A stretch of DNA of 64,000 nucleotides from Hyphomicrobiales bacterium (GTDB lineage Bacteria; Pseudomonadota; Alphaproteobacteria; Rhizobiales; Rhizobiaceae): contig UCMT01000018.1 in NCBI GenBank assembly GCA_900473795.1, positions 62,001 to 126,000 of the forward strand, written 5' to 3'. Made by a program: the position numbers and the translations under genes. Shown piece after piece: positions 1 to 64,000 of the stretch. The stretch's first letter is position 1, and each line of letters opens with the position of its first letter. The notes under the pieces are model-generated. The model searched no databases, was not told where the DNA came from, and saw only the letters and a list, made by a program, of their open reading frames with translations.

Positions 1-1
1 T

Positions 2-505
2 GAATATCTCGCCTCGGAGCAGGCTCTGGCCGCGGTCGTCTTCTGGACCATGGGCAGTCTCACCAAGGCGACCTGGGTCAAGGTCTGGGTGACCGGGGCC
101 ATCCTCGTCTTCGCCGTTCCGCTGTTTGCCCGCCGCGCCTGGGCGCTGACGGCGCTGCGGCTCGGCGATGACAAGGCGGCGAGCTTCGGCATCAATGTGC
201 GCGCCCTTCGCCTGGAAACGATGCTGCTGGTCAGCCTTCTCGCCGCAATCCCGGTTTCCTTCGTCGGCACCATCGGGTTTGTCGGCCTGGTTGGACCGCA
301 TATTGCGCGCATGCTGGTCGGCGAGGATCAGCGCTTCTTCCTTCCGGCCTCGCTCGTCTGTGGCGCGCTGCTGTTGTCCGCGACCTCGGTCGTCTCGAAG
401 ACGATCATTCCCGGCGCCATTCTGCCGATCGGCGTCATCACCGCGCTCGTGGGTGTTCCCTTCTTCTTCGTGCTCATCTTCAGTAATCGGAGGCGGTCAT
501 GGTAA
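2..505 (+). CDS. FecCD-family iron/siderophore ABC permease, C-terminal part
   Basis: This is the C-terminal part (about 167 residues) of an inner-membrane permease of the FecCD/BtuC family, which moves iron-siderophore, haem or cobalamin complexes into the cytoplasm. The reading frame is open at the left window edge, so the N-terminus is missing. The segment GFVGLVGPHIAR followed by hydrophobic helices and a positively charged tail (NRRRSW) is typical of the family's last transmembrane region and its ATPase-contacting loop. The stop codon overlaps the start of the downstream ATPase gene by seven bases, so the two are translationally coupled and form one importer. The substrate cannot be read from this fragment. 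Confidence 0.9.
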   Translation, partial: EYLASEQALAAVVFWTMGSLTKATWVKVWVTGAILVFAVPLFARRAWALTALRLGDDKAASFGINVRALRLETMLLVSLLAAIPVSFVGTIGFVGLVGPHIARMLVGEDQRFFLPASLVCGALLLSATSVVSKTIIPGAILPIGVITALVGVPFFFVLIFSNRRRSW

Positions 506-1254
506 GTCTGGCACTCAAGGGGCTTGGCGCCAAATACGGCAAACATGTCGTCCTGTCCGGCGTTGATACCGATGTGCTGGTCGGCGGCGCGATCACCGCC
601 GTGATCGGTCCCAATGCGGCGGGCAAATCGACGCTTTTCAAGCGCATTGCCGGCCTCACCTCCGGCCCGGGCACCGTCTATCTCAGCGATACCGAGAAGG
701 GGCCGGAAACGATCTGCTACATGCCGCAGGATACCGGCGCCAATGCGGTCCTGACGGTCTATGAATCGGTGCTGCTGGCAGCCAAGCAGGGTTCCGGCTG
801 GAAAGTTCACGACCGCGATCTCGCGGATATCGATCAGGTCCTGCAGGCACTGAGGATCGACGATCTCGCCTTTCGCGGTCTTGGCGAGCTCTCCGGCGGC
901 CAGCGCCAACTGGCGTCGATTGCCCAGGCGCTCGTCCGCAAGCCGGAGATTCTCCTGATGGATGAGCCGACCTCGGCTCTCGATCTGTTTCGCCAGATCG
1001 AGGTACTGGGTTTCATGAAGGCACTGGCAGCCCGTTCGGGCATGGCGGTGCTGATTGCGCTGCACGATCTTAATCATGCGCTTCGTTATTGCGCCAACAC
1101 CATCGTCATTGCCGACGGCAAAATGGCCGCCAGCGGCCCGACGGCCGATGTCATAACGCAGGCGATGCTGCGCGACATTTACCGGGTCGAGGCGCGGCTC
1201 GAAGCCTGTTCGCAGGGGAAACCGCTGGTGATCGTCGACAGCTCCATCGTTTGA
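499..1254 (+). CDS. FecE/BtuD-family ABC transporter ATP-binding protein
   Basis: This 251-residue cytoplasmic ATPase energises the iron-complex permease encoded just upstream. Walker A (GPNAAGKST, residues 37-45), the ABC signature LSGGQRQ, Walker B ([12 protein letters not shown]) and the switch histidine in ALHDLNHALRYC are all present. Length and motifs fit the FecE/BtuD class used for siderophores, haem and vitamin B12. The ATG lies inside the last codons of the permease gene, so this is the distal gene of the operon. No substrate-binding protein or TonB receptor is visible in this window, so whether the cargo is a siderophore, haem or B12 stays open. No terminator is obvious after the stop. 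Confidence 0.92.
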   Translation: MVSLALKGLGAKYGKHVVLSGVDTDVLVGGAITAVIGPNAAGKSTLFKRIAGLTSGPGTVYLSDTEKGPETICYMPQDTGANAVLTVYESVLLAAKQGSGWKVHDRDLADIDQVLQALRIDDLAFRGLGELSGGQRQLASIAQALVRKPEILLMDEPTSALDLFRQIEVLGFMKALAARSGMAVLIALHDLNHALRYCANTIVIADGKMAASGPTADVITQAMLRDIYRVEARLEACSQGKPLVIVDSSIV

Positions 1255-1364
1255 TCGCAACGTGAAGGCGGTCGCCGCCCAACCACAGTGTCTGTCGGCG
1301 CCTTCGGCGCCGATCGTGTTTCCGGCGGCAATTTCGCAAGTCATACGCTGCTTGCAAAGGCGAG

Positions 1365-1394
1365 TTGACGAGCGCGCGATTTTGCCTCTACAAT
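1365..1394 (+). promoter_or_regulatory. Predicted sigma-70 promoter for the GNAT-hexosaminidase unit
   Basis: TTGACG at 1365-1370 and TACAAT at 1389-1394 are separated by 18 bases, a good housekeeping promoter. Transcription would begin near 1401, inside the inverted repeat at 1393-1417, which suggests repression at the start site. Confidence 0.55.
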
Positions 1395-1417
1395 TAAGTC
1401 AAGGTATTTGACTTAAT
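1393..1417 (+). promoter_or_regulatory. Perfect inverted repeat, probable repressor operator
   Basis: ATTAAGTCAA and TTGACTTAAT form 10-base arms around a 5-base centre (GGTAT). It covers the predicted start point of the promoter at 1365-1394, the usual place for a repressor. The cognate regulator is not identified. MarR, GntR and LacI proteins all use sites of this size, and none is encoded next to it. Confidence 0.6.
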
Positions 1418-1503
1418 GCAGCCCTCGATCATCCGAAGCAATGGATGGCTTGGCAACCATCGAACAGCCACGGTCACCTGATTCCCAACCGCACGGGTTC
1501 AAT

Positions 1504-1980
1504 ATGGATTATCTGGTCAATCTTTCCTTGGTTAAACCCGTTCCCGGTCTCGACGCGCGAATGGAAAAAGCGGGTGTGACGATCCGGCGGGCGCTTGCAC
1601 CGGAGCTTGAGCTGGTGACGGGCTGGGTGCGGGAAAAGTTTGGCTCCGGCTGGGCGAGCGAGACTACGGTCGCCTTGGCCCGGCAGCCGCCGACCTGTTT
1701 TCTTGCGACGCGGGCGGAAAAACTCATCGGCTTTGCCTGCCACGAATCGATCGCCCGCGACTTTTTCGGGCCGACCGGCGTTGACGAGGCGGCGCGCGGC
1801 GAGGGCATCGGCCACGCGCTGCTGCTCGCCTGTTTGCTGGATTTGAAGACCATGGGCTACGGCTACGCCATTATCGGCGATGTCGGCCCATCGGCGTTCT
1901 ACGAGCGCACGGTCGGTGCCACGCCGATCCCCAATTCGACCCCCGGCGTCTATGCCGGGCTGCTCAAAAGCGCCGACTGA
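1504..1980 (+). CDS. GNAT-family N-acetyltransferase
   Basis: This is a 158-residue GCN5-related acetyltransferase, predicted to move an acetyl group from acetyl-CoA to an unknown amine. The acetyl-CoA loop is seen as AARGEGIGHALLLACL (the R/Q-x-x-G-x-G/A motif), followed by GYAIIGDVGPSAFYERTVGA, the usual last strand and helix with the Tyr near the thiol. The start at 1504 is chosen because related proteins begin near this point; an in-frame ATG at 1441 would add 21 residues with no family support. It lies 19 bases before the hexosaminidase gene and probably shares its promoter and operator. That context suggests a role in amino-sugar handling, but the substrate is unknown. Confidence 0.75.
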   Translation: MDYLVNLSLVKPVPGLDARMEKAGVTIRRALAPELELVTGWVREKFGSGWASETTVALARQPPTCFLATRAEKLIGFACHESIARDFFGPTGVDEAARGEGIGHALLLACLLDLKTMGYGYAIIGDVGPSAFYERTVGATPIPNSTPGVYAGLLKSAD

Positions 1981-1999
1981 CCCTTTCTCCGGAGCAAAG

Positions 2000-4027
2000 A
2001 TGATGGCGATTGCGACCAAGGCCAAATACCAGTTGGAGACGTTCTGGGTGCCGGAGGGGCAGGAGGAGAGCCCGGTCTATGCGCTCCGTCTCACCAACAA
2101 CACCGACCAGCCGCTTGAAAATTTCACGCTGTGCGTTTCCGGCCCGGCGCGTATCGACCCGGCAGCTTCGGTGGAAGGCGGAACGCTGCTGAAGCGGCTG
2201 TCGAACCACGCCGAGTTCGCGCCGCCGGAAGGTTTCGTGCTCCGGCCCGGAGAGAGCTGGACCGTCAAGGCGCTCGGGATGAGCTACCACCCGAAGCATT
2301 GGACTGATGGCGCCAATGCCGGTTACGTGGTGCTGTCGGACAACGACGCGGTGTCGGTCTCCGTTGCGCCGACGCGGGCGAAGGGCGACAATGCCGCCCT
2401 GACCCGCGGCGCCGTCATCTATCCGGTTCCGAACGTCGCGCCGGTGTCGGTTTCGGTGGTGCCGTGGCCAAATGCGGTCTCCGTTTCCGGCCGGTTGGCG
2501 CCTCCTGCCGGGCTCGATCTTAGGCCTGAGGGAGGCGAAGCCGCTGCGGCTGTGCGGGCGTTCAAAGCCCTGACCGAAGGCCTGTTTCCTGTCGAAGGCA
2601 TCGTCCGGCCGGCTGCGGAGGGTGGTTTTCCCATTTCCCTGTCGCTAGCGGACGGCTTTGCGCCGGAAGCATACAATGTCCGGTTTTCCGCCGCCGGCGT
2701 CGCGGTTTCGGGCAGCACCCGCACCGGCCTGCTCTATGGCCTGATCACGCTTGGACAGATTCTACGCGGCGCGCGGCTTCATCCCGAAACCTTCCTGTTT
2801 CCAGCGGCCGGCGAGATCATCGACGAGCCGGCGCTGGTCTGGCGCGGCGTCCATCTCGATGTCGCCCGCCAGTTCTACGCGACGGCGGAGATCGAACATT
2901 TCCTGCGGATCCTTGCCTGGAACAAGCTCAACCGGTTCCACTGGCACCTGTCCGACGACGAGGCCTGGCGCGTCGAGATCGATGCCTATCCGGCGTTGAC
3001 GGAGATCGGCGCCTGGCGCGGTCATGGCCTGAAAATCCCGCCGCTCTTGGGTTCTGGCCCGCAGGTGACGGGCGGCTATTACAGCAAGGCTGCGATCCGT
3101 GAGATCGTGGCGCAGGCGGCAAGCCTCGGCATTGAAGTGATCCCCGAAATTGACGTGCCCGGCCATTGCTACGCGATGCTGCAGGCGATCCCGGACCTGC
3201 GCGACCCGGGCGAGGTGGGCAGCTTTTATTCCGTTCAGGGGTTCCCGGTCAATTGCATCAATCCGGCGCGGGAACAGACCTATCGCGTTCTCGAAACGAT
3301 CTTCGACGAGCTGATCGAGCTGTTTCCATCGAAGATCATCCATATCGGCGCCGACGAGGTACCGCTCGGCGCATGGTCCGGTTCGCCGGAAGCGCTGGCG
3401 CGGCTGCGCGATATCAGTGGCGAGGCGGTAGCGGCGGCTCACGCCGCGCGGCTGAACGTCATCACCAATACGCACGGCGCCGACGAGATCGACGGATCGG
3501 GTGCTGCGGTGTTGCAGGCGGAGTTTCTGGCGCGCGTCCAGGCCTTTCTTGCTTCGCGCGGCTGCGTCACCGGCGGCTGGCAGGAAGCGGCGCATGGCAA
3601 CGTTATCGACAAGGGCCGGTCGTTGCTTTTCGGCTGGCGCACGGTCGAAGCTTCGGCCGCGCTTGCGGGCGAAGGGTACGACATGGTCGTCTGCCCGGGC
3701 CAGGTCTACTATCTCGACATGGCCAACAGCCAGGCATGGTCGGAGCCGGGCGCGAGCTGGGCCGGTTGGTCGGATCCGGAAAAACTCTACACGTTCGATC
3801 CCGTAGAAGGCTGGAGCGACGCGCAGAAAAAACATCTGCTCGGCGTACAATGCTGCATCTGGTCGGAGCCGATGACCGATCGCGGCGTCTTTGACCGGCT
3901 CGTCTTCCCCCGCCTGTCGGCGCTCGCCGAAACCGGCTGGACGCAGCCGCAGCGCAAATCGTTCCAGCGCTTCGAGGCGCTGGTTGGCCTGATGCCGATC
4001 CTCTACGGGATCTACGCCGAGCAATAG
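2000..4027 (+). CDS. Beta-N-acetylhexosaminidase (GH20)
   Basis: This 675-residue glycoside hydrolase family 20 enzyme removes terminal N-acetylglucosamine or N-acetylgalactosamine residues from oligosaccharides. The catalytic signature HIGADEV places the Asp-Glu pair at residues 452-453; the Glu is the acid and the Asp orients the substrate acetamide for substrate-assisted catalysis. The N-terminal 200 or so residues look like the beta-sandwich and GH20b domains, then the TIM barrel starts near WRGVHLDVARQFY and includes HWHLSDDEAWR. A GGAG at 1991 supports the start at 2000 (a second ATG follows at 2003). No signal peptide is present, so the enzyme should be cytosolic and act on imported chito-oligosaccharides. 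It is followed by a strong terminator. Confidence 0.92.
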   Translation: MMAIATKAKYQLETFWVPEGQEESPVYALRLTNNTDQPLENFTLCVSGPARIDPAASVEGGTLLKRLSNHAEFAPPEGFVLRPGESWTVKALGMSYHPKHWTDGANAGYVVLSDNDAVSVSVAPTRAKGDNAALTRGAVIYPVPNVAPVSVSVVPWPNAVSVSGRLAPPAGLDLRPEGGEAAAAVRAFKALTEGLFPVEGIVRPAAEGGFPISLSLADGFAPEAYNVRFSAAGVAVSGSTRTGLLYGLITLGQILRGARLHPETFLFPAAGEIIDEPALVWRGVHLDVARQFYATAEIEHFLRILAWNKLNRFHWHLSDDEAWRVEIDAYPALTEIGAWRGHGLKIPPLLGSGPQVTGGYYSKAAIREIVAQAASLGIEVIPEIDVPGHCYAMLQAIPDLRDPGEVGSFYSVQGFPVNCINPAREQTYRVLETIFDELIELFPSKIIHIGADEVPLGAWSGSPEALARLRDISGEAVAAAHAARLNVITNTHGADEIDGSGAAVLQAEFLARVQAFLASRGCVTGGWQEAAHGNVIDKGRSLLFGWRTVEASAALAGEGYDMVVCPGQVYYLDMANSQAWSEPGASWAGWSDPEKLYTFDPVEGWSDAQKKHLLGVQCCIWSEPMTDRGVFDRLVFPRLSALAETGWTQPQRKSFQRFEALVGLMPILYGIYAEQ

Positions 4028-4074
4028 GACACAACGAGGGTTCAAAGTTACGTCGGTCCGCTGGGGACAAAAAG

Positions 4075-4107
4075 AAACGGCGCCGCACGAATGGCGGCGC
4101 CGTTTTT
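4075..4107 (+). terminator. Strong bidirectional rho-independent terminator
   Basis: AAACGGCGCCGC (4075-4086) pairs perfectly with GCGGCGCCGTTT (4094-4105) around a 7-base loop and is followed by a T run. It sits between the convergent hexosaminidase and RND genes. The A-rich left flank lets it act on the minus strand too. Confidence 0.9.
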
Positions 4108-4134
4108 CATGAGGACGGGGTTCCTTCTTGCGGC

Positions 4135-7100
4135 TTATTCCGCGGCTTCCAACCCGGGCAGGACGGGCTGCGTGTGCAACTGCGTCACGGTGGCCGTCTC
4201 GGCGGGCGCTACGTGCGCCCCGGTTATCTTCAATGGCCTGTTGCCGGAAAGCGCGCGGACCACGACGTAGAAGACCGGTGTCAGGAACAGGCCGAACAGC
4301 GTCACCCCGATCATGCCCGAGAACACCGCGACACCCATGGCGTGGCGCATTTCCGCGCCCGCGCCCGTCGAGGTCACCAGTGGTACAACGCCCATGATGA
4401 AGGCCATCGAGGTCATCAGGATCGGACGCAGGCGAAGACGGCTCGCCTTGATCACCGCATCGAAGGGTTTGGCTCCTTCGAACTCCAGTTCGCGCGCGAA
4501 CTCGACGATCAGGATGGCGTTCTTCGCCGACAGCCCGACCAGCACGATCAGGCCGATCTGGGTGAAGACGTTGTTGTCGCCCGCCGTCAGCCAGACGCCG
4601 GCAAGGGCGGCGAGCAGCGCCATCGGGATGATCATGATGATCGACAGCGGCAAGGACAGGCTTTCATACTGCGCCGCCAGCACCAGGAAGACGAGCAGGA
4701 TCGACAGCGGGAAGATCAGCACGCCGGTATTGCCGGCAATGATCTCCTGATAGGTCAGTTCCGTCCACTCGAAGCTGACGCCGGCCGGCAGGGTTTCCGC
4801 CGCGATGCGTTCGACGGCGGCGCGCGCCTGGCCGGAGGAGTAGCCGGGTGCCGTGTTGCCGTTGACATCGGCCGAGAGGAAGCCGTTATAGCGCATGGCC
4901 CGCTCCGGCCCCGCACTGGAGCTGACGTTCAACACGGCCGACAGCGGGATCATTTCGCCGGAGTTCGAGCGCACCTGCAGCTTGCCGATGTCCTCGGCTT
5001 GCGCGCGGTAGGCGGCATCGGCCTGGACGCGGACGGAATAGGTCCGGCCGAACTTGTTGAAGTCGTTGACATAGACCGAGCCGAGATAGATCTGCAGCGT
5101 GTTGAAGATCTCCGTCAGCGGCACGTTCAGCTGCCGTGCCTTGGCGCGATCGACGTCGGCATAGAGCTGTGGAACGTTAACCTGATAGCTCGAGAACATG
5201 CCAACCAGTTCGGGCGCGGTGTAGGCCTTGGCCATGAAGCCCTTTACGGCTGCATCAAGAGCCTCGTAGCCGAGGCCAGCCTTGTCCTCCAATTGCAGCT
5301 TGAAGCCGCCGATGGCGCCGAGACCCTGGACGGGCGGGGGCGGGAAGATGGCACTGAAGGAGTCCTGGATGACGGAGAGCTCCTGGTTCAATCGCCCGGC
5401 AATTGCGCCAGCCGAAAGATCCGGCGTCGTGCGCTCCTCGAAGGGTTTCAACGACAGGAAGACGATGCCAGCATTGGACGAGTTGGTGAAGCCGTTGATC
5501 GACAGGCCGGGGAAGGCGATGGCGTCTTCGACACCCGGCACCTTGAGCGCGATGTCGCTGATGCGGCGGATCACCTCCTCCGTCCGGTCAAGCGAGGCGC
5601 CGTCCGGCAGCTGGGTGAAGCCGACCAGGTACTGCTTGTCCTGCGGCGGCACGAAGCCACCCGGCACGGCCTTGAAGAAGAACGCCGTCGCGCCGATGAG
5701 CAGCAGATAGACACCCATCATCAGCGTCTTGCGCGAGATCACGCCCTTGACGCCGGCGCTATAGCCATTCGCTCCACGCGTGAAGACGGTATTGAAGCCG
5801 CGGAAGAACCAGCCGAACAGGAAATCCATGATCCGGGTCAGGCGGTCCTTCGGCGCATCGTGGCCACGCAGGAGCAGGGCGGCCAGGGCAGGCGACAGGG
5901 TGAGCGAGTTGAAGGCCGAGATGACGGTCGAAATGGCGATCGTCAGGGCGAACTGCTTGTAGAACTGGCCGGTGAGGCCGGAGATGAAGGCAAGCGGCAC
6001 GAAGACGGCGACCAGAACCAGCGCGATCGCGATGATCGGGCCGGAGACTTCAGCCATTGCCCGATAGGTCGCTTCGCGTGGGGCAAGGCCGTTTTCGATG
6101 TTGCGCTCGACGTTTTCAACGACGACGATCGCGTCGTCGACGACAATGCCGATGGCAAGCACCAGCCCGAACAGGCTGAGCGCGTTGATCGAAAACCCGA
6201 ACAGCTGCATGATTGCGAAGGTGCCGACGATCGATACGGGAACGGCGATCAGCGGGATGATCGAGGCGCGCCATGTCTGCAGGAAGATGATGACGACGAT
6301 GACGACGAGGGCGATGGCTTCGAGCAGCGTGTGGATGACGGCCTCGATCGAGGCGCGCACGAACTGCGTCGTGTCGTAGACGATCTCGTAGTCGACATCC
6401 TGCGGCATCGTCGCCTTGATTTCCTTCATCACCGTGCGGACCTGATCGGCGATCTCGATCGCGTTCGATCCGGGTGCCTGGAAGACGGGGACGGCGACGG
6501 CCTGCTTGTTGTTGAGCAGCGAGCGCAGCGAATACTCGGCCGAACCAAGCTCGATGCGGGCGACGTCACGCAGTCGCGTGATCGCGCCGGTCGGGCTCGT
6601 CTTGATGATGATTTCGCCGAATTCCTCCTCGCTCTGCAGGCGTCCCTGCGCGTTGACGGAAAGCTGCAGGTCGACACCCTCGAGATTGGGCGAGGAACCG
6701 ATGACGCCGGCAGCCGCCTGGATGTTCTGGGCGCGGATTTCATTGACGACGTCCGATGCCGACAAGCCCAGTTCCGCCATCTTCTGCGGGTCGAGCCAGA
6801 TGCGCATCGAATAGTCGCCCGAGCCGAACAGTTGTACCTGTCCGACACCGTCGATGCGGGCGAGCCTGTCCTTGACGTTGATCAGCGCGTAATTGCGCAG
6901 ATAGGTCATGTCGTAGCGACCCTCGGGCGAGGTCAGGTGCACGACCATCATCAGGTCGGGAGAGCTCTTGACGGTGGTGACGCCGAGGCGGCGCACTTCT
7001 TCCGGCAGGCGCGGCTCGGCCTGGCTGACACGGTTTTGAACGAGCTGCTGGGCCTGGTCCGGATCGGTGCCGAGCTTGAAGGTGACGGTGAGCGTCATCA

Positions 7101-7365
7101 GGCCGTCGGTGGTCGCCTGGCTGCTCATGTAGAGCATGTCCTGGACGCCGTTGATCGATTCCTCCAGCGGCGTCGCCACCGTTTCGGCAATCACCTTGGG
7201 GTTTGCGCCGGGATAATTGGCACGCACCACGACGGACGGCGGCACGACATCCGGATACTCCGAGATCGGCAGGATCGTCATGGCGATCAGGCCGCCGAGG
7301 AAGATGAGGAAGGACAGAACGCCCGCGAAAACCGGGCGATCGATGAAGAACCTGGAGATATTCAT
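4135..7365 (-). CDS. RND multidrug efflux inner-membrane pump (AcrB/MexB type)
   Basis: This 1076-residue resistance-nodulation-division pump would export hydrophobic or amphipathic compounds using the proton gradient. It starts with the typical MNISRFFIDRPVFAGVLS and has the two paired aspartates of TM4 (IGIVVDDAIVVVENVER). The GSAEYSLRSLLN and APGSNAIEIADQVR segments of the porter domain and the second six-helix block ending near 1030 are also seen. Length matches AcrB/MexB (about 1040-1050) with a slightly longer C-terminal tail. It follows its membrane fusion partner by 37 bases on the same strand. No outer-membrane factor gene is present, so a TolC-type channel encoded elsewhere must complete the pump. 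Confidence 0.95.
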   Translation of the reverse strand: MNISRFFIDRPVFAGVLSFLIFLGGLIAMTILPISEYPDVVPPSVVVRANYPGANPKVIAETVATPLEESINGVQDMLYMSSQATTDGLMTLTVTFKLGTDPDQAQQLVQNRVSQAEPRLPEEVRRLGVTTVKSSPDLMMVVHLTSPEGRYDMTYLRNYALINVKDRLARIDGVGQVQLFGSGDYSMRIWLDPQKMAELGLSASDVVNEIRAQNIQAAAGVIGSSPNLEGVDLQLSVNAQGRLQSEEEFGEIIIKTSPTGAITRLRDVARIELGSAEYSLRSLLNNKQAVAVPVFQAPGSNAIEIADQVRTVMKEIKATMPQDVDYEIVYDTTQFVRASIEAVIHTLLEAIALVVIVVIIFLQTWRASIIPLIAVPVSIVGTFAIMQLFGFSINALSLFGLVLAIGIVVDDAIVVVENVERNIENGLAPREATYRAMAEVSGPIIAIALVLVAVFVPLAFISGLTGQFYKQFALTIAISTVISAFNSLTLSPALAALLLRGHDAPKDRLTRIMDFLFGWFFRGFNTVFTRGANGYSAGVKGVISRKTLMMGVYLLLIGATAFFFKAVPGGFVPPQDKQYLVGFTQLPDGASLDRTEEVIRRISDIALKVPGVEDAIAFPGLSINGFTNSSNAGIVFLSLKPFEERTTPDLSAGAIAGRLNQELSVIQDSFSAIFPPPPVQGLGAIGGFKLQLEDKAGLGYEALDAAVKGFMAKAYTAPELVGMFSSYQVNVPQLYADVDRAKARQLNVPLTEIFNTLQIYLGSVYVNDFNKFGRTYSVRVQADAAYRAQAEDIGKLQVRSNSGEMIPLSAVLNVSSSAGPERAMRYNGFLSADVNGNTAPGYSSGQARAAVERIAAETLPAGVSFEWTELTYQEIIAGNTGVLIFPLSILLVFLVLAAQYESLSLPLSIIMIIPMALLAALAGVWLTAGDNNVFTQIGLIVLVGLSAKNAILIVEFARELEFEGAKPFDAVIKASRLRLRPILMTSMAFIMGVVPLVTSTGAGAEMRHAMGVAVFSGMIGVTLFGLFLTPVFYVVVRALSGNRPLKITGAHVAPAETATVTQLHTQPVLPGLEAAE

Positions 7366-7402
7366 GGCGCGATCGCCCTTGTTCGAAAGTGCCGGTAACG
7401 GC

Positions 7403-8623
7403 TTACTGTGTGATGGAGGCTTGCAGCGCAGGATTTGCCCCGGTGCTCATCGAGACCATTTCGGGTGCGACGAGCGTGCCGGGACGGATGCGCTGCAGGC
7501 CATTGACGACGATGCGCTCGTCAGCCTTGAGACCTGATGTCACCACCCGCAGGCCATCGGATTTCGCGCCGACCGTGATTTCGCGGTATTCGGTGGTGTT
7601 GTCGGGCTTGACGACGATCACGTACTTCTTGTTCTGGTCGGTGCCGATCGCCCGCTCATGAATGAGAACGGCGTCTTCCGTCTTCGCCTGGCCCATGCTC
7701 AGCCGGGCGAACTGTCCCGGCATCAGCGCGCCATTGGCGTTGTCGAAGACGGCGCGGACCCGGATGGTGCCGCTTTGCGGGTCGACGCTGTTGTCGACGA
7801 GCTGGAGCTTGCCCTTGATATCCGCGTGACCGGCGACATCCATCTGCACCGGAACGCGGTCGAGGAAATTGCGGGCATTCACGCCTTCGGGCAGTTCGGC
7901 AAGAATGCCGGAGACGATCTGTTCATCCGCCTCGAAGCTCGCATAGATCGGGCTCAGCGACACCAGCCGGGTGAGGATCGGCGAGGACGGACCGGCGGCG
8001 ATGAGGTTGCCGGCAGTAATCTCGATCTTGCCGACGCGACCGGTAATCGGCGCGCGGATTCCGGTGTAGCTCAGATTGAGCTCGGCCGATTGCAGCACGG
8101 CGCGCGCGGCTTCCAGATCGGCCTCGGCACTTGCCTCACCGTTCAGGCGCTGATCGTAGTCACTTTGCGAAACCGCGTTGGAGGCAAGCAGTTGCTTGCC
8201 GCGCTTCAGTTCGGTGCGGGCCAAGGAGGCCCGGGCCTCGGCGGCAGTCACGCTCGCTTGGGCGCGGGCCACTTCTGCCTGGTAGGGAGCCGGGTCGATG
8301 GTGACGAGCAGGCCGCCCTTCTCGACGATCGCGCCTTCCTGGAAGTGAACGGACTGGATGGCGCCAGCCACCCGGGAGCGCAACTCGACATGATCGATCG
8401 CCTCCAGACGGCCGGAGAATTCACTCCACTGCGTTACGGGCTTTGCCTCAACGACGGCGACCGAGACGGGAACGGCAACGGGTGCGGCGGCCGTGGCATC
8501 GGCTGCGTTGCCGGTGCCGGACGGGCTGCCCTGGATTTCGAAGACGATCGTCGGTGCAATGGTTGCCACGGCAAGAACGAGCCCGGTGGCGAGAAGCTTG
8601 TTTCTGAAAGTTCCGAAAGACAT
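7403..8623 (-). CDS. RND efflux membrane fusion protein (AcrA/MexA type)
   Basis: This 406-residue periplasmic adaptor links the RND pump to an outer-membrane channel. An N-terminal hydrophobic stretch (LLATGLVLAVATIAPTIVF) serves as membrane anchor or signal. The lipoyl half-motifs flank the alpha-hairpin (VELRSRVAGAIQSVHFQEGAIVEKG and later ITGRVGKIEITAGNLI in pieces), followed by beta-barrel and membrane-proximal domains. It has no lipoprotein Cys near its start. It is the first gene of the efflux operon. Its promoter region overlaps two palindromes probably bound by the divergent TetR protein, so expression should be induced by a ligand of that regulator. Confidence 0.93.
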   Translation of the reverse strand: MSFGTFRNKLLATGLVLAVATIAPTIVFEIQGSPSGTGNAADATAAAPVAVPVSVAVVEAKPVTQWSEFSGRLEAIDHVELRSRVAGAIQSVHFQEGAIVEKGGLLVTIDPAPYQAEVARAQASVTAAEARASLARTELKRGKQLLASNAVSQSDYDQRLNGEASAEADLEAARAVLQSAELNLSYTGIRAPITGRVGKIEITAGNLIAAGPSSPILTRLVSLSPIYASFEADEQIVSGILAELPEGVNARNFLDRVPVQMDVAGHADIKGKLQLVDNSVDPQSGTIRVRAVFDNANGALMPGQFARLSMGQAKTEDAVLIHERAIGTDQNKKYVIVVKPDNTTEYREITVGAKSDGLRVVTSGLKADERIVVNGLQRIRPGTLVAPEMVSMSTGANPALQASITQ

Positions 8624-8718
8624 GGCGTTATCCTGAAATCTCTCGCCCCGATGCGGGGCCGGCCGGTCATCCTTCGTGGGAGGCGAGGGATTTGGGCGAA
8701 GGTTGCATTGACGTTTAA

Positions 8719-8730
8719 TACCGGTCGGTA
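8719..8730. promoter_or_regulatory. TetR-type operator, site 1
   Basis: TACCGGTCGGTA is an inverted repeat of TACCG around GT. It lies at the expected transcription start of the efflux operon, just downstream (on the minus strand) of the -10 element. It shares the TACCGnTCGGTA pattern with site 2 at 8773, which supports one regulator binding both. Confidence 0.7.
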
Positions 8731-8732
8731 TA

Positions 8733-8762
8733 GAAATAGGGTCCTGAACCGGTCAGTGTCAA
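8733..8762 (-). promoter_or_regulatory. Predicted promoter of the RND efflux operon
   Basis: Read on the minus strand, TTGACA (8762-8757) and TATTTC (8738-8733) are separated by 18 bases. The promoter is sandwiched between the two TACCGnTCGGTA palindromes, so a bound TetR dimer at either would block it. Confidence 0.55.
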
Positions 8763-8772
8763 TGGAATTATA

Positions 8773-8784
8773 TACCGATCGGTA
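8773..8784. promoter_or_regulatory. TetR-type operator, site 2
   Basis: TACCGATCGGTA is a perfect 12-base palindrome lying 23 bases before the TetR gene start. It matches site 1 at 11 of 12 positions. A weaker copy (AACCGGTCAGTG) lies between them at 8747-8758. The arrangement suggests autoregulation as well as control of the efflux pair. Confidence 0.7.
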
Positions 8785-8807
8785 CAAAAAATCAGGAGGT
8801 CCGGCCC

Positions 8808-9407
8808 ATGGGACGGCCAAGAGAGTTCGATGTCGACGAAGCCCTTGAAACGGCCATGGAACTGTTCTGGCGAAAGGGCTACGAAGGCACCTCTCTGACC
8901 GATCTGACCGAGGGAATGGGGATCACCAAGCCGAGCCTCTACGGCGTCTTCGGCAACAAGGAGGGTCTGTTCCTGAAGGCGCTCGAGCGCTATGAGCGGA
9001 CAAAAATGGCCTTCTTTCACAAGGCCCTCGAGGAGCCCCGGGCCCGCATTGTCGCCGAAAAGATCCTGCACGGCTTTGCCGATGCGCAGACGGCGGACAA
9101 GGACCCCAGCGGATGCATGGGCATCAACGGTGCCCTGGCCTGCAGCGAGGCTGCCGCCGAAATCCAGAAGTGTCTGATCGAAAACCGCCATCGCGGTGAG
9201 CGCGAATTGGGCAGGCGCTTCGAGCGCGCCGCAGCGGAAGGTGACCTGCCGCCCGGCCACGAGCCCCATGATCTTGCCCGCTATATCATGACGATTTCGC
9301 AAGGGACGGCCATTCAGGCGGCGTCGGGCGCCGATCGGCAGGCGCTTTATCGAGTCATCGACATGGCGCTGCAATTCTGGCCCGAACTGTCCCCTCAAGA
9401 CAGTTAA
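8808..9407 (+). CDS. TetR/AcrR-family transcriptional regulator
   Basis: This 199-residue regulator has the N-terminal helix-turn-helix of the TetR family at about residues 8-55 (AMELFWRKGYEGTSLTDL, then GITKPSLYGVFGNKEGL), and a C-terminal ligand-binding bundle. A CAGGAGGT Shine-Dalgarno sequence sits 7 bases before the ATG. It is transcribed divergently from the RND efflux operon, and the shared 184-base gap carries two near-identical TACCGnTCGGTA palindromes, so it very likely represses the pump and itself. The cysteine-containing stretch PSGCMGINGALACSE is shared by the YxaF/NemR-like branch of TetR proteins. The inducing compound is unknown. Confidence 0.9.
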   Translation: MGRPREFDVDEALETAMELFWRKGYEGTSLTDLTEGMGITKPSLYGVFGNKEGLFLKALERYERTKMAFFHKALEEPRARIVAEKILHGFADAQTADKDPSGCMGINGALACSEAAAEIQKCLIENRHRGERELGRRFERAAAEGDLPPGHEPHDLARYIMTISQGTAIQAASGADRQALYRVIDMALQFWPELSPQDS

Positions 9408-9425
9408 TCAATCGGCCTTTAAGTT

Positions 9426-9438
9426 CCATATACAACAT
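9426..9438. repeat. 13-base motif copy A (CCATATACAACAT)
   Basis: CCATATACAACAT at 9426-9438 recurs exactly at 10307-10319, so one copy lies just beyond the end and one just upstream of the GntR gene at 9459-10226. An AT-rich word repeated in GC-rich DNA suggests a protein-binding site, but only the upstream copy is in a promoter-like place. Confidence 0.45.
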
Positions 9439-9458
9439 CGTTGGTGTTTTGGCACAAA

Positions 9459-10226
9459 TCAGTCGTCTGCCATCTTTCCGCTGCGTGATTCCAGCCGATA
9501 TCGGTTGCCGGGATAGACGAGCCGGGCAAAGGAGACGACGCGCTTGGACGACCATGTGCGCCTGCGGATGAGCAGGCAGGGCTCGGTGCGAAGGATCACT
9601 AGGAGCTTGCATTCCCAAGGTTGCGGCATGGCCGCTTCGACGATGTGTTCGGAGCCGCTCAACGGAGCCTCGGCAGTCAGATACGCGTTCGGCGTCAGCG
9701 TCGTAAAGTCTTGTTCAAGGTAGCCTGGCGCTGCTTCGGGATTGACGAAACGGTCCTCGATCTGGACCGGGACGCCGTTTTCGCTGTGCACGATCAGTGA
9801 GTGAAACACCGGTGCGCCGATCGGCAGGCCGAGCGCGTCGGCGACATCGGGTGCTGCCGTCTCCTGCGCCAAAACGATCACGGAAGCCTGATGCACATGG
9901 CCTCGCTCGTCGATCTCCTCGGCAATGTTGCGCACTTCGAAGAGCTCTGAATAGCCCTTGCGCTCGGCAACAAAGGAGCCGACGCCCTGGATGCGCACCA
10001 GTTCACCCTCGCTTGCCAGTTCGCGCAGCGCCCGGTTGGCGGTCATCTTGCTGACGCCCAGTTCGGCGACCAGTTCATTCTCCGAAGGGACTCGGTGCTT
10101 GGGCGGCCATTCACCGCTCTGGATGCGGTCGAGGATCATCTGCTTGACGCCGGCATAAAGCGGTGCGCCGTCATTGTCGCTGTTGTCCCACTTCAGCTGA
10201 GCGTTCTGGTCGTTGCTGCGTTTCAT
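9459..10226 (-). CDS. GntR-family regulator, HutC subfamily (UTRA domain), copy 1
   Basis: This 255-residue DNA-binding repressor has an N-terminal winged helix (about residues 25-90: VPSENELVAELGVSKMTANR, then GVGSFVAER) and a C-terminal UTRA ligand-binding domain that ends RRTWSSKRVVSFARLVYPGNR. That RRTW...ARLVYPG block is characteristic of HutC histidine-utilization repressors. It is divergent from the amino-acid ABC transporter, MIO-less lyase and FAD oxidase operon, and probably controls that operon. A second HutC-like gene lies at 24638-25408 beside hutF. This copy may answer to urocanate like canonical HutC, or to a different urocanate-like intermediate. Confident of family, less so of the ligand. 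Confidence 0.88.
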   Translation of the reverse strand: MKRSNDQNAQLKWDNSDNDGAPLYAGVKQMILDRIQSGEWPPKHRVPSENELVAELGVSKMTANRALRELASEGELVRIQGVGSFVAERKGYSELFEVRNIAEEIDERGHVHQASVIVLAQETAAPDVADALGLPIGAPVFHSLIVHSENGVPVQIEDRFVNPEAAPGYLEQDFTTLTPNAYLTAEAPLSGSEHIVEAAMPQPWECKLLVILRTEPCLLIRRRTWSSKRVVSFARLVYPGNRYRLESRSGKMADD

Positions 10227-10298
10227 ATGCTCATTCCTTGGGCGAAATTAAATTTGCATCCAAATGCGGCCTCCCTCTTGCATACCATAAAAATTCGC

Positions 10299-10319
10299 AT
10301 ATGGTACCATATACAACAT
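10299..10319. promoter_or_regulatory. Palindromic operator region before the amino-acid ABC operon
   Basis: ATATGGTACCATAT (10299-10312) is a perfect 14-base palindrome, and the repeated word CCATATACAACAT (10307-10319) overlaps its right half. It lies 73 bases upstream of the HutC-like gene and about 105 bases before the binding-protein gene, the expected place for the GntR regulator to act on both. Confidence 0.55.
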
Positions 10320-10423
10320 GGATGTTCAGGGGCATTTTTGAAGCCGGTTCATCCGTCAATAAATTTGTAAAGCCGGCGGAGATCGGCGGACGTTGTGAAG
10401 ATAAACCTCAGAGGAACCTGAAC

Positions 10424-11263
10424 ATGAACCTATCCAAATTTCTGATGGCCGGTGCCGTCGCATTCGCAACCCTTGCTGCTCCGATGGCTCAGGCCAAGGA
10501 CTGGAAGACGGTCACCATCACGCTCGAAGGCGCCTATGCGCCGTGGAACCTGACCAATCCCGACGGTACGCTCGGCGGTTTCGAACCGGAGCTTGCCAAA
10601 TATCTCTGCGACCACATGAAGGTCGAGTGCAATCTCGTCGCCTCCGATTGGGACGGCATGATCCCGGCGCTCAATGCCGGCAAGTTCGATGTGATCATGG
10701 ATGCGCTGTCGATCACCGAAGAGCGCAAGAAGATCATCGACTTCACCATTCCTTATGCTCATACCCACGCCGCCTTCGCGACGCTGAAGGATGGCACGCT
10801 GGCAAACGCTGCCGGCACCGGCACCGTCGTCAAGCTCGATCCGGGCGCAACCGGCGTCAAGGAAATCGATGCGATGAAGGCAGCCTTCGCCGGCAAGACG
10901 ATCGGCATCCAGGCCGCGACCGTCTACTCCAAGTTCATCTATGACAACTTCGGCGATGTCGCCACGGTGCGCGAATACAAGACCGGCGCCGAGCGCGACC
11001 TCGATCTCGAAACCGGCCGCATCGATCTCGTCTTCGACGATGCCGTCTACCTGATCTCGGCTTTCGAGAAGGCCAACGGCACGCTCGCCTTCACCGGCCC
11101 TGAAATCGGCGGCACGATCTTCGGCAGCGGCGAAGGCCTCGGCATCCGTCAGGCCGATACCGATCTGCGCGACATGTTCAACAAGGCTATCGAGGCAGCG
11201 CTTGCCGACGGCACGATCAAGACCTTGTCGATGAAGTGGTTCAAGACCGACGTTACCCCCTGA
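10424..11263 (+). CDS. Amino-acid ABC transporter substrate-binding protein (opine/basic amino acid type)
   Basis: This 279-residue periplasmic binding protein of the SBP_bac_3 family begins with a clear signal peptide, predicted to be cut after AQA (residue 24). The mature part starts with the substrate-contact strand VTITLEGAYAPWNLTNPDG and includes DWDGMIPALNAGKFDVIMDA. The C-terminal DGTIKTLSMKWFKTDVTP closely resembles the ends of octopine and nopaline binding proteins (OccT/NocT) rather than plain HisJ. A GAGGA lies 8 bases before the chosen ATG. It is first in an operon with two permeases, an ATPase, a HutH paralogue and an FAD amine oxidase, so an N-modified histidine or a related amino acid is the likely cargo (inference). 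Confidence 0.88.
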   Translation: MNLSKFLMAGAVAFATLAAPMAQAKDWKTVTITLEGAYAPWNLTNPDGTLGGFEPELAKYLCDHMKVECNLVASDWDGMIPALNAGKFDVIMDALSITEERKKIIDFTIPYAHTHAAFATLKDGTLANAAGTGTVVKLDPGATGVKEIDAMKAAFAGKTIGIQAATVYSKFIYDNFGDVATVREYKTGAERDLDLETGRIDLVFDDAVYLISAFEKANGTLAFTGPEIGGTIFGSGEGLGIRQADTDLRDMFNKAIEAALADGTIKTLSMKWFKTDVTP

Positions 11264-11272
11264 TCTCAAGTT

Positions 11273-11305
11273 TGCCCGCCGCTTGCTATTCGCCCGCGGC
11301 GGGCA
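11273..11305 (+). other. GC-rich hairpin between binding-protein and permease genes
   Basis: TGCCCGCCGC (11273-11282) pairs with GCGGCGGGCA (11296-11305) across a 13-base loop. No T run follows, so it is more likely an mRNA 3'-end stabiliser that keeps the binding-protein message in excess over the permeases than a full terminator. Confidence 0.6.
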
Positions 11306-11404
11306 CACTTTGCTGCGGCAGGCCGCCCACTTCAGGTGCGGCCTTCCATATCCATCTGACGATCGGGAAGCCGGCCTTGCCGGAAACGACGGGACGCCTG
11401 CGGC

Positions 11405-12127
11405 ATGGCACTATTTCAATTGATCGGATTTGGCCCCACCGGCTGGGGCGGGCTGCTTCTCCTGGCAGCGTTGATGACGCTTTGCGTCACCGCCGTTGCG
11501 CTGTTGATCGGCGCTATCCTCGGCTCGCTCGTCGCCTGGGCGAAGCTGTCGGGCAGCAGGATACTGCGCACGCTTGGCGGCACATACACCACCGTCTTTC
11601 GCGGCGTTCCCGAACTGCTGATCATCTATCTCGTCTATTTCGGCGGATCGAGCGCGGTCACCGCGATCGGCACAGCGATGGGCTATGAGGGCTTTCTCGG
11701 CCTTCCATCGTTCGCAGCCGGTGCGCTTGCGGTCGGCATCATCTCCGGCGCCTACCAGGCCGAGGTTTTTCGCGGTGCTTTTCTCGCCATCCCGAAGGGT
11801 GAGCTTGAGGCGGCGCAAGCGATCGGCATGAACCGCAGCTTGCGCTTCCGCCGCATCATCGGCCCACAGGTTTTCCGGTTTGCCATTCCGGGCATCGGAA
11901 ATGTCTGGCAGCTCAGCCTGAAGGACTCGGCGCTCGTGTCCGTAACCGGGCTTGCCGACCTGATGCGGACCAGCCAGGTCGCGGCCGGTTCGACGCGGCA
12001 GCACTTCCTGTTCTTCATCGTCGGCGGCTGTCTCTACCTGATCCTCACCAGCTTCTCGGACCGCTTCTTCACCAGCGCCGAAAAGCGCGCCAATCGCAGC
12101 ATGCCGACCAGCCTCGGCCAAGCCTGA
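11405..12127 (+). CDS. Amino-acid ABC transporter permease (HisQ/OccQ type)
   Basis: This 240-residue inner-membrane permease is of the polar amino-acid family. Several hydrophobic segments are visible, and the cytoplasmic ATPase-contact loop reads ELEAAQAIGMNRSLRFRRIIGPQ, matching the EAA motif (EAA---G---------I-LP). FRGVPELLIIYLVYFGG is the typical second-helix signature of HisQ-like proteins. It forms a heterodimeric channel with the permease that follows 18 bases after its stop. The substrate is set by the upstream binding protein. Confidence 0.92.
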   Translation: MALFQLIGFGPTGWGGLLLLAALMTLCVTAVALLIGAILGSLVAWAKLSGSRILRTLGGTYTTVFRGVPELLIIYLVYFGGSSAVTAIGTAMGYEGFLGLPSFAAGALAVGIISGAYQAEVFRGAFLAIPKGELEAAQAIGMNRSLRFRRIIGPQVFRFAIPGIGNVWQLSLKDSALVSVTGLADLMRTSQVAAGSTRQHFLFFIVGGCLYLILTSFSDRFFTSAEKRANRSMPTSLGQA

Positions 12128-12145
12128 TCCCCAAGGAGCCGCGCG

Positions 12146-12856
12146 ATGGATATCACCTTCATGCTCGAGACTATGAAAACGCTGCTGGCGGCTCTGCCGA
12201 TGACGCTGGCGCTGTTTTCCCTCTCGGTTTTCTTCGGCGGATTGCTGGCCCTCGTCATCGTCTGGATGCGGGTGAGCGGCAATACCATCGCCCGCAATTT
12301 CGCCAAGGGCTATATCTTCGTCTTCCGCGGTTCGCCGCTGTTGATCCAGATGTTCCTGATTTTCTATGGCCTCGGGCAGTTCGGCTTCATCCGCTACAGC
12401 TTCCTCTGGCCGGCGCTGCGCGAACCCTTCGTCTGCGCCGTGCTGTCGCTGGCCCTTTGCACGGCGGGCTATACGGCTGAAATCTTTCGCTTCGGCCTGC
12501 GCGCCATCCCGGCCAAGGAGATCGAGGCGGCCCGGTCGGTCGGCATGTCCGGCTTCCTGCTGACCCGCCGCATCCTGGCGCCGATCGCCTTCCGGCATGC
12601 GCTGCCGGCCTATTCGACCGAGGTGGTGATGATGGTGAAGTCAACGGCGCTCGCCAGCCTCGTCACGGTCTGGGAGGTCACGGGCGTTGCCCAGCGGCTG
12701 ATCTCGCAGACCTACCGCACGATGGAAGTCTTCCTCTGCGCTGCCGCCATCTATCTCATCCTGAACTTCCTGATCCTGCAGGCCATGGCGCTGCTCGAAT
12801 ACAAGCTGACCCCGCACCGCCGCGCGGCTCCCCTGTTTCCGGTGCCGCAGCGATGA
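12146..12856 (+). CDS. Amino-acid ABC transporter permease (HisM/OccM type)
   Basis: This 236-residue second permease subunit has the HisM-type signature [20 protein letters not shown] and the EAA loop [20 protein letters not shown]. The aromatic, small-residue pattern after the signature is shared with the opine permease OccM. An AAGGAG sequence lies 9 bases before the ATG. Its stop codon overlaps the start of the ATPase gene (ATGA). It completes the membrane channel with the preceding gene. Confidence 0.92.
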
Positions 12857-13659
12857 CCCCGACGCCCCTCAACCAGACTGGAACGACCATGGCAGGCACG
12901 ACCCGGCTTTCCGTCCGCAACATCCGCAAGAGCTTCGGCACGCATGAGGTGCTGCGCGGCATCTCGCTCGATGCCCGCGATGGCGACGTTATTTCGCTTC
13001 TCGGCGCCAGCGGCTCGGGCAAGTCCACCTTCCTGCGCTGCATCAACCTGCTGGAAATTGCCGATCACGGCGAGATTTCCGTCGATGGCGAACTGATCCA
13101 GATGGAGCAGCGCGGCGGCAAGAACGTTCCGGCCAACCGGCGCCAGGTGGATCGCATCCGCTCTGAGCTCGGCATGGTGTTCCAGTCGTTCAATCTCTGG
13201 TCCCACATGACGATCCTCGAAAACGTCATCGAGGGGCCGGTGCACGTGCTGAAGCGTCCGCGCGCCGAATGCATCGCGGAAGCCGAAGTTCTTCTGGAAA
13301 AGGTCGGCATTGCCGAGAAGCGCAATGCCTATCCGGCGCATCTGTCGGGCGGCCAGCAGCAGCGCGCCGCGATCGCCCGCTCGCTGGCAATGAAGCCGAA
13401 GGTCATGCTGTTCGACGAGCCGACCTCGGCGCTCGATCCGGAACTGGTCGGCGAGGTGCTGCGCGTCATGCGCTCGCTTGCCGAGGAAGGCATGACCATG
13501 CTGGTCGTCACCCATGAAATGAGCTTTGCCCGCAACGTCTCCAACCGGGTGATCTTCATGAAATCCGGCGAGATCGACAGCGACGGTGCGCCGGAGGAAT
13601 TGTTCGGCTCCGGCGGCTCCCCGAGCTTCCGCCAGTTCATCGGCAATTTTGGAGGCTGA
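12853..13659 (+). CDS. Amino-acid ABC transporter ATP-binding protein (HisP/OccP type)
   Basis: This 268-residue ATPase belongs to the importer encoded upstream. Walker A (GASGSGKST), the HisP-type Q-loop [18 protein letters not shown], signature LSGGQQQR and Walker [14 protein letters not shown] are all present. The start at 12853 overlaps the permease stop (ATGA); an ATG at 12889 ([12 protein letters not shown]) would match the usual family N-terminus, so translation may begin there. It is followed after only two bases by the HutH paralogue, which strongly links transport with that enzyme. Confidence 0.92.
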
Positions 13660-13661
13660 TC

Positions 13662-15158
13662 GTGCAGGATATCGTGCTCGAAACGGCGCTCGACTGGCGC
13701 GCCGTGGCGGCGGTTGCCGATGGCGCGGCCCTTTCGCTGTCCGATAGTGCGCGCCAGCGGGTTGAGACGGCCAGCCGCATCGTTGCGGCAATCGTCGAAA
13801 GCGGCGTGCGTGCCTATGGCGTCAATACCGGCGTCGGCGCACTCGCCGATACCGTCGTCGATCGCCCGTCCCAGAGCCGCTTGTCGCGCAACATCATCCT
13901 CAGCCACGCCTGCGGTGTCGGTCCGCTGCTGGACGCTTGCGCGGTGCGTGCCATCGTCGCGGCGCAGATAGCCAATTTTTCGCATGGCCATTCCGGCGTG
14001 CGCCCAGTGATCGTCGAGACGTTGCAGGCTTTCCTGCGCGAAGACTGCATTCCCGATGTGCCCGCGAAAGGTTCTGCCGGCTATCTCTCCCACAACGCTC
14101 ACATCGCGCTGGTACTGATCGGTGAGGGTAGGGCGCGGTTGAAGGGGAGACCGACAAGCGGCGCCGAGGCCCTGAAAACACTCGGCATCGAGCCGCTGGT
14201 GCTGCAGGCCAAGGAAGGTCTGAGCCTCGTCAACGGCACGGCCTGTTCGACGGGCCTCGGCTCGTTGGCTCTGGCGCGCGCCGAGCGCTTTCTTGAATGG
14301 GCCGATGCCATCGCCGCGCTGACCATCGAGGCGCTCGGAGGTCAGGCGGCGGCGTTCGATGCGCCGGTGCTGGCGCTTCGCAAGTCGAAGGGCATCGAGA
14401 AAGTCGGTAGGATGCTGCGCGGGCGCCTCGCTGGCAGCGGCCTGATCGAGGCCGCCAAGGGCGCGCGCACGCAGGATGCCCTGAGCCTTCGCTCCGTCCC
14501 GCATGCGCACGGCGCCGGTTGGGATGTCTTCGATTTTGTCGGTTCGATCGTCGATCAGGAACTTGCGTCCGTAACCGACAATCCCGCCGTATCCGGCACG
14601 CCGGATGCCCCCGTCGTTTCTTCCGAAGCACACGCCGTCGCACCCGGCCTCGGGCAGGCGCTGGATAGCCTTGCGGTCGCCATCGCCCAGATCTCGGCGA
14701 TGAGCGAGCGGCGGATCGACCGGCTGGTCAATCCGCTCGTCAGCGGCCTACCGGCCTTCCTGGCGACCGATCCTGGTGCCGGGTCCGGCTTCATGATCGG
14801 GCAATATACGGCGGCGGCCCTTGCTGCTGAAAACCGGCGGCTCGGTGCGCCGGCGAGCCTCGACGGAGGCGTCACCTCGGCGTTGCAGGAGGATTTTCTC
14901 GCGCATCCGACGGCTGCGGCCAACAAGCTGCTCGCCGTCATAGACAATGCCGAGCAGATACTCGGCATCGAATTCGCTGCTGCCGCGCAGGCCCAGGATT
15001 TCAAGGTTGGGGTCGCGCCTCGAGCCAAGGGAACAGACGCGCTCTATCGTCATATCCGCGCCGTTCTTCCAACCTATGCCGACGACCGGCCACTTGGCTG
15101 GGATCTGGAAAAGGCGCGCGATCTCCTGCGCGCATCGTCACCGCCTGCCAGCGTTTAA
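13662..15158 (+). CDS. HutH-like aromatic amino-acid lyase paralogue lacking the MIO triad
   Basis: This 498-residue member of the histidine/phenylalanine ammonia-lyase fold starts with GTG after GGAGG. Against the canonical HutH at 20170-21705 it keeps Tyr52, His82, the VNGT asparagine, the TQD glutamine, the arginine of LSLR, and the glutamate of QED. HutH reads [14 protein letters not shown] at the cofactor site; this protein reads GSAGYLSHNAH, an exact three-residue gap where Ala-Ser-Gly cyclises into methylidene-imidazolone. The Tyr280 position of HutH is Leu here. It therefore cannot work by the MIO mechanism. Related MIO-free enzymes such as ergothionase eliminate a better leaving group (trimethylamine). 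Candidate substrates are hercynine, ergothioneine or another N-modified histidine; this is inference from motif and context. Confidence 0.85.
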   Translation: MQDIVLETALDWRAVAAVADGAALSLSDSARQRVETASRIVAAIVESGVRAYGVNTGVGALADTVVDRPSQSRLSRNIILSHACGVGPLLDACAVRAIVAAQIANFSHGHSGVRPVIVETLQAFLREDCIPDVPAKGSAGYLSHNAHIALVLIGEGRARLKGRPTSGAEALKTLGIEPLVLQAKEGLSLVNGTACSTGLGSLALARAERFLEWADAIAALTIEALGGQAAAFDAPVLALRKSKGIEKVGRMLRGRLAGSGLIEAAKGARTQDALSLRSVPHAHGAGWDVFDFVGSIVDQELASVTDNPAVSGTPDAPVVSSEAHAVAPGLGQALDSLAVAIAQISAMSERRIDRLVNPLVSGLPAFLATDPGAGSGFMIGQYTAAALAAENRRLGAPASLDGGVTSALQEDFLAHPTAAANKLLAVIDNAEQILGIEFAAAAQAQDFKVGVAPRAKGTDALYRHIRAVLPTYADDRPLGWDLEKARDLLRASSPPASV

Positions 15159-15178
15159 CACTCCAGAAAGGTACGTCC

Positions 15179-16336
15179 ATGACCGCCCATTTCGACGTTG
15201 CCATTGTCGGTCTCGGCGCCGTGGGAAGTGCCGCAATCTCGCATCTTTCGGCACGCGGGGTGAAGACTATCGGCATTGATGCATACTACCCGGCGCATGC
15301 GCTGAGTTCCTCGCACGGCGATAGCCGCCTGATCCGGCTCGGCTATTTCGAGGATCCGTCTTATGTGCCACTCCTGCAGCGCGCCTATGCCAATTGGCGG
15401 GTGCTGGAGACGCGGCTGCGCGAGGATATTCTGACGATCACCGGCGTGCTGCAGATCGGCAAGCCCGACAGCAAGATCGTCAGCGGCACAAGGAAATCCT
15501 GCAATCTTCACGATCTGCCGGTGGACACGCTTGATCCGGACGAGATGCGCCGCCGCTTTCCCGTCTTCGCGCTGGACGAGGACGAGATCGCTTTGCTTGA
15601 TCCGCAGGGCGGCTATCTGAAGCCAGAGGCGGCGGTGATGGGCTATCTCAAACTCGCCGCCAGCGATGGCGCCGCCTTGCATTTCGGCGAAAAGGTCACG
15701 GCAATCGAACCGGGGGACAACGGCGTGACTGTCGTCTCCGACACGGGACGCTACAGTGCCGGCAAGGTCATCGTCGCGACCGGCTCGTGGATCGGCGAAC
15801 TGGTGCCGGCGCTGCGCGATCATGCGGTGCCGATCAAGCAGGTCGTCTCATGGTATCAGCCGGTCGATGGTTTCGTCACCACGCCGCAGCGCATGCCGGT
15901 GTTCATTCGGGATGAAGGCGAAAACGGTTCCTTCTTCGGCTTTCCGTCGATCGGCATCGATGGCGTCAAGGTCGGCCGCCATGCGCATTTTCGCGAGCCG
16001 ATCGATCCCAATCAGCCCAACCCGCCGGTCAACGAGAGAGATACGCACCTTCTCGACAGTTTCATCAGGCGCCGGCTTCCGGCCGCCGCGGGCGTGCGGG
16101 TTCGCTCGACAACCTGCCGCTATACCATGTTGCCGAGCGAGGATTTCCTGCTCGATCTTCTGCCCGGCGACAAACGCATTGTCGTCGCATCCCCCTGTTC
16201 CGGCCACGGCTTCAAGTTCACCAGCGTCATCGGCGAAATCCTTGCCGATTTGGCTCTGGATGGTGACACGGACCTGCCGATCGGTGCCTTTTCCTTCGAG
16301 GCGATGGAACGGTTTCTGGGTGCTAGGCCGGCGTAG
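15179..16336 (+). CDS. FAD-dependent N-methyl amino-acid oxidase (MSOX/SolA type)
   Basis: This 385-residue flavoprotein resembles monomeric sarcosine oxidase and N-methyltryptophan oxidase, which oxidise secondary amines to imines and release an aldehyde plus hydrogen peroxide. The N-terminus FDVAIVGLGAVGSAA is the dinucleotide-binding fold. SSSHGDSRLIRLGYFEDPSYVPL matches the flavin-contacting loop of that group in outline. Cys313, in TTCRYTMLPSEDF, aligns with the Cys that binds FAD covalently in monomeric sarcosine oxidase. AGAAAGG-like ribosome binding precedes the ATG, 20 bases after the lyase gene. It is the last gene of the operon and probably removes an N-methyl or N-alkyl group from the imported compound or a product of it. 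Confidence 0.85.
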   Translation: MTAHFDVAIVGLGAVGSAAISHLSARGVKTIGIDAYYPAHALSSSHGDSRLIRLGYFEDPSYVPLLQRAYANWRVLETRLREDILTITGVLQIGKPDSKIVSGTRKSCNLHDLPVDTLDPDEMRRRFPVFALDEDEIALLDPQGGYLKPEAAVMGYLKLAASDGAALHFGEKVTAIEPGDNGVTVVSDTGRYSAGKVIVATGSWIGELVPALRDHAVPIKQVVSWYQPVDGFVTTPQRMPVFIRDEGENGSFFGFPSIGIDGVKVGRHAHFREPIDPNQPNPPVNERDTHLLDSFIRRRLPAAAGVRVRSTTCRYTMLPSEDFLLDLLPGDKRIVVASPCSGHGFKFTSVIGEILADLALDGDTDLPIGAFSFEAMERFLGARPA

Positions 16337-16372
16337 GGAGACCACTGGGGCTAGCGCCAGGGCTGTGGTGCC

Positions 16373-16972
16373 TCAGACGGGCGAAATGTGGATCAGATAG
16401 GCCTCCGTCGGCATGTCGGAGGTGATCAGCACGACGCCTTCCAGGATGGCACAATCCAGCCTGGCAAGCTCAACTGCGTGATCTCCGGAATCGATCCGTA
16501 CATTGCCGAGCGACAGAAGCATGGTGACGCCGCCCTCCGCATCCAGATGGTGCTGCCCTTCGACAATCCGCTTTTCAACCTGATGCACCCATTGCCCGCG
16601 CCGGGTCATGACGTTCAGATCGACGATCGCGCCCGATACCAGCCGTGCCGAGGTCACCGCATCGGCCGGAAAGGCAAGCGGTTTGGATGCCTGCGTCAGC
16701 ACCGCCGGCGCTCGGCCTGCTATATCCAGTTCCATGCCCTCTCCCTGGAGGATCGACAGGGTTCGGTCGATGCCGGGAAAAACAGAGAAAGGCCCGTCAC
16801 TGCCGACAGTCGCCATGCTGACGCGCCAGCCGAAAGTGGCGAGATCGGCCTCCGGCGGGAATACGGCGATCTCCACGGTCTCGCCTGCACCGTTTTTCCA
16901 CGGCATGCGGCGGTAAGTGTCCGCCTTTAAAACCAGCGGACGGTTGTGATTGGGCTGTTGCGCGATGGACAT
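16373..16972 (-). CDS. hutD: HutD-family protein
   Basis: This 199-residue cupin-like HutD protein occurs with histidine-utilization genes. In Pseudomonas it is reported to limit over-induction of hut, perhaps by binding urocanate or formylglutamate. The family start YRRMPWKNGAGETVEIAVFP is unmistakable. It is convergent with the FAD oxidase operon and stands apart from the hutUGHI operon, from which it is separated by a toxin-antitoxin pair. Its upstream region (16973-17029) is shared with that pair. Confidence 0.88.
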   Translation of the reverse strand: MSIAQQPNHNRPLVLKADTYRRMPWKNGAGETVEIAVFPPEADLATFGWRVSMATVGSDGPFSVFPGIDRTLSILQGEGMELDIAGRAPAVLTQASKPLAFPADAVTSARLVSGAIVDLNVMTRRGQWVHQVEKRIVEGQHHLDAEGGVTMLLSLGNVRIDSGDHAVELARLDCAILEGVVLITSDMPTEAYLIHISPV

Positions 16973-16987
16973 TGTAAACCTCTATAG

Positions 16988-17013
16988 AGTGGACTAAGTT
17001 TAGTGGACTAAGT
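16988..17013 (+). promoter_or_regulatory. Tandem 12-base repeat, probable autoregulatory operator of toxin-antitoxin pair 1
   Basis: AGTGGACTAAGT occurs at 16988-16999 and again at 17002-17013, 14 bases apart. Within it ACTAA-GT-TTAGT forms an inverted repeat. It lies immediately before the AGGAGG at 17018-17023, fitting binding of the antitoxin to its own promoter. Confidence 0.6.
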
Positions 17014-17029
17014 CCGCAGGAGGACGATG

Positions 17030-17293
17030 ATGGAAACCGTCAATATACACGAAGCCAAGACACATCTCTCGCGCCTGATGGAAAAGGTGGCGAAGGGCGA
17101 ATCCTTCATCATTGCCAAAGCCGGCAAACCGATCGGAAAGCTTGTGCCGCTCGATGAAGCGGAAATTCCGAAAAAACGCCGTATCGGGTTTATGGATGGG
17201 CAATTTACGGTTCCCGATGACTTCGACACGATGATGGCGGATGAAATAGAGGAGATGTTTTACGGCAATCCCGACAAGTTCAAAGACATATGA
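17030..17293 (+). CDS. Phd/YefM-family antitoxin (toxin-antitoxin pair 1)
   Basis: This 87-residue antitoxin has the Phd/YefM pattern at its N-terminus (NIHEAKTHLSRLMEKVAKGE, then IAKAGKPIGKLVPL), used for dimerisation and operator binding, and an acidic C-terminal tail to wrap the toxin. AGGAGG at 17018-17023 favours the second of two adjacent ATG codons (17027 and 17030). Its stop overlaps the toxin start (ATGA). The pair is visibly more AT-rich than its neighbours, which suggests horizontal acquisition. Confidence 0.88.
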   Translation: METVNIHEAKTHLSRLMEKVAKGESFIIAKAGKPIGKLVPLDEAEIPKKRRIGFMDGQFTVPDDFDTMMADEIEEMFYGNPDKFKDI

Positions 17294-17676
17294 GATATCT
17301 TGTTGATACTCATATCCTTCTTTGGATGACAGGAATGTCCGGTCGACTTCCGCGTGTCGCTCGCGATCTCATCGAAGAAATCGACAATATGATCTTCTTC
17401 TCCACGGTAAGCATTTGGGAAGTGGCAGTCAAAACGGCACGCGGATATCGGGATTTTGCGATTGATCCGAGCGTCCTTCGCGAAAATTTGCTAAAGAACG
17501 GCTATCAGGAACTGTCCTTGCTTGGGGAGCATGCCGTTGCGGTGGTCAACCTTCCGCATATCCACAAAGATCCCTTCGATCGCATTCTGGTAGCCCAGGC
17601 CCTTGTCGAAGGACTTTCGCTGATTACAGTCGATAAGACCGTCGCAAAATACGGCGGCCTTATCCGGCTGGTGTAA
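17290..17676 (+). CDS. vapC: PIN-domain (VapC-type) toxin (toxin-antitoxin pair 1)
   Basis: This 128-residue PIN ribonuclease is predicted to cleave RNA when released from its antitoxin. The acidic active-site residues are visible: Asp in YLVDTHILLW, Glu in SIWEVAVKTA, Asp in DPFDRILVAQA and Asp in ITVDKTV. It belongs to the subgroup with DTHILLW at its start. It overlaps the antitoxin by four bases and ends four bases before the convergent hutU stop, so the pair is tightly fitted between hutD and hutU. Confidence 0.9.
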   Translation: MRYLVDTHILLWMTGMSGRLPRVARDLIEEIDNMIFFSTVSIWEVAVKTARGYRDFAIDPSVLRENLLKNGYQELSLLGEHAVAVVNLPHIHKDPFDRILVAQALVEGLSLITVDKTVAKYGGLIRLV

Positions 17677-17680
17677 GCGA

Positions 17681-19354
17681 TCAGTTCCCGAGAATTCCCG
17701 GCAGCCGCAGACCCTTTTCCTTGGCGCAGTCGAGGGCGATCTCGTAGCCGGCGTCGGCGTGGCGCATGACGCCGGTCGCCGGGTCGTTCCAGAGAACGCG
17801 TTCGATGCGACGCGCAGCATCGTCGGTGCCGTCGGCGCAGATGACCACGCCTGAATGCTGCGAGAAGCCCATGCCGACGCCGCCGCCGTGATGCAGCGAT
17901 ACCCAGGTGGCGCCGGACGCGGTGTTGAGGAGCGCGTTGAGCAGCGGCCAGTCGGATACGGCGTCGGAGCCATCCTTCATGGCCTCAGTTTCGCGGTTCG
18001 GCGAGGCGACGGAGCCGCTATCCAGATGGTCGCGGCCGATGACGACCGGCGCACTCAGTTCGCCGTTCTTGACCATTTCGTTGAAGGCGAGGCCGAGGCG
18101 ATGACGGTCGCCGAGACCGACCCAGCAGATGCGCGCCGGCAGGCCCTGGAAGGCGATGCGCTCGGCGGCCATGTCGAGCCAGTTGTGCAGGTGCTTGTTG
18201 TCGGGCAGCAGTTCCTTGACCTTGGCATCGGTCTTGCGGATATCCTCCGGATCGCCCGACAGGGCCGCCCAGCGGAACGGACCGATGCCGCGGCAGAACA
18301 GCGGGCGGATATAGGCCGGGACGAAGCCCGGGAAGGCGAAGGCGTTTTCAAGGCCCTCTTCCTTGGCAACCTGGCGGATGTTGTTGCCGTAGTCGAAGGT
18401 CGGGATGCCCATGTCCTGAAAGGCGATCATCGCCTCGACATGTTCGCGCATCGAGGCGCGGGCAGCCTTTTCGACGGCCTTGGGGTCGCTTTCGCGCTTT
18501 GCCTTCCACTCAGCCATGGTCCAGCCCTTCGGCAGGTAACCGTTGATCGGGTCGTGGGCCGAGGTCTGGTCGGTGACCATGTCCGGGCGGATGCCGCGGC
18601 GGACCATTTCCGGCAGGATTTCGGCGCAGTTGCCGAGCAGGCCGACGGACTTGGCTTCACCGGCGGCGGTCCAGCGCTCGATCATCTCCATCGCTTCATC
18701 GAGGGTCTCGGCGCGGGCGTCGACGTAGCGGGTGCGCAGGCGAAAATCGATCGAGTCCGGATTGCACTCGACGGCGAGGCACGAAGCGCCAGCCATGACT
18801 GCGGCGAGCGGCTGGGCGCCACCCATGCCGCCGAGACCGCCGGTCAGGACCCACTTGCCCTTCAGGTCGCCGTTGTAATGTTGGCGGCCGGCCTCGACGA
18901 AAGTCTCGTAGGTGCCCTGCACGATGCCCTGCGAACCGATGTAGATCCACGAACCGGCGGTCATCTGGCCGTACATGGCGAGACCCTTCTTATCCAGCTC
19001 GTTGAAATGGTCCCAGGTCGCCCAATGCGGCACGAGGTTGGAGTTGGCGATCAGCACACGCGGCGCATCCTTGTGGGTGCGGAAGACCCCGACCGGCTTG
19101 CCGGATTGCACCATCAGCGTCTCGTCTTCATTGAGGTCGCGCAGCGTGTCGACGATTTTGTCGAAGTCGGCCCAGGTGCGGGCGGCGCGGCCAATGCCGC
19201 CGTAGACAACGAGTTCGTGCGGGTTCTCGGCCACTTCCGGATCGAGATTGTTCATCAGCATGCGAAGCGGCGCTTCCGTCATCCAGGATTTTGCGGTCAG
19301 TTCAGTACCGCGGGCTGCGCGGACGTCGCGGATGTTGTGACGAGGATTGGTCAT
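17681..19354 (-). CDS. hutU: Urocanate hydratase
   Basis: This 557-residue urocanate hydratase (urocanase) adds water to urocanate to form 4-imidazolone-5-propionate, with NAD+ as a bound electrophile. Length equals that of the Pseudomonas enzyme. QLGGLGG-type NAD-binding sequence ([16 protein letters not shown]) and the reactive Cys segment [20 protein letters not shown] are intact. It is the last gene of the minus-strand hutI-hutH-hutG-hutU operon; its ATG overlaps the hutG stop. A MIO-less lyase that yields urocanate or thiourocanate from a modified histidine could also feed this step. Confidence 0.97.
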
Positions 19355-20169
19355 TTGGTTCCCCTTTTGGTGTGTGCCAGTGTCAGCGCTGTCGTTTCGA
19401 TGCGCGCGAGAATGTCTTTGAGGTGAATGCGAAGCTTTGCCGCCTTGGCTTCGTCATAGGCGAAGGGCGGTGTCTCGGTGGCCAGATGGGTGGATTGTGC
19501 CAGTTCCATCTGGATCGCGTGGACGCCGGTTTCCGGCCGGCCATAGTGGCGCGTCGTCCAGCCACCCTTGAAGCGGCCGTTGAGGATGCTGGTGTAGCCC
19601 TGCGCATTCAGGACGACGTCGACAGTTGCATCCTGAATGGCTGGATCGCAGGTCTTGCCGCTATCCGTGCCGATGTTGAAATCGGGCAGCGTGCCTTCGA
19701 ACAGGAACGGAATATCCGACCGGATCGAATGGCAGTCGTAAAGGACGGCAATTCCGTGGATCGCCTTCACCCGTTCGATCTCGGCGGTGAGCGCCGCATG
19801 ATAGGGCGCATGGAAATCGGTCAGCCGGGCGGCAAGGTCGGCTTCCGTCGGCTGCTCGCCGTCCTTCCAGATGGAAAGGCCGTCGAAATCGGTTTCCGGA
19901 ACGAGACCGGTCGTGTTCTGGCCGGGATAGAGGCTGACACCTTCCGGATCGCGATTGGCGTCGATGACATAGCGATGAAAGGTGGCGCGCACCGTCGTCA
20001 CCTCCGGCAGCAAGCCGTCGTAGAGGCGATGGATGTGCCAGTCGGTGTCGGCGAGGATCCGGCCATTATCGTTCAGCCGCTCCCAGATCGCCGGCGGAAC
20101 GTCGGTGCCGGTGTGGGGGAAACCGAGAATGACGGGCGATGTGCCCTGTTTGACTTCAAAGACGCTCAT
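19351..20169 (-). CDS. hutG: N-formylglutamate deformylase
   Basis: This 272-residue zinc-dependent amidohydrolase cleaves N-formylglutamate to formate and glutamate, the last step of the HutF branch of histidine breakdown. The N-terminal [13 protein letters not shown], the metal-binding [16 protein letters not shown], and [13 protein letters not shown] match the FGase family. The start codon follows the hutH stop directly, and its own stop overlaps hutU. It pairs logically with hutF at 23106, which makes formylglutamate. Confidence 0.95.
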
Positions 20170-21705
20170 TCACGCCTCCAGAACCGGCAGGATACCGGCG
20201 GAAACCGCGGCGTTCAGGGTGCCGGAGCCGATGAGGTCGCTGGCCGCCTTGAGGTCGGTCGCCATGTAGCGGTCGATCTCCAGCGTCGGGACAACGGAGC
20301 GGATCGCGGCGATGGCCTTGGTCAGTTCCGGGCTGGTGACGAGCGGCGCGCGGAAGTCGATGCCTTGCGCGGCCGTCAGCGCCTCGATGCCGATGATCGA
20401 AAACAGGTTTTCGGTCATCTGCAGCAAGCGGCGGGCGCCGTGGCAGGCCATGGAGACGTGATCTTCCTGGTTGGCCGAGGTCGGGGTGGAATCGACCGAG
20501 GCCGGGTGCGACATCTGCTTGTTTTCCGACATCAGCGCAGCCGAGGTCACTTCGGCGATCATCAGGCCGGAGTTGAGGCCGGGCTTCTTGGCGAGGAATG
20601 CTGGAAGGCCGTAGGAGAGTGCCGGATCGACCAAAAGCGCGATTCGGCGCTGCGAGATAGCGCCGATTTCGCAAATGGCGAGCGCGATCTGGTCGGCGGC
20701 GAAGGCGACCGGCTCGGCGTGGAAATTACCGCCGGAGACGACGGAATTGTCGGACAGCACCAGCGGATTGTCGGTGACGGCATTGGCTTCGATTTCGAGC
20801 GTGCGGGCAACGGAGCGCATGAGATCGAGGCAGGCGCCGTCGACCTGTGGCTGGCAGCGGATGCAGTAGGGATCCTGAACCCGCTCGTCACCCTCGATAT
20901 GGCTTTCGCGGATCACCGAGCCCTTGAGCAGACCGCGCAGGGCGGCGGCTGCATCGATCTGGCCCTTGTGGCCGCGCAGCGTATGGATATCCGGATGGAA
21001 CGGTGCCGAGGAGCCCATGGCGGCATCGGTCGAAAGCGCGCCGGTGATCAGCGCGGACTGCGCGGCACGGTGGGCGCGGAACAGGCCGGCGAGCGCGAGC
21101 GCAGTCGAGACCTGCGTGCCGTTGATCAGCGCCAGACCTTCCTTGGCTGCCAGCACGACCGGCGTCAGGCCGGCGCGCTCGAGCGCCGTGCGGCCGTCAA
21201 GCTGCTCGCCATTGAAGAACGCTTCGCCTTCGCCCATCATCACCGCTGCCATATGAGCGAGCGGCGCGAGGTCGCCGGAGGCGCCGACGGAGCCTTTTTC
21301 CGGAATGACCGGGATGACGCCCTTGTCCATCATCGCCTCGATCAGGCGGACGAGTTCGAGCCGGACGCCGGATGCGCCGCGTCCGAGCGAGACGAGCTTC
21401 AGCGCCATGATCAGGCGGACGATGTTCTCGGCAAGCGGCTGGCCGACGCCGCAGCAGTGGGAGAGGATCAGGTTGCGCTGCAGGGTGGCGACATCGGCGG
21501 CATCGATCTTGATGCTCGCCAGTTTTCCGAAGCCTGTGTTGATGCCGTAAACCGGCGCGTTGCCTGCGGCGATCTCGGCGATGCGGCCGGCGGCCTTCTC
21601 GATGCCTCTGTCGAAGGCGGGATCAAGCCGGGCGGGCTCGCCGGTCCAGTAGATGGTTTCGAGGGTCGAAAGCGGGACGGAGCCCGGCTGAAGAATAAGA
21701 GTCAT
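20170..21705 (-). CDS. hutH: Histidine ammonia-lyase (canonical, MIO-containing)
   Basis: This 511-residue cytosolic enzyme converts L-histidine to urocanate and ammonia. The MIO-forming triad is Ala142-Ser143-Gly144 in [15 protein letters not shown], with Tyr53, His83, the INGT asparagine, the QDPYCIR block (Gln277, Tyr280, Arg283) and QEDHVS (Glu414) all present. The start at 21705 gives the family length and the usual MTLILQPG; the longer open frame upstream overlaps the end of hutI and was rejected. It lies between hutI and hutG and is the reference used for judging the MIO-less paralogue at 13662. Confidence 0.97.
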
Positions 21706-21754
21706 CAAGAAGTCCTCACCAATACGCGGAGCCAGGCTCACACGTCTTAAAATT

Positions 21755-23005
21755 TCAGTGCCCGTTGCGGACGCGCGCATGCAGCGGGTTGAAGCCCATG
21801 CGGTAAACGAGTTCAGCGGGCCGCTCGATATCCCAGATGGCAAAATCGGCCCATTTCCCGGGTTCCAGCGTCCCCACTTCATCGACGAGCCCGAGCGCGC
21901 GTGCTGCCTCCCGCGTCACGCCGGCGATGCATTCAGTGACCGTCATGCCGAAGAGGGTCGCGGCCATGTTCATGGTCAGAAGCAACGAGGTCAGCGGCGA
22001 GGTGCCGGGATTGCTGTCGGTGGCGATCGCCATCGAAACACCGGCCTTGCGGAACAAGTCGATCGGCGGCTTCCTGGTTTCACGGATGAAATAGAAGGCG
22101 CCGGGCAGGATGACCGCGACCGTGCCGCTCTTTGCCATGGCCGCAGCGCCGGCCTCGTCGGTATATTCGAGGTGATCGGCCGAAAGAGCGCCGTATTCGG
22201 CGGCAAGCGCTGCGCCATGCAGGTTGGAAAGCTGGTCGGCATGCAGCTTGACCGGCAGGCCATGCGCCCTGGCTGCGTCGAACACCAGCCGCATCTCGTC
22301 GGTCGAAAAAGCGATGCCTTCGCAGAAGCCATCAACGGCATCGGCGAGGCCCTCCGCGGCGATGGCGGGCAGCATTTCGTCGGCGACCTTGACGATATAA
22401 CCCGCCTTGTCGTTCTTGAATTCTGGCGGAAGCGCATGGGCGCCGAGGAAGGTGGTGCGGACGGCAATATCGCGCTCGTCGCCAAGACGGCGCGCGGCGC
22501 GCAGGGCCTTCGCTTCGTTTTCGAGGTCGAGGCCGTAGCCGGACTTGACTTCGACAGTGGTCACGCCCTCGGCCATCAGGGCATCCAGACGAGGAAGGGT
22601 CTGGCGTACGAGTTCGTCTTCGCTGGCTTCGCGCAGCGCACGGACCGACGAGACGATGCCGCCTCCGGCACGCGCCACCTCTTCATAGGTTGCGCCGGCA
22701 AGGCGCATCTCGAATTCGTTGGCGCGGTCTCCGGCATGAATGAGATGCGTGTGGCAGTCGATCAGGCCGGGTGTGATCCAGCGGCCGCCGCAATCGATGA
22801 CCTCACCGGCATTTTCAACGGAGAAAGGCAGGTCTGTTTCGCTGCCGGCATAGACGATGCGCCCGTCTTCGACGGCGATGACGCCATTCTCGATGAGGCC
22901 GAGACCCGGCAAGGCAGGGTTCAGGGTCGCGAGCCGCGCATTCCGCCAAAGGCGATCGCAAGCGGCTGGCCGTGACCCGTCCTGTGTCGATTTTATGGAA
23001 GACAT
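21755..23005 (-). CDS. hutI: Imidazolonepropionase
   Basis: This 416-residue metal-dependent amidohydrolase opens the imidazolone ring to give N-formimino-L-glutamate. The metal-binding segment [21 protein letters not shown] and the later HADQLSN and [10 protein letters not shown] blocks are intact. It is the first gene of the minus-strand operon hutIHGU. Its promoter region is shared with divergent hutF and carries a TTATGT-ATAG-ACATAA inverted repeat that resembles HutC operators. Confidence 0.96.
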
Positions 23006-23033
23006 CGTTTTCTAGCCTTTCCTTTTCGTGCTA

Positions 23034-23049
23034 TTATGTATAGACATAA
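23034..23049. promoter_or_regulatory. HutC-type operator between hutI and hutF
   Basis: TTATGT and ACATAA form a perfect inverted repeat around ATAG. The centre TGTATAGACA differs by one base from TGTATATACA, the core of HutC operators as known in other Proteobacteria. It lies in the divergent hutI/hutF promoter region and would let one repressor control both directions. Confidence 0.6.
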
Positions 23050-23105
23050 AGAAAATGAGCGCAAGTGGTTTTTTGATTTTATCGAAAACGGGAGAGGGTT
23101 CGGCC

Positions 23106-24446
23106 TTGGACAGCATTCATGTGAAATCGGCCTTGTTGCCGGCAGGGTGGCAGAAGGATGTGCGGATATCGTTCGATGGCGGGCGGATTGTTTCGGTCGA
23201 AACCGGAGCGGCTGCGCAGGCGGAAGATGAGCGCCACGCTATCCTCGTGTCCGGCATGCCGAACCTGCACAGTCACGCATTCCAGCGCGGCATGGCGGGG
23301 CTTGCGGAAACGCGCGGGCCCGGCGCCGACAGTTTCTGGAGCTGGCGCAATGTCATGTATCGTTTCGCCCTGTCGATGACGCCGGATCATGTCGAGGCCG
23401 TTGCCGGCCAGCTCTATATGGAAATGCTGGAAGCCGGCTTTTCCCGTGTCGGCGAATTCCATTATCTGCATCACGATATCGACGGCAGCCCCTATGCCGA
23501 TATATCCGAGATGGCGCAGCGGATTGCCGCCGCGGCTTCGCAGACAGGGATCGGCTTGACGCTGCTTCCGGTGTTCTATGCGCATTCGACGTTCGGTGGC
23601 GCCGCGCCGAATGAGGGACAGCGGCGCTTCATCAACACGATCGAAAGTTTCGAGCGCTTGCTCGACGGCTGCCGTTCTGCGGTCAAGGATTTGCCGGGCG
23701 GGCGGGTCGGTGTTGCGCCGCACAGCCTGCGGGCGGTGACGCCGGAAGAATTGACGTCCGTCGTGGCGATGGCCAAGGAAGGCCCAATCCATATTCACGT
23801 CGCCGAGCAGATCAAGGAAGTGGAGGATTGCCTGAGTTGGTCGGGCGCGCGGCCGGTGGAATGGCTGCTCGACAATGCCGGTCTTGATGGCCGCTGGTGC
23901 CTCATTCATGCGACGCATATGACGGACGACGAAACCCGCCGCATGGCTGAAAGCAAGGCGATCGCCGGCCTTTGCCCGGTGACGGAAGCCAATCTCGGCG
24001 ACGGCACGTTCAACGCGGTCGTCTTTGGCGAAGCGGGGGGCAAGTTCGGCATCGGTTCGGATTCCAACGTCCTGATCGGGATTGCGGACGAGCTTCGGCA
24101 GCTGGAATATTCGCAGCGCCTGGCGCACCGCTCGCGCAACGTCCTTGCCGCTCCCGGCCAATCGACCGGCCGCGCCCTGTTCGACGGCGCGATAGAAGGC
24201 GGTGGCGTTGCTCTGGGAGCGACGACGGGGATTGCTGCCGGCAATCCGGCCGACTTCGTCAGCCTGGCGGTGCCGTATGGCGGTCTTGCCGATGACGCGG
24301 TTCTCGATTCCTGGCTCTTTGCCAATGGAACGAAACCGGACAGCGTCTGGGTCGCGGGCCGCAAACAGGTCGAAGGCGGGCGTCATCATCGGCGCGACGA
24401 GATATCGTCGCGGTTCCGCAAGGTGATGAACGAGCTTTTGGCGTGA
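23106..24446 (+). CDS. hutF: Formimidoylglutamate deiminase
   Basis: This 446-residue amidohydrolase converts N-formimino-L-glutamate to N-formylglutamate and ammonia, feeding HutG. The metal site GMPNLHSHAFQRGMAG, HIHVAEQIKEVEDC, LIHATHMTDDETRR and FGIGSDSNVLIG are characteristic. I prefer the TTG at 23106: GGAGAGG lies 8 bases before it and the protein then starts DSIHVKSALLPAGW like relatives. An ATG at 23055 would add 17 residues; a GTG at 23028 would put the hut operator inside the gene. It is divergent from hutIHGU. Confidence 0.93.
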   Translation: MDSIHVKSALLPAGWQKDVRISFDGGRIVSVETGAAAQAEDERHAILVSGMPNLHSHAFQRGMAGLAETRGPGADSFWSWRNVMYRFALSMTPDHVEAVAGQLYMEMLEAGFSRVGEFHYLHHDIDGSPYADISEMAQRIAAAASQTGIGLTLLPVFYAHSTFGGAAPNEGQRRFINTIESFERLLDGCRSAVKDLPGGRVGVAPHSLRAVTPEELTSVVAMAKEGPIHIHVAEQIKEVEDCLSWSGARPVEWLLDNAGLDGRWCLIHATHMTDDETRRMAESKAIAGLCPVTEANLGDGTFNAVVFGEAGGKFGIGSDSNVLIGIADELRQLEYSQRLAHRSRNVLAAPGQSTGRALFDGAIEGGGVALGATTGIAAGNPADFVSLAVPYGGLADDAVLDSWLFANGTKPDSVWVAGRKQVEGGRHHRRDEISSRFRKVMNELLA

Positions 24447-24500
24447 TGGATTTGGTTCGGCGTCGCGTCTTTTCAGGGCAAGCGGCGCTGAAGAATTTCT

Positions 24501-24607
24501 GCTAGAGCAAATCCAGGAAAAGTGCGAAGCGGTTTTCCGTCCGGATTTGCGTCAAAACAAGGAGATAGAGCATTTCCGTGACTCAAGAAAAACGGAAATG
24601 CTCTAGA
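24501..24607. repeat. Rhizobial intergenic mosaic repeat (two hairpins)
   Basis: The element has two palindromic halves. In the first, GCAAATCC (24507-24514) pairs with GGATTTGC (24543-24550), and nested GGAAAA pairs with TTTTCC. In the second, TAGAGCATTTCCGT (24566-24579) pairs perfectly with ACGGAAATGCTCTA (24592-24605). Sequences of this form recur between genes in Rhizobium and Agrobacterium (RIME-like elements, from memory). It lies between hutF and the second HutC gene and may end hutF transcripts. Confidence 0.75.
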
Positions 24608-24637
24608 CCATTCGGGTTTGATGAAAGTGAGTGCGTT

Positions 24638-25408
24638 TTGAAATCGCAGAGTGAGGCAGATCTGGAGGCAGAAACGCCGCTTGCCGACGGGGCAGGCGAC
24701 CTGTCGCTGCATCAGCGCATCCTCGGCGATATCGAGGATCGGATCCTGTCCGGCGAATGGCCGCCGGGTTTTCGCATTCCCTTCGAGGTCGATCTCGCCG
24801 AGCAGTACAAATGCTCGCGGATGACAGTGAACAAGGCGCTGACGCAACTGGCGAAAACGGGGTTGATCGAGCGGCGGCGGAAATCCGGCAGCTACGTGAC
24901 GCAGCCGCGTGCCCAGTCGGCGGTGCTTGAAATCCGCGACATCAAGCTGGAAGTCCAGTCATCGGGTCTCGCCTATGACTTTAAGCTGATCGCAAAGGCA
25001 CGGCGGCGGAGCAATGCGGACGACAGGTCGAGGCTCGGCCTCGACACGCCAGCACCCGTTCTCGAGGTGGTCTGCACGCATTTTGCCGGCAACAGGCCGT
25101 TTTGCGTCGAGCAGCGTTTGATCAATCTGGCGGCTGTGCCGGACGCGGCGGCGGAGAGTTTCGAAGAGGTGGCGCCCGGCCCCTGGCTCTTGAACCGGGT
25201 GCCGTGGAGTGCGGCTGAACATACGATACGGGCGGTGGCGGCGGATGAACCGGTCGCCACGGCCCTTGGTATTGCACCAGGGACCGCTTGCCTGACGGTA
25301 GAGCGGCGCACGTGGAGCAATGGTTCCTACATCACCCATGTGCGCCTGATCTATCCGGGCGAGCGGCATGCACTGGTTGCCAATTTCACGCCGTCGCAGC
25401 CGAAGTGA
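24638..25408 (+). CDS. hutC: GntR-family histidine-utilization repressor (HutC), copy 2
   Basis: This 256-residue HutC-type repressor has a winged helix at about residues 25-90 (RILSGEWPPGFRIPFEVDLA, then KCSRMTVNKALTQLAKTGLI) and a UTRA domain ending VERRTWSNGSYITHVRLIYPGERH. That ending is the HutC hallmark. The start is uncertain: a GTG at 24578 lies within the mosaic repeat, so the TTG at 24638, preceded by AAAGTGAG, is preferred. It is in the same direction as hutF, and by position it is the likely regulator of the core hut genes, binding the operator at 23034 and released by urocanate. Confidence 0.85.
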   Translation: MKSQSEADLEAETPLADGAGDLSLHQRILGDIEDRILSGEWPPGFRIPFEVDLAEQYKCSRMTVNKALTQLAKTGLIERRRKSGSYVTQPRAQSAVLEIRDIKLEVQSSGLAYDFKLIAKARRRSNADDRSRLGLDTPAPVLEVVCTHFAGNRPFCVEQRLINLAAVPDAAAESFEEVAPGPWLLNRVPWSAAEHTIRAVAADEPVATALGIAPGTACLTVERRTWSNGSYITHVRLIYPGERHALVANFTPSQPK

Positions 25409-25422
25409 CGGCAAGCTGCCGA

Positions 25423-25563
25423 TTATTTCTTCGGCTTGGCGCCGGATAGTTTGGGAACTTCCTTCGTGAGGGTTGCGCTGAAGGGTGTCGCTGCCTTGGC
25501 CGCTACCTTGTCCTTCTTCGGTTTCCTAACTTCCTTGTTGCTTTTTGCTTGTCCCTTGGCCAT
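25423..25563 (-). CDS. Small lysine-rich conserved protein, function unknown
   Basis: This 46-residue basic protein starts MAKGQAKSNKEVRKPKKDK and ends KLSGAKPKK; about a quarter of its residues are lysine. GAGGAAG lies just before the ATG, which supports translation. Proteins with the same MAKGQ...NKE.KKPKK start are common as unnamed small genes in Rhizobiales, from memory. It stands alone between hutC (convergent) and the sox/mgd operon. It may bind nucleic acid, judging only from charge. Confidence 0.65.
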   Translation of the reverse strand: MAKGQAKSNKEVRKPKKDKVAAKAATPFSATLTKEVPKLSGAKPKK

Positions 25564-25692
25564 GGCGTGTCTTCCTCGTGCGAAAATGAACCGTCCGCGC
25601 GCGTGGTGCGATGCAATCAGTGGCACCGAACGCGGCGGATATCCCGACCATGAACGATGCCGTGGTTCGAGACAATCGGAAAATTTGCAAGC

Positions 25693-25717
25693 GATTGGCG
25701 GGACGAAACAGCCAATC
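25693..25717 (-). terminator. Possible weak terminator after the sox/mgd operon
   Basis: GATTGGC (25693-25699) and GCCAATC (25711-25717) pair across 11 bases at the stop codon of the gamma-subunit gene. On the minus strand a short T run follows about ten bases later. The short stem makes the call uncertain. Confidence 0.35.
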
Positions 25718-26288
25718 AATCCGCCGTTTTAGCGTCCACGCCAAATTCGAGGCTCATCTGGATGAGATCGTCCCACAGGCTTTCGGCGAAGCCGCGCAAG
25801 ACCATGACCTCGAAGCTCTCCACACCGGTTCGCGTGATCAGCGCCGAGATGTGACCAATCAGGGTCATGGCCGAGTGGCCGATGGCGAAACTCGCCCGAT
25901 CGAGATCGACAGCCGTGCCCTTGGCGAGGACGGCTTCGACGGATGCACCGCTGATGCCGATCCGGACGCGACCGTGGCTTTGATCCGCAATCGACGCCTT
26001 GTTTGCAAGGAGCGCGGCTTTTCCGGAGAAATCTGCAGCGGAAAGAGCCGCGTCGCCGACGACGAACCATTGCCCGGGCCCATAGGCGCGGACCGCATAA
26101 GGACCGCCGTCGCCGATCTGTGAGACCAGGCTCTGGAGATCGTCATTTCCATGCGCTGCGAGTAGGTGCAGCACGTGACCCTCGGCGAGGGCAGCAAGCG
26201 CGATCCTTGAGCCCGTTGAAGTGGCACCGAACGCGCCGGTCTTTGCGCCCGTAAGGGCAGAGCGGTGGAGGAGGGCGAAATCAACCAT
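25716..26288 (-). CDS. soxG: Sarcosine oxidase/N-methylglutamate dehydrogenase gamma subunit (SoxG/MgdD)
   Basis: This 190-residue gamma subunit belongs to a heterotetrameric flavoenzyme. It starts MVDFALLHRSAL and contains YGPGQWFVVGDA and CDVSHG-like VSIGRVRIGISG segments typical of SoxG (a GcvT-like fold that packs on the alpha subunit). The start at 26288 overlaps the alpha-subunit stop by eight bases. Being fourth in the order B-D-A-G fits both sarcosine oxidase and N-methylglutamate dehydrogenase (mgdD); the downstream mgsABC and gmaS-like genes favour the latter. Confidence 0.85.
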   Translation of the reverse strand: MVDFALLHRSALTGAKTGAFGATSTGSRIALAALAEGHVLHLLAAHGNDDLQSLVSQIGDGGPYAVRAYGPGQWFVVGDAALSAADFSGKAALLANKASIADQSHGRVRIGISGASVEAVLAKGTAVDLDRASFAIGHSAMTLIGHISALITRTGVESFEVMVLRGFAESLWDDLIQMSLEFGVDAKTAD

Positions 26289-29238
26289 GGAGCTTTCCGT
26301 TTTCCGGATCGAAGAAGACCGGGCTGCAGAGCACGGCCTTGGTGTATTCATTCTTCAGGTCGTTCCAGACCGTGACGTGCTCGCCGTGGCGCTTCGGTCC
26401 ATGCTTGACGAGCGCCAGGCCGATGGTCGAACCGAGGTTCGGCGAGTAGCAACTGGAGGTCACATAGCCCTGATCGTTTTCCAGCGACGGCGCGGCGCTC
26501 TCGGAAAGGATGTGCGAGCCGGTCTTGAACGTCGTTGCTGGATCGAGCGGTTTGACGCCGACGAGCGACAGCCGGTCGTCTGCAAGCATTCCTTCGCGCG
26601 ACAGCATCGCCCTGCCGATGAAATCCGGCTTTGTCGTCGAGACCATCTTTGCAAAGCCGAGGTCGGCCGGAATGACGGTGCCGTTGATCTCCGAATGAGT
26701 GACATGACCTTTCTCGATGCGCATGACGCCAAGGGCCTCGACACCATAGGGGCAGATGCCATGCGGGCTACCGGCTTCCATGATCGCGTCCGCCACGGTT
26801 TCACCGTAGCCGGCGGGAACCGCCAGTTCATAGGCCAGTTCGCCGGAGAAGGAGATGCGGAACAGCCGTCCGGTCAGCTTGCCGCCGAACAGCGAGACCT
26901 CCCTGGCGCCGAGGAACGGGAAGGCCGCGTCGGAAATATCCTCGTCGACCAGAGCCTGCAGGACGGCGCGCGACTTCGGCCCGGCAACGGCAATCTGCGC
27001 CCACTGGTCCGTCGAGGAGGCGAACTGCACGTCGAGATCGGGCCAGAGCGCCTGGGCGCAGAATTCCAGATGGTTCATCACGCCGACCGCATAGGCCGTG
27101 GTGGTCGTCATGAAGAAGTGGTTTTCGGCGAGCCGGCTCGTCGTGCCGTCGTCATAGATCATGCCGTCCTCGCGCAGCATCAGGCCATAGCGCGCCTTGC
27201 CGACCGGCAGTTTCAGGAAGGCGTTGCAGTAGATGCGGTTGAGGAATTCCGCGGCGTCCTTGCCGAAGATCTCGATCTTGCCGAGCGTCGAGACATCGCA
27301 GACGCCGGCGTTCCTGCGGACGTTCAGCACTTCGCGGTCGACGCTTTCGCGCCAGGTCGTTTCGCCCGCCTTGGGGAACCAGGAGGAGCGATACCAGAGA
27401 CCGGTTTCGACGAAGACGGCGCCGTTCTTCCTGGCCCAGTCGTGCAGCGGCGATTTGCGCACCGGCTGGAAATGCTTGCCCTTGGAAGCGCCGGTCAATG
27501 CGCCGAAGGAGAGTGGCGTGTAGAAGGGGCGAAAGGTCGTCGTGCCGACGTCGGAGGGGGAGACCTTGCGGGCCTCGGCGAGAATGCCGATGGCGTTGAT
27601 GTTCGACAACTTGCCCTGATCGGTCGCCATGCCATTGGTGGTGTAGCGCTTGGCAAGCTCGACATGGCCGTAGCCCTCGCTGACGGCAAGCCCGAGGTCC
27701 TTCAGATGCACGTCGTTCTGGTAGTCGACAAACGCCTTGCCCTTTGCGCCGCGCACGTACCAGAGCGGCTTGGCAACGGTCGCGGTATCGACCGCCGGCG
27801 TGAACGCTGGGGATGCATTGGAAAAGCCGAGGCTGCGCAGAACGTTTCTGGCTTTTTCAGCGCCGTCGGCAAGGCAGGCTTCGAGGGCGCCGACGCCTGC
27901 GGCCGAACCGGCGATGCTCAGCCCGTCCTGCGTTTCCGGTGCAAGAAACGCGGCGTTGGCGTCCGACCAGACCGGTCTTGCGCCGCGATGGCAGGCGAGG
28001 TGAATGATCGGGCTCCAGCCCCCGGACATGGCAAGCGCATCCGCCTTGATCGTTTGGAGCGCGCCGCCCTTGATCATCGTCACGCCAGCCAGTGCCTTGC
28101 CGCCCTTGGCGTCCTGAACCACGGCGCCAGGGAAGACGGGGGCGCGCCCGGCCCATGACGAGGGTGTGCCGGCACGGCTGTCGACAATGGCGGCGACCTC
28201 CAGGCCAGCCGCTTCGAGGTCGGTCGCCGTCCTGTAGCCGGATTCGTCGTTGGTGAAAATGACGGTGCTTTTTCCGGGCGCGATCGCTTGCCGGTTGAGA
28301 TAGGAGCGCATGGCGCCCGCTATCATCACGCCTGGAATATCATTGCCACCGAAGACCAGCGGCCTTTCTTCCGCGCCAGACGCGAGGATCGCGTGTCTGG
28401 CGGCGAGGCGCCACAGGCGCTCGACCGGCCGGTTCGGATCAATGGCCGCCGTGTTCTTCTGCACGCTCTCGACGGCACCGAAGACATTGCCGTCATACCA
28501 GCCGAAGACGGTGGTACGGGAGAAGATGCGGACATTGGGAAGGCTGGCGAGTTCGGCAAGCGTTTCCTCAAGGAGGTCGGCCGCGGCTTTCTCGCCGATT
28601 GCCGCGGTCTCCGCGAGAAGCGAGCCGCCGGGCTCAAAACCCTCATTAGCGAGGATGACGCGCGCCCCGGCCCGGCCGGCGGTGAGCGCTGCGGCAAGGC
28701 CGGCCGGGCCTGCGCCGATCACCAGCAGGTCGCAATGCGCCCAGCATTTCTCGTAGGTGTCCGGATCTGGCTCGTAGGTCGCGCGACCGAGACCGGCTGC
28801 CTTGCGGATGATCGGCTCGTAGACCTTCTCCCAGAAGGCCGCCGGCCACATGAAGGTCTTGTAGTAGAAACCGGCACCGAGGAAGGGCGAGAGCAGGCTG
28901 TTGACGGCGCCGAGGTCGAAATCGACGGAAGGCCAGCGGTTCTGGCTTTTTGCTTTGAGGCCGCTGTAAAGCTCGACCAGCGTTGCGCGGGTATTGGCCT
29001 CGGTGCGTCCGCCTTCGCCGATGGTCACAAGGGCATTGGGTTCCGCCGCGCCCGCCGTCAGGATGCCACGCGGGCGATGGTATTTGAAGCTGCGGCCGAC
29101 AAGCTGGCGGCCGTTTGCGAGAAGCGCCGATGCCAGTGTGTCGCCGGAAAAACCCTGCATCGGCTTGCCGTCGACGGTGAAGTCCAGCGGCTTGGCGCGG
29201 TCGACGCGGCCGCCCTTGGAGAGACGGAAGGAACTCAT
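26281..29238 (-). CDS. soxA: Sarcosine oxidase/N-methylglutamate dehydrogenase alpha subunit (SoxA/MgdC)
   Basis: This 985-residue alpha subunit has four parts in order: a ferredoxin-like fold (residues about 1-100, DFTVDGKPMQGFSGDTLASA), a Rossmann NAD-binding region with LLVIGAGPAGLAAALTAGRAG near 170, a second pyridine-nucleotide domain, and a C-terminal GcvT-like tetrahydrofolate domain from about 610 (DVSTLGKIEIFGKDAAEFLNR). The last part passes the methyl-derived formaldehyde to tetrahydrofolate. The upstream open frame adds 81 residues that overlap soxD and was rejected. Length fits the family. The THF domain ties it to purU at 38024. Confidence 0.93.
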   Translation of the reverse strand: MSSFRLSKGGRVDRAKPLDFTVDGKPMQGFSGDTLASALLANGRQLVGRSFKYHRPRGILTAGAAEPNALVTIGEGGRTEANTRATLVELYSGLKAKSQNRWPSVDFDLGAVNSLLSPFLGAGFYYKTFMWPAAFWEKVYEPIIRKAAGLGRATYEPDPDTYEKCWAHCDLLVIGAGPAGLAAALTAGRAGARVILANEGFEPGGSLLAETAAIGEKAAADLLEETLAELASLPNVRIFSRTTVFGWYDGNVFGAVESVQKNTAAIDPNRPVERLWRLAARHAILASGAEERPLVFGGNDIPGVMIAGAMRSYLNRQAIAPGKSTVIFTNDESGYRTATDLEAAGLEVAAIVDSRAGTPSSWAGRAPVFPGAVVQDAKGGKALAGVTMIKGGALQTIKADALAMSGGWSPIIHLACHRGARPVWSDANAAFLAPETQDGLSIAGSAAGVGALEACLADGAEKARNVLRSLGFSNASPAFTPAVDTATVAKPLWYVRGAKGKAFVDYQNDVHLKDLGLAVSEGYGHVELAKRYTTNGMATDQGKLSNINAIGILAEARKVSPSDVGTTTFRPFYTPLSFGALTGASKGKHFQPVRKSPLHDWARKNGAVFVETGLWYRSSWFPKAGETTWRESVDREVLNVRRNAGVCDVSTLGKIEIFGKDAAEFLNRIYCNAFLKLPVGKARYGLMLREDGMIYDDGTTSRLAENHFFMTTTTAYAVGVMNHLEFCAQALWPDLDVQFASSTDQWAQIAVAGPKSRAVLQALVDEDISDAAFPFLGAREVSLFGGKLTGRLFRISFSGELAYELAVPAGYGETVADAIMEAGSPHGICPYGVEALGVMRIEKGHVTHSEINGTVIPADLGFAKMVSTTKPDFIGRAMLSREGMLADDRLSLVGVKPLDPATTFKTGSHILSESAAPSLENDQGYVTSSCYSPNLGSTIGLALVKHGPKRHGEHVTVWNDLKNEYTKAVLCSPVFFDPENGKLHG

Positions 29239-29507
29239 GCGGTTTCTCCCTGCGCGGCGGCGTCCGCGACGGCATAGATCGCGTGGGTCACGGTATCGCG
29301 CTCGACGACCAGCCAGCGGCGGCAACCGGACGTGTGATGCCAATATTCCTTGTGGCGGCCGCGCGGGTTGTCGCGCAGATAGACGTAAGCGTACCAGGCG
29401 TCCTCGCTGGCATCCGCAGCGGGGCGGGCGATTGCGGCGTCGCCTTTCACGGTGAATTCTTCCTTGGGGCGCGGCCCGCAATGGGAGCAGGTGATCAGGC
29501 TGGCCAT
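29235..29507 (-). CDS. soxD: Sarcosine oxidase/N-methylglutamate dehydrogenase delta subunit (SoxD/MgdB)
   Basis: This 90-residue zinc-binding delta subunit has CSHCGPRPKEEF near residue 7, and a later His and Cys (HHTSGCRRW) that complete a Cys3-His zinc site, as in known SoxD proteins. YVYLRDNPRGRHKEYWHH is the family's most conserved stretch. Its stop overlaps the alpha-subunit ATG by four bases, and it follows soxB by nine bases. Confidence 0.93.
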   Translation of the reverse strand: MASLITCSHCGPRPKEEFTVKGDAAIARPAADASEDAWYAYVYLRDNPRGRHKEYWHHTSGCRRWLVVERDTVTHAIYAVADAAAQGETA

Positions 29508-29516
29508 AAAATGTCC

Positions 29517-30767
29517 TCAGTGCAGATTGGGTTGCGAGCCGACGCCCTTTTCATCGATCATCCGGCCGCGCGCGAAGCGGTCGAGCCGGAAGGCCGTTGC
29601 CGTTTCGTGCGGCTGGTTCCTGGCGATCAGATGGGCGTAGCAGAAGCCGGAGGCGGGCGTGGCCTTGAAGCCGCCGTAACACCAGCCGGCGTTCAGGTAG
29701 AGATTGTCGATGTGGGTGCGGTCGATGATCGGCGAGCCGTCCATGCTCATGTCCATCACGCCGCCCCAGGAGCGCAACACCCGAACACGCGACAGCGCCG
29801 GGATCATCGCGACACCTGCCTCGGCGACATGTTCCACCGTCGCCAGATTGCCGCGCTGGGCGTAGGAATTATAACCGTCGATATCGCCGCCGAAGACGAG
29901 GCCGCCCTTGTCGGACTGCGAAACGTAGAAGTGCCCGGCGCCGAAGGTGACGACGTTGTCGATGAAGGGTTTCAACCCTTCCGAGACGAAGGCCTGCAGC
30001 ACATGGCTTTCGATCGGCAGCTTCATGTCGATCATGTCGGCAACGACGGTCGAATTGCCAGCCGCCGCCAGCGCCAGCTTGCCACAACCGATAAAGCCCT
30101 GGCTGGTCTCGACGCCGGTGACGACACCGTTTTCGCGGCGAATGCCGGTGACTTCGCAATTCTGGATGATATCGACGCCGCGACTGTCGGCGCCACGGGC
30201 ATAGCCCCAGGCAACCGCGTCATGCCGCACGGTGCCGCCGCGCTTCTGCATCAGCGCTCCTTGAATCGGGAAGCGGGCATTGTCGAAATCGAGGAAGGGC
30301 AGCATCTGGCGGACAGTGTTGCGGTCGAGCAGATCGGCATCGACGCCGTGCAGGCGCATCGCGTTGCCGCGGCGCGTATAGGCGTCGCGCTGGGCGTCGG
30401 AATGATAGAGGTTGAGCACGCCGCGCTGCGAGACCATGGCGTTGAAGTTGAAGTCCTGCTCCAGCCCTTCCCAAAGCTTCATCGACAGTTCGTAGAACGG
30501 GTTGTTACCCTGCAACAGGTAGTTGGAGCGAATGATCGTCGTGTTGCGCCCGACATTGCCGGAGCCGATATAGCCTTTTTCCAGGACCGCGACATTGGTG
30601 ATGCCGAATTCCTTGGCGAGATAATAGGCAGTCGAAAGCCCATGCCCGCCACCCCCGACGATGATCACATCATAGTGGTTTTTCGGAACCGGGCTGCGCC
30701 AGGCCGGCCGCCAGCTCTTGTTGCCGCGCAGGGCATTCAGAAAAACGGAAAAGGCGGAGTAGCGCAT
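29517..30767 (-). CDS. soxB: Sarcosine oxidase/N-methylglutamate dehydrogenase beta subunit (SoxB/MgdA)
   Basis: This 416-residue beta subunit carries the FAD site that oxidises the N-methyl amino acid. VIIVGGGGHGLSTAYYLAKEFG is the FAD-binding fold, and GGTVRHDAVAWGYARGAD marks the region where the second flavin (FMN) is held by a His in the family. The start MRYSAFSVF at 30767 is the usual family N-terminus. First gene of soxBDAG/mgdABCD, divergent from the glxA regulator across a 90-base gap. Sarcosine and N-methylglutamate oxidases cannot be told apart here by sequence alone. Confidence 0.93.
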   Translation of the reverse strand: MRYSAFSVFLNALRGNKSWRPAWRSPVPKNHYDVIIVGGGGHGLSTAYYLAKEFGITNVAVLEKGYIGSGNVGRNTTIIRSNYLLQGNNPFYELSMKLWEGLEQDFNFNAMVSQRGVLNLYHSDAQRDAYTRRGNAMRLHGVDADLLDRNTVRQMLPFLDFDNARFPIQGALMQKRGGTVRHDAVAWGYARGADSRGVDIIQNCEVTGIRRENGVVTGVETSQGFIGCGKLALAAAGNSTVVADMIDMKLPIESHVLQAFVSEGLKPFIDNVVTFGAGHFYVSQSDKGGLVFGGDIDGYNSYAQRGNLATVEHVAEAGVAMIPALSRVRVLRSWGGVMDMSMDGSPIIDRTHIDNLYLNAGWCYGGFKATPASGFCYAHLIARNQPHETATAFRLDRFARGRMIDEKGVGSQPNLH

Positions 30768-30857
30768 GATCGATTCACCGTGAGAACTGGTCGCGATCAT
30801 GACAGGATTGATTTTTGCTACTTGCAGAAAAGGGACGTATCAAGCCATAAATAGGAC

Positions 30858-31838
30858 ATGACGGCAGAAGACCACAAAAACGTGCAGAACATCGGCTTCA
30901 TTCTCATTCCTGGGTTTGCGCTGATGTCCTATGCCTCGGCGATTGAGCCGCTGCGCGCGGCCAATCTTCTGGCTGGCAAGGAAATCTACCACCTGTCGGC
31001 TCACGCGCCGGATGGCGACATGGCGCTGTCGTCGTCAGAAATTCCTGTTCCCTCGCAACCGCTTCCCAGACGCGGTTCCAGCCTGCACACGGTCTTTGTC
31101 TGCGCCGGCGGGTCGCCGGTGGACTGGAACGTGCCTGCGGTTCTCGCCTGCCTGCGCCAACTGGCGCGCGAGGGCGTTCGTATTGGTGGCATTTCCGGCG
31201 GACCCTATCTGATGGCGGCTGCGGGCCTGCTGAGCGATCGTGACTTTACCATCCACTGGGAGCACGCACCGGCCCTGATGGAGGCTTTTCCGGATCTTTT
31301 GCCGCGCCAGGCCCGTTATGTCCTCGACGGCAACCGCATCACCTGCGGCGGCGGCGTCGCGCCGCTCGATATGATGCATGCCTTGATCTCCGAGCGTATG
31401 GGATCCGATTTCGCCCGCCGCGTCAGCGACTGGTACCTACATACCCATGTGGCGGCCTCCGGTGCACCGCAGCGCGCCTCGCTGGCCGAGCGTTACAGCG
31501 TCAATCACCCGGGCCTGTTGATGGTCCTCGAAAAGATGGAGGCGACGATCGAGGCGCCGCTGGACCGGCAGGCCATGGCCGCCTTGGCCGGCGTGTCGCC
31601 GCGTCATCTGGACCGTTTGTTCTCAAACCTCATGCAGTCGTCTTTCCTGGTGGAATATCGCAAGCTCAGGCTCAACCATGCGCGGCGGCTGCTTCTGCAA
31701 AGCCCGCTTTCGATTTCCGAAATCGCTTTCGCCACCGGCTTTTCCAGCGCCGGCCATTTTTCACGCAGCTACCGGACGGCTTTCGGAGAAGCGCCGCGAC
31801 AAGGCCGCCAAGTTATCACCACCCCGCCTGCGGAATAA
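30858..31838 (+). CDS. glxA: GlxA/GbdR-type AraC-family regulator
   Basis: This 326-residue regulator has an N-terminal DJ-1/PfpI-like domain (residues about 10-200; IGFILIPGFALMSYASAIEPLRA in outline) and a C-terminal AraC double helix-turn-helix (LAGVSPRHLDRLFSN, then SISEIAFATGFSSAGHFSRSYR). The nucleophile position of the DJ-1 domain reads GISGGP, without the Cys of active proteases, so it is a ligand sensor. It lies between the divergent sox/mgd operon and the XRE regulator. GbdR relatives activate glycine-betaine and sarcosine genes, so it probably activates soxBDAG and perhaps the glx operon. Confidence 0.88.
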   Translation: MTAEDHKNVQNIGFILIPGFALMSYASAIEPLRAANLLAGKEIYHLSAHAPDGDMALSSSEIPVPSQPLPRRGSSLHTVFVCAGGSPVDWNVPAVLACLRQLAREGVRIGGISGGPYLMAAAGLLSDRDFTIHWEHAPALMEAFPDLLPRQARYVLDGNRITCGGGVAPLDMMHALISERMGSDFARRVSDWYLHTHVAASGAPQRASLAERYSVNHPGLLMVLEKMEATIEAPLDRQAMAALAGVSPRHLDRLFSNLMQSSFLVEYRKLRLNHARRLLLQSPLSISEIAFATGFSSAGHFSRSYRTAFGEAPRQGRQVITTPPAE

Positions 31839-31850
31839 TTTCTTCCGGGT

Positions 31851-31863
31851 TGAGAAATTTTCA
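31851..31863. promoter_or_regulatory. Imperfect palindrome before the XRE-cupin regulator
   Basis: TGAGAAATTTTCA is palindromic at 11 of 13 positions. It lies 43 bases before the regulator's ATG. AT-rich palindromes of this kind are used by XRE-cupin proteins, but no second copy of good quality was found. Confidence 0.3.
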
Positions 31864-31905
31864 CTCTCAGGATAGGATTTTTATCCGATGGCATAGGGGA
31901 GAAGC

Positions 31906-32601
31906 ATGGCGAAGAAGACTGCCGAAATCGATATTGGCCGGACGACGGATGACGAGCGCCCGGCGCTGAAGGCTGCCTTCTCGCAGGATCCGCACGCGCT
32001 GCGCGAGCCGAAGGAAAACAACCTCGAAATCGCCATCGGCCATGAAGTTCGCGCCTTCCGCAAGAAGCTTGGCATTACCGTCACCGACCTTGCCGCGGCC
32101 ACAGGCATTTCACTGGGCATGCTGTCGAAGATCGAGAACGGCAACATCTCGCCGTCGCTGACGACGCTGCAATCGCTTTCGCGGGCGCTTGGCGTTCCTG
32201 TGACAGCATTCTTCCGGCGCTACGAGGAGGTGCGCAACGCCGTTTTCGTCAAGGCGGGCGAAGGCGTGGAACTGGAGCGGCGCGGAACCCGCGCCGGGCA
32301 TCAATACAATCTGCTCGGCCATATCGACAACAATACGGCCGGCGTCATTGTCGAGCCTTATCTGATTACCCTGACGGCAGATTCCGATACGTTCCCGGCC
32401 TTTCAGCACGAAGGCATGGAGTTTCTCTACATGCTCGAAGGCGAGGTCGTGTATCGCCACAGCGACCGGCTTTTCACCATGCAGCCCGGTGACAGCCTGT
32501 TTTTCGACGCCGATGCGCGCCACGGTCCTGAGGAATTGGTGAAGCTGCCGATCCGCTATCTTTCGATCATCTCCTATCCACAGACAAGGGGTGGGATGTA
32601 G
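31906..32601 (+). CDS. XRE-family helix-turn-helix and cupin regulator
   Basis: This 231-residue regulator combines an HTH_3 domain (about residues 45-105: GITVTDLAAATGISLGMLSK then ENGNISPSLTTLQSLSRALG) with a C-terminal cupin (HEGMEFLYMLEGEVVYRHSD, then MQPGDSLFFDADARHGPEEL). Relatives such as PuuR control amine and amino-acid catabolism by sensing the substrate in the cupin. It sits between glxA and the mgs operon in the methylamine-type cluster, in line with a role there. Its last 28 bases overlap the end of the convergent PIN toxin gene. Confidence 0.9.
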   Translation: MAKKTAEIDIGRTTDDERPALKAAFSQDPHALREPKENNLEIAIGHEVRAFRKKLGITVTDLAAATGISLGMLSKIENGNISPSLTTLQSLSRALGVPVTAFFRRYEEVRNAVFVKAGEGVELERRGTRAGHQYNLLGHIDNNTAGVIVEPYLITLTADSDTFPAFQHEGMEFLYMLEGEVVYRHSDRLFTMQPGDSLFFDADARHGPEELVKLPIRYLSIISYPQTRGGM

Positions 32602-33044
32602 GCAGGTAGGCTTGCGCTGCCTATAAAAGTAAAGTTTCGGCGCCGAGTTCTGGCCCGGCCAAAAGCCAGTCGCTGATCAAGCGTGCATAGAGTGGCGCCA
32701 TGTTCCATCGCTACAGCCAGATGCAGCGCGTCTCCCGCCCGCAGGTTCAACAAAAAATGATCGGCGAGCCGCGCCGCCGCACGAAAATGGAGAGCCGAGA
32801 CGCTGAAAAGCACAAAGGATTCAGAAATGAGCTGACTAAAAGCAGTCAGCGACCGATTTCTTCCCTCGAGTTGCACTTGGCCTGTGCGCATTTTTAGCGA
32901 GAGCGCTGACGAAAACTCCGTGATCGTCCAGTCGCTGCTCGCTAGCTGATCGGCACTTTGCTCTGACAACCATTGTTGCATCCTCACCGTCCTGGTCTCC
33001 TGCGTCAATGCGGCCACAAGAACTGAGGTATCGACATAAAACAT
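32574..33044 (-). CDS. vapC: PIN-domain (VapC-type) toxin (toxin-antitoxin pair 2)
   Basis: This 156-residue PIN ribonuclease has its acidic residues in place: Asp in MFYVDTSVLVAAL, Glu in DWTITEFSSALSLK, Asp in LRAGDALHLAVA, and Asp in LCTLDQRLA. It starts 23 bases after the antitoxin stop. It belongs to a different PIN subgroup from the toxin at 17290. The C-terminal part overlaps the XRE regulator gene on the other strand, so the pair is squeezed into the methylamine-type cluster. Confidence 0.88.
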   Translation of the reverse strand: MFYVDTSVLVAALTQETRTVRMQQWLSEQSADQLASSDWTITEFSSALSLKMRTGQVQLEGRNRSLTAFSQLISESFVLFSVSALHFRAAARLADHFLLNLRAGDALHLAVAMEHGATLCTLDQRLAFGRARTRRRNFTFIGSASLPAYIPPLVCG

Positions 33045-33067
33045 GAACTGACCTCGATCGGATCGTC

Positions 33068-33421
<354 letters not shown>

Positions 33422-33487
33422 TCACAGTTGAAATTCGAAACGGCAACTGCTATCCCTTTTTCAGCAACGAAATGAGGGGTCGTCTCC

Positions 33488-34393
33488 ATGTGCGGAATTG
33501 TCGGATTGTTTTTGAAGGACAAGACACTGGAGCCCAGATTGGGCGCCATGCTGTCCGATATGCTGGTCATCATGACCGATCGCGGACCTGACAGCGCCGG
33601 CATCGCGATCTATGGCCCGCCGTCCGACGGCCGCGCGAAAATCACCGTTCAATCGGCCAAGCCCGCCGTCGATTTCGCCGGGCTCGAAGCTCTCCTGAAG
33701 CCCGTTGACGCCAGTGTCGCCGTGGAGCTGAAAAGCACCCATGCGGTGATCGAGGCGGATGCCACCCAGGCTACGGCTGTGCGTGATCTGCTGGCTCAGG
33801 AGCGGCCGGACGTGCGGGTCATGGGCTCGGGCGACAGCGTTGAGATCTACAAGGAAGTCGGCCTGCCGAAGGATGTGGTTGCCCGTTTCGGCATTCGCGA
33901 GATGGGCGGCACGCATGGCATCGGCCATACCCGCATGGCAACGGAATCGGCCGTCACCACGCTCGGCGCGCATCCGTTCTCGACCGGCGCCGACCAGTGC
34001 CTGGTGCACAACGGGTCGCTCTCCAACCACAACAACCTGCGCCGCGAACTGGTTCGCGAAGGCATGACCTTCGAGACGCAGAACGATTCCGAAGTCGCGG
34101 CTGCCTATCTCACCGCCGAGATGGCCAAGGGCAAGGATCTGGGCCAGGCATTGACCAGTGCGCTTGATGACCTCGACGGTTTCTTCACTTTCGTCGTCGG
34201 CACGAAGTCCGGCTTCGGCGTCGTGCGTGATCCCATTGCCTGCAAACCGGCCGTCATGGCCGAAACGGATCAGTACATCGCCTTCGGTTCCGAGTACCGC
34301 GCGCTCGTCAACCTGCCGGGCATCGAAGACGCGCGTGTCTGGGAGCCGGAGCCCGCCACCGTCTATTTCTGGGATCATGAGAAGGCAGCTTAA
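33488..34393 (+). CDS. glxB: N-methylglutamate synthase subunit A-like, class II glutamine amidotransferase (GlxB/MgsA)
   Basis: This 301-residue class II glutamine amidotransferase-like protein corresponds to the N-terminal domain of glutamate synthase. It starts MCGIVGLF with Cys2 as the Ntn nucleophile, and keeps MTDRGPDSAG, GHTRMATES and LVHNGSLSNHNNLR. In the N-methylglutamate pathway MgsA works with MgsB and MgsC to turn gamma-glutamylmethylamide or methylamine plus glutamate into N-methylglutamate. Three bases separate it from glxC. Rhizobial homologues are named glxB. Confidence 0.88.
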   Translation: MCGIVGLFLKDKTLEPRLGAMLSDMLVIMTDRGPDSAGIAIYGPPSDGRAKITVQSAKPAVDFAGLEALLKPVDASVAVELKSTHAVIEADATQATAVRDLLAQERPDVRVMGSGDSVEIYKEVGLPKDVVARFGIREMGGTHGIGHTRMATESAVTTLGAHPFSTGADQCLVHNGSLSNHNNLRRELVREGMTFETQNDSEVAAAYLTAEMAKGKDLGQALTSALDDLDGFFTFVVGTKSGFGVVRDPIACKPAVMAETDQYIAFGSEYRALVNLPGIEDARVWEPEPATVYFWDHEKAA

Positions 34394-34395
34394 TC

Positions 34396-35118
34396 GTGGA
34401 TATCAGCGTAAACCGAGAAAGTCTGGAAACGATGCGCGTGTTCGATCTTGCCACCACGCCGCTGCGCGAGTTGAACAGTGCGCTGCACGCGATCGCTCCC
34501 GGTACGAATGATACGAATTTCGAAGTCGTCAACCCGCGTGGCAGCCATGCCGTGGCTGTCGGCATCGACCAGCCCGTCACCGTCGAAGTGCGCGGCAGCG
34601 TCGGCTATTACTGCGCCGGCATGAATGACGGCGGCACGGTGACCGTTCACGGATCCGCCGGCCCCGGCGTCGCCGAGAACATGATGTCCGGAACGGTCGT
34701 CATCGAAGGCGATGCCAGCCAATATGCGGGCGCGACCGGCCGTGGCGGCCTGCTCGTCATCAAGGGCAATGCGGCCTCGCGCTGCGGTATCTCGATGAAG
34801 GGTATCGACATCGTCGTGCATGGCAGCATCGGCCATATGTCGGCCTTCATGGGTCAGTCGGGCCATCTGGTCGTGCTCGGTGACGCCGGCGATGCGCTCG
34901 GGGATTCGCTCTACGAAGCCAAGCTTTTCGTGCGCGGCGAGGTCAAGAGCCTCGGCGCCGACTGCATCGAGAAGGAGCTGCGGCCCGAACATCTGGAGAA
35001 GCTTGCCGAACTGCTCGAAAAGGCTGGTGTCACCGATGTGAGGCCGACGGAATTCAAGCGCTACGGTTCGGCCCGCAAACTCTACAATTTCAACATCGAT
35101 AACGCCGAAGCGTACTAA
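34396..35118 (+). CDS. glxC: N-methylglutamate synthase subunit B-like, GXGXG-domain protein (GlxC/MgsB)
   Basis: This 240-residue beta-helix protein corresponds to the C-terminal GXGXG domain of the glutamate synthase large subunit. The repeating G-x-x-G-x-x-x-G pattern (YYCAGMNDGGTVTVHG, then GATGRGGLLVIKGNAA) is clear. It starts with GTG three bases after the glxB stop. It contributes structure around the ammonia or methylamine channel with the subunits on either side. Confidence 0.88.
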   Translation: MDISVNRESLETMRVFDLATTPLRELNSALHAIAPGTNDTNFEVVNPRGSHAVAVGIDQPVTVEVRGSVGYYCAGMNDGGTVTVHGSAGPGVAENMMSGTVVIEGDASQYAGATGRGGLLVIKGNAASRCGISMKGIDIVVHGSIGHMSAFMGQSGHLVVLGDAGDALGDSLYEAKLFVRGEVKSLGADCIEKELRPEHLEKLAELLEKAGVTDVRPTEFKRYGSARKLYNFNIDNAEAY

Positions 35119-35133
35119 GGCAGGGACATAGAG

Positions 35134-36462
35134 ATGAGCTATCACAACCCTTATACCCCGCCGCGCAAGTCAGCGACTTTCGACGACTATACGCTGGCCG
35201 AAATCCGCCGGGCGGCGGCAACCGGCATCTACGACATCCGCGGCGCCGGCACCAAGCGCAAGGTGCCGCATTTCGACGACCTGCTGTTCCTCGGTGCCTC
35301 GATCTCGCGCTATCCGCTCGAGGGCTATCGCGAAAAATGCGACACGACCGTCGTCCTCGGATCGCGCTTCGCCAAGAAGCCGATCACGCTGAAGACGCCG
35401 ATCACCATTGCCGGCATGAGCTTCGGTGCACTTTCCGGCAACGCCAAGGAAGCGCTCGGACGCGGCGCAACGATCGCCGGGACCTCGACCACCACCGGCG
35501 ACGGCGGCATGACGGACGAAGAGCGCGGCCACAGCCAGACGCTCGTCTATCAGTATCTTCCCTCGCGCTATGGCATGAATCCGAAGGACCTGCGCCGCGC
35601 CGATGCCATCGAAGTCGTGGTGGGCCAGGGCGCCAAGCCCGGCGGCGGCGGCATGCTACTCGGCCAGAAGATATCCGATCGCGTCGCCAATATGCGCAAT
35701 CTGCCGAAGGGCATCGACCAGCGCTCGGCCTGCCGCCATCCCGATTGGACCGGCCCGGACGATCTGGAAATCAAGATCCTCGAACTGCGCGAAATCACCG
35801 ACTGGGAAAAGCCGATCTATGTGAAGGTCGGCGGCGCGCGGCCGTATTACGACACCGCGCTCGCCGTAAAGGCCGGTGCCGACGTCGTCGTGCTTGACGG
35901 CATGCAGGGCGGCACGGCGGCGACGCAGGACGTCTTCATCGAAAATGTCGGCATGCCGACGCTCGCCTGCATCCGTCCCGCGGTCCAGGCGCTGCAGGAC
36001 CTCGGCATGCACCGCAAGGTGCAGCTGATCATCTCGGGCGGGGTGCGCTCGGGCGCCGATGTGGCCAAGGCGCTGGCGCTCGGCGCCGATGCGGTTGCCA
36101 TCGGCACGGCGGCGCTCGTTGCGATCGGCGACAACGATCCGCATTGGGAAGAGGAATATCAGAAGCTCGGTACCACGGCCGGCGCCTATGACGACTGGCA
36201 TGAGGGCAAGGACCCGGCCGGCATCACGACGCAGGATCCGGAACTGATGAAGCGCCTCGATCCGATCGCGGCCGGCCGCCGTCTTGCCAACTACCTCAAG
36301 GTGATGACGCTGGAAGCACAGACCATCGCGCGCGCCTGCGGCAAGAACCACCTGCACAACCTGGAACCGGAGGATCTGGTCGCGCTGACGCTCGAGGCAT
36401 CCGCCATGGCGCAGGTGCCGCTTGCCGGCACGAGCTGGATCCCGGGCAAGGGCGGGTTCTGA
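35134..36462 (+). CDS. glxD: N-methylglutamate synthase subunit C-like, FMN-binding (GlxD/MgsC)
   Basis: This 442-residue protein matches the FMN-binding central domain of glutamate synthase (TIM barrel). KPGGGGMLLGQKISDRVANM, PIYVKVGGARPYYD, VVLDGMQGGTAATQDVF and IISGGVRSGADVAKALALGADAV hold the FMN phosphate and catalytic residues. It is the electron-handling subunit of the three-part enzyme and the last of glxBCD, with glnT following after 93 bases. As a split glutamate synthase it may alternatively make glutamate, but the neighbours favour N-methylglutamate. Confidence 0.9.
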   Translation: MSYHNPYTPPRKSATFDDYTLAEIRRAAATGIYDIRGAGTKRKVPHFDDLLFLGASISRYPLEGYREKCDTTVVLGSRFAKKPITLKTPITIAGMSFGALSGNAKEALGRGATIAGTSTTTGDGGMTDEERGHSQTLVYQYLPSRYGMNPKDLRRADAIEVVVGQGAKPGGGGMLLGQKISDRVANMRNLPKGIDQRSACRHPDWTGPDDLEIKILELREITDWEKPIYVKVGGARPYYDTALAVKAGADVVVLDGMQGGTAATQDVFIENVGMPTLACIRPAVQALQDLGMHRKVQLIISGGVRSGADVAKALALGADAVAIGTAALVAIGDNDPHWEEEYQKLGTTAGAYDDWHEGKDPAGITTQDPELMKRLDPIAAGRRLANYLKVMTLEAQTIARACGKNHLHNLEPEDLVALTLEASAMAQVPLAGTSWIPGKGGF

Positions 36463-36555
36463 CCCTCAAACCACATATGGCCGTCGTCTGATCTCCCAAG
36501 CCAGGCGGCGGCCTACTCCATGAAAAAGTGTCTGAATAATCCAAAGGGGAACACA

Positions 36556-37863
36556 GTGACACTCGATCTTGCTAGCTTTGCCAAGGACCGTGGCATCAAA
36601 TATTTCATGATCAGCTATACCGACCTGTTCGGCGGCCAGAGGGCCAAGCTGGTTCCGGCGGAAGCGATCGCCGACATGCAGAAGGACGGCGCGGGCTTTG
36701 CCGGTTTCGCCACCTGGCTCGACCTCACCCCCGCCCATCCGGACCTCTTTGCGCTGCCGGACGCTTCCTCCGTCATCCAGCTGCCGTGGAAGAAAGACGT
36801 CGCCTGGGTCGCGGCCGACTGCGTCATGGAAGACCAGCCGGTTGAACAGGCGCCGCGCGTCGTCCTGAAAAAGCTGATCGCCGAAGCCGCCGCGGAAGGC
36901 CTTCGCGTCAAGACCGGCGTCGAACCGGAATTCTTCCTGATCTCTCCGGATGGGTCGAAGATTTCCGACGAGTTCGATACCGCCGAGAAACCCTGCTACG
37001 ACCAGCAGGCCGTCATGCGCCGCTACGACGTGATCGCCGAAATCTGCGACTACATGCTCGAACTCGGCTGGAAGCCCTATCAGAACGACCACGAGGATGC
37101 CAACGGCCAGTTCGAGATGAACTGGGAATATGACGATGCGCTCCAGACGGCCGACAAACACTCCTTCTTCAAATTCATGGTGAAGTCGGTTGCCGAGAAG
37201 CACGGTCTTCGGGCAACCTTCATGCCGAAACCCTTCAAGGGCCTCACCGGCAACGGCTGCCACGCCCATATCTCCGTCTGGGATCTGGAGGGCAAGACCA
37301 ATGCCTTTGCCGACAAGGAAATGCCGTTCGGTCTTTCCGCCAAGGGCAAGACCTTCCTCGGTGGCATCATGAAGCACGCCTCGGCGCTGGCGGCCATTAC
37401 CAATCCGACGGTCAATTCCTACAAGCGCATCAACGCGCCGCGCACGATTTCCGGCGCGACCTGGGCGCCGAATACGGTGACCTGGACGGGCAACAACCGC
37501 ACCCACATGGTTCGCGTTCCAGGCCCGGGCCGGTTCGAATTGCGTCTGCCGGATGGCGCGGTCAATCCCTATCTGCTGCAGGCGATCATCATCGCGGCCG
37601 GTCTCAACGGCATCCGGCACAATGCAGATCCGGGCCGTCACTACGACATCGACATGTACAGGGAAGGCCACACGGTCACCGACGCGCCCAAGCTCCCACT
37701 CAACCTGCTCGATGCGCTGCGCGAATACGACAAGGACGAGGAGCTGAAGGTCGCGCTCGGTAAGAGCTTCTCCAGCGCCTACCTGAAACTCAAACACCAG
37801 GAATGGAACACCTACACCTCCCATTTCAGCGAATGGGAGCGGCAGACGACGCTCGACATCTGA
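36556..37863 (+). CDS. glnT: Type III glutamine synthetase-like/gamma-glutamylmethylamide synthetase (GlnT/GmaS)
   Basis: This 435-residue member of the glutamine synthetase family would join glutamate and an amine with ATP. The glutamate and ATP-binding blocks are visible (GVEPEFFLI, EDANGQFEMNW, GNGCHAHISVWD, and NRTHMVRVPGPGRFELRLPDG). The GTG at 36556 has AAAGGGGA five bases upstream, so it is chosen over the ATG at 36520, which has no ribosome site. GlnT of rhizobia and GmaS of methylamine users are close relatives. Position after glxBCD and facing a sox/mgd operon supports gamma-glutamylmethylamide synthesis. Confidence 0.87.
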   Translation: MTLDLASFAKDRGIKYFMISYTDLFGGQRAKLVPAEAIADMQKDGAGFAGFATWLDLTPAHPDLFALPDASSVIQLPWKKDVAWVAADCVMEDQPVEQAPRVVLKKLIAEAAAEGLRVKTGVEPEFFLISPDGSKISDEFDTAEKPCYDQQAVMRRYDVIAEICDYMLELGWKPYQNDHEDANGQFEMNWEYDDALQTADKHSFFKFMVKSVAEKHGLRATFMPKPFKGLTGNGCHAHISVWDLEGKTNAFADKEMPFGLSAKGKTFLGGIMKHASALAAITNPTVNSYKRINAPRTISGATWAPNTVTWTGNNRTHMVRVPGPGRFELRLPDGAVNPYLLQAIIIAAGLNGIRHNADPGRHYDIDMYREGHTVTDAPKLPLNLLDALREYDKDEELKVALGKSFSSAYLKLKHQEWNTYTSHFSEWERQTTLDI

Positions 37864-38023
37864 CTGTCAGGCTTCTGCGAAGATCAGAAGAGACGGCATG
37901 GCCTGTTCCTGCTATCCGATGTCGCTAAACGGATGGACGGGCAGGCCAGCGCCGCGCTAGCTTCCGCTCCACAACGTTGGCCGGGAGGGCCAGCCAAAAC
38001 CTCGAGCCAAGAGATCGATACCG

Positions 38024-38908
38024 ATGAAAAGCTATGTGCTGACTGTTTCCTGCAAATCCACCCGCGGCATTGTTGCGGCGATCACCGGTTACCTTGCGGA
38101 GGAGGGCTGCTACATCACCGACAGCTCGCAGTTCGACGACATGGAGACCGGCCTGTTCTTCATGCGGCTGACCTTCATCAGCCAGGAAGGTGCTTCGCTA
38201 GAAAAGCTGACGGCCGGTTTCGAGGCGGTGAAGACCCGCTTCGGTATGGTCGCTGACATTCGTGACAGCGAACACCGCATGAAGGTGCTTTTGATGGTGT
38301 CGCGGTTCGGCCACTGCCTCAACGATCTGCTCTATCGCTGGAAGATCGGCGCCCTGCCGATCGACATCGTCGGCGTCATTTCCAACCACTTCGATTACCA
38401 GAAGGTCGTCGTCAACCACGATATTCCATTCCATCACATTCCGGTCACCAAGGCCAACAAGGTCCAGGCCGAGGCCCGCATGATGGACGTGGTCGAGCAG
38501 ACCGGCACGGAGCTGATCGTGCTGGCCCGCTACATGCAGATCCTGTCGGATGCGATCTGCCAGAAGATGTCCGGCCAGATCATCAACATCCACCACTCCT
38601 TCCTGCCGTCGTTCAAGGGTGCCAATCCCTACAAGCAGGCCTATGAGCGCGGCGTCAAGCTGATCGGCGCGACGGCGCATTACGTCACCGCCGACCTCGA
38701 CGAAGGTCCGATCATCGAGCAGGACATCGCCCGCATCACGCATGCGCAGTCGGCCGAGGATTACGTCTCGATCGGTCGCGACGTCGAAAGCCAGGTGCTG
38801 GCCCGCGCCGTGCACGCGCATATCCATCACCGTACCTTCATCAACGGCAACCGCACCGTCGTCTTCCCGGCAAGCCCGGGCTCCTTCGCTTCGGAGCGCA
38901 TGGGCTGA
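38024..38908 (+). CDS. purU: Formyltetrahydrofolate deformylase
   Basis: This 294-residue enzyme hydrolyses 10-formyl-tetrahydrofolate to formate and tetrahydrofolate. An N-terminal ACT domain (SYVLTVSCKSTRGIVAAITG) precedes the formyltransferase-like catalytic domain with NIHHSFLPSFKGANPY and GATAHYVTADLDEGPIIEQ, which hold the Asn, His and Asp of the active site. In sarcosine or N-methylglutamate oxidation the methyl group is passed to tetrahydrofolate, so PurU would drain those one-carbon units to formate. It lies 160 bases after glnT, and a terminator follows. Confidence 0.93.
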   Translation: MKSYVLTVSCKSTRGIVAAITGYLAEEGCYITDSSQFDDMETGLFFMRLTFISQEGASLEKLTAGFEAVKTRFGMVADIRDSEHRMKVLLMVSRFGHCLNDLLYRWKIGALPIDIVGVISNHFDYQKVVVNHDIPFHHIPVTKANKVQAEARMMDVVEQTGTELIVLARYMQILSDAICQKMSGQIINIHHSFLPSFKGANPYKQAYERGVKLIGATAHYVTADLDEGPIIEQDIARITHAQSAEDYVSIGRDVESQVLARAVHAHIHHRTFINGNRTVVFPASPGSFASERMG

Positions 38909-38944
38909 TCCCGCCCTCTCTCCGCTGATATAGCTGGAATTTCG

Positions 38945-38986
38945 AATCCCCGGTCGCGTAACGCCACCGGGGATTTTTGTTTTTTG
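38945..38986 (+). terminator. Rho-independent terminator after purU
   Basis: AATCCCCGGT (38945-38954) pairs with ACCGGGGATT (38966-38975) across an 11-base loop, followed by TTT, G, then a longer T run to 38986. It separates the methylamine-type cluster from the kinase gene at 39135. Confidence 0.85.
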
Positions 38987-39134
38987 CGCAGCTGCCAGCC
39001 AGCCCCGGCGACAAGCCTCCGCTCTGTTTCGGCGTCGACGGAGTACGGTTTGCATAAATAAAGCCGAACGGGAGGTTGCATCGCTTGCGCCTTGGCGGAA
39101 GGATGCGGAACGAAAAACGGAGCGGGTGAGCCCC

Positions 39135-40775
39135 ATGAAACATTTCTTCAACCGCAAGGAATCGATCGTCACCGAGGCTCTGGACGGCCTGTTGCGGGCT
39201 TCCCCGCCCGGAACGCTGGCCCGTCTCGACAGCTATCCGGACATCAAGGTGGTCGTCCGCGCCGACTGGGACAAATCCCGGGTCGCGTTGATTTCCGGCG
39301 GTGGGGCAGGGCATGAGCCGTCCCATGCTGGCTTCGTCGGCAGGGGCATGCTGACGGCCGCCGTCTCCGGCGAAATCTTCGCCTCTCCCAGCGTCGATGC
39401 CGTTTTGACCGCGATCCGAGCGGTGACAGGCAAGCCGGGCTGCCTGCTGGTCGTCAAGAATTATACCGGCGACCGCCTGAACTTCGGTCTTGCGGCGGAA
39501 AAGGCGCGCGCAGAAGGTTTCGACGTCGAGATGGTCATCGTCGCCGACGATATCGCGCTGCCGGATATCAACCAGCCGCGTGGTGTCGCGGGTACGCTCT
39601 TCGTGCACAAGATTGCCGGTCATCTCGCCGAAAGCGGTGAGAGTCTCGCCTCCCTTGCCGCCGCTGCCAAGGCCGCCGCTGCCGACATCGTATCGCTCGG
39701 CGTTTCCTATTCCACCTGCTCCATACCCGGCCGGCCTTACGAGGATCGTCTGGGCGAGAACCAGGGCGAGCTCGGCTTGGGCATTCATGGCGAGCCGGGG
39801 GTGGAAAAGATAACCGTCCAGCAGGCCGACAGTCTCGTCTCGATCATGACGGAACGCCTGTCGGCGGCGATGAAACCGGTCGGGAAACACGCTCTTCTCA
39901 TCAACAATCTCGGTGCGGTGCCGCCGGTGGAAATGTCGCTGATTGCCAATGCGGTGCTCTCTTCGCCGTTTGCCGGCCGAATTGCCCTTGTGGTCGGGCC
40001 GGGGCCGTTGATGACGGCCTTGAATATGAACGGTTTTTCGCTGTCGCTGATCCGGCTCGACCCGGAGCGCGAAGCGGCGCTGTTGTCCGATGTTGCGCCG
40101 CATGCCTGGCTGCCGGCGGTCGTGCCGCATCCCGTTGCCATCGTGGCAGCCCCGAAGGCCGAAACTCTGGTGTCGGCTGTGGCGAGCCATGATGCCGAGG
40201 CCGAGCGTGTGCTTGCCGCCATCTGCGATCGGTTGATTTCACTTGAGCCGGAGTTGAACCGACTGGATGCCAAGGCGGGCGATGGTGACACCGGATCGAC
40301 GGTTGCCACCGGTGCCCGCAGCATTCTGGCACAGACGGGACGCTTGCCCGTTGCCGACAGGGCAGCGCTTTTCGCCGTCATCGGCGATACGCTGGCGACG
40401 GCGATGGGCGGTTCGAGCGGCGTTCTCCTGTCGATCTTCTTCACTGCGGCGGGCAAGGCGAGCGGGGACGGGGCAAACCTTGCTGCGTCCCTGCTTGCCG
40501 GGCTCGAGCGCATGACGTTCTACGGCGGCGCCCTTCCGGGCGATCGCACCATGGTCGATGCGCTGTCGCCGGCGCTTCATGCATTGGCAGCGATCGATGT
40601 GCGGGCCGCCGCCGATGCCGCGCGCAAGGGGGCCGACGCAACCAAGACGATGCGCAAGGCGAAGGCCGGGCGATCTGCCTATATCGGCGAGAGCGATCTC
40701 GACGGGGTGATGGATCCGGGCGCACATGCCGTAGCCGAGGCTTTTGCCGCTGCCGCCGATATCCTGAAGCCCTGA
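39135..40775 (+). CDS. Dihydroxyacetone kinase, fused DhaK-DhaL (ATP-dependent)
   Basis: This 546-residue single-chain kinase phosphorylates dihydroxyacetone or a similar ketose such as erythrulose. The N-terminal DhaK domain has GGGAGHEPSHAGFVG and HGEPG, where His218 would form the covalent hemiaminal with the substrate. The C-terminal DhaL domain (from about 350) has the ATP-Mg site AKAGDGDTGSTVATGAR. The fused form uses ATP, unlike the separate PTS-linked subunits. The ATG at 39135 is preferred over an upstream GTG at 39126. No pathway partner is adjacent, so the physiological ketose is unknown. Confidence 0.92.
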   Translation: MKHFFNRKESIVTEALDGLLRASPPGTLARLDSYPDIKVVVRADWDKSRVALISGGGAGHEPSHAGFVGRGMLTAAVSGEIFASPSVDAVLTAIRAVTGKPGCLLVVKNYTGDRLNFGLAAEKARAEGFDVEMVIVADDIALPDINQPRGVAGTLFVHKIAGHLAESGESLASLAAAAKAAAADIVSLGVSYSTCSIPGRPYEDRLGENQGELGLGIHGEPGVEKITVQQADSLVSIMTERLSAAMKPVGKHALLINNLGAVPPVEMSLIANAVLSSPFAGRIALVVGPGPLMTALNMNGFSLSLIRLDPEREAALLSDVAPHAWLPAVVPHPVAIVAAPKAETLVSAVASHDAEAERVLAAICDRLISLEPELNRLDAKAGDGDTGSTVATGARSILAQTGRLPVADRAALFAVIGDTLATAMGGSSGVLLSIFFTAAGKASGDGANLAASLLAGLERMTFYGGALPGDRTMVDALSPALHALAAIDVRAAADAARKGADATKTMRKAKAGRSAYIGESDLDGVMDPGAHAVAEAFAAAADILKP

Positions 40776-40795
40776 CCGCATCTTCGCGCCGGTGA

Positions 40796-42127
40796 TCAGA
40801 CCGGCGGCGCAATTTCGATCGGGGTGCCGTCGGAAAAGCGGGTGAAGCGAAAGGGTGCGGGATCGACGATCGGTGTGTTTCCCGTGACCAGATCGGCAGC
40901 CAGATGCCCCGCGCCCGGGCCGATGCCGAAACCATGACCTGAAAATCCGGTCGCAATGACCAGTCCGGGAAGACTGTCGAGCGTGGAGATGACCGGCACC
41001 GCGTCCGGCGTCACGTCGATCAGGCCGGCCCAGACCTGCTCCACTTTCGCATCGCGCAGCACCGGCAGGGCTTCCGTGGCCGCCCTCAGCGCGTTCAAGG
41101 CGGCTCTGCCATCCGGTTTCGGATCGAGTATCCGATGCCGCTCAAACGCGCCTGGCCGGTCGAGGGGGACTGCGGCGATTTCGAACAGTTCCTGCCAGCT
41201 TCGAGCGCTGAGACCGAGCTGCACCGCTTCGCCCTCCGCCTTCCTCGCCGGTTGAAAATCGCGGAAGAAGCCAAAACTGTCCGGCACCAGCGCATGCATG
41301 TTGATGCCGCCATTGGCGATCGTGTAGCCGCCGTCCAGCCGTTTCCGATAGGCATAGGTGGCGGTGGCGCCCGCGCCATCCGGCCCCCGGTTCACCGCGC
41401 TGGTGCGCAGCACCGAGTTGCGCACTTTCAGTTGCGGCAGGCGGATGCCGAGCCCCTTGCAGAACAGCCGCGACCATGCGCCGCCGGCAAGCACGACGGC
41501 GGAAGTCTCGATGCGGCCCTTCTCGGTAATGACGGCGCTGACGCGGCCGGCACTTTTTTCGATGCCGCGCACGGCGCAGCCTGTCAGGATGCGGGCACCG
41601 GCCCGGCGTGCGCCCATCGCGATCGCCGGCACGGCCTTTTGCGGTTCGGCGCGGCCGTCGCTTGGCGTGTAGAGCGCGCCCTTGTATCGCCGTGCGGAAC
41701 CCAGCATCACGGCCGCCGTCTCGTCGGGGCCGATCTGGCGCGTGTCGAGCCCATGCGCCTGTGCGAGTTTCAGCCAGGCGTCGCGATTGGCGATATCCGT
41801 CTCGTTCTCCGAGATATAGAGAATTCCGGAACGGCGAAACCCGGTCTGGCCGCCGACCCGTGCGTCCAATCCATCCCAGATTTTCAGGGATTCGATCGCC
41901 AGCGGAATTTCCCGCCGGTCGCGGCCCATGACCCGGACCCAGCCCCAGTTGCGGCTGGATTGCTCGCCGCCGAGCGCGCCCTTCTCGCAGAGCACGACGT
42001 CGACGCCGCGTTCGGCAAGGAACAGCGCCGTGCTTGTGCCGATGATACCGCCGCCGATGACGACGACGCCGGCTTTCTTCGGCAGGATGTGATCGGTTTC
42101 AATCGGGTCGAGCACGGGGCCGGGCAT
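40796..42127 (-). CDS. DAO/DadA-family FAD-dependent oxidoreductase
   Basis: This 443-residue flavoprotein has the FAD-binding fold GVVVIGGGIIGTSTALFLAE and a C-terminal FAD-binding sequence TGFSGHGFGIGPGAG, as in D-amino-acid dehydrogenases, glycine oxidase and related enzymes. EQSSRNWGWVRVMGRDRREI resembles the DadA-type loop. The substrate is unknown; an amino or imino acid is likely. It converges with the dihydroxyacetone kinase gene and shares no clear operon. Confidence 0.85.
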   Translation of the reverse strand: MPGPVLDPIETDHILPKKAGVVVIGGGIIGTSTALFLAERGVDVVLCEKGALGGEQSSRNWGWVRVMGRDRREIPLAIESLKIWDGLDARVGGQTGFRRSGILYISENETDIANRDAWLKLAQAHGLDTRQIGPDETAAVMLGSARRYKGALYTPSDGRAEPQKAVPAIAMGARRAGARILTGCAVRGIEKSAGRVSAVITEKGRIETSAVVLAGGAWSRLFCKGLGIRLPQLKVRNSVLRTSAVNRGPDGAGATATYAYRKRLDGGYTIANGGINMHALVPDSFGFFRDFQPARKAEGEAVQLGLSARSWQELFEIAAVPLDRPGAFERHRILDPKPDGRAALNALRAATEALPVLRDAKVEQVWAGLIDVTPDAVPVISTLDSLPGLVIATGFSGHGFGIGPGAGHLAADLVTGNTPIVDPAPFRFTRFSDGTPIEIAPPV

Positions 42128-42226
42128 GTGGGCTGTTTTCCAGGGGGCTGAGAGGACTGTCCGATTTGCATCGGGTATTGCAGGTATTCACGGCGTCGCG
42201 AGCGGCGGCGACGGCTTTGACGCCGA

Positions 42227-43264
42227 TCAAGCAGGAGGCAACAGGAAGGCATCGCTTTCGCCTTCGATCAGCTCTTCCCGCCAGATCTTCCGCAGCTCCG
42301 CATTCGGGTAAAAATGGCTGAAAGCGGGCATTGTTGCCAGCAGCGCCTCCGCCAGGGCGATGCCGAGATCACGCCGGGAGAGCTCGAAGCCGGTAAGACT
42401 GGGCGACAGGAAATGCGTCTGCGGGCTGTGGCGGCCAATCACGGCGATATCGCGTCCCGGCTTCAGGCCCGCTTCGCTCAAACCGCGGTAAAATCCGATC
42501 GCAATGCTCTCGTTGACCAGCAGTATTGCCGTTGGCCGGTCCTTCTTCGACAGCAGCTCGCGTGCGATCTGGTAGCCGCCCGCCTCGTTGGGTGTCGAAC
42601 GGAAGACGAGGTCGGGATCGAGGGAAAGGCCGTGGGCTGCAAGCGCGCTGGCAGCCTGATCGACGAAGATATAGCCGAGGTTGACGTCGTCATGCGGCCT
42701 CGTCACGGCAATGCGCCGGTGACCCTTCGCCACCAGCCTGTCGATCGCCGTCTGTGCCATGCCTTCGAAATCAAGATCGAGCCAAGGCTGGCCAACATCC
42801 GTGAGGCTGCGCCCGAGCGTGGCGAAGGGGATCTTGCGCTTGGCGAGAAATTCCAGGCGCGGATCGTGCCGTTGGGTTGCCGAAAGGATGAGTCCGTCGG
42901 CGAAACCCCGGGCAACGACGCGCCGGAGATAGTCGTCCGGGTCCTCCTGCGACGAGCAGAGGAGCGCGACGAGATCGAGGCGGTGGCGGGCAAAGACCGT
43001 CTGGACGCCGTCGAAGACGCTCATGAAGAAGGTGTCGCCCTGACCGGTGATTTCGGCGCCGGTCTGCATCATGAAGCCGATGATGTTGGTCGTGCCCTGG
43101 CGCAGGCTGCGGCCGGACTGGTTGGGCACATAGCCGAGTTCGGCGGCGGCTTCGAGCACTCTTTTGCGGGTTTCTTCGTTGACATCCGGACGCCCGTTCA
43201 GGGCGCGTGAAACGGTTCCGATCGAAATGTCCAGATGCTGGGCGAGCCTGCGTATGCCTGTCAT
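42227..43264 (-). CDS. LacI-family transcriptional repressor
   Basis: This 345-residue regulator has the LacI helix-turn-helix at residues 1-50 (IRRLAQHLDISIGTVSRALN, then VNEETRKRVLEAAAELGYVPN) and a periplasmic-binding-protein-like sensor domain. The start at 43264 gives the normal N-terminus; a longer frame reaches 43318. It is divergent from the dehydrogenase, isomerase and ABC genes, and the gap holds a 16-base palindrome of the LacI-operator kind. It should repress the sugar cluster until a sugar or polyol binds. Confidence 0.92.
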   Translation of the reverse strand: MTGIRRLAQHLDISIGTVSRALNGRPDVNEETRKRVLEAAAELGYVPNQSGRSLRQGTTNIIGFMMQTGAEITGQGDTFFMSVFDGVQTVFARHRLDLVALLCSSQEDPDDYLRRVVARGFADGLILSATQRHDPRLEFLAKRKIPFATLGRSLTDVGQPWLDLDFEGMAQTAIDRLVAKGHRRIAVTRPHDDVNLGYIFVDQAASALAAHGLSLDPDLVFRSTPNEAGGYQIARELLSKKDRPTAILLVNESIAIGFYRGLSEAGLKPGRDIAVIGRHSPQTHFLSPSLTGFELSRRDLGIALAEALLATMPAFSHFYPNAELRKIWREELIEGESDAFLLPPA

Positions 43265-43340
43265 TCCACCCGCTTTCAACTTGAGAATCCGGTGTGCCCG
43301 ATTTCCATCTATTGACACGTTTCAAAATTCGTTCATAGTA

Positions 43341-43356
43341 CCGTAAACGTTTACGG
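43341..43356. promoter_or_regulatory. LacI-family operator
   Basis: CCGTAAACGTTTACGG is a perfect 16-base palindrome with the central CG typical of LacI-family sites. It lies 76 bases before the LacI gene and 50 bases before the dehydrogenase start, so both directions can be repressed. Confidence 0.75.
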
Positions 43357-43405
43357 TTGTCGAAAAGGAGCGAAAACCGTAGACTTTCCGGAGGAGAATC
43401 CCATT

Positions 43406-44428
43406 TTGCGTGCAGTTTTGTGCGGGTGCGGAGCTATGGCCAAAGGATGGCTGAAGGCGGTCGCGAATACCCCTGAAATCAGAGCGGACGTTGAGGTCGT
43501 CGGCCTCGTCGACGTCAATCCGGCGGCCGCGACGTTGCTTGCCGAAGAGTTCGGTCTGACGGACGCAGTCATTGGTTCCGACCTCGGTGCCGTGCTTGCC
43601 GAAACCGCGGCAGGCGTGGTTTTCGATGTGGTCATTCCGTCCGCCCGTCACGACGTCGTTGCGACCGCTCTGGCACATGGATGCCACGTGCTGAGCGAGA
43701 AGCCGATGGCTTCGTCGATCGAGGAGGGGCGGGCGATGATCGCCCAGGCCGCGGCCGCCGGCAAAGTCCATGCGATCGTCCAGAACCGGCGCTTCATCGC
43801 GGGCATCCGCCGCATCCGCCGGCTGGTCGAAAGCGGCACGCTCGGCGAGCTGACGGCCATCCATTGCGATTTCTTCATCGGCGCGCATTTCGGCGGCTTT
43901 CGCGAAGAGATGGACAATGTCCTTTTGCTCGACATGGCAATCCACACATTCGACGCCGCCCGCTTCGTCGCCGGCAAGGTGCCGGTTGCCGTCTATTGCC
44001 ACGAAAGCAACCCGCGCGGCTCGTGGTACGCGCATGGTGCCGCGGCCAATGCGATTTTCGAGTTTTCCGACGACGTCACCTTCACCTATCGCGGCTCGTG
44101 GTGTGCCGAAGGTGCCAATACCAGCTGGGAAAGCCAGTGGCGGATCATCGGCACGCAGGGCACGCTGCTCTGGGATGGCGCCGAGGATTTTCAGGCGCAC
44201 AGGGTATCGGCCACGGAAGGGTTTCTTCGGCCGGTCGATAGCGTCCTTGTACCGGAGCCCGCAAACGAGGCCGAGACCTATGGCCATGCCAGCGTCATCG
44301 CCGATTTTCTCACCGCCATCAAAACCGGCCGCACGCCGGAAACGGCGAGCAACGACAATATCAACAGCCTTGCCATGGTGTTTGCGGCGATCGAAAGCGC
44401 CCGGACCCGGCAGCGCGTGACCCTATGA
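43406..44428 (+). CDS. Gfo/Idh/MocA-family oxidoreductase
   Basis: This 340-residue NAD(P)-dependent dehydrogenase acts on a sugar or cyclitol. The N-terminal Rossmann motif CGCGAMAKGWLKAV, the EKPMA block (LSEKPMASSIEEGRAM) and the central FYDMAIHTFDAARFV-like segment are typical of the family. It starts with TTG, supported by GGAGGAG nine bases upstream. It begins the LacI-controlled operon and is followed after 13 bases by the isomerase gene. The reaction is probably oxidation of an inositol-like or sugar-acid substrate, not known more exactly. Confidence 0.85.
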   Translation: MRAVLCGCGAMAKGWLKAVANTPEIRADVEVVGLVDVNPAAATLLAEEFGLTDAVIGSDLGAVLAETAAGVVFDVVIPSARHDVVATALAHGCHVLSEKPMASSIEEGRAMIAQAAAAGKVHAIVQNRRFIAGIRRIRRLVESGTLGELTAIHCDFFIGAHFGGFREEMDNVLLLDMAIHTFDAARFVAGKVPVAVYCHESNPRGSWYAHGAAANAIFEFSDDVTFTYRGSWCAEGANTSWESQWRIIGTQGTLLWDGAEDFQAHRVSATEGFLRPVDSVLVPEPANEAETYGHASVIADFLTAIKTGRTPETASNDNINSLAMVFAAIESARTRQRVTL

Positions 44429-44441
44429 ACAGGACCTTTTG

Positions 44442-45344
44442 ATGAGCAATCCGGCAAAAGCCATTCGCATCGGCACCATGATCAGCGCATCCGGCGGCAA
44501 GGCTGCCGACCGCATCGGCCAGATCGCCGGCATGGGCTTCGAAAGCTTCGAGCCCTTCTTCTGGCAGACGACCAACGGTCAGGATCTCGCTGAACTCGGT
44601 AAGCGCTGCGTCGAGGTGATCGGCGATCGCGACATCACCATCTCGACGCTCGGCATGTTCGGCAATCCCTTGGAGACGACGGATATCGATCGCGACACGC
44701 TGCAGGGCTGGAAGGACTGCATCGACAACGCCCATCATTTTGGCGCCACCTGCGTTGCCGGCTTTACGGGAAGAATTCGCAACAAACCGCTGACCGACAG
44801 CCTGCCGCGCTACAAGGAGGTGTGGAGCGAACTTGCCAAGCGCGCCGCCGACAAGGGCATCAGGATCGCCTTTGAAAACTGCGCCATGGACGGCAACTGG
44901 GCAACAGGCGACTGGAATATCGCCCACAATCCGGATGCCTGGGAGCTGATCTTCAACGAAACGCCGGACGATCATATCGGTCTTGAATGGGAGCCCTGCC
45001 ACCAGATGGTCTATCTGATCGAGCCCATCCCGCAGATCCGCAAATGGGCGAAAAAAATCTTTCACGTGCACGGCAAGGACGCGACCATCCGTTGGGACGT
45101 GATCCGTGAACACGGCATTTTCGGCAAGGAGAAATTCGTCTTCATGCGCACGCCGGGCTTCGGCGACACCAATTGGACGGATGTCATTTCCGAACTGCGC
45201 CTTGCCGGCTGGTCCGGTTCCATCGACATCGAGGGCTGGCACGACCCGGTCTATCGCGATCAGCTGGAAATGACCGGCCAGGTGCATGGCCTCAACTATC
45301 TGAAGGCTTGCCGGGGCGGCGACTTCGTCGTCGATCCCGCCTGA
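44442..45344 (+). CDS. Sugar phosphate isomerase/epimerase (AP endonuclease 2 fold)
   Basis: This 300-residue TIM-barrel enzyme has the metal-binding residues of the xylose-isomerase-like group: Glu in IAFENCAMD, Glu and His in GLEWEPCH, His in FHVHGKD and Glu in DIEGWHD. It would isomerise or epimerise a ketose or an inosose. It lies between the dehydrogenase and the ABC transporter genes, in one operon. The exact substrate is unknown. Confidence 0.85.
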   Translation: MSNPAKAIRIGTMISASGGKAADRIGQIAGMGFESFEPFFWQTTNGQDLAELGKRCVEVIGDRDITISTLGMFGNPLETTDIDRDTLQGWKDCIDNAHHFGATCVAGFTGRIRNKPLTDSLPRYKEVWSELAKRAADKGIRIAFENCAMDGNWATGDWNIAHNPDAWELIFNETPDDHIGLEWEPCHQMVYLIEPIPQIRKWAKKIFHVHGKDATIRWDVIREHGIFGKEKFVFMRTPGFGDTNWTDVISELRLAGWSGSIDIEGWHDPVYRDQLEMTGQVHGLNYLKACRGGDFVVDPA

Positions 45345-45348
45345 TTGA

Positions 45349-45371
45349 TCAGGCCGGCCTGACCAGTCAGG
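45349..45371. other. Two overlapping small palindromes
   Basis: TCAGGCCGGCCTGA (45349-45362) is fully palindromic, and CCTGAC-CA-GTCAGG (45358-45371) shares its right arm. The two hairpins exclude each other. They follow the isomerase stop by five bases and may mark an mRNA processing point before the binding-protein gene. Confidence 0.4.
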
Positions 45372-45453
45372 CAGGTCTGAAAGGACTGAAATGGACTGAA
45401 GAAGGCCGGCATGGAGGATGACGGCCGACAAGGATAACCAACAGGAGGAAACG

Positions 45454-46686
45454 ATGGGTATCCGCAAATATGCAGTCATTGGCGCGCTGGCGCTTGCAGG
45501 CGTGTCGCTGTTTGGCCTGTCCGCCAGGGCGGAAGACGTGAAGCTTACCGTCTGGTCGCTCGACCGTGACATTCAGCCGGCGCCAAATCTGGTGGCCGAG
45601 TTCAACAAGCTCAACAACGGCATCCAGATAGAGTATCGCCAGATCCAGTTCGATGATGTCGTCAGCGAGGCCATGCGCGCCTATTCGACGGGCCAGGCGC
45701 CGGACATCATTGCCATCGACAATCCGGAACACGCGCTGTTTTCGTCGCGCGGCGCCTTCCTCGATCTCACCGACATGATCTCCAAATCGACGGTGATCAA
45801 GCCGGAGAACTATTTCCCTGGTCCGCTGAAATCGGTCGAGTGGGACGGCAAATATTACGGTGTGCCGAAGGCCACCAACACGATCGCGCTCTACTACAAC
45901 AAGGACATGTTCACGGCGAAGGGGCTTGATCCCAACAAGCCGCCACAGACCTGGGATGAACTGGTGGATGCGGCGCGCAAGCTGACCGATCCTGCCGCCA
46001 ACGTCTATGGTCTCGCCTTCTCGGCTAAGGCCAACGAGGAGGGCACCTTCCAGTTCCTGCCCTGGGCGCAGATGGGTGGCGGCAGCTATGAGAACATCAA
46101 TACCGAGGGCGCCGTAAAAGCGCTCGAAATCTGGAAGACGATCATCGACGAAAAGCTCGCTTCGCCCGATACGCTGACGCGTGGCCAGTGGGATTCGACC
46201 GGTACCTTCAATTCCGGCAATGCCGCCATGGCGATCTCCGGCCCGTGGGAACTCGACCGTATGACGCAGGAGGCGAAGTTCGACTGGGGCGTGACGCTGC
46301 TTCCGGTGCCGAAGGAAGGCGTCGAACGCTCCTCGGCCATGGGCGACTTCAACTGGGCGATTTTCGCTTCCTCCAAGCATCCGGCAGAGGCCTTCAAGGC
46401 GCTCGAATTCTTCGCCTCGCAGGACGACAAGATGTTCAAGAATTATGGTCAGCTTCCGGCCCGCTCCGACATCTCGATCCCCGAGACCGGCCAGCCGCTC
46501 AAGGACGCCGCCCTCAAGGTCTTCCTCGAGCAATTGAAATATGCAAAGCCCCGCGGCCCGCATCCGGAATGGCCGAAGATCTCCAAGGCGATCCAGGATG
46601 CCATTCAGGCCGCCTTGACCGGTCAGGCGAGCCCGAAGGATGCGCTTGATCAGGCTGCCGAAAAGATCAAGGCTGTCCTGGGCTGA
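45454..46686 (+). CDS. Carbohydrate ABC transporter substrate-binding protein (family 1)
   Basis: This 410-residue periplasmic sugar-binding protein has a signal peptide predicted to end at SARA (about residue 26). The mature protein starts [13 protein letters not shown], and contains [13 protein letters not shown] and [17 protein letters not shown], typical of MalE/UgpB-like proteins. The start at 45454 has CAGGAGG before it. It is the first of the four transporter genes and should be the most strongly made; a repeat element follows it. Confidence 0.92.
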
Positions 46687-46715
46687 TCTGACCGGCGATG
46701 AAGCGGCTCTGCTGC

Positions 46716-46870
46716 TCTTCTCCCCGGCGGGGAGGAGAGCCCAGAAGAGCGAGACGATGAGGGGATGTGAGCGTCTGTCGACGCGACTGCCCCGAGCACA
46801 AGCGAGGACAGCTATGCCGCACTCTCCCTCATCCGGCCCCACGGGCCACCTTCTCCCCGCCGGGGAGAGG
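46716..46870. repeat. Rhizobial intergenic repeat within the sugar ABC operon
   Basis: CTTCTCCCCGGCGGGGAGG at the left end and its inverted partner CTTCTCCCCGCCGGGGAGAGG (split here as CTTCTCCCCGCC and GGGGAGAGG) at the right end enclose GATGAGGGG and CCCTCATC, also inverted. Elements with CCTCATCCGGC...CCACCTTCTCCCC are common between genes in rhizobia (from memory). The right end supplies the GGGGAGAGG ribosome-binding sequence of the next permease. Confidence 0.75.
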
Positions 46871-46879
46871 TTGAACCGG

Positions 46880-47872
46880 ATGGCGGACGCGCCGTCCAGC
46901 ATTTCCTCCCGGAAGGGGTTGTCGTCCGCGCAAGCGCCCGGCAGCCCCGTTCGGGACGTCGGAGGCCCCGTGACGAGGCTCCTGTCCAGTGTCAGGGACG
47001 GCCGCGGTTTCGATATCGTGCTGGTCGCCTTCCCGCTCGGTTTCCTGTTCCTGATGGCGGGTCTGCCGCTGCTCTACAACGTGTTGATGAGCTTTCAGGA
47101 GGTCGACATGTTCAGCCTCGGCACGCTGATGCGCCCCTTTGTCGGCTTGAAGAACTATCGCGACCTTTTCGCCCAGCCGGAAACGCTGCCGATCCTTGCC
47201 AATACGGCGATCTTCGTCGTCGGCTCGATCGCCGGACAGTTTCTCATCGGCTTCGGGCTCGCGCTGTTCTTCTGGGTCAATTTTCCCGGTGCCGCCTGGC
47301 TGCGTGGCCTGTTCCTCGTCTCGTGGGTGATGCCGGGTCTCGTCGTCGGCGCCATCTGGAACTGGATCCTGTCAGGGGATTTCGGTGTCCTCAACTTCAT
47401 CCTGAGGGAAGGCGGCATCATCTCCGCCAATATCTTCTGGCGCTCGGATCCGAACTATTCACTCTATGCCGTCATCCTCGCCAATATTTGGCTCGGCACC
47501 GCCTTCAACATGATCCTTCTCTCGGTCGGTCTTGCGGGTATCCCCGCCGATCTCTACGAGGCAGCCGAACTCGATGGCGCCAATGCCTGGCAGCGTTTCT
47601 GGACCATCACCCTGCCGATGATGCGTTCCACCATCGGCGCCATCATCGCGCTCGGCCTGATCTTCACGCTGCAGCAATTCGACCTCTTTGCCGCGATCAC
47701 CTCCGGCGGGCCGAACAATTCGTCCAACGTCACCCAATATTGGGCCTGGGAGCAGTCCTTCCGCCAGTACGACTTTGCCAAGGGGGCGACGATTTCGGTC
47801 CTGATGATCGTCTTCGTCATGATCGCATCGGTCGTCTATGTCCGTTCGACACGTCACGAGGTGCGCGGATGA
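46880..47872 (+). CDS. Carbohydrate ABC transporter permease (MalF/UgpA type)
   Basis: This 330-residue inner-membrane permease has about six hydrophobic segments, starting with IVLVAFPLGFLFLMAGLPLL. The EAA loop reads YEAAELDGANAWQRFWTITLP, the typical ATPase-contact motif. The ATG at 46880 follows GGGGAGAGG supplied by the repeat; the open frame upstream reads through that repeat and is not likely coding. Its stop overlaps the next permease by four bases. Confidence 0.9.
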   Translation: MADAPSSISSRKGLSSAQAPGSPVRDVGGPVTRLLSSVRDGRGFDIVLVAFPLGFLFLMAGLPLLYNVLMSFQEVDMFSLGTLMRPFVGLKNYRDLFAQPETLPILANTAIFVVGSIAGQFLIGFGLALFFWVNFPGAAWLRGLFLVSWVMPGLVVGAIWNWILSGDFGVLNFILREGGIISANIFWRSDPNYSLYAVILANIWLGTAFNMILLSVGLAGIPADLYEAAELDGANAWQRFWTITLPMMRSTIGAIIALGLIFTLQQFDLFAAITSGGPNNSSNVTQYWAWEQSFRQYDFAKGATISVLMIVFVMIASVVYVRSTRHEVRG

Positions 47873-48696
47873 CCGAGACGAACCGCAATCGCCTGATGCT
47901 TCTGATCGCCATCGTCATGGCGGCGATCTATCTGTTTCCGCTCTACTGGATGTACATCACCGCCCTGAAGAGCGGATCGGAGATGTTCGCCACGCCGCCA
48001 ACCTTCTGGCCGTCCGTACCGCAGTGGAGCACGTATGCCTTCGTCTGGGAAAGCCGCGGCATGGGGCGCTATCTCTGGAACTCGCTGGTTATTGCCTCCG
48101 GAGCCGTGGTGCTGATCACGGTGCTCGGCGTCGGCTGCGCCTACGTGCTGGCGCGCTACCGCAATGTCTGGGTCGACATCGGCCTGTTCCTGATCCTGAT
48201 GCTGCAGGTCCTGCCGGCGTCGCTGATGATCACGCCGATCTTCGTCGGCTTTTCGCAACTCGGCATGCTGGACTATCCCCGTCTTGCCGTGATCATCGCA
48301 ATTGCCGCGAAGAGCATGCCGTTCTTCGTGGTCCTGGTGCGGGCCACCTTCATGGCGGTGCCGATGGAACTGGAGGAGGCGGCGCTGGTCGACGGCAATT
48401 CGCGTGTCGGCGCCTTCTTCCATATCGTGCTGCCGCTCGCCCGCAACGGCATCCTGGTGAGCGCCATCCTGATCTTCATGCAGGCCTTCGGCGAGTTCGT
48501 CTATTCCAAGTCGATCATCCAGGACATCGAGCTTCAGCCCGCCAGCGTCGGCCTCAATTCCTTCATGGGGCCGAACACCAATGAATGGAACAACATCATG
48601 GCCTACGCCACGATCTACGTGACCCCCATTCTCGCCATCTTCGTGCTGCTGCAGCGGCGCATCGTCTCCGGCCTTACCTCGGGAGCCATCAAATGA
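47869..48696 (+). CDS. Carbohydrate ABC transporter permease (MalG/UgpE type)
   Basis: This 275-residue second permease has the usual MalG-type N-terminal PLYWMYITALKSGSEMF and the EAA loop ELEEAALVDGNSRVGAFFHIV. It pairs with the gene before it, whose stop it overlaps. It in turn overlaps the ATPase start (ATGA). Substrate: same sugar or polyol as the binding protein. Confidence 0.92.
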   Translation: MTETNRNRLMLLIAIVMAAIYLFPLYWMYITALKSGSEMFATPPTFWPSVPQWSTYAFVWESRGMGRYLWNSLVIASGAVVLITVLGVGCAYVLARYRNVWVDIGLFLILMLQVLPASLMITPIFVGFSQLGMLDYPRLAVIIAIAAKSMPFFVVLVRATFMAVPMELEEAALVDGNSRVGAFFHIVLPLARNGILVSAILIFMQAFGEFVYSKSIIQDIELQPASVGLNSFMGPNTNEWNNIMAYATIYVTPILAIFVLLQRRIVSGLTSGAIK

Positions 48697-49760
48697 CCAA
48701 GCAGATCGAACTCTCGGGCGTCAACAAATATTACGGCGCCTACCACGCGCTGAAGAACATCGATCTGAGCATCGAGAAGGGCAGCTTCGTGGCGCTCGTC
48801 GGCCCGTCCGGCTGCGGCAAGTCCACGTTGCTGCGTTCGCTGGCCGGGCTTGAAAGCATCTCGACGGGCGACCTGAAGATCGCCGGCGAGTTGATGAACA
48901 AGGTGCCGCCGCGCAAGCGCGACATCGCCATGGTGTTCCAGTCCTACGCGCTCTATCCGCATATGACGGTCGAGCAGAACCTCACCTACAGCCTGCGCAT
49001 TCGCCGCGTCGCCAAGGCCGAGGCCAAGAAGGCGGCAGAGGAAGTCGCGGCCACGACCGGGCTTTCGCATCTCCTCGGGCGCTATCCGCGCGAACTTTCC
49101 GGCGGCCAGCGCCAGCGCGTCGCCATGAGCCGCGCCATCATCCGCCATCCCAAGGCCTTCCTGTTCGACGAGCCGCTGTCCAATCTCGATGCGGCGCTGC
49201 GCGTCCACATGCGCAAGGAAATCCGCACCCTGCACGACCGGCTGCACGCGACGTCGGTCTATGTGACGCACGACCAGATCGAGGCGATGACGATGGCCGA
49301 CCATGTGGTGGTGATGAAGGACGGCGTGATCGAGCAGCAGGGGGCGCCGCTGGAACTTTACGACCGGCCGGCCAACAGGTTCGTCGCCGGCTTCATCGGC
49401 TCGCCGGCCATGAATTTCGTGCCTGCGACGGTCGGCGAGGATGGCCGTTCGCTGGCGGTCGATATCGGCGAAAAGCAGACCATTCCCCTTGATCGTCAGC
49501 TCCAGCCCGGCCGCAAGGTGACCGCGGGACTGCGGCCGGAGCACCTGCATTTCGTCGAGCCGGGACAAGGCGTCTTCCGCCTGCCGGTCGGGATCGTCGA
49601 GACCACCGGCTCCGCGACCTACATCACCACGTCGACGGCAACGGAAGTGACGGTTGTCGACACGACCCGCAGGCCCGTCAGGGCCGGGGACGTCATCGAT
49701 GTGTCCATCCGCCCGGCGGACGTGCACATCTTCGACGCGGAAACCGGACTGAGGGTCTGA
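48693..49760 (+). CDS. Carbohydrate ABC transporter ATP-binding protein (MalK/UgpC type)
   Basis: This 355-residue ATPase has Walker A (GPSGCGKST), signature LSGGQRQR, Walker B AFLFDEPLSNLDA and a C-terminal regulatory TOBE/OB region (residues about 240-355; AGLRPEHLHFVEPG). It powers the sugar importer. A short terminator-like hairpin follows. It is the last transporter gene, and the SDR gene lies 128 bases beyond. Confidence 0.94.
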   Translation: MTKQIELSGVNKYYGAYHALKNIDLSIEKGSFVALVGPSGCGKSTLLRSLAGLESISTGDLKIAGELMNKVPPRKRDIAMVFQSYALYPHMTVEQNLTYSLRIRRVAKAEAKKAAEEVAATTGLSHLLGRYPRELSGGQRQRVAMSRAIIRHPKAFLFDEPLSNLDAALRVHMRKEIRTLHDRLHATSVYVTHDQIEAMTMADHVVVMKDGVIEQQGAPLELYDRPANRFVAGFIGSPAMNFVPATVGEDGRSLAVDIGEKQTIPLDRQLQPGRKVTAGLRPEHLHFVEPGQGVFRLPVGIVETTGSATYITTSTATEVTVVDTTRRPVRAGDVIDVSIRPADVHIFDAETGLRV

Positions 49761-49769
49761 AGCCGGATC

Positions 49770-49788
49770 AAACCACATTTGGTTTTTT
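49770..49788 (+). terminator. Short terminator-like hairpin after the sugar ABC genes
   Basis: AAACCA (49770-49775) pairs with TGGTTT (49780-49785) and three more T bases follow. The stem is short and AT-rich, so it may stop transcription only partly before the SDR gene. Confidence 0.45.
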
Positions 49789-49888
49789 CTGTATAAAAAT
49801 ACGTTCGTCGCCCTTGACAAGCGGGGAGCCGGCGATATTCCCTGTCGGCAAATGGATGCGGAGCATGGCCGCGACAGGGAGGAATGAG

Positions 49889-50626
49889 ATGAGTGGACTT
49901 CTGGCCGGCAAACGCGCCGTGATCACGGCAGCAGCACAGGGGATTGGCCGCGCCGCAGCCGAGGCGTTCCAGCGCGAAGGGGCGATCGTCACGGCCACGG
50001 ACGTCAATGAGGAAAAACTCGCCGAACTTTCCGCCCTCGGCATGACGGTCGCGAAACTCGATGTCATGAATGCCGACGCGATCTCGGCCTTTGCCGCGGA
50101 AACCGGGACCATCGACGTGCTGTTCAACTGCGCCGGGACGGTGCATGCCGGAACAATTCTCGAAGCCAGCGAGCGGGACTATGATCTCGCCTTCGATCTC
50201 AACGTCAAGTCGATGTTCCGGCTGATCCGGGCCTTCCTGCCGGGCATGATCGACAGCGGCGGCGGCTCGATCATCAACATGTCGTCGGTTGCGGGCGTCC
50301 CCATGGGCGTGCCGAACCGCTTCGTCTATTCCGCCAGCAAGGCGGCCGTCGTCGGCCTCACCAAGTCGATCGCTCTCGATTACATCAAGCAGGGCATCCG
50401 CTGCAACGCGATCGCGCCCGGCACGGTACAATCGCCCTCGCTCGAGGAGCGGATGAAGGCGCAGGGCAACTACGAGGAAGCCCGCGCCGCCTTCATCGCC
50501 CGCCAGCCGATGGGCCGCATCGGCCTGCCGGAGGAGATTGCGGCGCTTGCCGTTTATCTCGGCAGCGATGTCTCCAACTATACGACGGGGCAGGTGCACG
50601 TCATCGATGGCGGCATGAGCCTGTAG
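49889..50626 (+). CDS. Short-chain dehydrogenase/reductase (DHRS6/BDH2-like)
   Basis: This 245-residue NAD-dependent dehydrogenase has AAAQGIGRAAAEAF for NAD, the Asn of the FNCAG block, the catalytic Ser in INMSSVAG, and the YSASK motif with Tyr and Lys. The group includes human DHRS6 and bacterial 2-keto-3-deoxy-L-fuconate dehydrogenase. The ATG at 49889 has GGGAGGA upstream. As the last gene of the LacI-controlled cluster it probably oxidises a keto-deoxy sugar acid or similar intermediate (inference). Confidence 0.9.
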   Translation: MSGLLAGKRAVITAAAQGIGRAAAEAFQREGAIVTATDVNEEKLAELSALGMTVAKLDVMNADAISAFAAETGTIDVLFNCAGTVHAGTILEASERDYDLAFDLNVKSMFRLIRAFLPGMIDSGGGSIINMSSVAGVPMGVPNRFVYSASKAAVVGLTKSIALDYIKQGIRCNAIAPGTVQSPSLEERMKAQGNYEEARAAFIARQPMGRIGLPEEIAALAVYLGSDVSNYTTGQVHVIDGGMSL

Positions 50627-50718
50627 CCTCGCGAACTGCTGCAGCAGGCACTGCCGCTATACATCGGCAGACGGGCGCTATAGTCTCTGCCGATCCGGAG
50701 AAGGCGCGCAGCAATCGC

Positions 50719-51126
50719 ATGACACCAAAGGAACCCACCAGTCTCAAACCCGTCCTGAGGATCGATTTTCCTCATGCAGAGCGGCTGGGCCGGGGCAAGA
50801 TTGCGCTCTTGGAACACATTCGCGAGACCGGCTCGATCTCGGCGGCGGGCCGCGCCATGGACATGTCCTATCGGCGGGCCTGGCTGCTGGTCAGCGCGCT
50901 CAACGGCATGTTCAGCCAGGATGCGGTCGTGTCGCAGCGCGGCGGAAAACAGGGCGGGGGCGCGGTCGTCACACCTTTCGGAGAAGAACTGATCTGCCGC
51001 TTCCGGGCGATGGAGGAAAAGGCCGAGGCGGCGCTTGCTGAAGAGCTGGCCTGGCTGGAGAGCAACCGCAATCCCTATGCGATGCCCACCGACGCGCCGG
51101 TCACAGATCCAGCGCAACGCTCTTGA
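50719..51126 (+). CDS. modE: ModE-like winged-helix regulator without Mop domains
   Basis: This 135-residue protein is only the N-terminal winged-helix half of ModE ([20 protein letters not shown], then [14 protein letters not shown] and [15 protein letters not shown]). E. coli ModE is about 260 residues with two C-terminal Mop domains that bind molybdate. No Mop domain is encoded here, so molybdate must be sensed another way. It converges with modC, the two genes overlapping by 26 bases. Two Mo-box-like sites before modA are the likely targets. Confidence 0.88.
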
Positions 51127-52168
51127 TGACGGCATGAACCGGCTTGCCGACCTGCAAACGGAGCAGATCGCGTGACAGGGTGGTCACCCGCGACATGATC
51201 GTCACGCCGCCGCAATCCAGACGCACATCGACCATGCCGTGTTCCGCTTCGCCGATCGCCACGATCGTGCCCGGCAGGATGTTGAGCGCGCTCAAGCCCT
51301 CCGGCCTGCTGGTGGCCAGCATGACATCGCGAGCCGCGATGTGGAGACGCACTGCCTTCCCGGCCGGCGCCTCCAGGTGCGGGACTTGAATCCGCACGGT
51401 GCCGGCGCGAACGACGGTGATCTGGTGCGAAACATCGCTGGTTTCAACGACACCTTCGATCAGCGCGCCCGCCTCGCGGCGGCTGATGGCCGATGATGGC
51501 GCGCTCAAAATCGCCGCCGCGTCTCCGGACGCGCTGATCCGGCCGTTTTCGAGCACGATGACCCTGTTGGCAAGCCGGGCGACTTCGGCGACCGAATGGC
51601 TGACATAGACGATCGGAATTGCCGTTTCATCCCGCAACCGCTCGAGATAAGGCAGGATCTCCGCTTTCCGCTCCTCGTCGAGCGCGGCCAGGGGCTCGTC
51701 CATCAAAAGCAGGCGCGGGTTCGAGAGCAACGCCCTGCCGATGGCGACGCGCTGCTTTTCACCGCCTGAAAGATTGATCGGCGCGCGATTGAGAAGCGCT
51801 CCGATGCCGAGCAGATCGACGATCCTGTCGAAGTCCGGTCCTTCACCTGTGTGCCGCGCGAACCAGCGGCCGTAGCCGAGATTGCGCCGGACGCTCAAAT
51901 GCGGGAAAAGCCGCGCCTCTTGAAAGACATAGCCGAAGCGGCGTTTGTGCGGCGGGACAAAAACGCGGGCCTCGCTATCGACCAGAACATCGCCGTTGAA
52001 TGCAAGCCGCCCGTCTTCGGGGCGCAGCAATCCCGCAATGATGTTGATCAGCGACGTCTTGCCTGATCCGGAGCGGCCGAAGAGGGCGGTGACCCCCTTG
52101 TCCGCAGAGAACGCAGCCGTAACGGAAAACGTGCCGAGACGATGGCGGATAGCGACCTCAAGACTCAT
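51101..52168 (-). CDS. modC: Molybdate ABC transporter ATP-binding protein
   Basis: This 355-residue ATPase drives molybdate import. Walker A (GRSGSGKTS), LSGGEKQR, and [15 protein letters not shown] are seen, with Q-loop [14 protein letters not shown], the ModC-type glutamine loop. The C-terminal Mop/TOBE domain (residues about 290-350; [17 protein letters not shown]) can bind molybdate and could give the sensing that the short ModE lacks (inference). The ATG at 52168 overlaps the modB stop by four bases. The longer upstream frame is a shadow of modB. Confidence 0.95.
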
Positions 52169-52866
52169 GCGGCGTCCATCTTTTTCACCGCGAGATTTGC
52201 CAGCATTTCCGAGACCATCAGCGCTGCCATGGATATCACGACGGAAATGATGGTCAGGCGAAATGCGCCGGCATCGCCGCCGGGCACCTGCGTAAAGGTG
52301 TAGATCGCCGAGGAAAGCGTCTGGGTTTCGCCGGGAATATTGGAGACGAAGGTGATCGTCGCGCCGAATTCGCCCATCGCCTTGGCAAAGGCGAGAATCA
52401 TGCCGGCGATGATGCCGGGCAGGACGAGCGGGAGCGTGACCGTTAGGAAAACCCAGACGGGCCCGGCGCCGAGCGTTGCCGCCGCCTGCTCGAGCCTGCG
52501 GTCGACCGCCTCGATCGACAGCCGGATGCTGCGCACCATCAGCGGAAAGGCCATGATGGCGCAGGCAAGCGCCGCTCCCGTCCAGCGGAAGGAAAAGACG
52601 AGGCCGGTATATTCGGCGAGAAAGGCACCGATCGGCCCGCGTTTTCCAAACAGGATCAGCAGCAGAAAACCGGTCACCACCGGCGGCAGGACCAGGGGCA
52701 GATGAACGATGCCGTTGAGGACGGCTTTTCCCCAGAAGCGGCCGCGCGCCAGGATCAAGGCAATGCCGATCGCGAACGGCAGGCTGGCAAGCATGGCGAC
52801 AAACGATACGCGCAGGCTGAGAAGGATCGCCATCCACTCCGCATCGCTCAAAACCAGCCAGTCCAA
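52165..52866 (-). CDS. modB: Molybdate ABC transporter permease
   Basis: This 233-residue inner-membrane permease has about five to six hydrophobic segments and the EAA-like loop [21 protein letters not shown] typical of ModB. The N-terminal [20 protein letters not shown] is shared with other ModB proteins. It overlaps modC by four bases and lies 72 bases after modA, so modABC is one operon on the minus strand. Confidence 0.95.
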
Positions 52867-52938
52867 ATGCCGTGCTCCCGTCCTCGACGGCCAGACGATA
52901 GGCGCTCCATCCTCTGACGAATAGAGCGCCTCCTATGC

Positions 52939-53733
52939 TTATTTCAGGATGGTAAAGCCCTGCGCCTCAAAGAGCGCTGCGGCCTTTGCCGATTTGACGA
53001 AATCCAGATAAGCGGCGGCGTCCGGATTGCTGCTCTCTGCCGTGAGCGCGATCGGGTAGACGATCGGCGGATGGCTGTCTTCCGGGAAGGTGCCGACAAC
53101 CGCCACGCCCTTGTCGGCGGCGGCATCCGTCTTGTAGACGATGCCATAGGGCGCTTCCCCCTTGGAAACCAGGAGAAGCGCCGCACGGACGTTTTCGGCG
53201 CCGGCCACGTTCTTTTCGACGGAAGACCAGACGCCGAGCTTTTCCAGCGCGGCCTTGCCGTACTTGCCGGCCGGAACGGAATCGACGGCGCCCATCGCAA
53301 GTTTCTCGTCGCCCAGCAGGCCCTTCAGGTCGAAACCCTGCTTGATATCGACGGCTGCCGTATCCTTGCTGCCTGCCACCAGCACGATCTGGTTGCCGAG
53401 CAGATTGGCGCGGGTGTCGTCCTTGATCAGCTTCTTTTCGGCGACATAGTCCATCCAGGCCAGATCGGCCGAGATGAAGACATCGGCCGGCGCGCCGGCT
53501 TCGATCTGCTTGGCGAGCGCCGAGCTTGCCGCATAGGAGACCGTCGTTTCCTTGCCGGCTTCCTTTTGCCACGCAGCGTTGACGGCATCGAGCGCGTTCT
53601 TCAGGCTGGCCGCGGCAAAGACCGTGACTTTTTCGGCCGCCGCGGCGGGCTGGGCAAGTGGCATTCCGCTTAGCCAGAGGGCGGTGACAGCGGCCGTGGC
53701 AAATTTCAGCAAGGTTCGACGTTCTGTGCGCAT
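52939..53733 (-). CDS. modA: Molybdate-binding periplasmic protein
   Basis: This 264-residue binding protein captures molybdate or tungstate in the periplasm. The signal peptide begins [11 protein letters not shown], with a twin-arginine-like motif, and is probably cut near AAAA (about residue 33). The mature start [39 protein letters not shown] and [16 protein letters not shown] are typical of ModA. The open frame continues upstream through the promoter and was cut at this ATG. It leads the modABC operon. Confidence 0.95.
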
Positions 53734-53748
53734 GCGGTTCCCCCAATG

Positions 53749-53774
53749 ATCGAGATATTTCCCTAGATATAACG
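53749..53774. promoter_or_regulatory. Mo-box-like ModE site 1
   Basis: ATCGAGATAT (53749-53758) and ATATAACG (53767-53774) flank 8 bases. The E. coli ModE consensus CGCTATAT-N8-ATATAACG has the same spacing. The right half is identical and the left differs at two positions. It lies 16 bases before the modA start. Confidence 0.65.
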
Positions 53775-53791
53775 GGTTAGGGCGAATGGCC

Positions 53792-53819
53792 AGCGCTATA
53801 TTTCTATAAATATATTGAA
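53792..53819. promoter_or_regulatory. Mo-box-like ModE site 2
   Basis: CGCTATAT (53794-53801) and ATATATTG (53810-53817) flank 8 bases. Its left half equals the E. coli ModE consensus and its right half differs at two positions. It is 44 bases from site 1, about four helix turns, so two ModE dimers would lie on one face. Confidence 0.65.
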
Positions 53820-53919
53820 AGTCATTCGTGGCTGCTTGACGTTCATGCTTGCCATGGACCAATCCGCCGTTACATTCGGGGCGTCCGACGGACGGGCATG
53901 GAGAGGCCGGAAAACGAAA

Positions 53920-54633
53920 ATGGAATCGAATGTGACGCTCGAGGAAAGCTGGAAAACGGTCTTGGCACCGGAATTCTCCAGTCCCTATATGGCCGAGCTG
54001 AAGGCATTCCTGCTTGAGGAAAAACGCAACGGCAAACAGATTTTCCCCAAGGGAGCGGAGTATTTCCGTGCCCTGGACCTGACGCCGATCGAGACGGTGC
54101 GGGTCGTCATCCTCGGCCAGGACCCCTATCACGGGGAGGGGCAGGCGCATGGGCTGTCGTTCAGCGTCAAACCCGGCGTGCGCTCTCCGCCGTCGCTGGT
54201 CAATATCTACAAGGAGCTGCAAAACGATCTCGGCATTCCGCCCGCTCGCCATGGTTTCTTGGAGAGTTGGGCGCGACAGGGTGTGCTGCTCCTCAACAGC
54301 GTGCTGACGGTGGAGCGCGCCATGGCCGCTTCGCACCAGGGCAAGGGTTGGGAACGGTTCACCGATGCGATCATCCGGGCGATCAACGAGCAGCCTCATC
54401 CGGTCGTCTTCATCCTGTGGGGATCCTATGCACAGAAGAAGGCGGCCTTCGTCGATCGCTCGCGCCATCTCGTGATCCGCTCGGCGCACCCGTCGCCGCT
54501 ATCGGCCCATAACGGGTTCTTCGGCAGCAAGCCCTTTTCCAAGGCCAATGATTTTCTCGTCGCCAATGGGCGCGAGCCCATCGACTGGGCGCTGCCGGCC
54601 AATCCCGAGGCGCAGGCTCAGGTCAGCGTCTGA
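53920..54633 (+). CDS. ung: Uracil-DNA glycosylase (family 1)
   Basis: This 237-residue DNA-repair enzyme removes uracil from DNA to start base excision repair. The water-activating motif [18 protein letters not shown] has catalytic Asp68. The [17 protein letters not shown] motif holds the His and the Leu-loop. LEESWKTVL starts the fold. The ATG at 53920 fits the family N-terminus; a longer frame starts at 53815 inside the Mo-box region. Its end overlaps the convergent EamA gene by 16 bases. Confidence 0.95.
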
Positions 54634-55526
54634 GAGGACGGCGGCTCCGGTGACTTGGCCTTCCGGCGGGCGACAACGCTTTCGCGCCAGACGGTGAAAA
54701 TCCCCGCGCAGACGACGATCGCCGATCCGGCAATCACATTCAGGCCGATCGTTTCGCCGAAGACGACGACGCCGATGATCGAGGCGAAGACAAGCTGGAG
54801 ATAGGTGAGCGGCTGGACCTCGGCGGCGTCGAGCAGTTCATAGGCCTTGATCAGGAAAAAATGGCTGGTCGTTCCGGTGATGCAGAGCATCAGCATCCAG
54901 ACCCAGTCCTGCGGCGCAAGTGCCGTCCAGTAGAACGGACCAATGGCGGTGATCGCCACGGCACCGGCGACGCCCGTGTAGAAGAAGCTTGTCATGGCGG
55001 TATCGTCGCGGCTGACGAGTCGCGTCGAAATCACGTAGATCGCAAAGATCAGCGATGAAGCGAGTGGGATCAGGAGCTTGAGATCAAAGCTGCTGCTGCC
55101 CGGTTCCAGGATCAGCAATACACCCAGCAAGCCGATGATGATCGCCGTCCAACGCCGCCAACCGACACGCTCTCCGAGAAGCGGCATGGAGAGAAGGGCG
55201 ACGAAAAGGGGCCCGGAGGAAAAGATCGCCTGCGAATGCGCAAGGCCGACCGTGGCAAACGAAAAGATGACGATGACGATCTGGAAGGCAAGCAGAACGC
55301 CACGCAGGATCTGCAGCACCGGTCGCTTGGTTTTAGCGGCCGCCAAAAGGCCGCCCTGTGATCGCGATGCCAGTGCGATTGCAAAGGTGGCAAAGGCCCA
55401 ATAGCGGATCATCGTGATCAGGACGGGCGGGTAGAGGCCGCCCAGGTGCTTGGAAAGCGCGTCCTGGATCGAGAATATCGAGATCGCCAGCAGGACGAAG
55501 ATGTAGCCGGTTCGCTTGGAAGTCAT
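54618..55526 (-). CDS. EamA/DMT-family transporter
   Basis: This 302-residue inner-membrane protein has ten hydrophobic segments arranged as two EamA domains (first at 1-140, second at about 150-285). [21 protein letters not shown] is typical of the family start, and [20 protein letters not shown] is the most conserved stretch of the second repeat. Relatives export amino acids or metabolites such as S-adenosylmethionine, but the substrate is unknown. It is convergent with ung. Confidence 0.88.
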
Positions 55527-55607
55527 GAGAACGGTCTTACACCGGCCGCGCCGCAGGCGGCCACGCTATTTTTGCAGTGCAGCAAGGAATTTCCCAATCG
55601 GCGCTTT

Positions 55608-55646
55608 CCGGCAACACGCGCGACGTTGCGCCGCGCGTGTTGCCGG
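55608..55646. terminator. 15-base perfect hairpin after prsE
   Basis: CCGGCAACACGCGCG (55608-55622) pairs perfectly with CGCGCGTGTTGCCGG (55632-55646) around 9 bases. It begins four bases after the prsE stop (minus strand). There is no T run on either side, so it may act as a rho-assisted end or an mRNA 3' stabiliser. Confidence 0.6.
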
Positions 55647-55650
55647 TAGC

Positions 55651-56979
55651 TTATTCCTCGCGGAACGTATGCTGCAGCTGTTCGGTCAGCGGTTTTGCCA
55701 GGTAGGATATCACGGTGCGGTCGGCGATCTTGATGAAGACCTCCGAGGGCATGCCGGGATAGAGCGTCAATCCCTTCAGCTTCGCAAGGCTGTCCGCCTT
55801 GGGCTTGATACGCAGCGGGTAGTAACTGGCGCCGGTGCGCTGGTCGGTGACAACGTCCGGCGCGATGGTCACGACTTCCGCGTCGACGATCGGCGTGGTG
55901 CGCTGGTTGAAGGCGCTGAAGCGGATTTCAACCGGCTGCCCCAGGCGTATCTGGTCGATGTCGTGCGTGGCGATCTTGGCCTCGACCGTCAGGCCGTCTG
56001 CGCCAGGGACGACGAGCATCAACACCTCACCGGGATTGATGACGCCGTTCACCGTATGGACGGCGAGCTGGTAGATCCGGCCGTCCAGCGGCGAGCTGAT
56101 ATCGAGCCGTTTCAGCTGGTCCTGGGCGGCAATGCGGCGGTCTTCATATTCGGCGATCTTGCCCTCGACGTCGGTCAGTTCCTTGGCAATCTCGGTGCGG
56201 CGGTCCTCGTCGAGCTGCAGGATCTGCAGGTCGATCTCGCTGGATTTGCCGGCGGCCTGCGCCCGGGCGGCGATGCGCGCACCGCGGTCGCCTTCGAGCT
56301 GGGCGCGGTTGCGCTTGAGCTCGGTCAGCCGTTGCATGGACACCAGGCCCTGGCCATAGAGCTTGTCGAGACCCGTCAGTTCCTCATTGATCAGCTTCAG
56401 CGCATCCTCGATGGCAGCCAACTGTACCGTCAGGCCCTTGGTTTCGTCGGCCAACTGGCTCTTGCGCGATGCGAGCTGGCTTTTCATGCCGACAAGCGCG
56501 CTCTTGCGGCTCATGAACAGCTTGCGTTCACTTTCTTCGAGAAGGGTGGCTGGTGTGCTCGAGCCCGATGTGAGCGAGTTCAGGTCTTCCGGAATGGTGA
56601 ATTCTGCAGCATTGGTCTGTTCTGCCACCAGGCGGGCGCGGCGGGCATAAAGCTGCGCCAGCGTGTTCTGCACGATCGACAGGTTGGCACGAACGGTCGT
56701 GCCATCGAGCTTGATCAGGGTCTGCCCGGCCTTGACGCTATCACCTTCCTTCACCAGGACCTCGCCGACGATGCCGCCGGTCAGGTGCTGGATTTTCTTG
56801 ACGTTGTTCTCGACCACGACGGTTCCGGAAGCCACGATCGCGCTGGACAGCTCGGTCGTTGCCGCCCAGCCACCAACGCCGACGACGAGGGCGACGGCGA
56901 GGATCGAGACGGCGGTCATGTGCCGGGCGAGAGAACGGCGGGAGTTCACCGGTTTTGTTTCCATGGAAGTATCTGTCAC
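55651..56979 (-). CDS. Type I secretion membrane fusion protein (HlyD/PrsE type)
   Basis: This 442-residue adaptor joins the ABC exporter to an outer-membrane channel. One transmembrane helix lies at residues about 25-45 (MTAVSILAVALVVGVGGW). A long coiled-coil region follows, then IAARAQAAGKSSEIDLQI, then the beta-barrel part with SPLDGRIYQLAVHTVNGV and MPSEVFIKIADRTVISYLAKP, typical of PrsE/HlyD. Four bases overlap the ABC gene. Relatives export glycanases or surface proteins with C-terminal repeats; no such substrate gene is in this window. Confidence 0.92.
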   Translation of the reverse strand: MTDTSMETKPVNSRRSLARHMTAVSILAVALVVGVGGWAATTELSSAIVASGTVVVENNVKKIQHLTGGIVGEVLVKEGDSVKAGQTLIKLDGTTVRANLSIVQNTLAQLYARRARLVAEQTNAAEFTIPEDLNSLTSGSSTPATLLEESERKLFMSRKSALVGMKSQLASRKSQLADETKGLTVQLAAIEDALKLINEELTGLDKLYGQGLVSMQRLTELKRNRAQLEGDRGARIAARAQAAGKSSEIDLQILQLDEDRRTEIAKELTDVEGKIAEYEDRRIAAQDQLKRLDISSPLDGRIYQLAVHTVNGVINPGEVLMLVVPGADGLTVEAKIATHDIDQIRLGQPVEIRFSAFNQRTTPIVDAEVVTIAPDVVTDQRTGASYYPLRIKPKADSLAKLKGLTLYPGMPSEVFIKIADRTVISYLAKPLTEQLQHTFREE

Positions 56980-58742
56980 GATGCGGACTCCTGGCCTTCA
57001 CCCACGACTTTCAATGAGGTGGCGCCGGCAATTTGTGGCGGGCGGTTTTGCTTGCGCAGAATCTGCGCAAGCACTTCATCCCTCGGTCCGAAGGCCTGCA
57101 TCCGTCCTTCGCTCATCATCAACACCATATCGGTGGCGGCAAGCGCGCTCGGCCGGTGGGCGACGACGATGACGATGCCGCTGCGGGCGCGCACACCCAT
57201 GATCGCCTCGGTGAGCGCCTGTTCGCCCTCGGCGTCGAGGTTGGAGTTCGGCTCGTCGAGAACCACCAGGAAGGGGTCGCCGTAGAGCGCGCGTGCCAGC
57301 GCGACACGCTGGCGCTGGCCGGCAGAAAGTGCAGTGCCGCCGTCGCCCATCTCGGTTTCATAGCCGTTCGGCAGCTTGAGAATGAGATCGTGGACGCGCG
57401 CGGCGCGGGCCGCGGACACGACGGCCTCGGCCGAGGCGTCGGCTGCAAACCGCGCAATGTTCTGCGCCACGGTGCCTGCGAACAGTTCGACATCCTGCGG
57501 CAGATAGCCGATATGGCGGCCGAGCCTGTCGCTATCCCACTGGTCGAGCGCTGCACCGTCGAGCCGGACAGAGCCGCGATAGGATGGCCAGATGCCGATC
57601 AGCGCGCGTGCGAGCGATGATTTGCCCGAAGCACTCGGGCCGATGACGCCGAGCGCGCTGCCGGCCTTCACGCTGAAATTGACGTCGGCGAAGGTCAGGC
57701 GCTGCACCCCGGGCGGGCCGCCGGCAAGACTTTCGGCACTCAGTTTTTCCTTGGGCACGGGCAGTTCCAGCGGGGCGTCGCGTTCCGGCAGGGCGGTCAG
57801 CAGATCCTTCAGCCTCTGCCGGCTTTGCATGGCGGAAACGAAACCGCGCCAGTTGCCGATCGCCAGTTCGACCGGGGCAAGCGCACGGGCCGTCAGGATC
57901 GAACCGGCGATGATGATGCCCGGCGAAGCCGAGCCCTCGATGACGAGCACGGCGCCGGTTGCCAGCACCGCGGATTGCAGCGCCATGCGCGATACCTTGG
58001 AGAGCACGCCATAGCCATTGCCGACGTCGGAGGTTTCGCGGTTCTGTTCCCGGTAGGTCGTGTTTCGAAGATCCCAGAGCTGCGACATGCGGCCGAGCAT
58101 GCCCATGGCCTGCATGACTTCGGCGTTGCGCTGCGAGGATTGAGCGAAGGCATTGCGCTGGTTGCCGGCCTCAGCGGCCCTTTTGGAGGGCGCCTGGGTG
58201 CCGCGATTGGTGAAGAACGTCAGCGTGATCAGGATAATCGAGCCGATGACCGCGACGGTACCGATCCAGTAATGAAACATGAAGCAGATGAAGATATACA
58301 GCGGCAGCCAGGGCAGGTCGAGGAAAGCTGCGGGGCCGGATCCCGAGAGGAACGAGCGAATCTGGTCGAAATCGCGCAAGGCCTGCAGGCCGTCGCCCTG
58401 CGTGCGCAGCTTCAACGGGGCCTGAACCACGGCGCGATAGATGCGGCCGCTCATGGCTTCATCGAGCGCGCCGGCAATGCGCACGAACATTCGGCCGCGC
58501 ACCATTTCGAAGGCGCCTTGGAAAGCATAGAGCAGCAGGGCCAGCAAGCAGAGCGCGACAAGGGTCGGGATGCTTCTGCTGGGCAGTACCCGGTCATAGA
58601 CCTCCAGCATGAAGAAGGAGCCCGTCAGGTAGAGAATATTGACCAGAGCGCTGGCAATGAAGACGCCGACGAAGGCAATCTTGCAGTCGCGCAAGGCGAG
58701 AATCGGATCGGCAATGCTCTGGTTACTTTTCGAATGTTTCAC
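56976..58742 (-). CDS. Type I secretion ABC transporter (PrsD type)
   Basis: This 588-residue half-transporter has a membrane domain with about six helices (residues 20-310) and an ATPase domain (from about 350) with GPSASGKSS, LSAGQRQRVALARALYGDP and VVLDEPNSNLD. It lacks the C39 peptidase-like domain, as in PrsD and PrtD, so it exports RTX-type or repeat proteins by a C-terminal signal. It is the first of the two genes and its start faces an AT-rich intergenic stretch. Confidence 0.93.
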   Translation of the reverse strand: MKHSKSNQSIADPILALRDCKIAFVGVFIASALVNILYLTGSFFMLEVYDRVLPSRSIPTLVALCLLALLLYAFQGAFEMVRGRMFVRIAGALDEAMSGRIYRAVVQAPLKLRTQGDGLQALRDFDQIRSFLSGSGPAAFLDLPWLPLYIFICFMFHYWIGTVAVIGSIILITLTFFTNRGTQAPSKRAAEAGNQRNAFAQSSQRNAEVMQAMGMLGRMSQLWDLRNTTYREQNRETSDVGNGYGVLSKVSRMALQSAVLATGAVLVIEGSASPGIIIAGSILTARALAPVELAIGNWRGFVSAMQSRQRLKDLLTALPERDAPLELPVPKEKLSAESLAGGPPGVQRLTFADVNFSVKAGSALGVIGPSASGKSSLARALIGIWPSYRGSVRLDGAALDQWDSDRLGRHIGYLPQDVELFAGTVAQNIARFAADASAEAVVSAARAARVHDLILKLPNGYETEMGDGGTALSAGQRQRVALARALYGDPFLVVLDEPNSNLDAEGEQALTEAIMGVRARSGIVIVVAHRPSALAATDMVLMMSEGRMQAFGPRDEVLAQILRKQNRPPQIAGATSLKVVGEGQESAS

Positions 58743-59091
58743 TGTAGAGGTCCTCGCGAGACGTCTGTCGCCTCAATGGAATGCACCAGCGTGCCACAAT
58801 TAAAGTCGCATGACCCGTGGGTCTGTCGCGTCGGAACATGCTTTTGCGCGGTCGTTTCCGGCTTTTTTGCGCTAAATATATGAATTTTTCGCGTTCTTAG
58901 TGGAACGTGCCGCATATTGCCATGTTTTGCGTTGTGTTTCTCAAAAATATTTATTCTTTATAATCGGATACTTAAGCTAAAGGTGAAGTACGTTCACGCA
59001 GTGGCGCGGATATTTCTCCAAAAAACGGGGGGCCTTGCTTCAATCCGGCCAATCGGCCAAGACAGGGACGCGGCGTGGCAAAGGCTTGGGC
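58743..59091. other. 349-base intergenic region before prsD and cobF
   Basis: No gene was seen here. The part from about 58861 to 58985 is much more AT-rich than elsewhere in the window. A TATAAT hexamer lies at 58959-58964 on the plus strand without a good -35 element at 17-18 bases. No cobalamin riboswitch core (B12-box pattern) was found before cobF. The region must hold the promoters for the divergent secretion and cobF genes. Confidence 0.6.
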
Positions 59092-59862
59092 ATGAAAAAC
59101 GTTCTGATCGTGGGTATCGGCACCGGCAATCCGGAGCATATCACCATTCAGGCGATCAACGCGCTGAACCGCGCCGACGTCCTGTTCGTCCCCACGAAGG
59201 GCGAGGCAAAGGTGCAGCTTGCCAATATCCGCCGCGATATCGTTTCGCGTTATGTGACGCGGCCGCAGAGCCGCGTCGTCGAGTTCGCGGTCCCGGTCCG
59301 CCAGACGGCGGAGCGCTCCTACCACCAGAGCGTCGATCAGTGGCATGCAGCAATCGCCCGGGCCTATGAGGGCCTGTTGCGCGAGGAGTTGAAGGACGGA
59401 GAGACCGGCGCCTTTCTCGTCTGGGGCGATCCGATGCTCTATGACAGCACGATCCGCGTCATCGAGCGGGTTCGCGCCCTGGAGACCGTGCCGTTCGACT
59501 ATTCCGTCATTCCCGGCATCACCAGCATCCAGGCGCTCGCCGCCAGTCACCGGATACCGCTCAATCTCGTCGGCAAGCCGGTCGAGATCACCACGGGGCG
59601 CAGGCTTGCGGAGAGCTTTCCGGAGAAAACCGAGACGGCAGTCGTCATGCTGGATGGCGAGCAGGCCTTCATGAAGATCGAGGATCCGGATGCGCGGATC
59701 TATTGGGGCGCCTATCTCGGCACGGCGCAGGAGATCGTCATCTCCGGCCGGCTTGCCGACGTGAAGGACGAAATCCTGAAAACCCGGGCGGAAGCACGGG
59801 CGCGCCACGGCTGGATCATGGATATCTATCTCCTGCAAAAGGGCGGGGATTTCGAAGAATAG
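59092..59862 (+). CDS. cobF: Precorrin-6A synthase (deacetylating)
   Basis: This 256-residue SAM-dependent methyltransferase methylates C1 and removes the acetyl group of precorrin-5 to give precorrin-6A in aerobic cobalamin synthesis. VLIVGIGTGNPEHIT is the SAM-binding loop start, and FLVWGDPMLYDSTIRV and VIPGITSIQALAASH are typical. A long in-frame start at 59035 adds 19 residues without support. It is the first cob gene here and is separated from cobG by a 125-base gap with an inverted repeat. Confidence 0.94.
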   Translation: MKNVLIVGIGTGNPEHITIQAINALNRADVLFVPTKGEAKVQLANIRRDIVSRYVTRPQSRVVEFAVPVRQTAERSYHQSVDQWHAAIARAYEGLLREELKDGETGAFLVWGDPMLYDSTIRVIERVRALETVPFDYSVIPGITSIQALAASHRIPLNLVGKPVEITTGRRLAESFPEKTETAVVMLDGEQAFMKIEDPDARIYWGAYLGTAQEIVISGRLADVKDEILKTRAEARARHGWIMDIYLLQKGGDFEE

Positions 59863-59941
59863 CGGCTGGCGGTCGATCCCGCTATCCGCCGTGTCGCATG
59901 GCGACTGGTTTGTCCCTGTTGTAGAATGCTATATGGACGGG

Positions 59942-59983
59942 TCGAAGGCACAGGCGATCTGAAGCGACAGGCCGTGCCTTCGA
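59942..59983. other. Inverted repeat before cobG
   Basis: TCGAAGGCAC (59942-59951) pairs perfectly with GTGCCTTCGA (59974-59983) over a 22-base loop. It ends four bases before the cobG ATG at 59988, so folding would hide the translation start. It does not look like a known riboswitch. Confidence 0.55.
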
Positions 59984-59987
59984 TGAA

Positions 59988-61382
59988 ATGGGAGATGACC
60001 AGCCAACCGCGATGATGATCTGTGCTGCACCAGTTGAAAATCCGGCCGGACATCGATCCTCGATGCGCCGCGGCGCTTGTCCGTCGCTGGCAACGCCGAT
60101 GGCGACGGGCGACGGCCTTCTGGTGCGTCTGCGCCCGGCTAAGCCCGGCCTTGCGCTGCATGAACTGGTCGCCTTGGCGGAGGCGGCCGAAATCTGCGGA
60201 AATGGCATTCTGGAAGTCACGGCGCGGGGGAACCTGCAAATCCGCGGGCTGACGGCGGCGACGATACCGCTCCTTGCCGCGAAAATCGCAGATGCGGGGA
60301 TCAATATTGCCGAAGGCCTCGCGATCGAAACACCGCCCCTCGCCGGGCTGGATGTTTCCGAGATCGTCGATCCGTTGCCGCTCGCCGCGCAACTGCGGGC
60401 AGCAGTGGCGGCATGCCAGCCAGGGCTTGTGCTTGCGCCGAAACTGTCGATGACGGTCGACGGTGGCGGGCACCTGCATCTCGGTGACGTAACCGCCGAT
60501 ATCCGCCTGCGCGCCGTGCGGATCGACGGACAAACACTGTGGCTGCTGGCCATTGCCGGCACGGAAGCGACGGCCAAGCGGATCGCCGTGCTGGAAGAAC
60601 CGTTGGTCGCCCCGGCCGTCGTGTCCATTCTGAAATCGCTTGGGGCGATGGGCGACAGTGCCCGCGCCCGCGACATCGATGTCGCCATCCTGAAGGCCGG
60701 CCTGGTCTCGGTGGCGGATGTCGATGCCGTCGAGCCCGTGGAGCCCGCGCCAAATTCTGCGGGCATTCATGACCTTGGCGCGAACGGCAAGGCCCTGGGT
60801 CTCGGCTTGGCATTCGGACAAATCCGGGCACCGGAGCTTCGAACATTCCTTGAGGCGCTGGAGATTTTCGGTGCGACGGACATCCGCCTGGCGCCCGATC
60901 ACGCGTTGATGGTCTTGGGAATGGCGCCCGACCGGATCGCCGCCGCCCAGGCCCTGGCGTTGGGCCATGGTTTCAGGGCGTTTCCGCTCGATCCGCGCAA
61001 TCACATTGCCGCCTGTGCCGGTGCGGGCGCCTGTGCTTCCGCTTTGATCGATACCCGGGTGACAGCGCAAGCGGTAATCGACGCCGCGCCGTCGCTTCTC
61101 GATGGCTCGCTGACCGTCCATATCTCCGGCTGCGCGAAAGGGTGCGCCAAACCGTCGGCGTCGACGCTGACGATCACGGCTGCGCCAATAGGCTATGGCC
61201 TTGTCGTAAATGGTGCCGCCTCGGCAGCGCCGAACGCCTACATCGAAGAGAAAACGATAAGATCCGCGATGGAACGCCTCGAGGCGCTGGTGCGGCAGAG
61301 GAAACGGGCTGGCGAATCGGCACGCTCCTGCCTTACACGGCTCGGAGCGGAGGTCATCGCCGCCGCGGTTCAACAGGGATAG
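59988..61382 (+). CDS. cobG: Precorrin-3B synthase (iron-sulfur monooxygenase)
   Basis: This 464-residue enzyme uses oxygen to turn precorrin-3A into precorrin-3B, the step that marks the aerobic route. It has two nitrite/sulfite-reductase-like halves, with RRGACPSLATPMATGDGLLV at the N-terminus and the [4Fe-4S] cysteines in CAGAGAC and SGCAKGCAKP. The start may be the ATG at 60012 rather than 59988; neither has a clear ribosome site. Two bases separate it from cobH. Confidence 0.92.
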   Translation: MGDDQPTAMMICAAPVENPAGHRSSMRRGACPSLATPMATGDGLLVRLRPAKPGLALHELVALAEAAEICGNGILEVTARGNLQIRGLTAATIPLLAAKIADAGINIAEGLAIETPPLAGLDVSEIVDPLPLAAQLRAAVAACQPGLVLAPKLSMTVDGGGHLHLGDVTADIRLRAVRIDGQTLWLLAIAGTEATAKRIAVLEEPLVAPAVVSILKSLGAMGDSARARDIDVAILKAGLVSVADVDAVEPVEPAPNSAGIHDLGANGKALGLGLAFGQIRAPELRTFLEALEIFGATDIRLAPDHALMVLGMAPDRIAAAQALALGHGFRAFPLDPRNHIAACAGAGACASALIDTRVTAQAVIDAAPSLLDGSLTVHISGCAKGCAKPSASTLTITAAPIGYGLVVNGAASAAPNAYIEEKTIRSAMERLEALVRQRKRAGESARSCLTRLGAEVIAAAVQQG

Positions 61383-61384
61383 AG

Positions 61385-62017
61385 ATGCCTGAATACGATT
61401 ACATCCGGGATGGCGACGCCATCTACGAGCGCTCCTTTGCCATTATCCGCAGCGAGGCCGATCTTTCCCGCTTTTCCGAAGAGGAGGCCGATCTCGCCGT
61501 CCGCATGGTGCATGCCTGCGGATTGGTGGAGGCTGCTCAATATTTCGAATTCGCCCCCGGGTTCGTTTCCGCTGCCCGCAACGCTCTCCAGAACGGTGCG
61601 CCGATCTTTTGCGATGCCTTCATGGTCTCCCACGGCATCACGCGCGCGCGTTTGCCGGCCGACAACGACGTGATCTGCACGCTCCGCGAGCCGCAGACCG
61701 CCGATATCGCCCGCGAGATCGGCAATACCCGTTCTGCGGCAGCGCTGAAGCTCTGGGTCGAGCGCCTGGCCGGATCCGTGGTTGCCATCGGCAATGCGCC
61801 GACGGCCCTCTTCTATCTCCTGGAACTGCTGCGTGACGGCGCGCCGAAACCGGCGGCGATCATCGGCATGCCCGTCGGTTTCGTCGGTGCGGCGGAATCG
61901 AAGGACGCGCTGGCCGAAAATTCCTACGGCGTGCCCTATGCCATCGTGCGCGGCCGGCTCGGCGGCAGCGCGATGACGGCGGCTGCCGTCAATTCGCTGG
62001 CGAGGCCGGGCCTGTGA
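61385..62017 (+). CDS. cobH: Precorrin-8X methylmutase
   Basis: This 210-residue enzyme moves the C11 methyl group to C12 to give hydrogenobyrinate. His43, in MVHACGLVEAA, is the catalytic residue known in the Pseudomonas enzyme. The frame begins MPEYDYIRDGDAIY as in relatives. Its stop overlaps the GTG start of cobI by four bases (GTGA). Confidence 0.96.
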   Translation: MPEYDYIRDGDAIYERSFAIIRSEADLSRFSEEEADLAVRMVHACGLVEAAQYFEFAPGFVSAARNALQNGAPIFCDAFMVSHGITRARLPADNDVICTLREPQTADIAREIGNTRSAAALKLWVERLAGSVVAIGNAPTALFYLLELLRDGAPKPAAIIGMPVGFVGAAESKDALAENSYGVPYAIVRGRLGGSAMTAAAVNSLARPGL

Positions 62018-62751
62018 GCGCGCTTTCTCCAGGCAGGTTGATCGGCGTCGGCACCGGTCCGGGCGATCCTGAGCTCCTGACCCTCAAGGCCGTCAAGGCG
62101 TTGGAAGCGGCCGACGTGCTCGCCTATTTCGCCAAGGAAGGGCGGCGTGGCAACGGCCGGGCTGTCGTCGAGGGATTGCTGAAGCCGGGCCTGATCGAGC
62201 TGCCGCTCTATTATCCGGTGACGATCGAGATCGACAAGGACCACGACGACTACAAGAGCCAGATCACCGGCTTTTACGACGCATCGGCTGCGGCTGTTGC
62301 CGAGCATCTGGAAGCCGGGCGCACGGTCGCTATCCTCAGCGAAGGCGACCCGATGTTTTACGGCTCCTACATGCACTTGCATGTGCGGCTGGCCGGGCGT
62401 TTCCCGGTAGAGGTCATTCCGGGCATCACCGCCATGTCCGGCTGCTGGTCGCTCGCCGGCCTGCCGATCGTGCAGGGCGATGACGTCCTTTCCGTCCTTC
62501 CCGGTACCATGGCCGAGACGCAGCTCGTTCGCCGTCTCGGCGATACGGAAGCAGCCGTGATCATGAAGGTCGGCCGCAATCTGCCGAAGATCCGCCGGGC
62601 GCTCGCCGCCGCCGGCAAACTTGCCCAGGCGGTTTACGTCGAGCGCGGCACGATGGCCAATTCCGCCATGATCCCGCTTGCCGAAAAGACCGATGACGAG
62701 GCGCCCTATTTCTCGCTGGTGCTGGTGCCCGGCTGGAAGGATCGGCCATGA
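62014..62751 (+). CDS. cobI: Precorrin-2 C20-methyltransferase
   Basis: This 245-residue SAM-dependent methyltransferase converts precorrin-2 to precorrin-3A. LIGVGTGPGDPELLTLKAVK is the family start, with LSEGDPMFYGSYMHLHVRL and VEVIPGITAMSGC following. It starts with GTG within the cobH stop and ends overlapping cobJ by four bases. Confidence 0.95.
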   Translation: MSALSPGRLIGVGTGPGDPELLTLKAVKALEAADVLAYFAKEGRRGNGRAVVEGLLKPGLIELPLYYPVTIEIDKDHDDYKSQITGFYDASAAAVAEHLEAGRTVAILSEGDPMFYGSYMHLHVRLAGRFPVEVIPGITAMSGCWSLAGLPIVQGDDVLSVLPGTMAETQLVRRLGDTEAAVIMKVGRNLPKIRRALAAAGKLAQAVYVERGTMANSAMIPLAEKTDDEAPYFSLVLVPGWKDRP

Positions 62752-63512
62752 GCGGCACGCTTTATGTGATCGGTACCGGTCCCGGCGGTCCGCAGCAGAT
62801 GACGCCGGAAGCGGTCGATGCCGTGTCGAAATCGACGGATTTCTTTGGCTATGGCCCCTATCTTGACCGGCTGTCGCTGCGACCGGATCAGAACCGTATC
62901 GCCTCTGACAATCGTGAAGAGCTCGATCGTGCTCAGGCAGCCCTTCGCCACGCGGCTGAAGGCGTCAATGTTTGCGTCGTCTCCGGCGGCGATCCCGGCG
63001 TCTTTGCCATGGCTGCGGCCGTCTGCGAGGCGATCGACAAGGGACCGGACGAATGGCGGGGGATCGACCTCGTCGTCACGCCCGGCGTCACCGCGATGCT
63101 CGCCGTCGCCGCCCGCATCGGCGCGCCGCTCGGCCACGATTTCTGCGCCATCTCGCTTTCCGACAACCTCAAGCCGTGGGATGTCATCACGCGCCGGCTG
63201 AAGCTGGTGGCGGAGGCCGGTCTGGTGATCGCGCTCTACAATCCGATCAGCAAGGCGCGGCCCTGGCAGCTGGGCGAAGCCTTCGACATCCTGCGCGACG
63301 TCCTTCCCGCGGAAACGCCGGTGATCTTCGGCCGGGCAGCCGGGCGCCCCGACGAGCGCATGCTGGTGATGCCGCTTGGAAGCGCCGACGCACAGAAGGC
63401 AGACATGGCGACCTGTGTCATCATCGGCTCGCCGGAAACGCGGATCATCCCGCGTCCGGGCAAGCCGGATCTCGTCTACACGCCGCGGTTCATTTCCGGG
63501 GAGAAAAGGTGA
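62748..63512 (+). CDS. cobJ: Precorrin-3B C17-methyltransferase
   Basis: This 254-residue methyltransferase methylates C17 and contracts the ring to give precorrin-4. LYVIGTGPGGPQQMTPEAV, VVSGGDPGVFAMAAAV and LYNPISKARPWQLGEAF are typical. It begins at ATGA overlap with cobI and its last 37 bases overlap the convergent cobK gene. Confidence 0.95.
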   Translation: MSGTLYVIGTGPGGPQQMTPEAVDAVSKSTDFFGYGPYLDRLSLRPDQNRIASDNREELDRAQAALRHAAEGVNVCVVSGGDPGVFAMAAAVCEAIDKGPDEWRGIDLVVTPGVTAMLAVAARIGAPLGHDFCAISLSDNLKPWDVITRRLKLVAEAGLVIALYNPISKARPWQLGEAFDILRDVLPAETPVIFGRAAGRPDERMLVMPLGSADAQKADMATCVIIGSPETRIIPRPGKPDLVYTPRFISGEKR

Positions 63513-64000
63513 TCGACAAGGCCGAGCGCTTCTTCGACGGTACCCACGGTGCGGACATCGGCCGGCTCTTGGCGCTCGACCATGATCACCTCGATGCCGA
63601 GCGTGCGCGCCGCGGCGACCTTGCCGTAGGTCGCCTTGCCGCCGCTGTTCTTGGCGACGATGACCTCGATCTGGTTGCTGGTCAGAAGCTCTCGTTCCGC
63701 CGTCTCCTCGAACGGACCGGTGGCAAGCAGGTAACGCGCATGGGGAACGCCGAGCGGCGGCGTGACCGGATCAACACTGCGGATCAGATAATGGTGCTGC
63801 GGCGCGCTTTCGAAGTGGAAAGCCTCCTGCCGGCCGATGGCGAGGAAGACGCGTTTCGGCGTTTCGCCGAGCGCTCCGGCTGCTTCAGTAACCGAGGCAA
63901 CGCTGGTCCAGCGGTCGCCGGATTGCCGTTCCCAGCCGGGACGGCGCAGGGCGAAGAAAGACATTCCGGTTTCCTTCGCCGCGATCGCCGCGTTCTGCGA
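63476..64000 (-). CDS. cobK: Precorrin-6A reductase, C-terminal part
   Basis: This is the C-terminal 174 residues of an NADPH-dependent reductase that turns precorrin-6A into precorrin-6B. The frame is open to the window edge (reading ...SQNAAIAAKETGMSFF on), so an ATG at 63964 is inside the gene and not its start. ATGPFEETAERELL and IEVIVAKNSGGKATYGKVAA are the conserved C-terminal part of CobK. It is convergent with cobJ. Confidence 0.9.
   Translation of the reverse strand, partial: SQNAAIAAKETGMSFFALRRPGWERQSGDRWTSVASVTEAAGALGETPKRVFLAIGRQEAFHFESAPQHHYLIRSVDPVTPPLGVPHARYLLATGPFEETAERELLTSNQIEVIVAKNSGGKATYGKVAAARTLGIEVIMVERQEPADVRTVGTVEEALGLVDHLFSPEMNRGV

What the first reader, a model, noticed from the sequence alone, without database searches (positions are those of the whole stretch)
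9459..16972. Candidate undescribed operon for import and breakdown of an N-modified histidine
Seen: HutC-type repressor, divergent from an operon with an OccT/NocT-like binding protein, two permeases, an ATPase, the MIO-less lyase two bases later and an MSOX/SolA-type FAD oxidase 20 bases after it, then HutD, next to the complete hut genes. Known: MSOX-type enzymes oxidise N-methyl or N-alkyl amino acids; OccT/NocT bind N-carboxyalkyl amino acids. Inference: the locus takes up an alkylated or betaine-like histidine, removes its amine group by lyase or oxidase and passes urocanate (or a near relative) to HutU.
Basis: partly seen in the sequence, partly recalled or inferred. Interest (0 to 1): 0.78.

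Follow-up and report, generated by a model that had tools for sequence, protein, structure and literature searches.

The report
Hercynine (histidine betaine) breakdown operon
Next to the ordinary histidine-degradation genes sits an operon whose "histidine lyase" has lost the chemical group needed to act on histidine, and which most likely imports and splits hercynine, a trimethylated histidine made by fungi and other microbes.

Summary
The genes are as described. The lyase (13662-15158) is a HutH paralogue without the Ala-Ser-Gly triplet that makes the MIO group. Among 127 collected relatives, 0 have it and 127 have Tyr280 changed to Leu, as in ergothionase, a known MIO-free trimethylamine lyase; imidazole and carboxylate residues stay. 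They form one clade beside HutH. Of 126 relatives' loci, 119 lie near hut genes or a HutC-type gene; uptake systems nearby are the window's ABC type (93), HutXWV (17), another OpuAC-type ABC (4) or BCCT (2); 10 have none. The last three are betaine-type; 0 of 26 control hut loci had one, though 2 had amino-acid-type ABCs. The genome also holds a separate ergothioneine pathway with its own ergothionase relative, and a trimethylamine cluster. Best reading: imported hercynine is split into urocanate and trimethylamine, and urocanate enters HutU. The flavin oxidase is an accessory (57 of the 80 closest loci; 0 of 24 wider ones). The binding protein keeps the acid that opine binders lost, so the opine idea is unlikely. 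The clade includes the position of Pseudomonas "HutH1", reported as not needed for growth on histidine. Substrate and activity are untested.

The parts
9459..10226 (-). HutC-type GntR repressor, divergent from the operon
   Evidence: TIGR02018 300 bits over cut-off 220; lies opposite the SBP gene in many relatives (83 divergent pairs incl. the window)
10300..10311 (.). palindrome TATGGTACCATA, candidate HutC operator
   Evidence: only match in the window at up to 2 mismatches, 0.25 expected; its 10-base core is in 35 of 83 HutC/SBP intergenic regions
10424..11263 (+). periplasmic binding protein, polar amino acid family (OccJ/NocT/HisJ kin)
11405..12127 (+). ABC permease (HisQ-like)
12146..12856 (+). 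ABC permease (ArtM/HisM-like)
12853..13659 (+). ABC ATPase (HisP-like)
13662..15158 (+). MIO-less HutH paralogue (LyaseX), proposed hercynine trimethylamine-lyase
15179..16336 (+). MSOX/SolA-type FAD oxidase, accessory
   Evidence: NF008425 416 bits over cut-off 257; H45 R49 R52 K265 H269 C315 Y317 K348 kept in 57 of 57 distinct rows
16373..16972 (-). HutD/Ves-like protein, convergent
   Evidence: NF008488 E 1e-22 but below cut-off; HutD label by position and recall
17681..19354 (-). hutU, urocanate hydratase, proposed next enzyme
   Evidence: TIGR01228 973 bits over cut-off 375; thiourocanate hydratase model 694 bits, below its cut-off 930
20170..21705 (-). canonical hutH with ASG triplet
   Evidence: TIGR01225 734 bits over cut-off 539; ASG

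Best explanation
The operon imports hercynine (N-alpha,N-alpha,N-alpha-trimethylhistidine, histidine betaine) through a polar-amino-acid ABC transporter. LyaseX removes trimethylamine without a MIO group by beta-elimination and gives urocanate, which enters the neighbouring hut pathway at HutU; the HutC-type repressor would sense urocanate. Trimethylamine is oxidised by the genome's trimethylamine pathway. The FAD oxidase, present in many Rhizobiales copies only, probably demethylates partly methylated (mono-, dimethyl-) histidine that the lyase cannot use. Shown: gene content, loss of ASG, residue conservation, clade, linkage, the other two pathways in the genome. Inferred: substrate, reaction, inducer, role of the oxidase.
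For: (1) ASG absent in 127 of 127 LyaseX rows (123 distinct); present in 73 of 74 HutH-like rows, the exception being an ergothionase relative. (2) Tyr280 to Leu in 127 of 127, as in ergothionase 6s7j and in the genome's own ergothionase relative; Arg283, Glu414, Gln277, Asn195 kept in 127 of 127, His83 and Tyr53 in 126. (3) HAL fold, TM 0.92 to HAL and 0.89 to ergothionase. (4) Of 126 fetched loci (122 distinct), 93 have the window's ABC type, 17 HutXWV, 4 another OpuAC-type ABC, 2 BCCT, 10 none of these. None of 26 control hut loci without LyaseX has an OpuAC, HutX or BCCT match; ABCs seen there are NMT1-type (3) and SBP_bac_3-type (2). Phylum draw alone: 10 of 18 betaine-type against 0 of 26 (kinship not corrected; 7 of the 10 from one family). 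(5) HutX keeps two ProX aromatic-box Trp (140, 188) in 19 of 19. (6) As far as the capped lists show, LyaseX genomes also have hutH: 10 of 10 against 41 of 190. (7) The window's HutU is the ordinary one, while contig C24 of the same genome holds thiourocanate hydratase, thiohydantoin desulfurase, ErtD and ErtE beside an ergothionase relative, and a TMAO demethylase/FMO/DmmA-like cluster.
Against: No activity or binding data. The window's own transporter belongs to an amino-acid family, not a betaine family; 93 of 126 loci share that type, and 2 of 26 controls have an ABC of the same broad family. HutXWV is in print as a histidine transporter (PMC8871633, PMC5343134). Ten loci have none of the four transporters, and seven have no hut or HutC match within 7.5 kb (L073, L086, L087, L153, L167, L202, L203). 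LyaseX is closer in sequence to HutH than to ergothionase (301 against 178 bits), and Phe329 is Ala or Pro where ergothionase keeps Phe. The oxidase has no necessary role in this scheme.
Confidence: 0.68

Rival explanations
1. LyaseX is a second ergothionase: it splits ergothioneine (or its sulfonate or S-methyl form) into trimethylamine and a thiourocanate.
For: Both lack MIO and have Leu at 280; PMC13405746 lists Agrobacterium radiobacter among organisms with ergothionase (passage).
Against: The genome already has an ergothionase relative (best solved match 6s7j) beside thiourocanate hydratase, desulfurase, ErtD and ErtE, each over an NCBIfam cut-off. The window's HutU is over the hutU cut-off and under both thiourocanate hydratase cut-offs; HutU of the other loci was matched by BLAST to the window's only. 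Quick midpoint-rooted tree: LyaseX groups with HutH, ergothionase outside.
Confidence: 0.1
2. The substrate is an N-carboxyalkyl histidine (histopine type) or another secondary amine; the lyase or oxidase frees the amine.
For: Binding protein nearest to octopine- and nopaline-binding proteins; MSOX-type oxidase downstream in many Rhizobiales; Trp52 and Tyr14 are shared with the opine binders.
Against: Asp161 and Asp69 in 14 of 14 binding proteins of this type, neither in OccJ or NocT; oxidase not found in 16 of 73 same-transporter loci (two end too soon to tell); other lyase loci use betaine-type transporters.
Confidence: 0.08
3. LyaseX is a dead or regulatory HutH paralogue, or a weak histidine lyase without MIO.
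For: Loss of the catalytic group; [quoted passage not shown]
Against: Purifying selection (dN/dS 0.07-0.15 against four relatives); Asn195, Gln277, Arg283, Glu414 fixed in 127 of 127 rows from several proteobacterial families; repeated operon with a transporter.
Confidence: 0.07
4. The lyase acts on another aromatic or imidazole betaine, for example a ring-methylated hercynine, rather than hercynine itself.
For: Only the class of substrate (imidazole, carboxylate, good leaving group) can be read from the residues.
Against: hut neighbourhood and HutC-type repressor point to urocanate itself as product.
Confidence: 0.07

Closest known systems
Histidine ammonia-lyase HutH
   Same: Fold, length, imidazole- and carboxylate-binding residues, hut neighbourhood
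   Different: No Ala-Ser-Gly triplet so no MIO; Tyr280 to Leu, Phe329 to Ala/Pro; separate clade; below the NCBIfam hutH cut-off (465 against 539 bits)
Ergothionase (ergothioneine trimethylamine-lyase, PDB 6s7j)
   Same: MIO-free member of the HAL superfamily; Leu at 280; Tyr53, His83, Arg283, Glu414 kept
   Different: Outside the HutH plus LyaseX group in the quick tree; different replacement at the MIO site; the ergothionase relative of this genome sits with thiourocanate hydratase, LyaseX with ordinary HutU
Pseudomonas hutXWV-hutH1 module (described for P. fluorescens SBW25 in PMC8871633)
   Different: In print HutH1 is called a histidase; the window uses another transporter and adds an oxidase. 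The SBW25 protein itself was not fetched
OccJ/NocT opine-binding proteins
   Same: Closest solved relatives of the binding protein
   Different: Window protein keeps Asp161 and has Asp69
Monomeric sarcosine oxidase / N-methyltryptophan oxidase SolA
   Same: Over the SolA model cut-off, covalent-FAD Cys and catalytic Lys kept
   Different: Tyr254 is Phe; substrate unknown

Membership tests
Histidine ammonia-lyase (HutH) | Ala-Ser-Gly triplet that forms MIO | tested here: not met
   0 of 127 LyaseX, 73 of 74 HutH-like rows
Histidine ammonia-lyase (HutH) | Tyr280 | tested here: not met
   Leu in 127 of 127
Histidine ammonia-lyase (HutH) | imidazole/carboxylate residues His83, Glu414, Arg283 (roles recalled) | tested here: met
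   126, 127 and 127 of 127
Histidine ammonia-lyase (HutH) | NCBIfam TIGR01225 cut-off 539 bits | tested here: not met
   465 bits for the window protein; but 545 bits for the L159 relative, which also lacks ASG
Ergothionase | HAL fold without MIO, Leu280 | tested here: met
Ergothionase | belongs to the clade or is nearest to the solved ergothionase | tested here: not met
   301 bits to HAL against 178 to ergothionase; profile 408 against 261; outside in the quick tree
Ergothionase | turnover of ergothioneine | not testable with these tools
   needs enzyme assay
OccJ/NocT opine-binding proteins | loss of the acid at HisJ position 161 | tested here: not met
   Asp in 14 of 14; OccJ Asn, NocT Ser
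MSOX/SolA oxidases | His45, Arg49, Arg52, Lys265, His269, Cys315, Tyr317, Lys348 (roles recalled) | tested here: met
   57 of 57
MSOX/SolA oxidases | oxidation of an N-methyl amino acid | not testable with these tools
   needs enzyme assay

The most novel reading that the evidence does not exclude
A widespread, misnamed clade of 'HutH' enzymes lost the MIO group independently of ergothionase and became hercynine trimethylamine-lyases, paired again and again with new transporters (polar amino acid, HutXWV, another OpuAC-type ABC, BCCT). Free hercynine is then a common soil and plant-surface nutrient, and Pseudomonas HutXWV-HutH1 is its uptake system and entry enzyme.
Probability: 0.62. Interest if true: 0.85.

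Novelty: new variant of a known kind. Interest (0 to 1): 0.76.

Why it matters
It would give a pathway for hercynine breakdown, which I did not find in print (searches named under Tried and rejected), and correct the naming of a widespread clade (515 stretches of one genome collection encode a relative of the query, of which the best 80 were examined). It would explain two loose ends: why Pseudomonas HutH1 is dispensable on histidine (PMC8871633) and why HutC regulons of several orders often hold several HutH paralogues (PMC5343134). It would also show a probable second loss of the MIO group in the HAL family with the same Tyr280 to Leu change, a natural test of what MIO is for: needed to expel ammonia, not to expel trimethylamine.

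Tried and rejected
Ergothionase reading of LyaseX: rejected because a separate ergothioneine cluster is in the genome and the window's HutU is the ordinary one. Opine reading: weakened by the pocket residues. HutC operator shared with other hut promoters: in the LyaseX loci 34 of 36 palindrome sites lie near the HutC1 gene and 2 elsewhere; none was found in the 14 HutXWV-type loci listed, nor at a second place in the window, so shared regulation is not shown. Group g125 (L167, L202, L203): no hut genes nearby; neighbours look (by eye, recalled) like a PhyH-type dioxygenase, MacB-like genes and an FGGY kinase, and in two of the three a LysR; unexplained. VIA-align was not available; Foldseek was used. 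The tree is a quick one, midpoint-rooted, with long branches at ergothionase and P0004, so 'independent loss' is likely, not proven.

Limits of counts: the 126 loci are 22, the best 80 of 515 (biased to the window's own type), 18 of the 19 phylum-draw genomes not already held (G431 not fetched), and 6 from the class draw; four are duplicates. Dropped: four HutH pieces. Control loci: 26 of the 41 genomes with HutH (E <= 1e-180) and no LyaseX (E <= 1e-140). Transporter classes were called by BLAST to a few references within 7.5 kb. The controls do have transporters of their own: three NMT1-type ABCs (L174, L175, L196) and two SBP_bac_3-type ABCs (L180, L183), the latter of the window's broad family but under my similarity limit. 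The 84 of 119 genomes were not checked for ASG one by one. g215 is unnamed; I call it Pseudomonas-like from gene order and HutH identity only. Handles of most of the no-match genomes are not listed, so the 10 of 10 for hutH is as far as the lists show.

Papers: PMC13405746, PMC8871633, PMC5343134, PMC5596199, PMC9732360, PMC9103826, PMC3826126 seen as passages found by term; Boncompagni 2000 only as a title in the reference list of PMC5596199. Not held. That hercynine breakdown is not in print rests in an open-licence library only; the terms hercynase, hercynine lyase and hercynine degradation had no occurrence in the 25 papers listed of the 42 found.
Full report
What is there. The window is contig C58:62001-126000 of a 6.39 Mb genome; the closest named relatives of the lyase are in Rhizobium giardinii, Pararhizobium and other Rhizobiaceae. 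Between 9459 and 16972 lie a HutC-type repressor gene (-), then on the + strand a binding protein, two permeases, an ATPase, a HutH-like lyase and an FAD oxidase, and a convergent hutD-like gene. hutU, hutG, hutH, hutI, hutF and a second hutC follow at 17681-25408, each over its NCBIfam cut-off.

The lyase. Its best solved relatives are histidine ammonia-lyases (301 bits to 7tqr; ergothionase 6s7j 178 bits) and its predicted model (pLDDT 87.9, pTM 0.90) matches HAL with TM 0.92 and ergothionase with 0.89. But three residues are missing where HutH carries Ala-Ser-Gly, the source of the MIO group. In 127 collected rows of this kind (123 distinct) ASG is never present, Tyr280 (P. putida numbering) is always Leu, Phe329 is Ala (112) or Pro (15), a Tyr follows the GS(A/V)G in 127, and Asn195, Gln277, Arg283 and Glu414 are kept in 127; His83 and Tyr53 in 126. 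In 74 HutH-like rows ASG and Tyr280 are each present in 73; one such row, from L168, is an ergothionase relative (268 bits to 6s7j). Ergothionase and the genome's own ergothionase relative also have Leu at 280. The roles of these residues in HAL are recalled. A quick, midpoint-rooted tree puts all 51 sampled LyaseX rows in one clade (SH-aLRT 99) next to HutH, with ergothionase outside. The gene is under purifying selection (dN/dS 0.07-0.15 in four comparisons).

Why a betaine. A HAL without MIO is not expected to expel ammonia (established view of HAL chemistry, recalled), while ergothionase, which expels trimethylamine, lacks MIO (PMC13405746, passage). So the residues ask for an imidazole, a carboxylate and a good leaving group. 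The neighbourhood gives independent support. In 126 fetched loci (122 distinct) the lyase is near the window's ABC type in 93, HutXWV in 17, another OpuAC-type ABC in 4, and a BCCT carrier in 2; 10 have none of these, and 7 have no hut or HutC match within 7.5 kb. OpuAC and BCCT identities were confirmed by Pfam in the examples tested. HutX keeps Trp140 and Trp188 of the ProX aromatic box in 19 of 19 (roles recalled). In 26 control hut loci from genomes without the lyase no OpuAC, HutX or BCCT match was found; ABC systems seen there are NMT1-type in 3 and of the window's broad SBP_bac_3 family in 2, so the window's own transporter type is not by itself telling. In the phylum draw alone the betaine types are near 10 of 18 against 0 of 26, although 7 of the 10 come from one family.

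Why hercynine and not ergothioneine. Contig C24 of the same genome holds an ergothionase relative (P0004, best match 6s7j) next to thiourocanate hydratase (1044 bits, cut-off 930), thiohydantoin desulfurase (595, 440), hydantoin-5-propionate amidohydrolase ErtD (795, 600) and N-carbamyl-glutamate amidohydrolase ErtE (606, 520). The HutU beside the hut-linked lyase is the ordinary enzyme: 973 bits to hutU (cut-off 375), 694 to thiourocanate hydratase (cut-off 930). As far as the lists show, genomes with the lyase also have hutH: 10 of 10 in the shared draw against 41 of 190 others. Contig C24 further carries a TMAO demethylase (1260 bits, cut-off 1100), an FMO-like monooxygenase, a DmmA-like and a HODM-like protein, so the second product, trimethylamine, can probably be used.

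The binding protein. It is closest to OccJ and NocT, but the acid that in HisJ is Asp161 is kept in 14 of 14 proteins of this kind and lost in both opine binders; position 69 is Asp (HisJ Ser, opine binders Ala) and position 122 is Tyr; Trp52 and Tyr14 are shared with the opine binders. This fits a compact cationic amino acid better than an opine; that it binds the trimethylated form is inference.

The oxidase. It scores over the SolA cut-off and keeps the covalent-FAD Cys and catalytic Lys in 57 of 57 distinct rows. It accompanies the lyase in 57 of the 80 closest loci (2 of the other 23 end too soon to tell), in 6 of the 22 family loci and in 0 of the 24 loci from the phylum and class draws. 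A role in demethylating mono- and dimethylhistidine is a guess that would let the operon use the whole methylation series.

Link to Pseudomonas. A review says that P. [quoted passage not shown] This order, with a MIO-less lyase in the hutH1 place, is in L159, L160 and L165 (the carrier was confirmed as an NCS1-type permease in L159), whose HutH is 86-88% identical to P. putida HAL. In that unnamed genus 84 of 119 genomes have a match at E <= 1e-140. The L159 protein passes NCBI's hutH cut-off (545 against 539 bits), so misnaming is built in. A regulon study notes multiple HutH paralogues in HutC regulons of several orders (PMC5343134, passage).

Verdict. The most likely function is uptake of hercynine and its MIO-free cleavage to urocanate and trimethylamine (confidence 0.68). 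Substrate and reaction remain untested. Hercynine occurs in fungi, mycobacteria and cyanobacteria (PMC9103826, PMC3826126, passages), so supply is plausible.

Noticed in passing
L171 3003-10472 (genome contig C24, not in the window): Ergothioneine catabolic cluster: ergothionase relative, thiourocanate hydratase, thiohydantoin desulfurase, ErtD, ErtE.
   Followed up: yes
L206 7503-15322 (contig C24): Trimethylamine-use cluster: FMO-like gene, TMAO demethylase, DmmA-like and HODM-like proteins, GcvT-like protein.
   Followed up: partly
   Followed up: partly
L167, L202, L203: LyaseX without hut genes, beside genes that look like a PhyH-type dioxygenase, MacB-like export genes and an FGGY kinase (labels by eye); may have another substrate.
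   Followed up: no
G935 and G997: Pseudomonas-like genomes with two LyaseX matches each, one scoring much higher (E about 1e-211) than the genus's usual copy; may be horizontal transfer.
   Followed up: no
L044 and L040: Lyase gene in two pieces (L044) or with one internal TGA in the match (L040); left as found.
   Followed up: no
window 24578-25408: Second HutC-type regulator (TIGR02018 300 bits) beyond hutF; two HutC paralogues may split control of the two operons.
   Followed up: no
window 4135-9407: Genes that read like an RND efflux pump with a divergent TetR regulator (labels by eye) directly upstream of the finding; the TetR gene is kept in the closest relatives.
   Followed up: no
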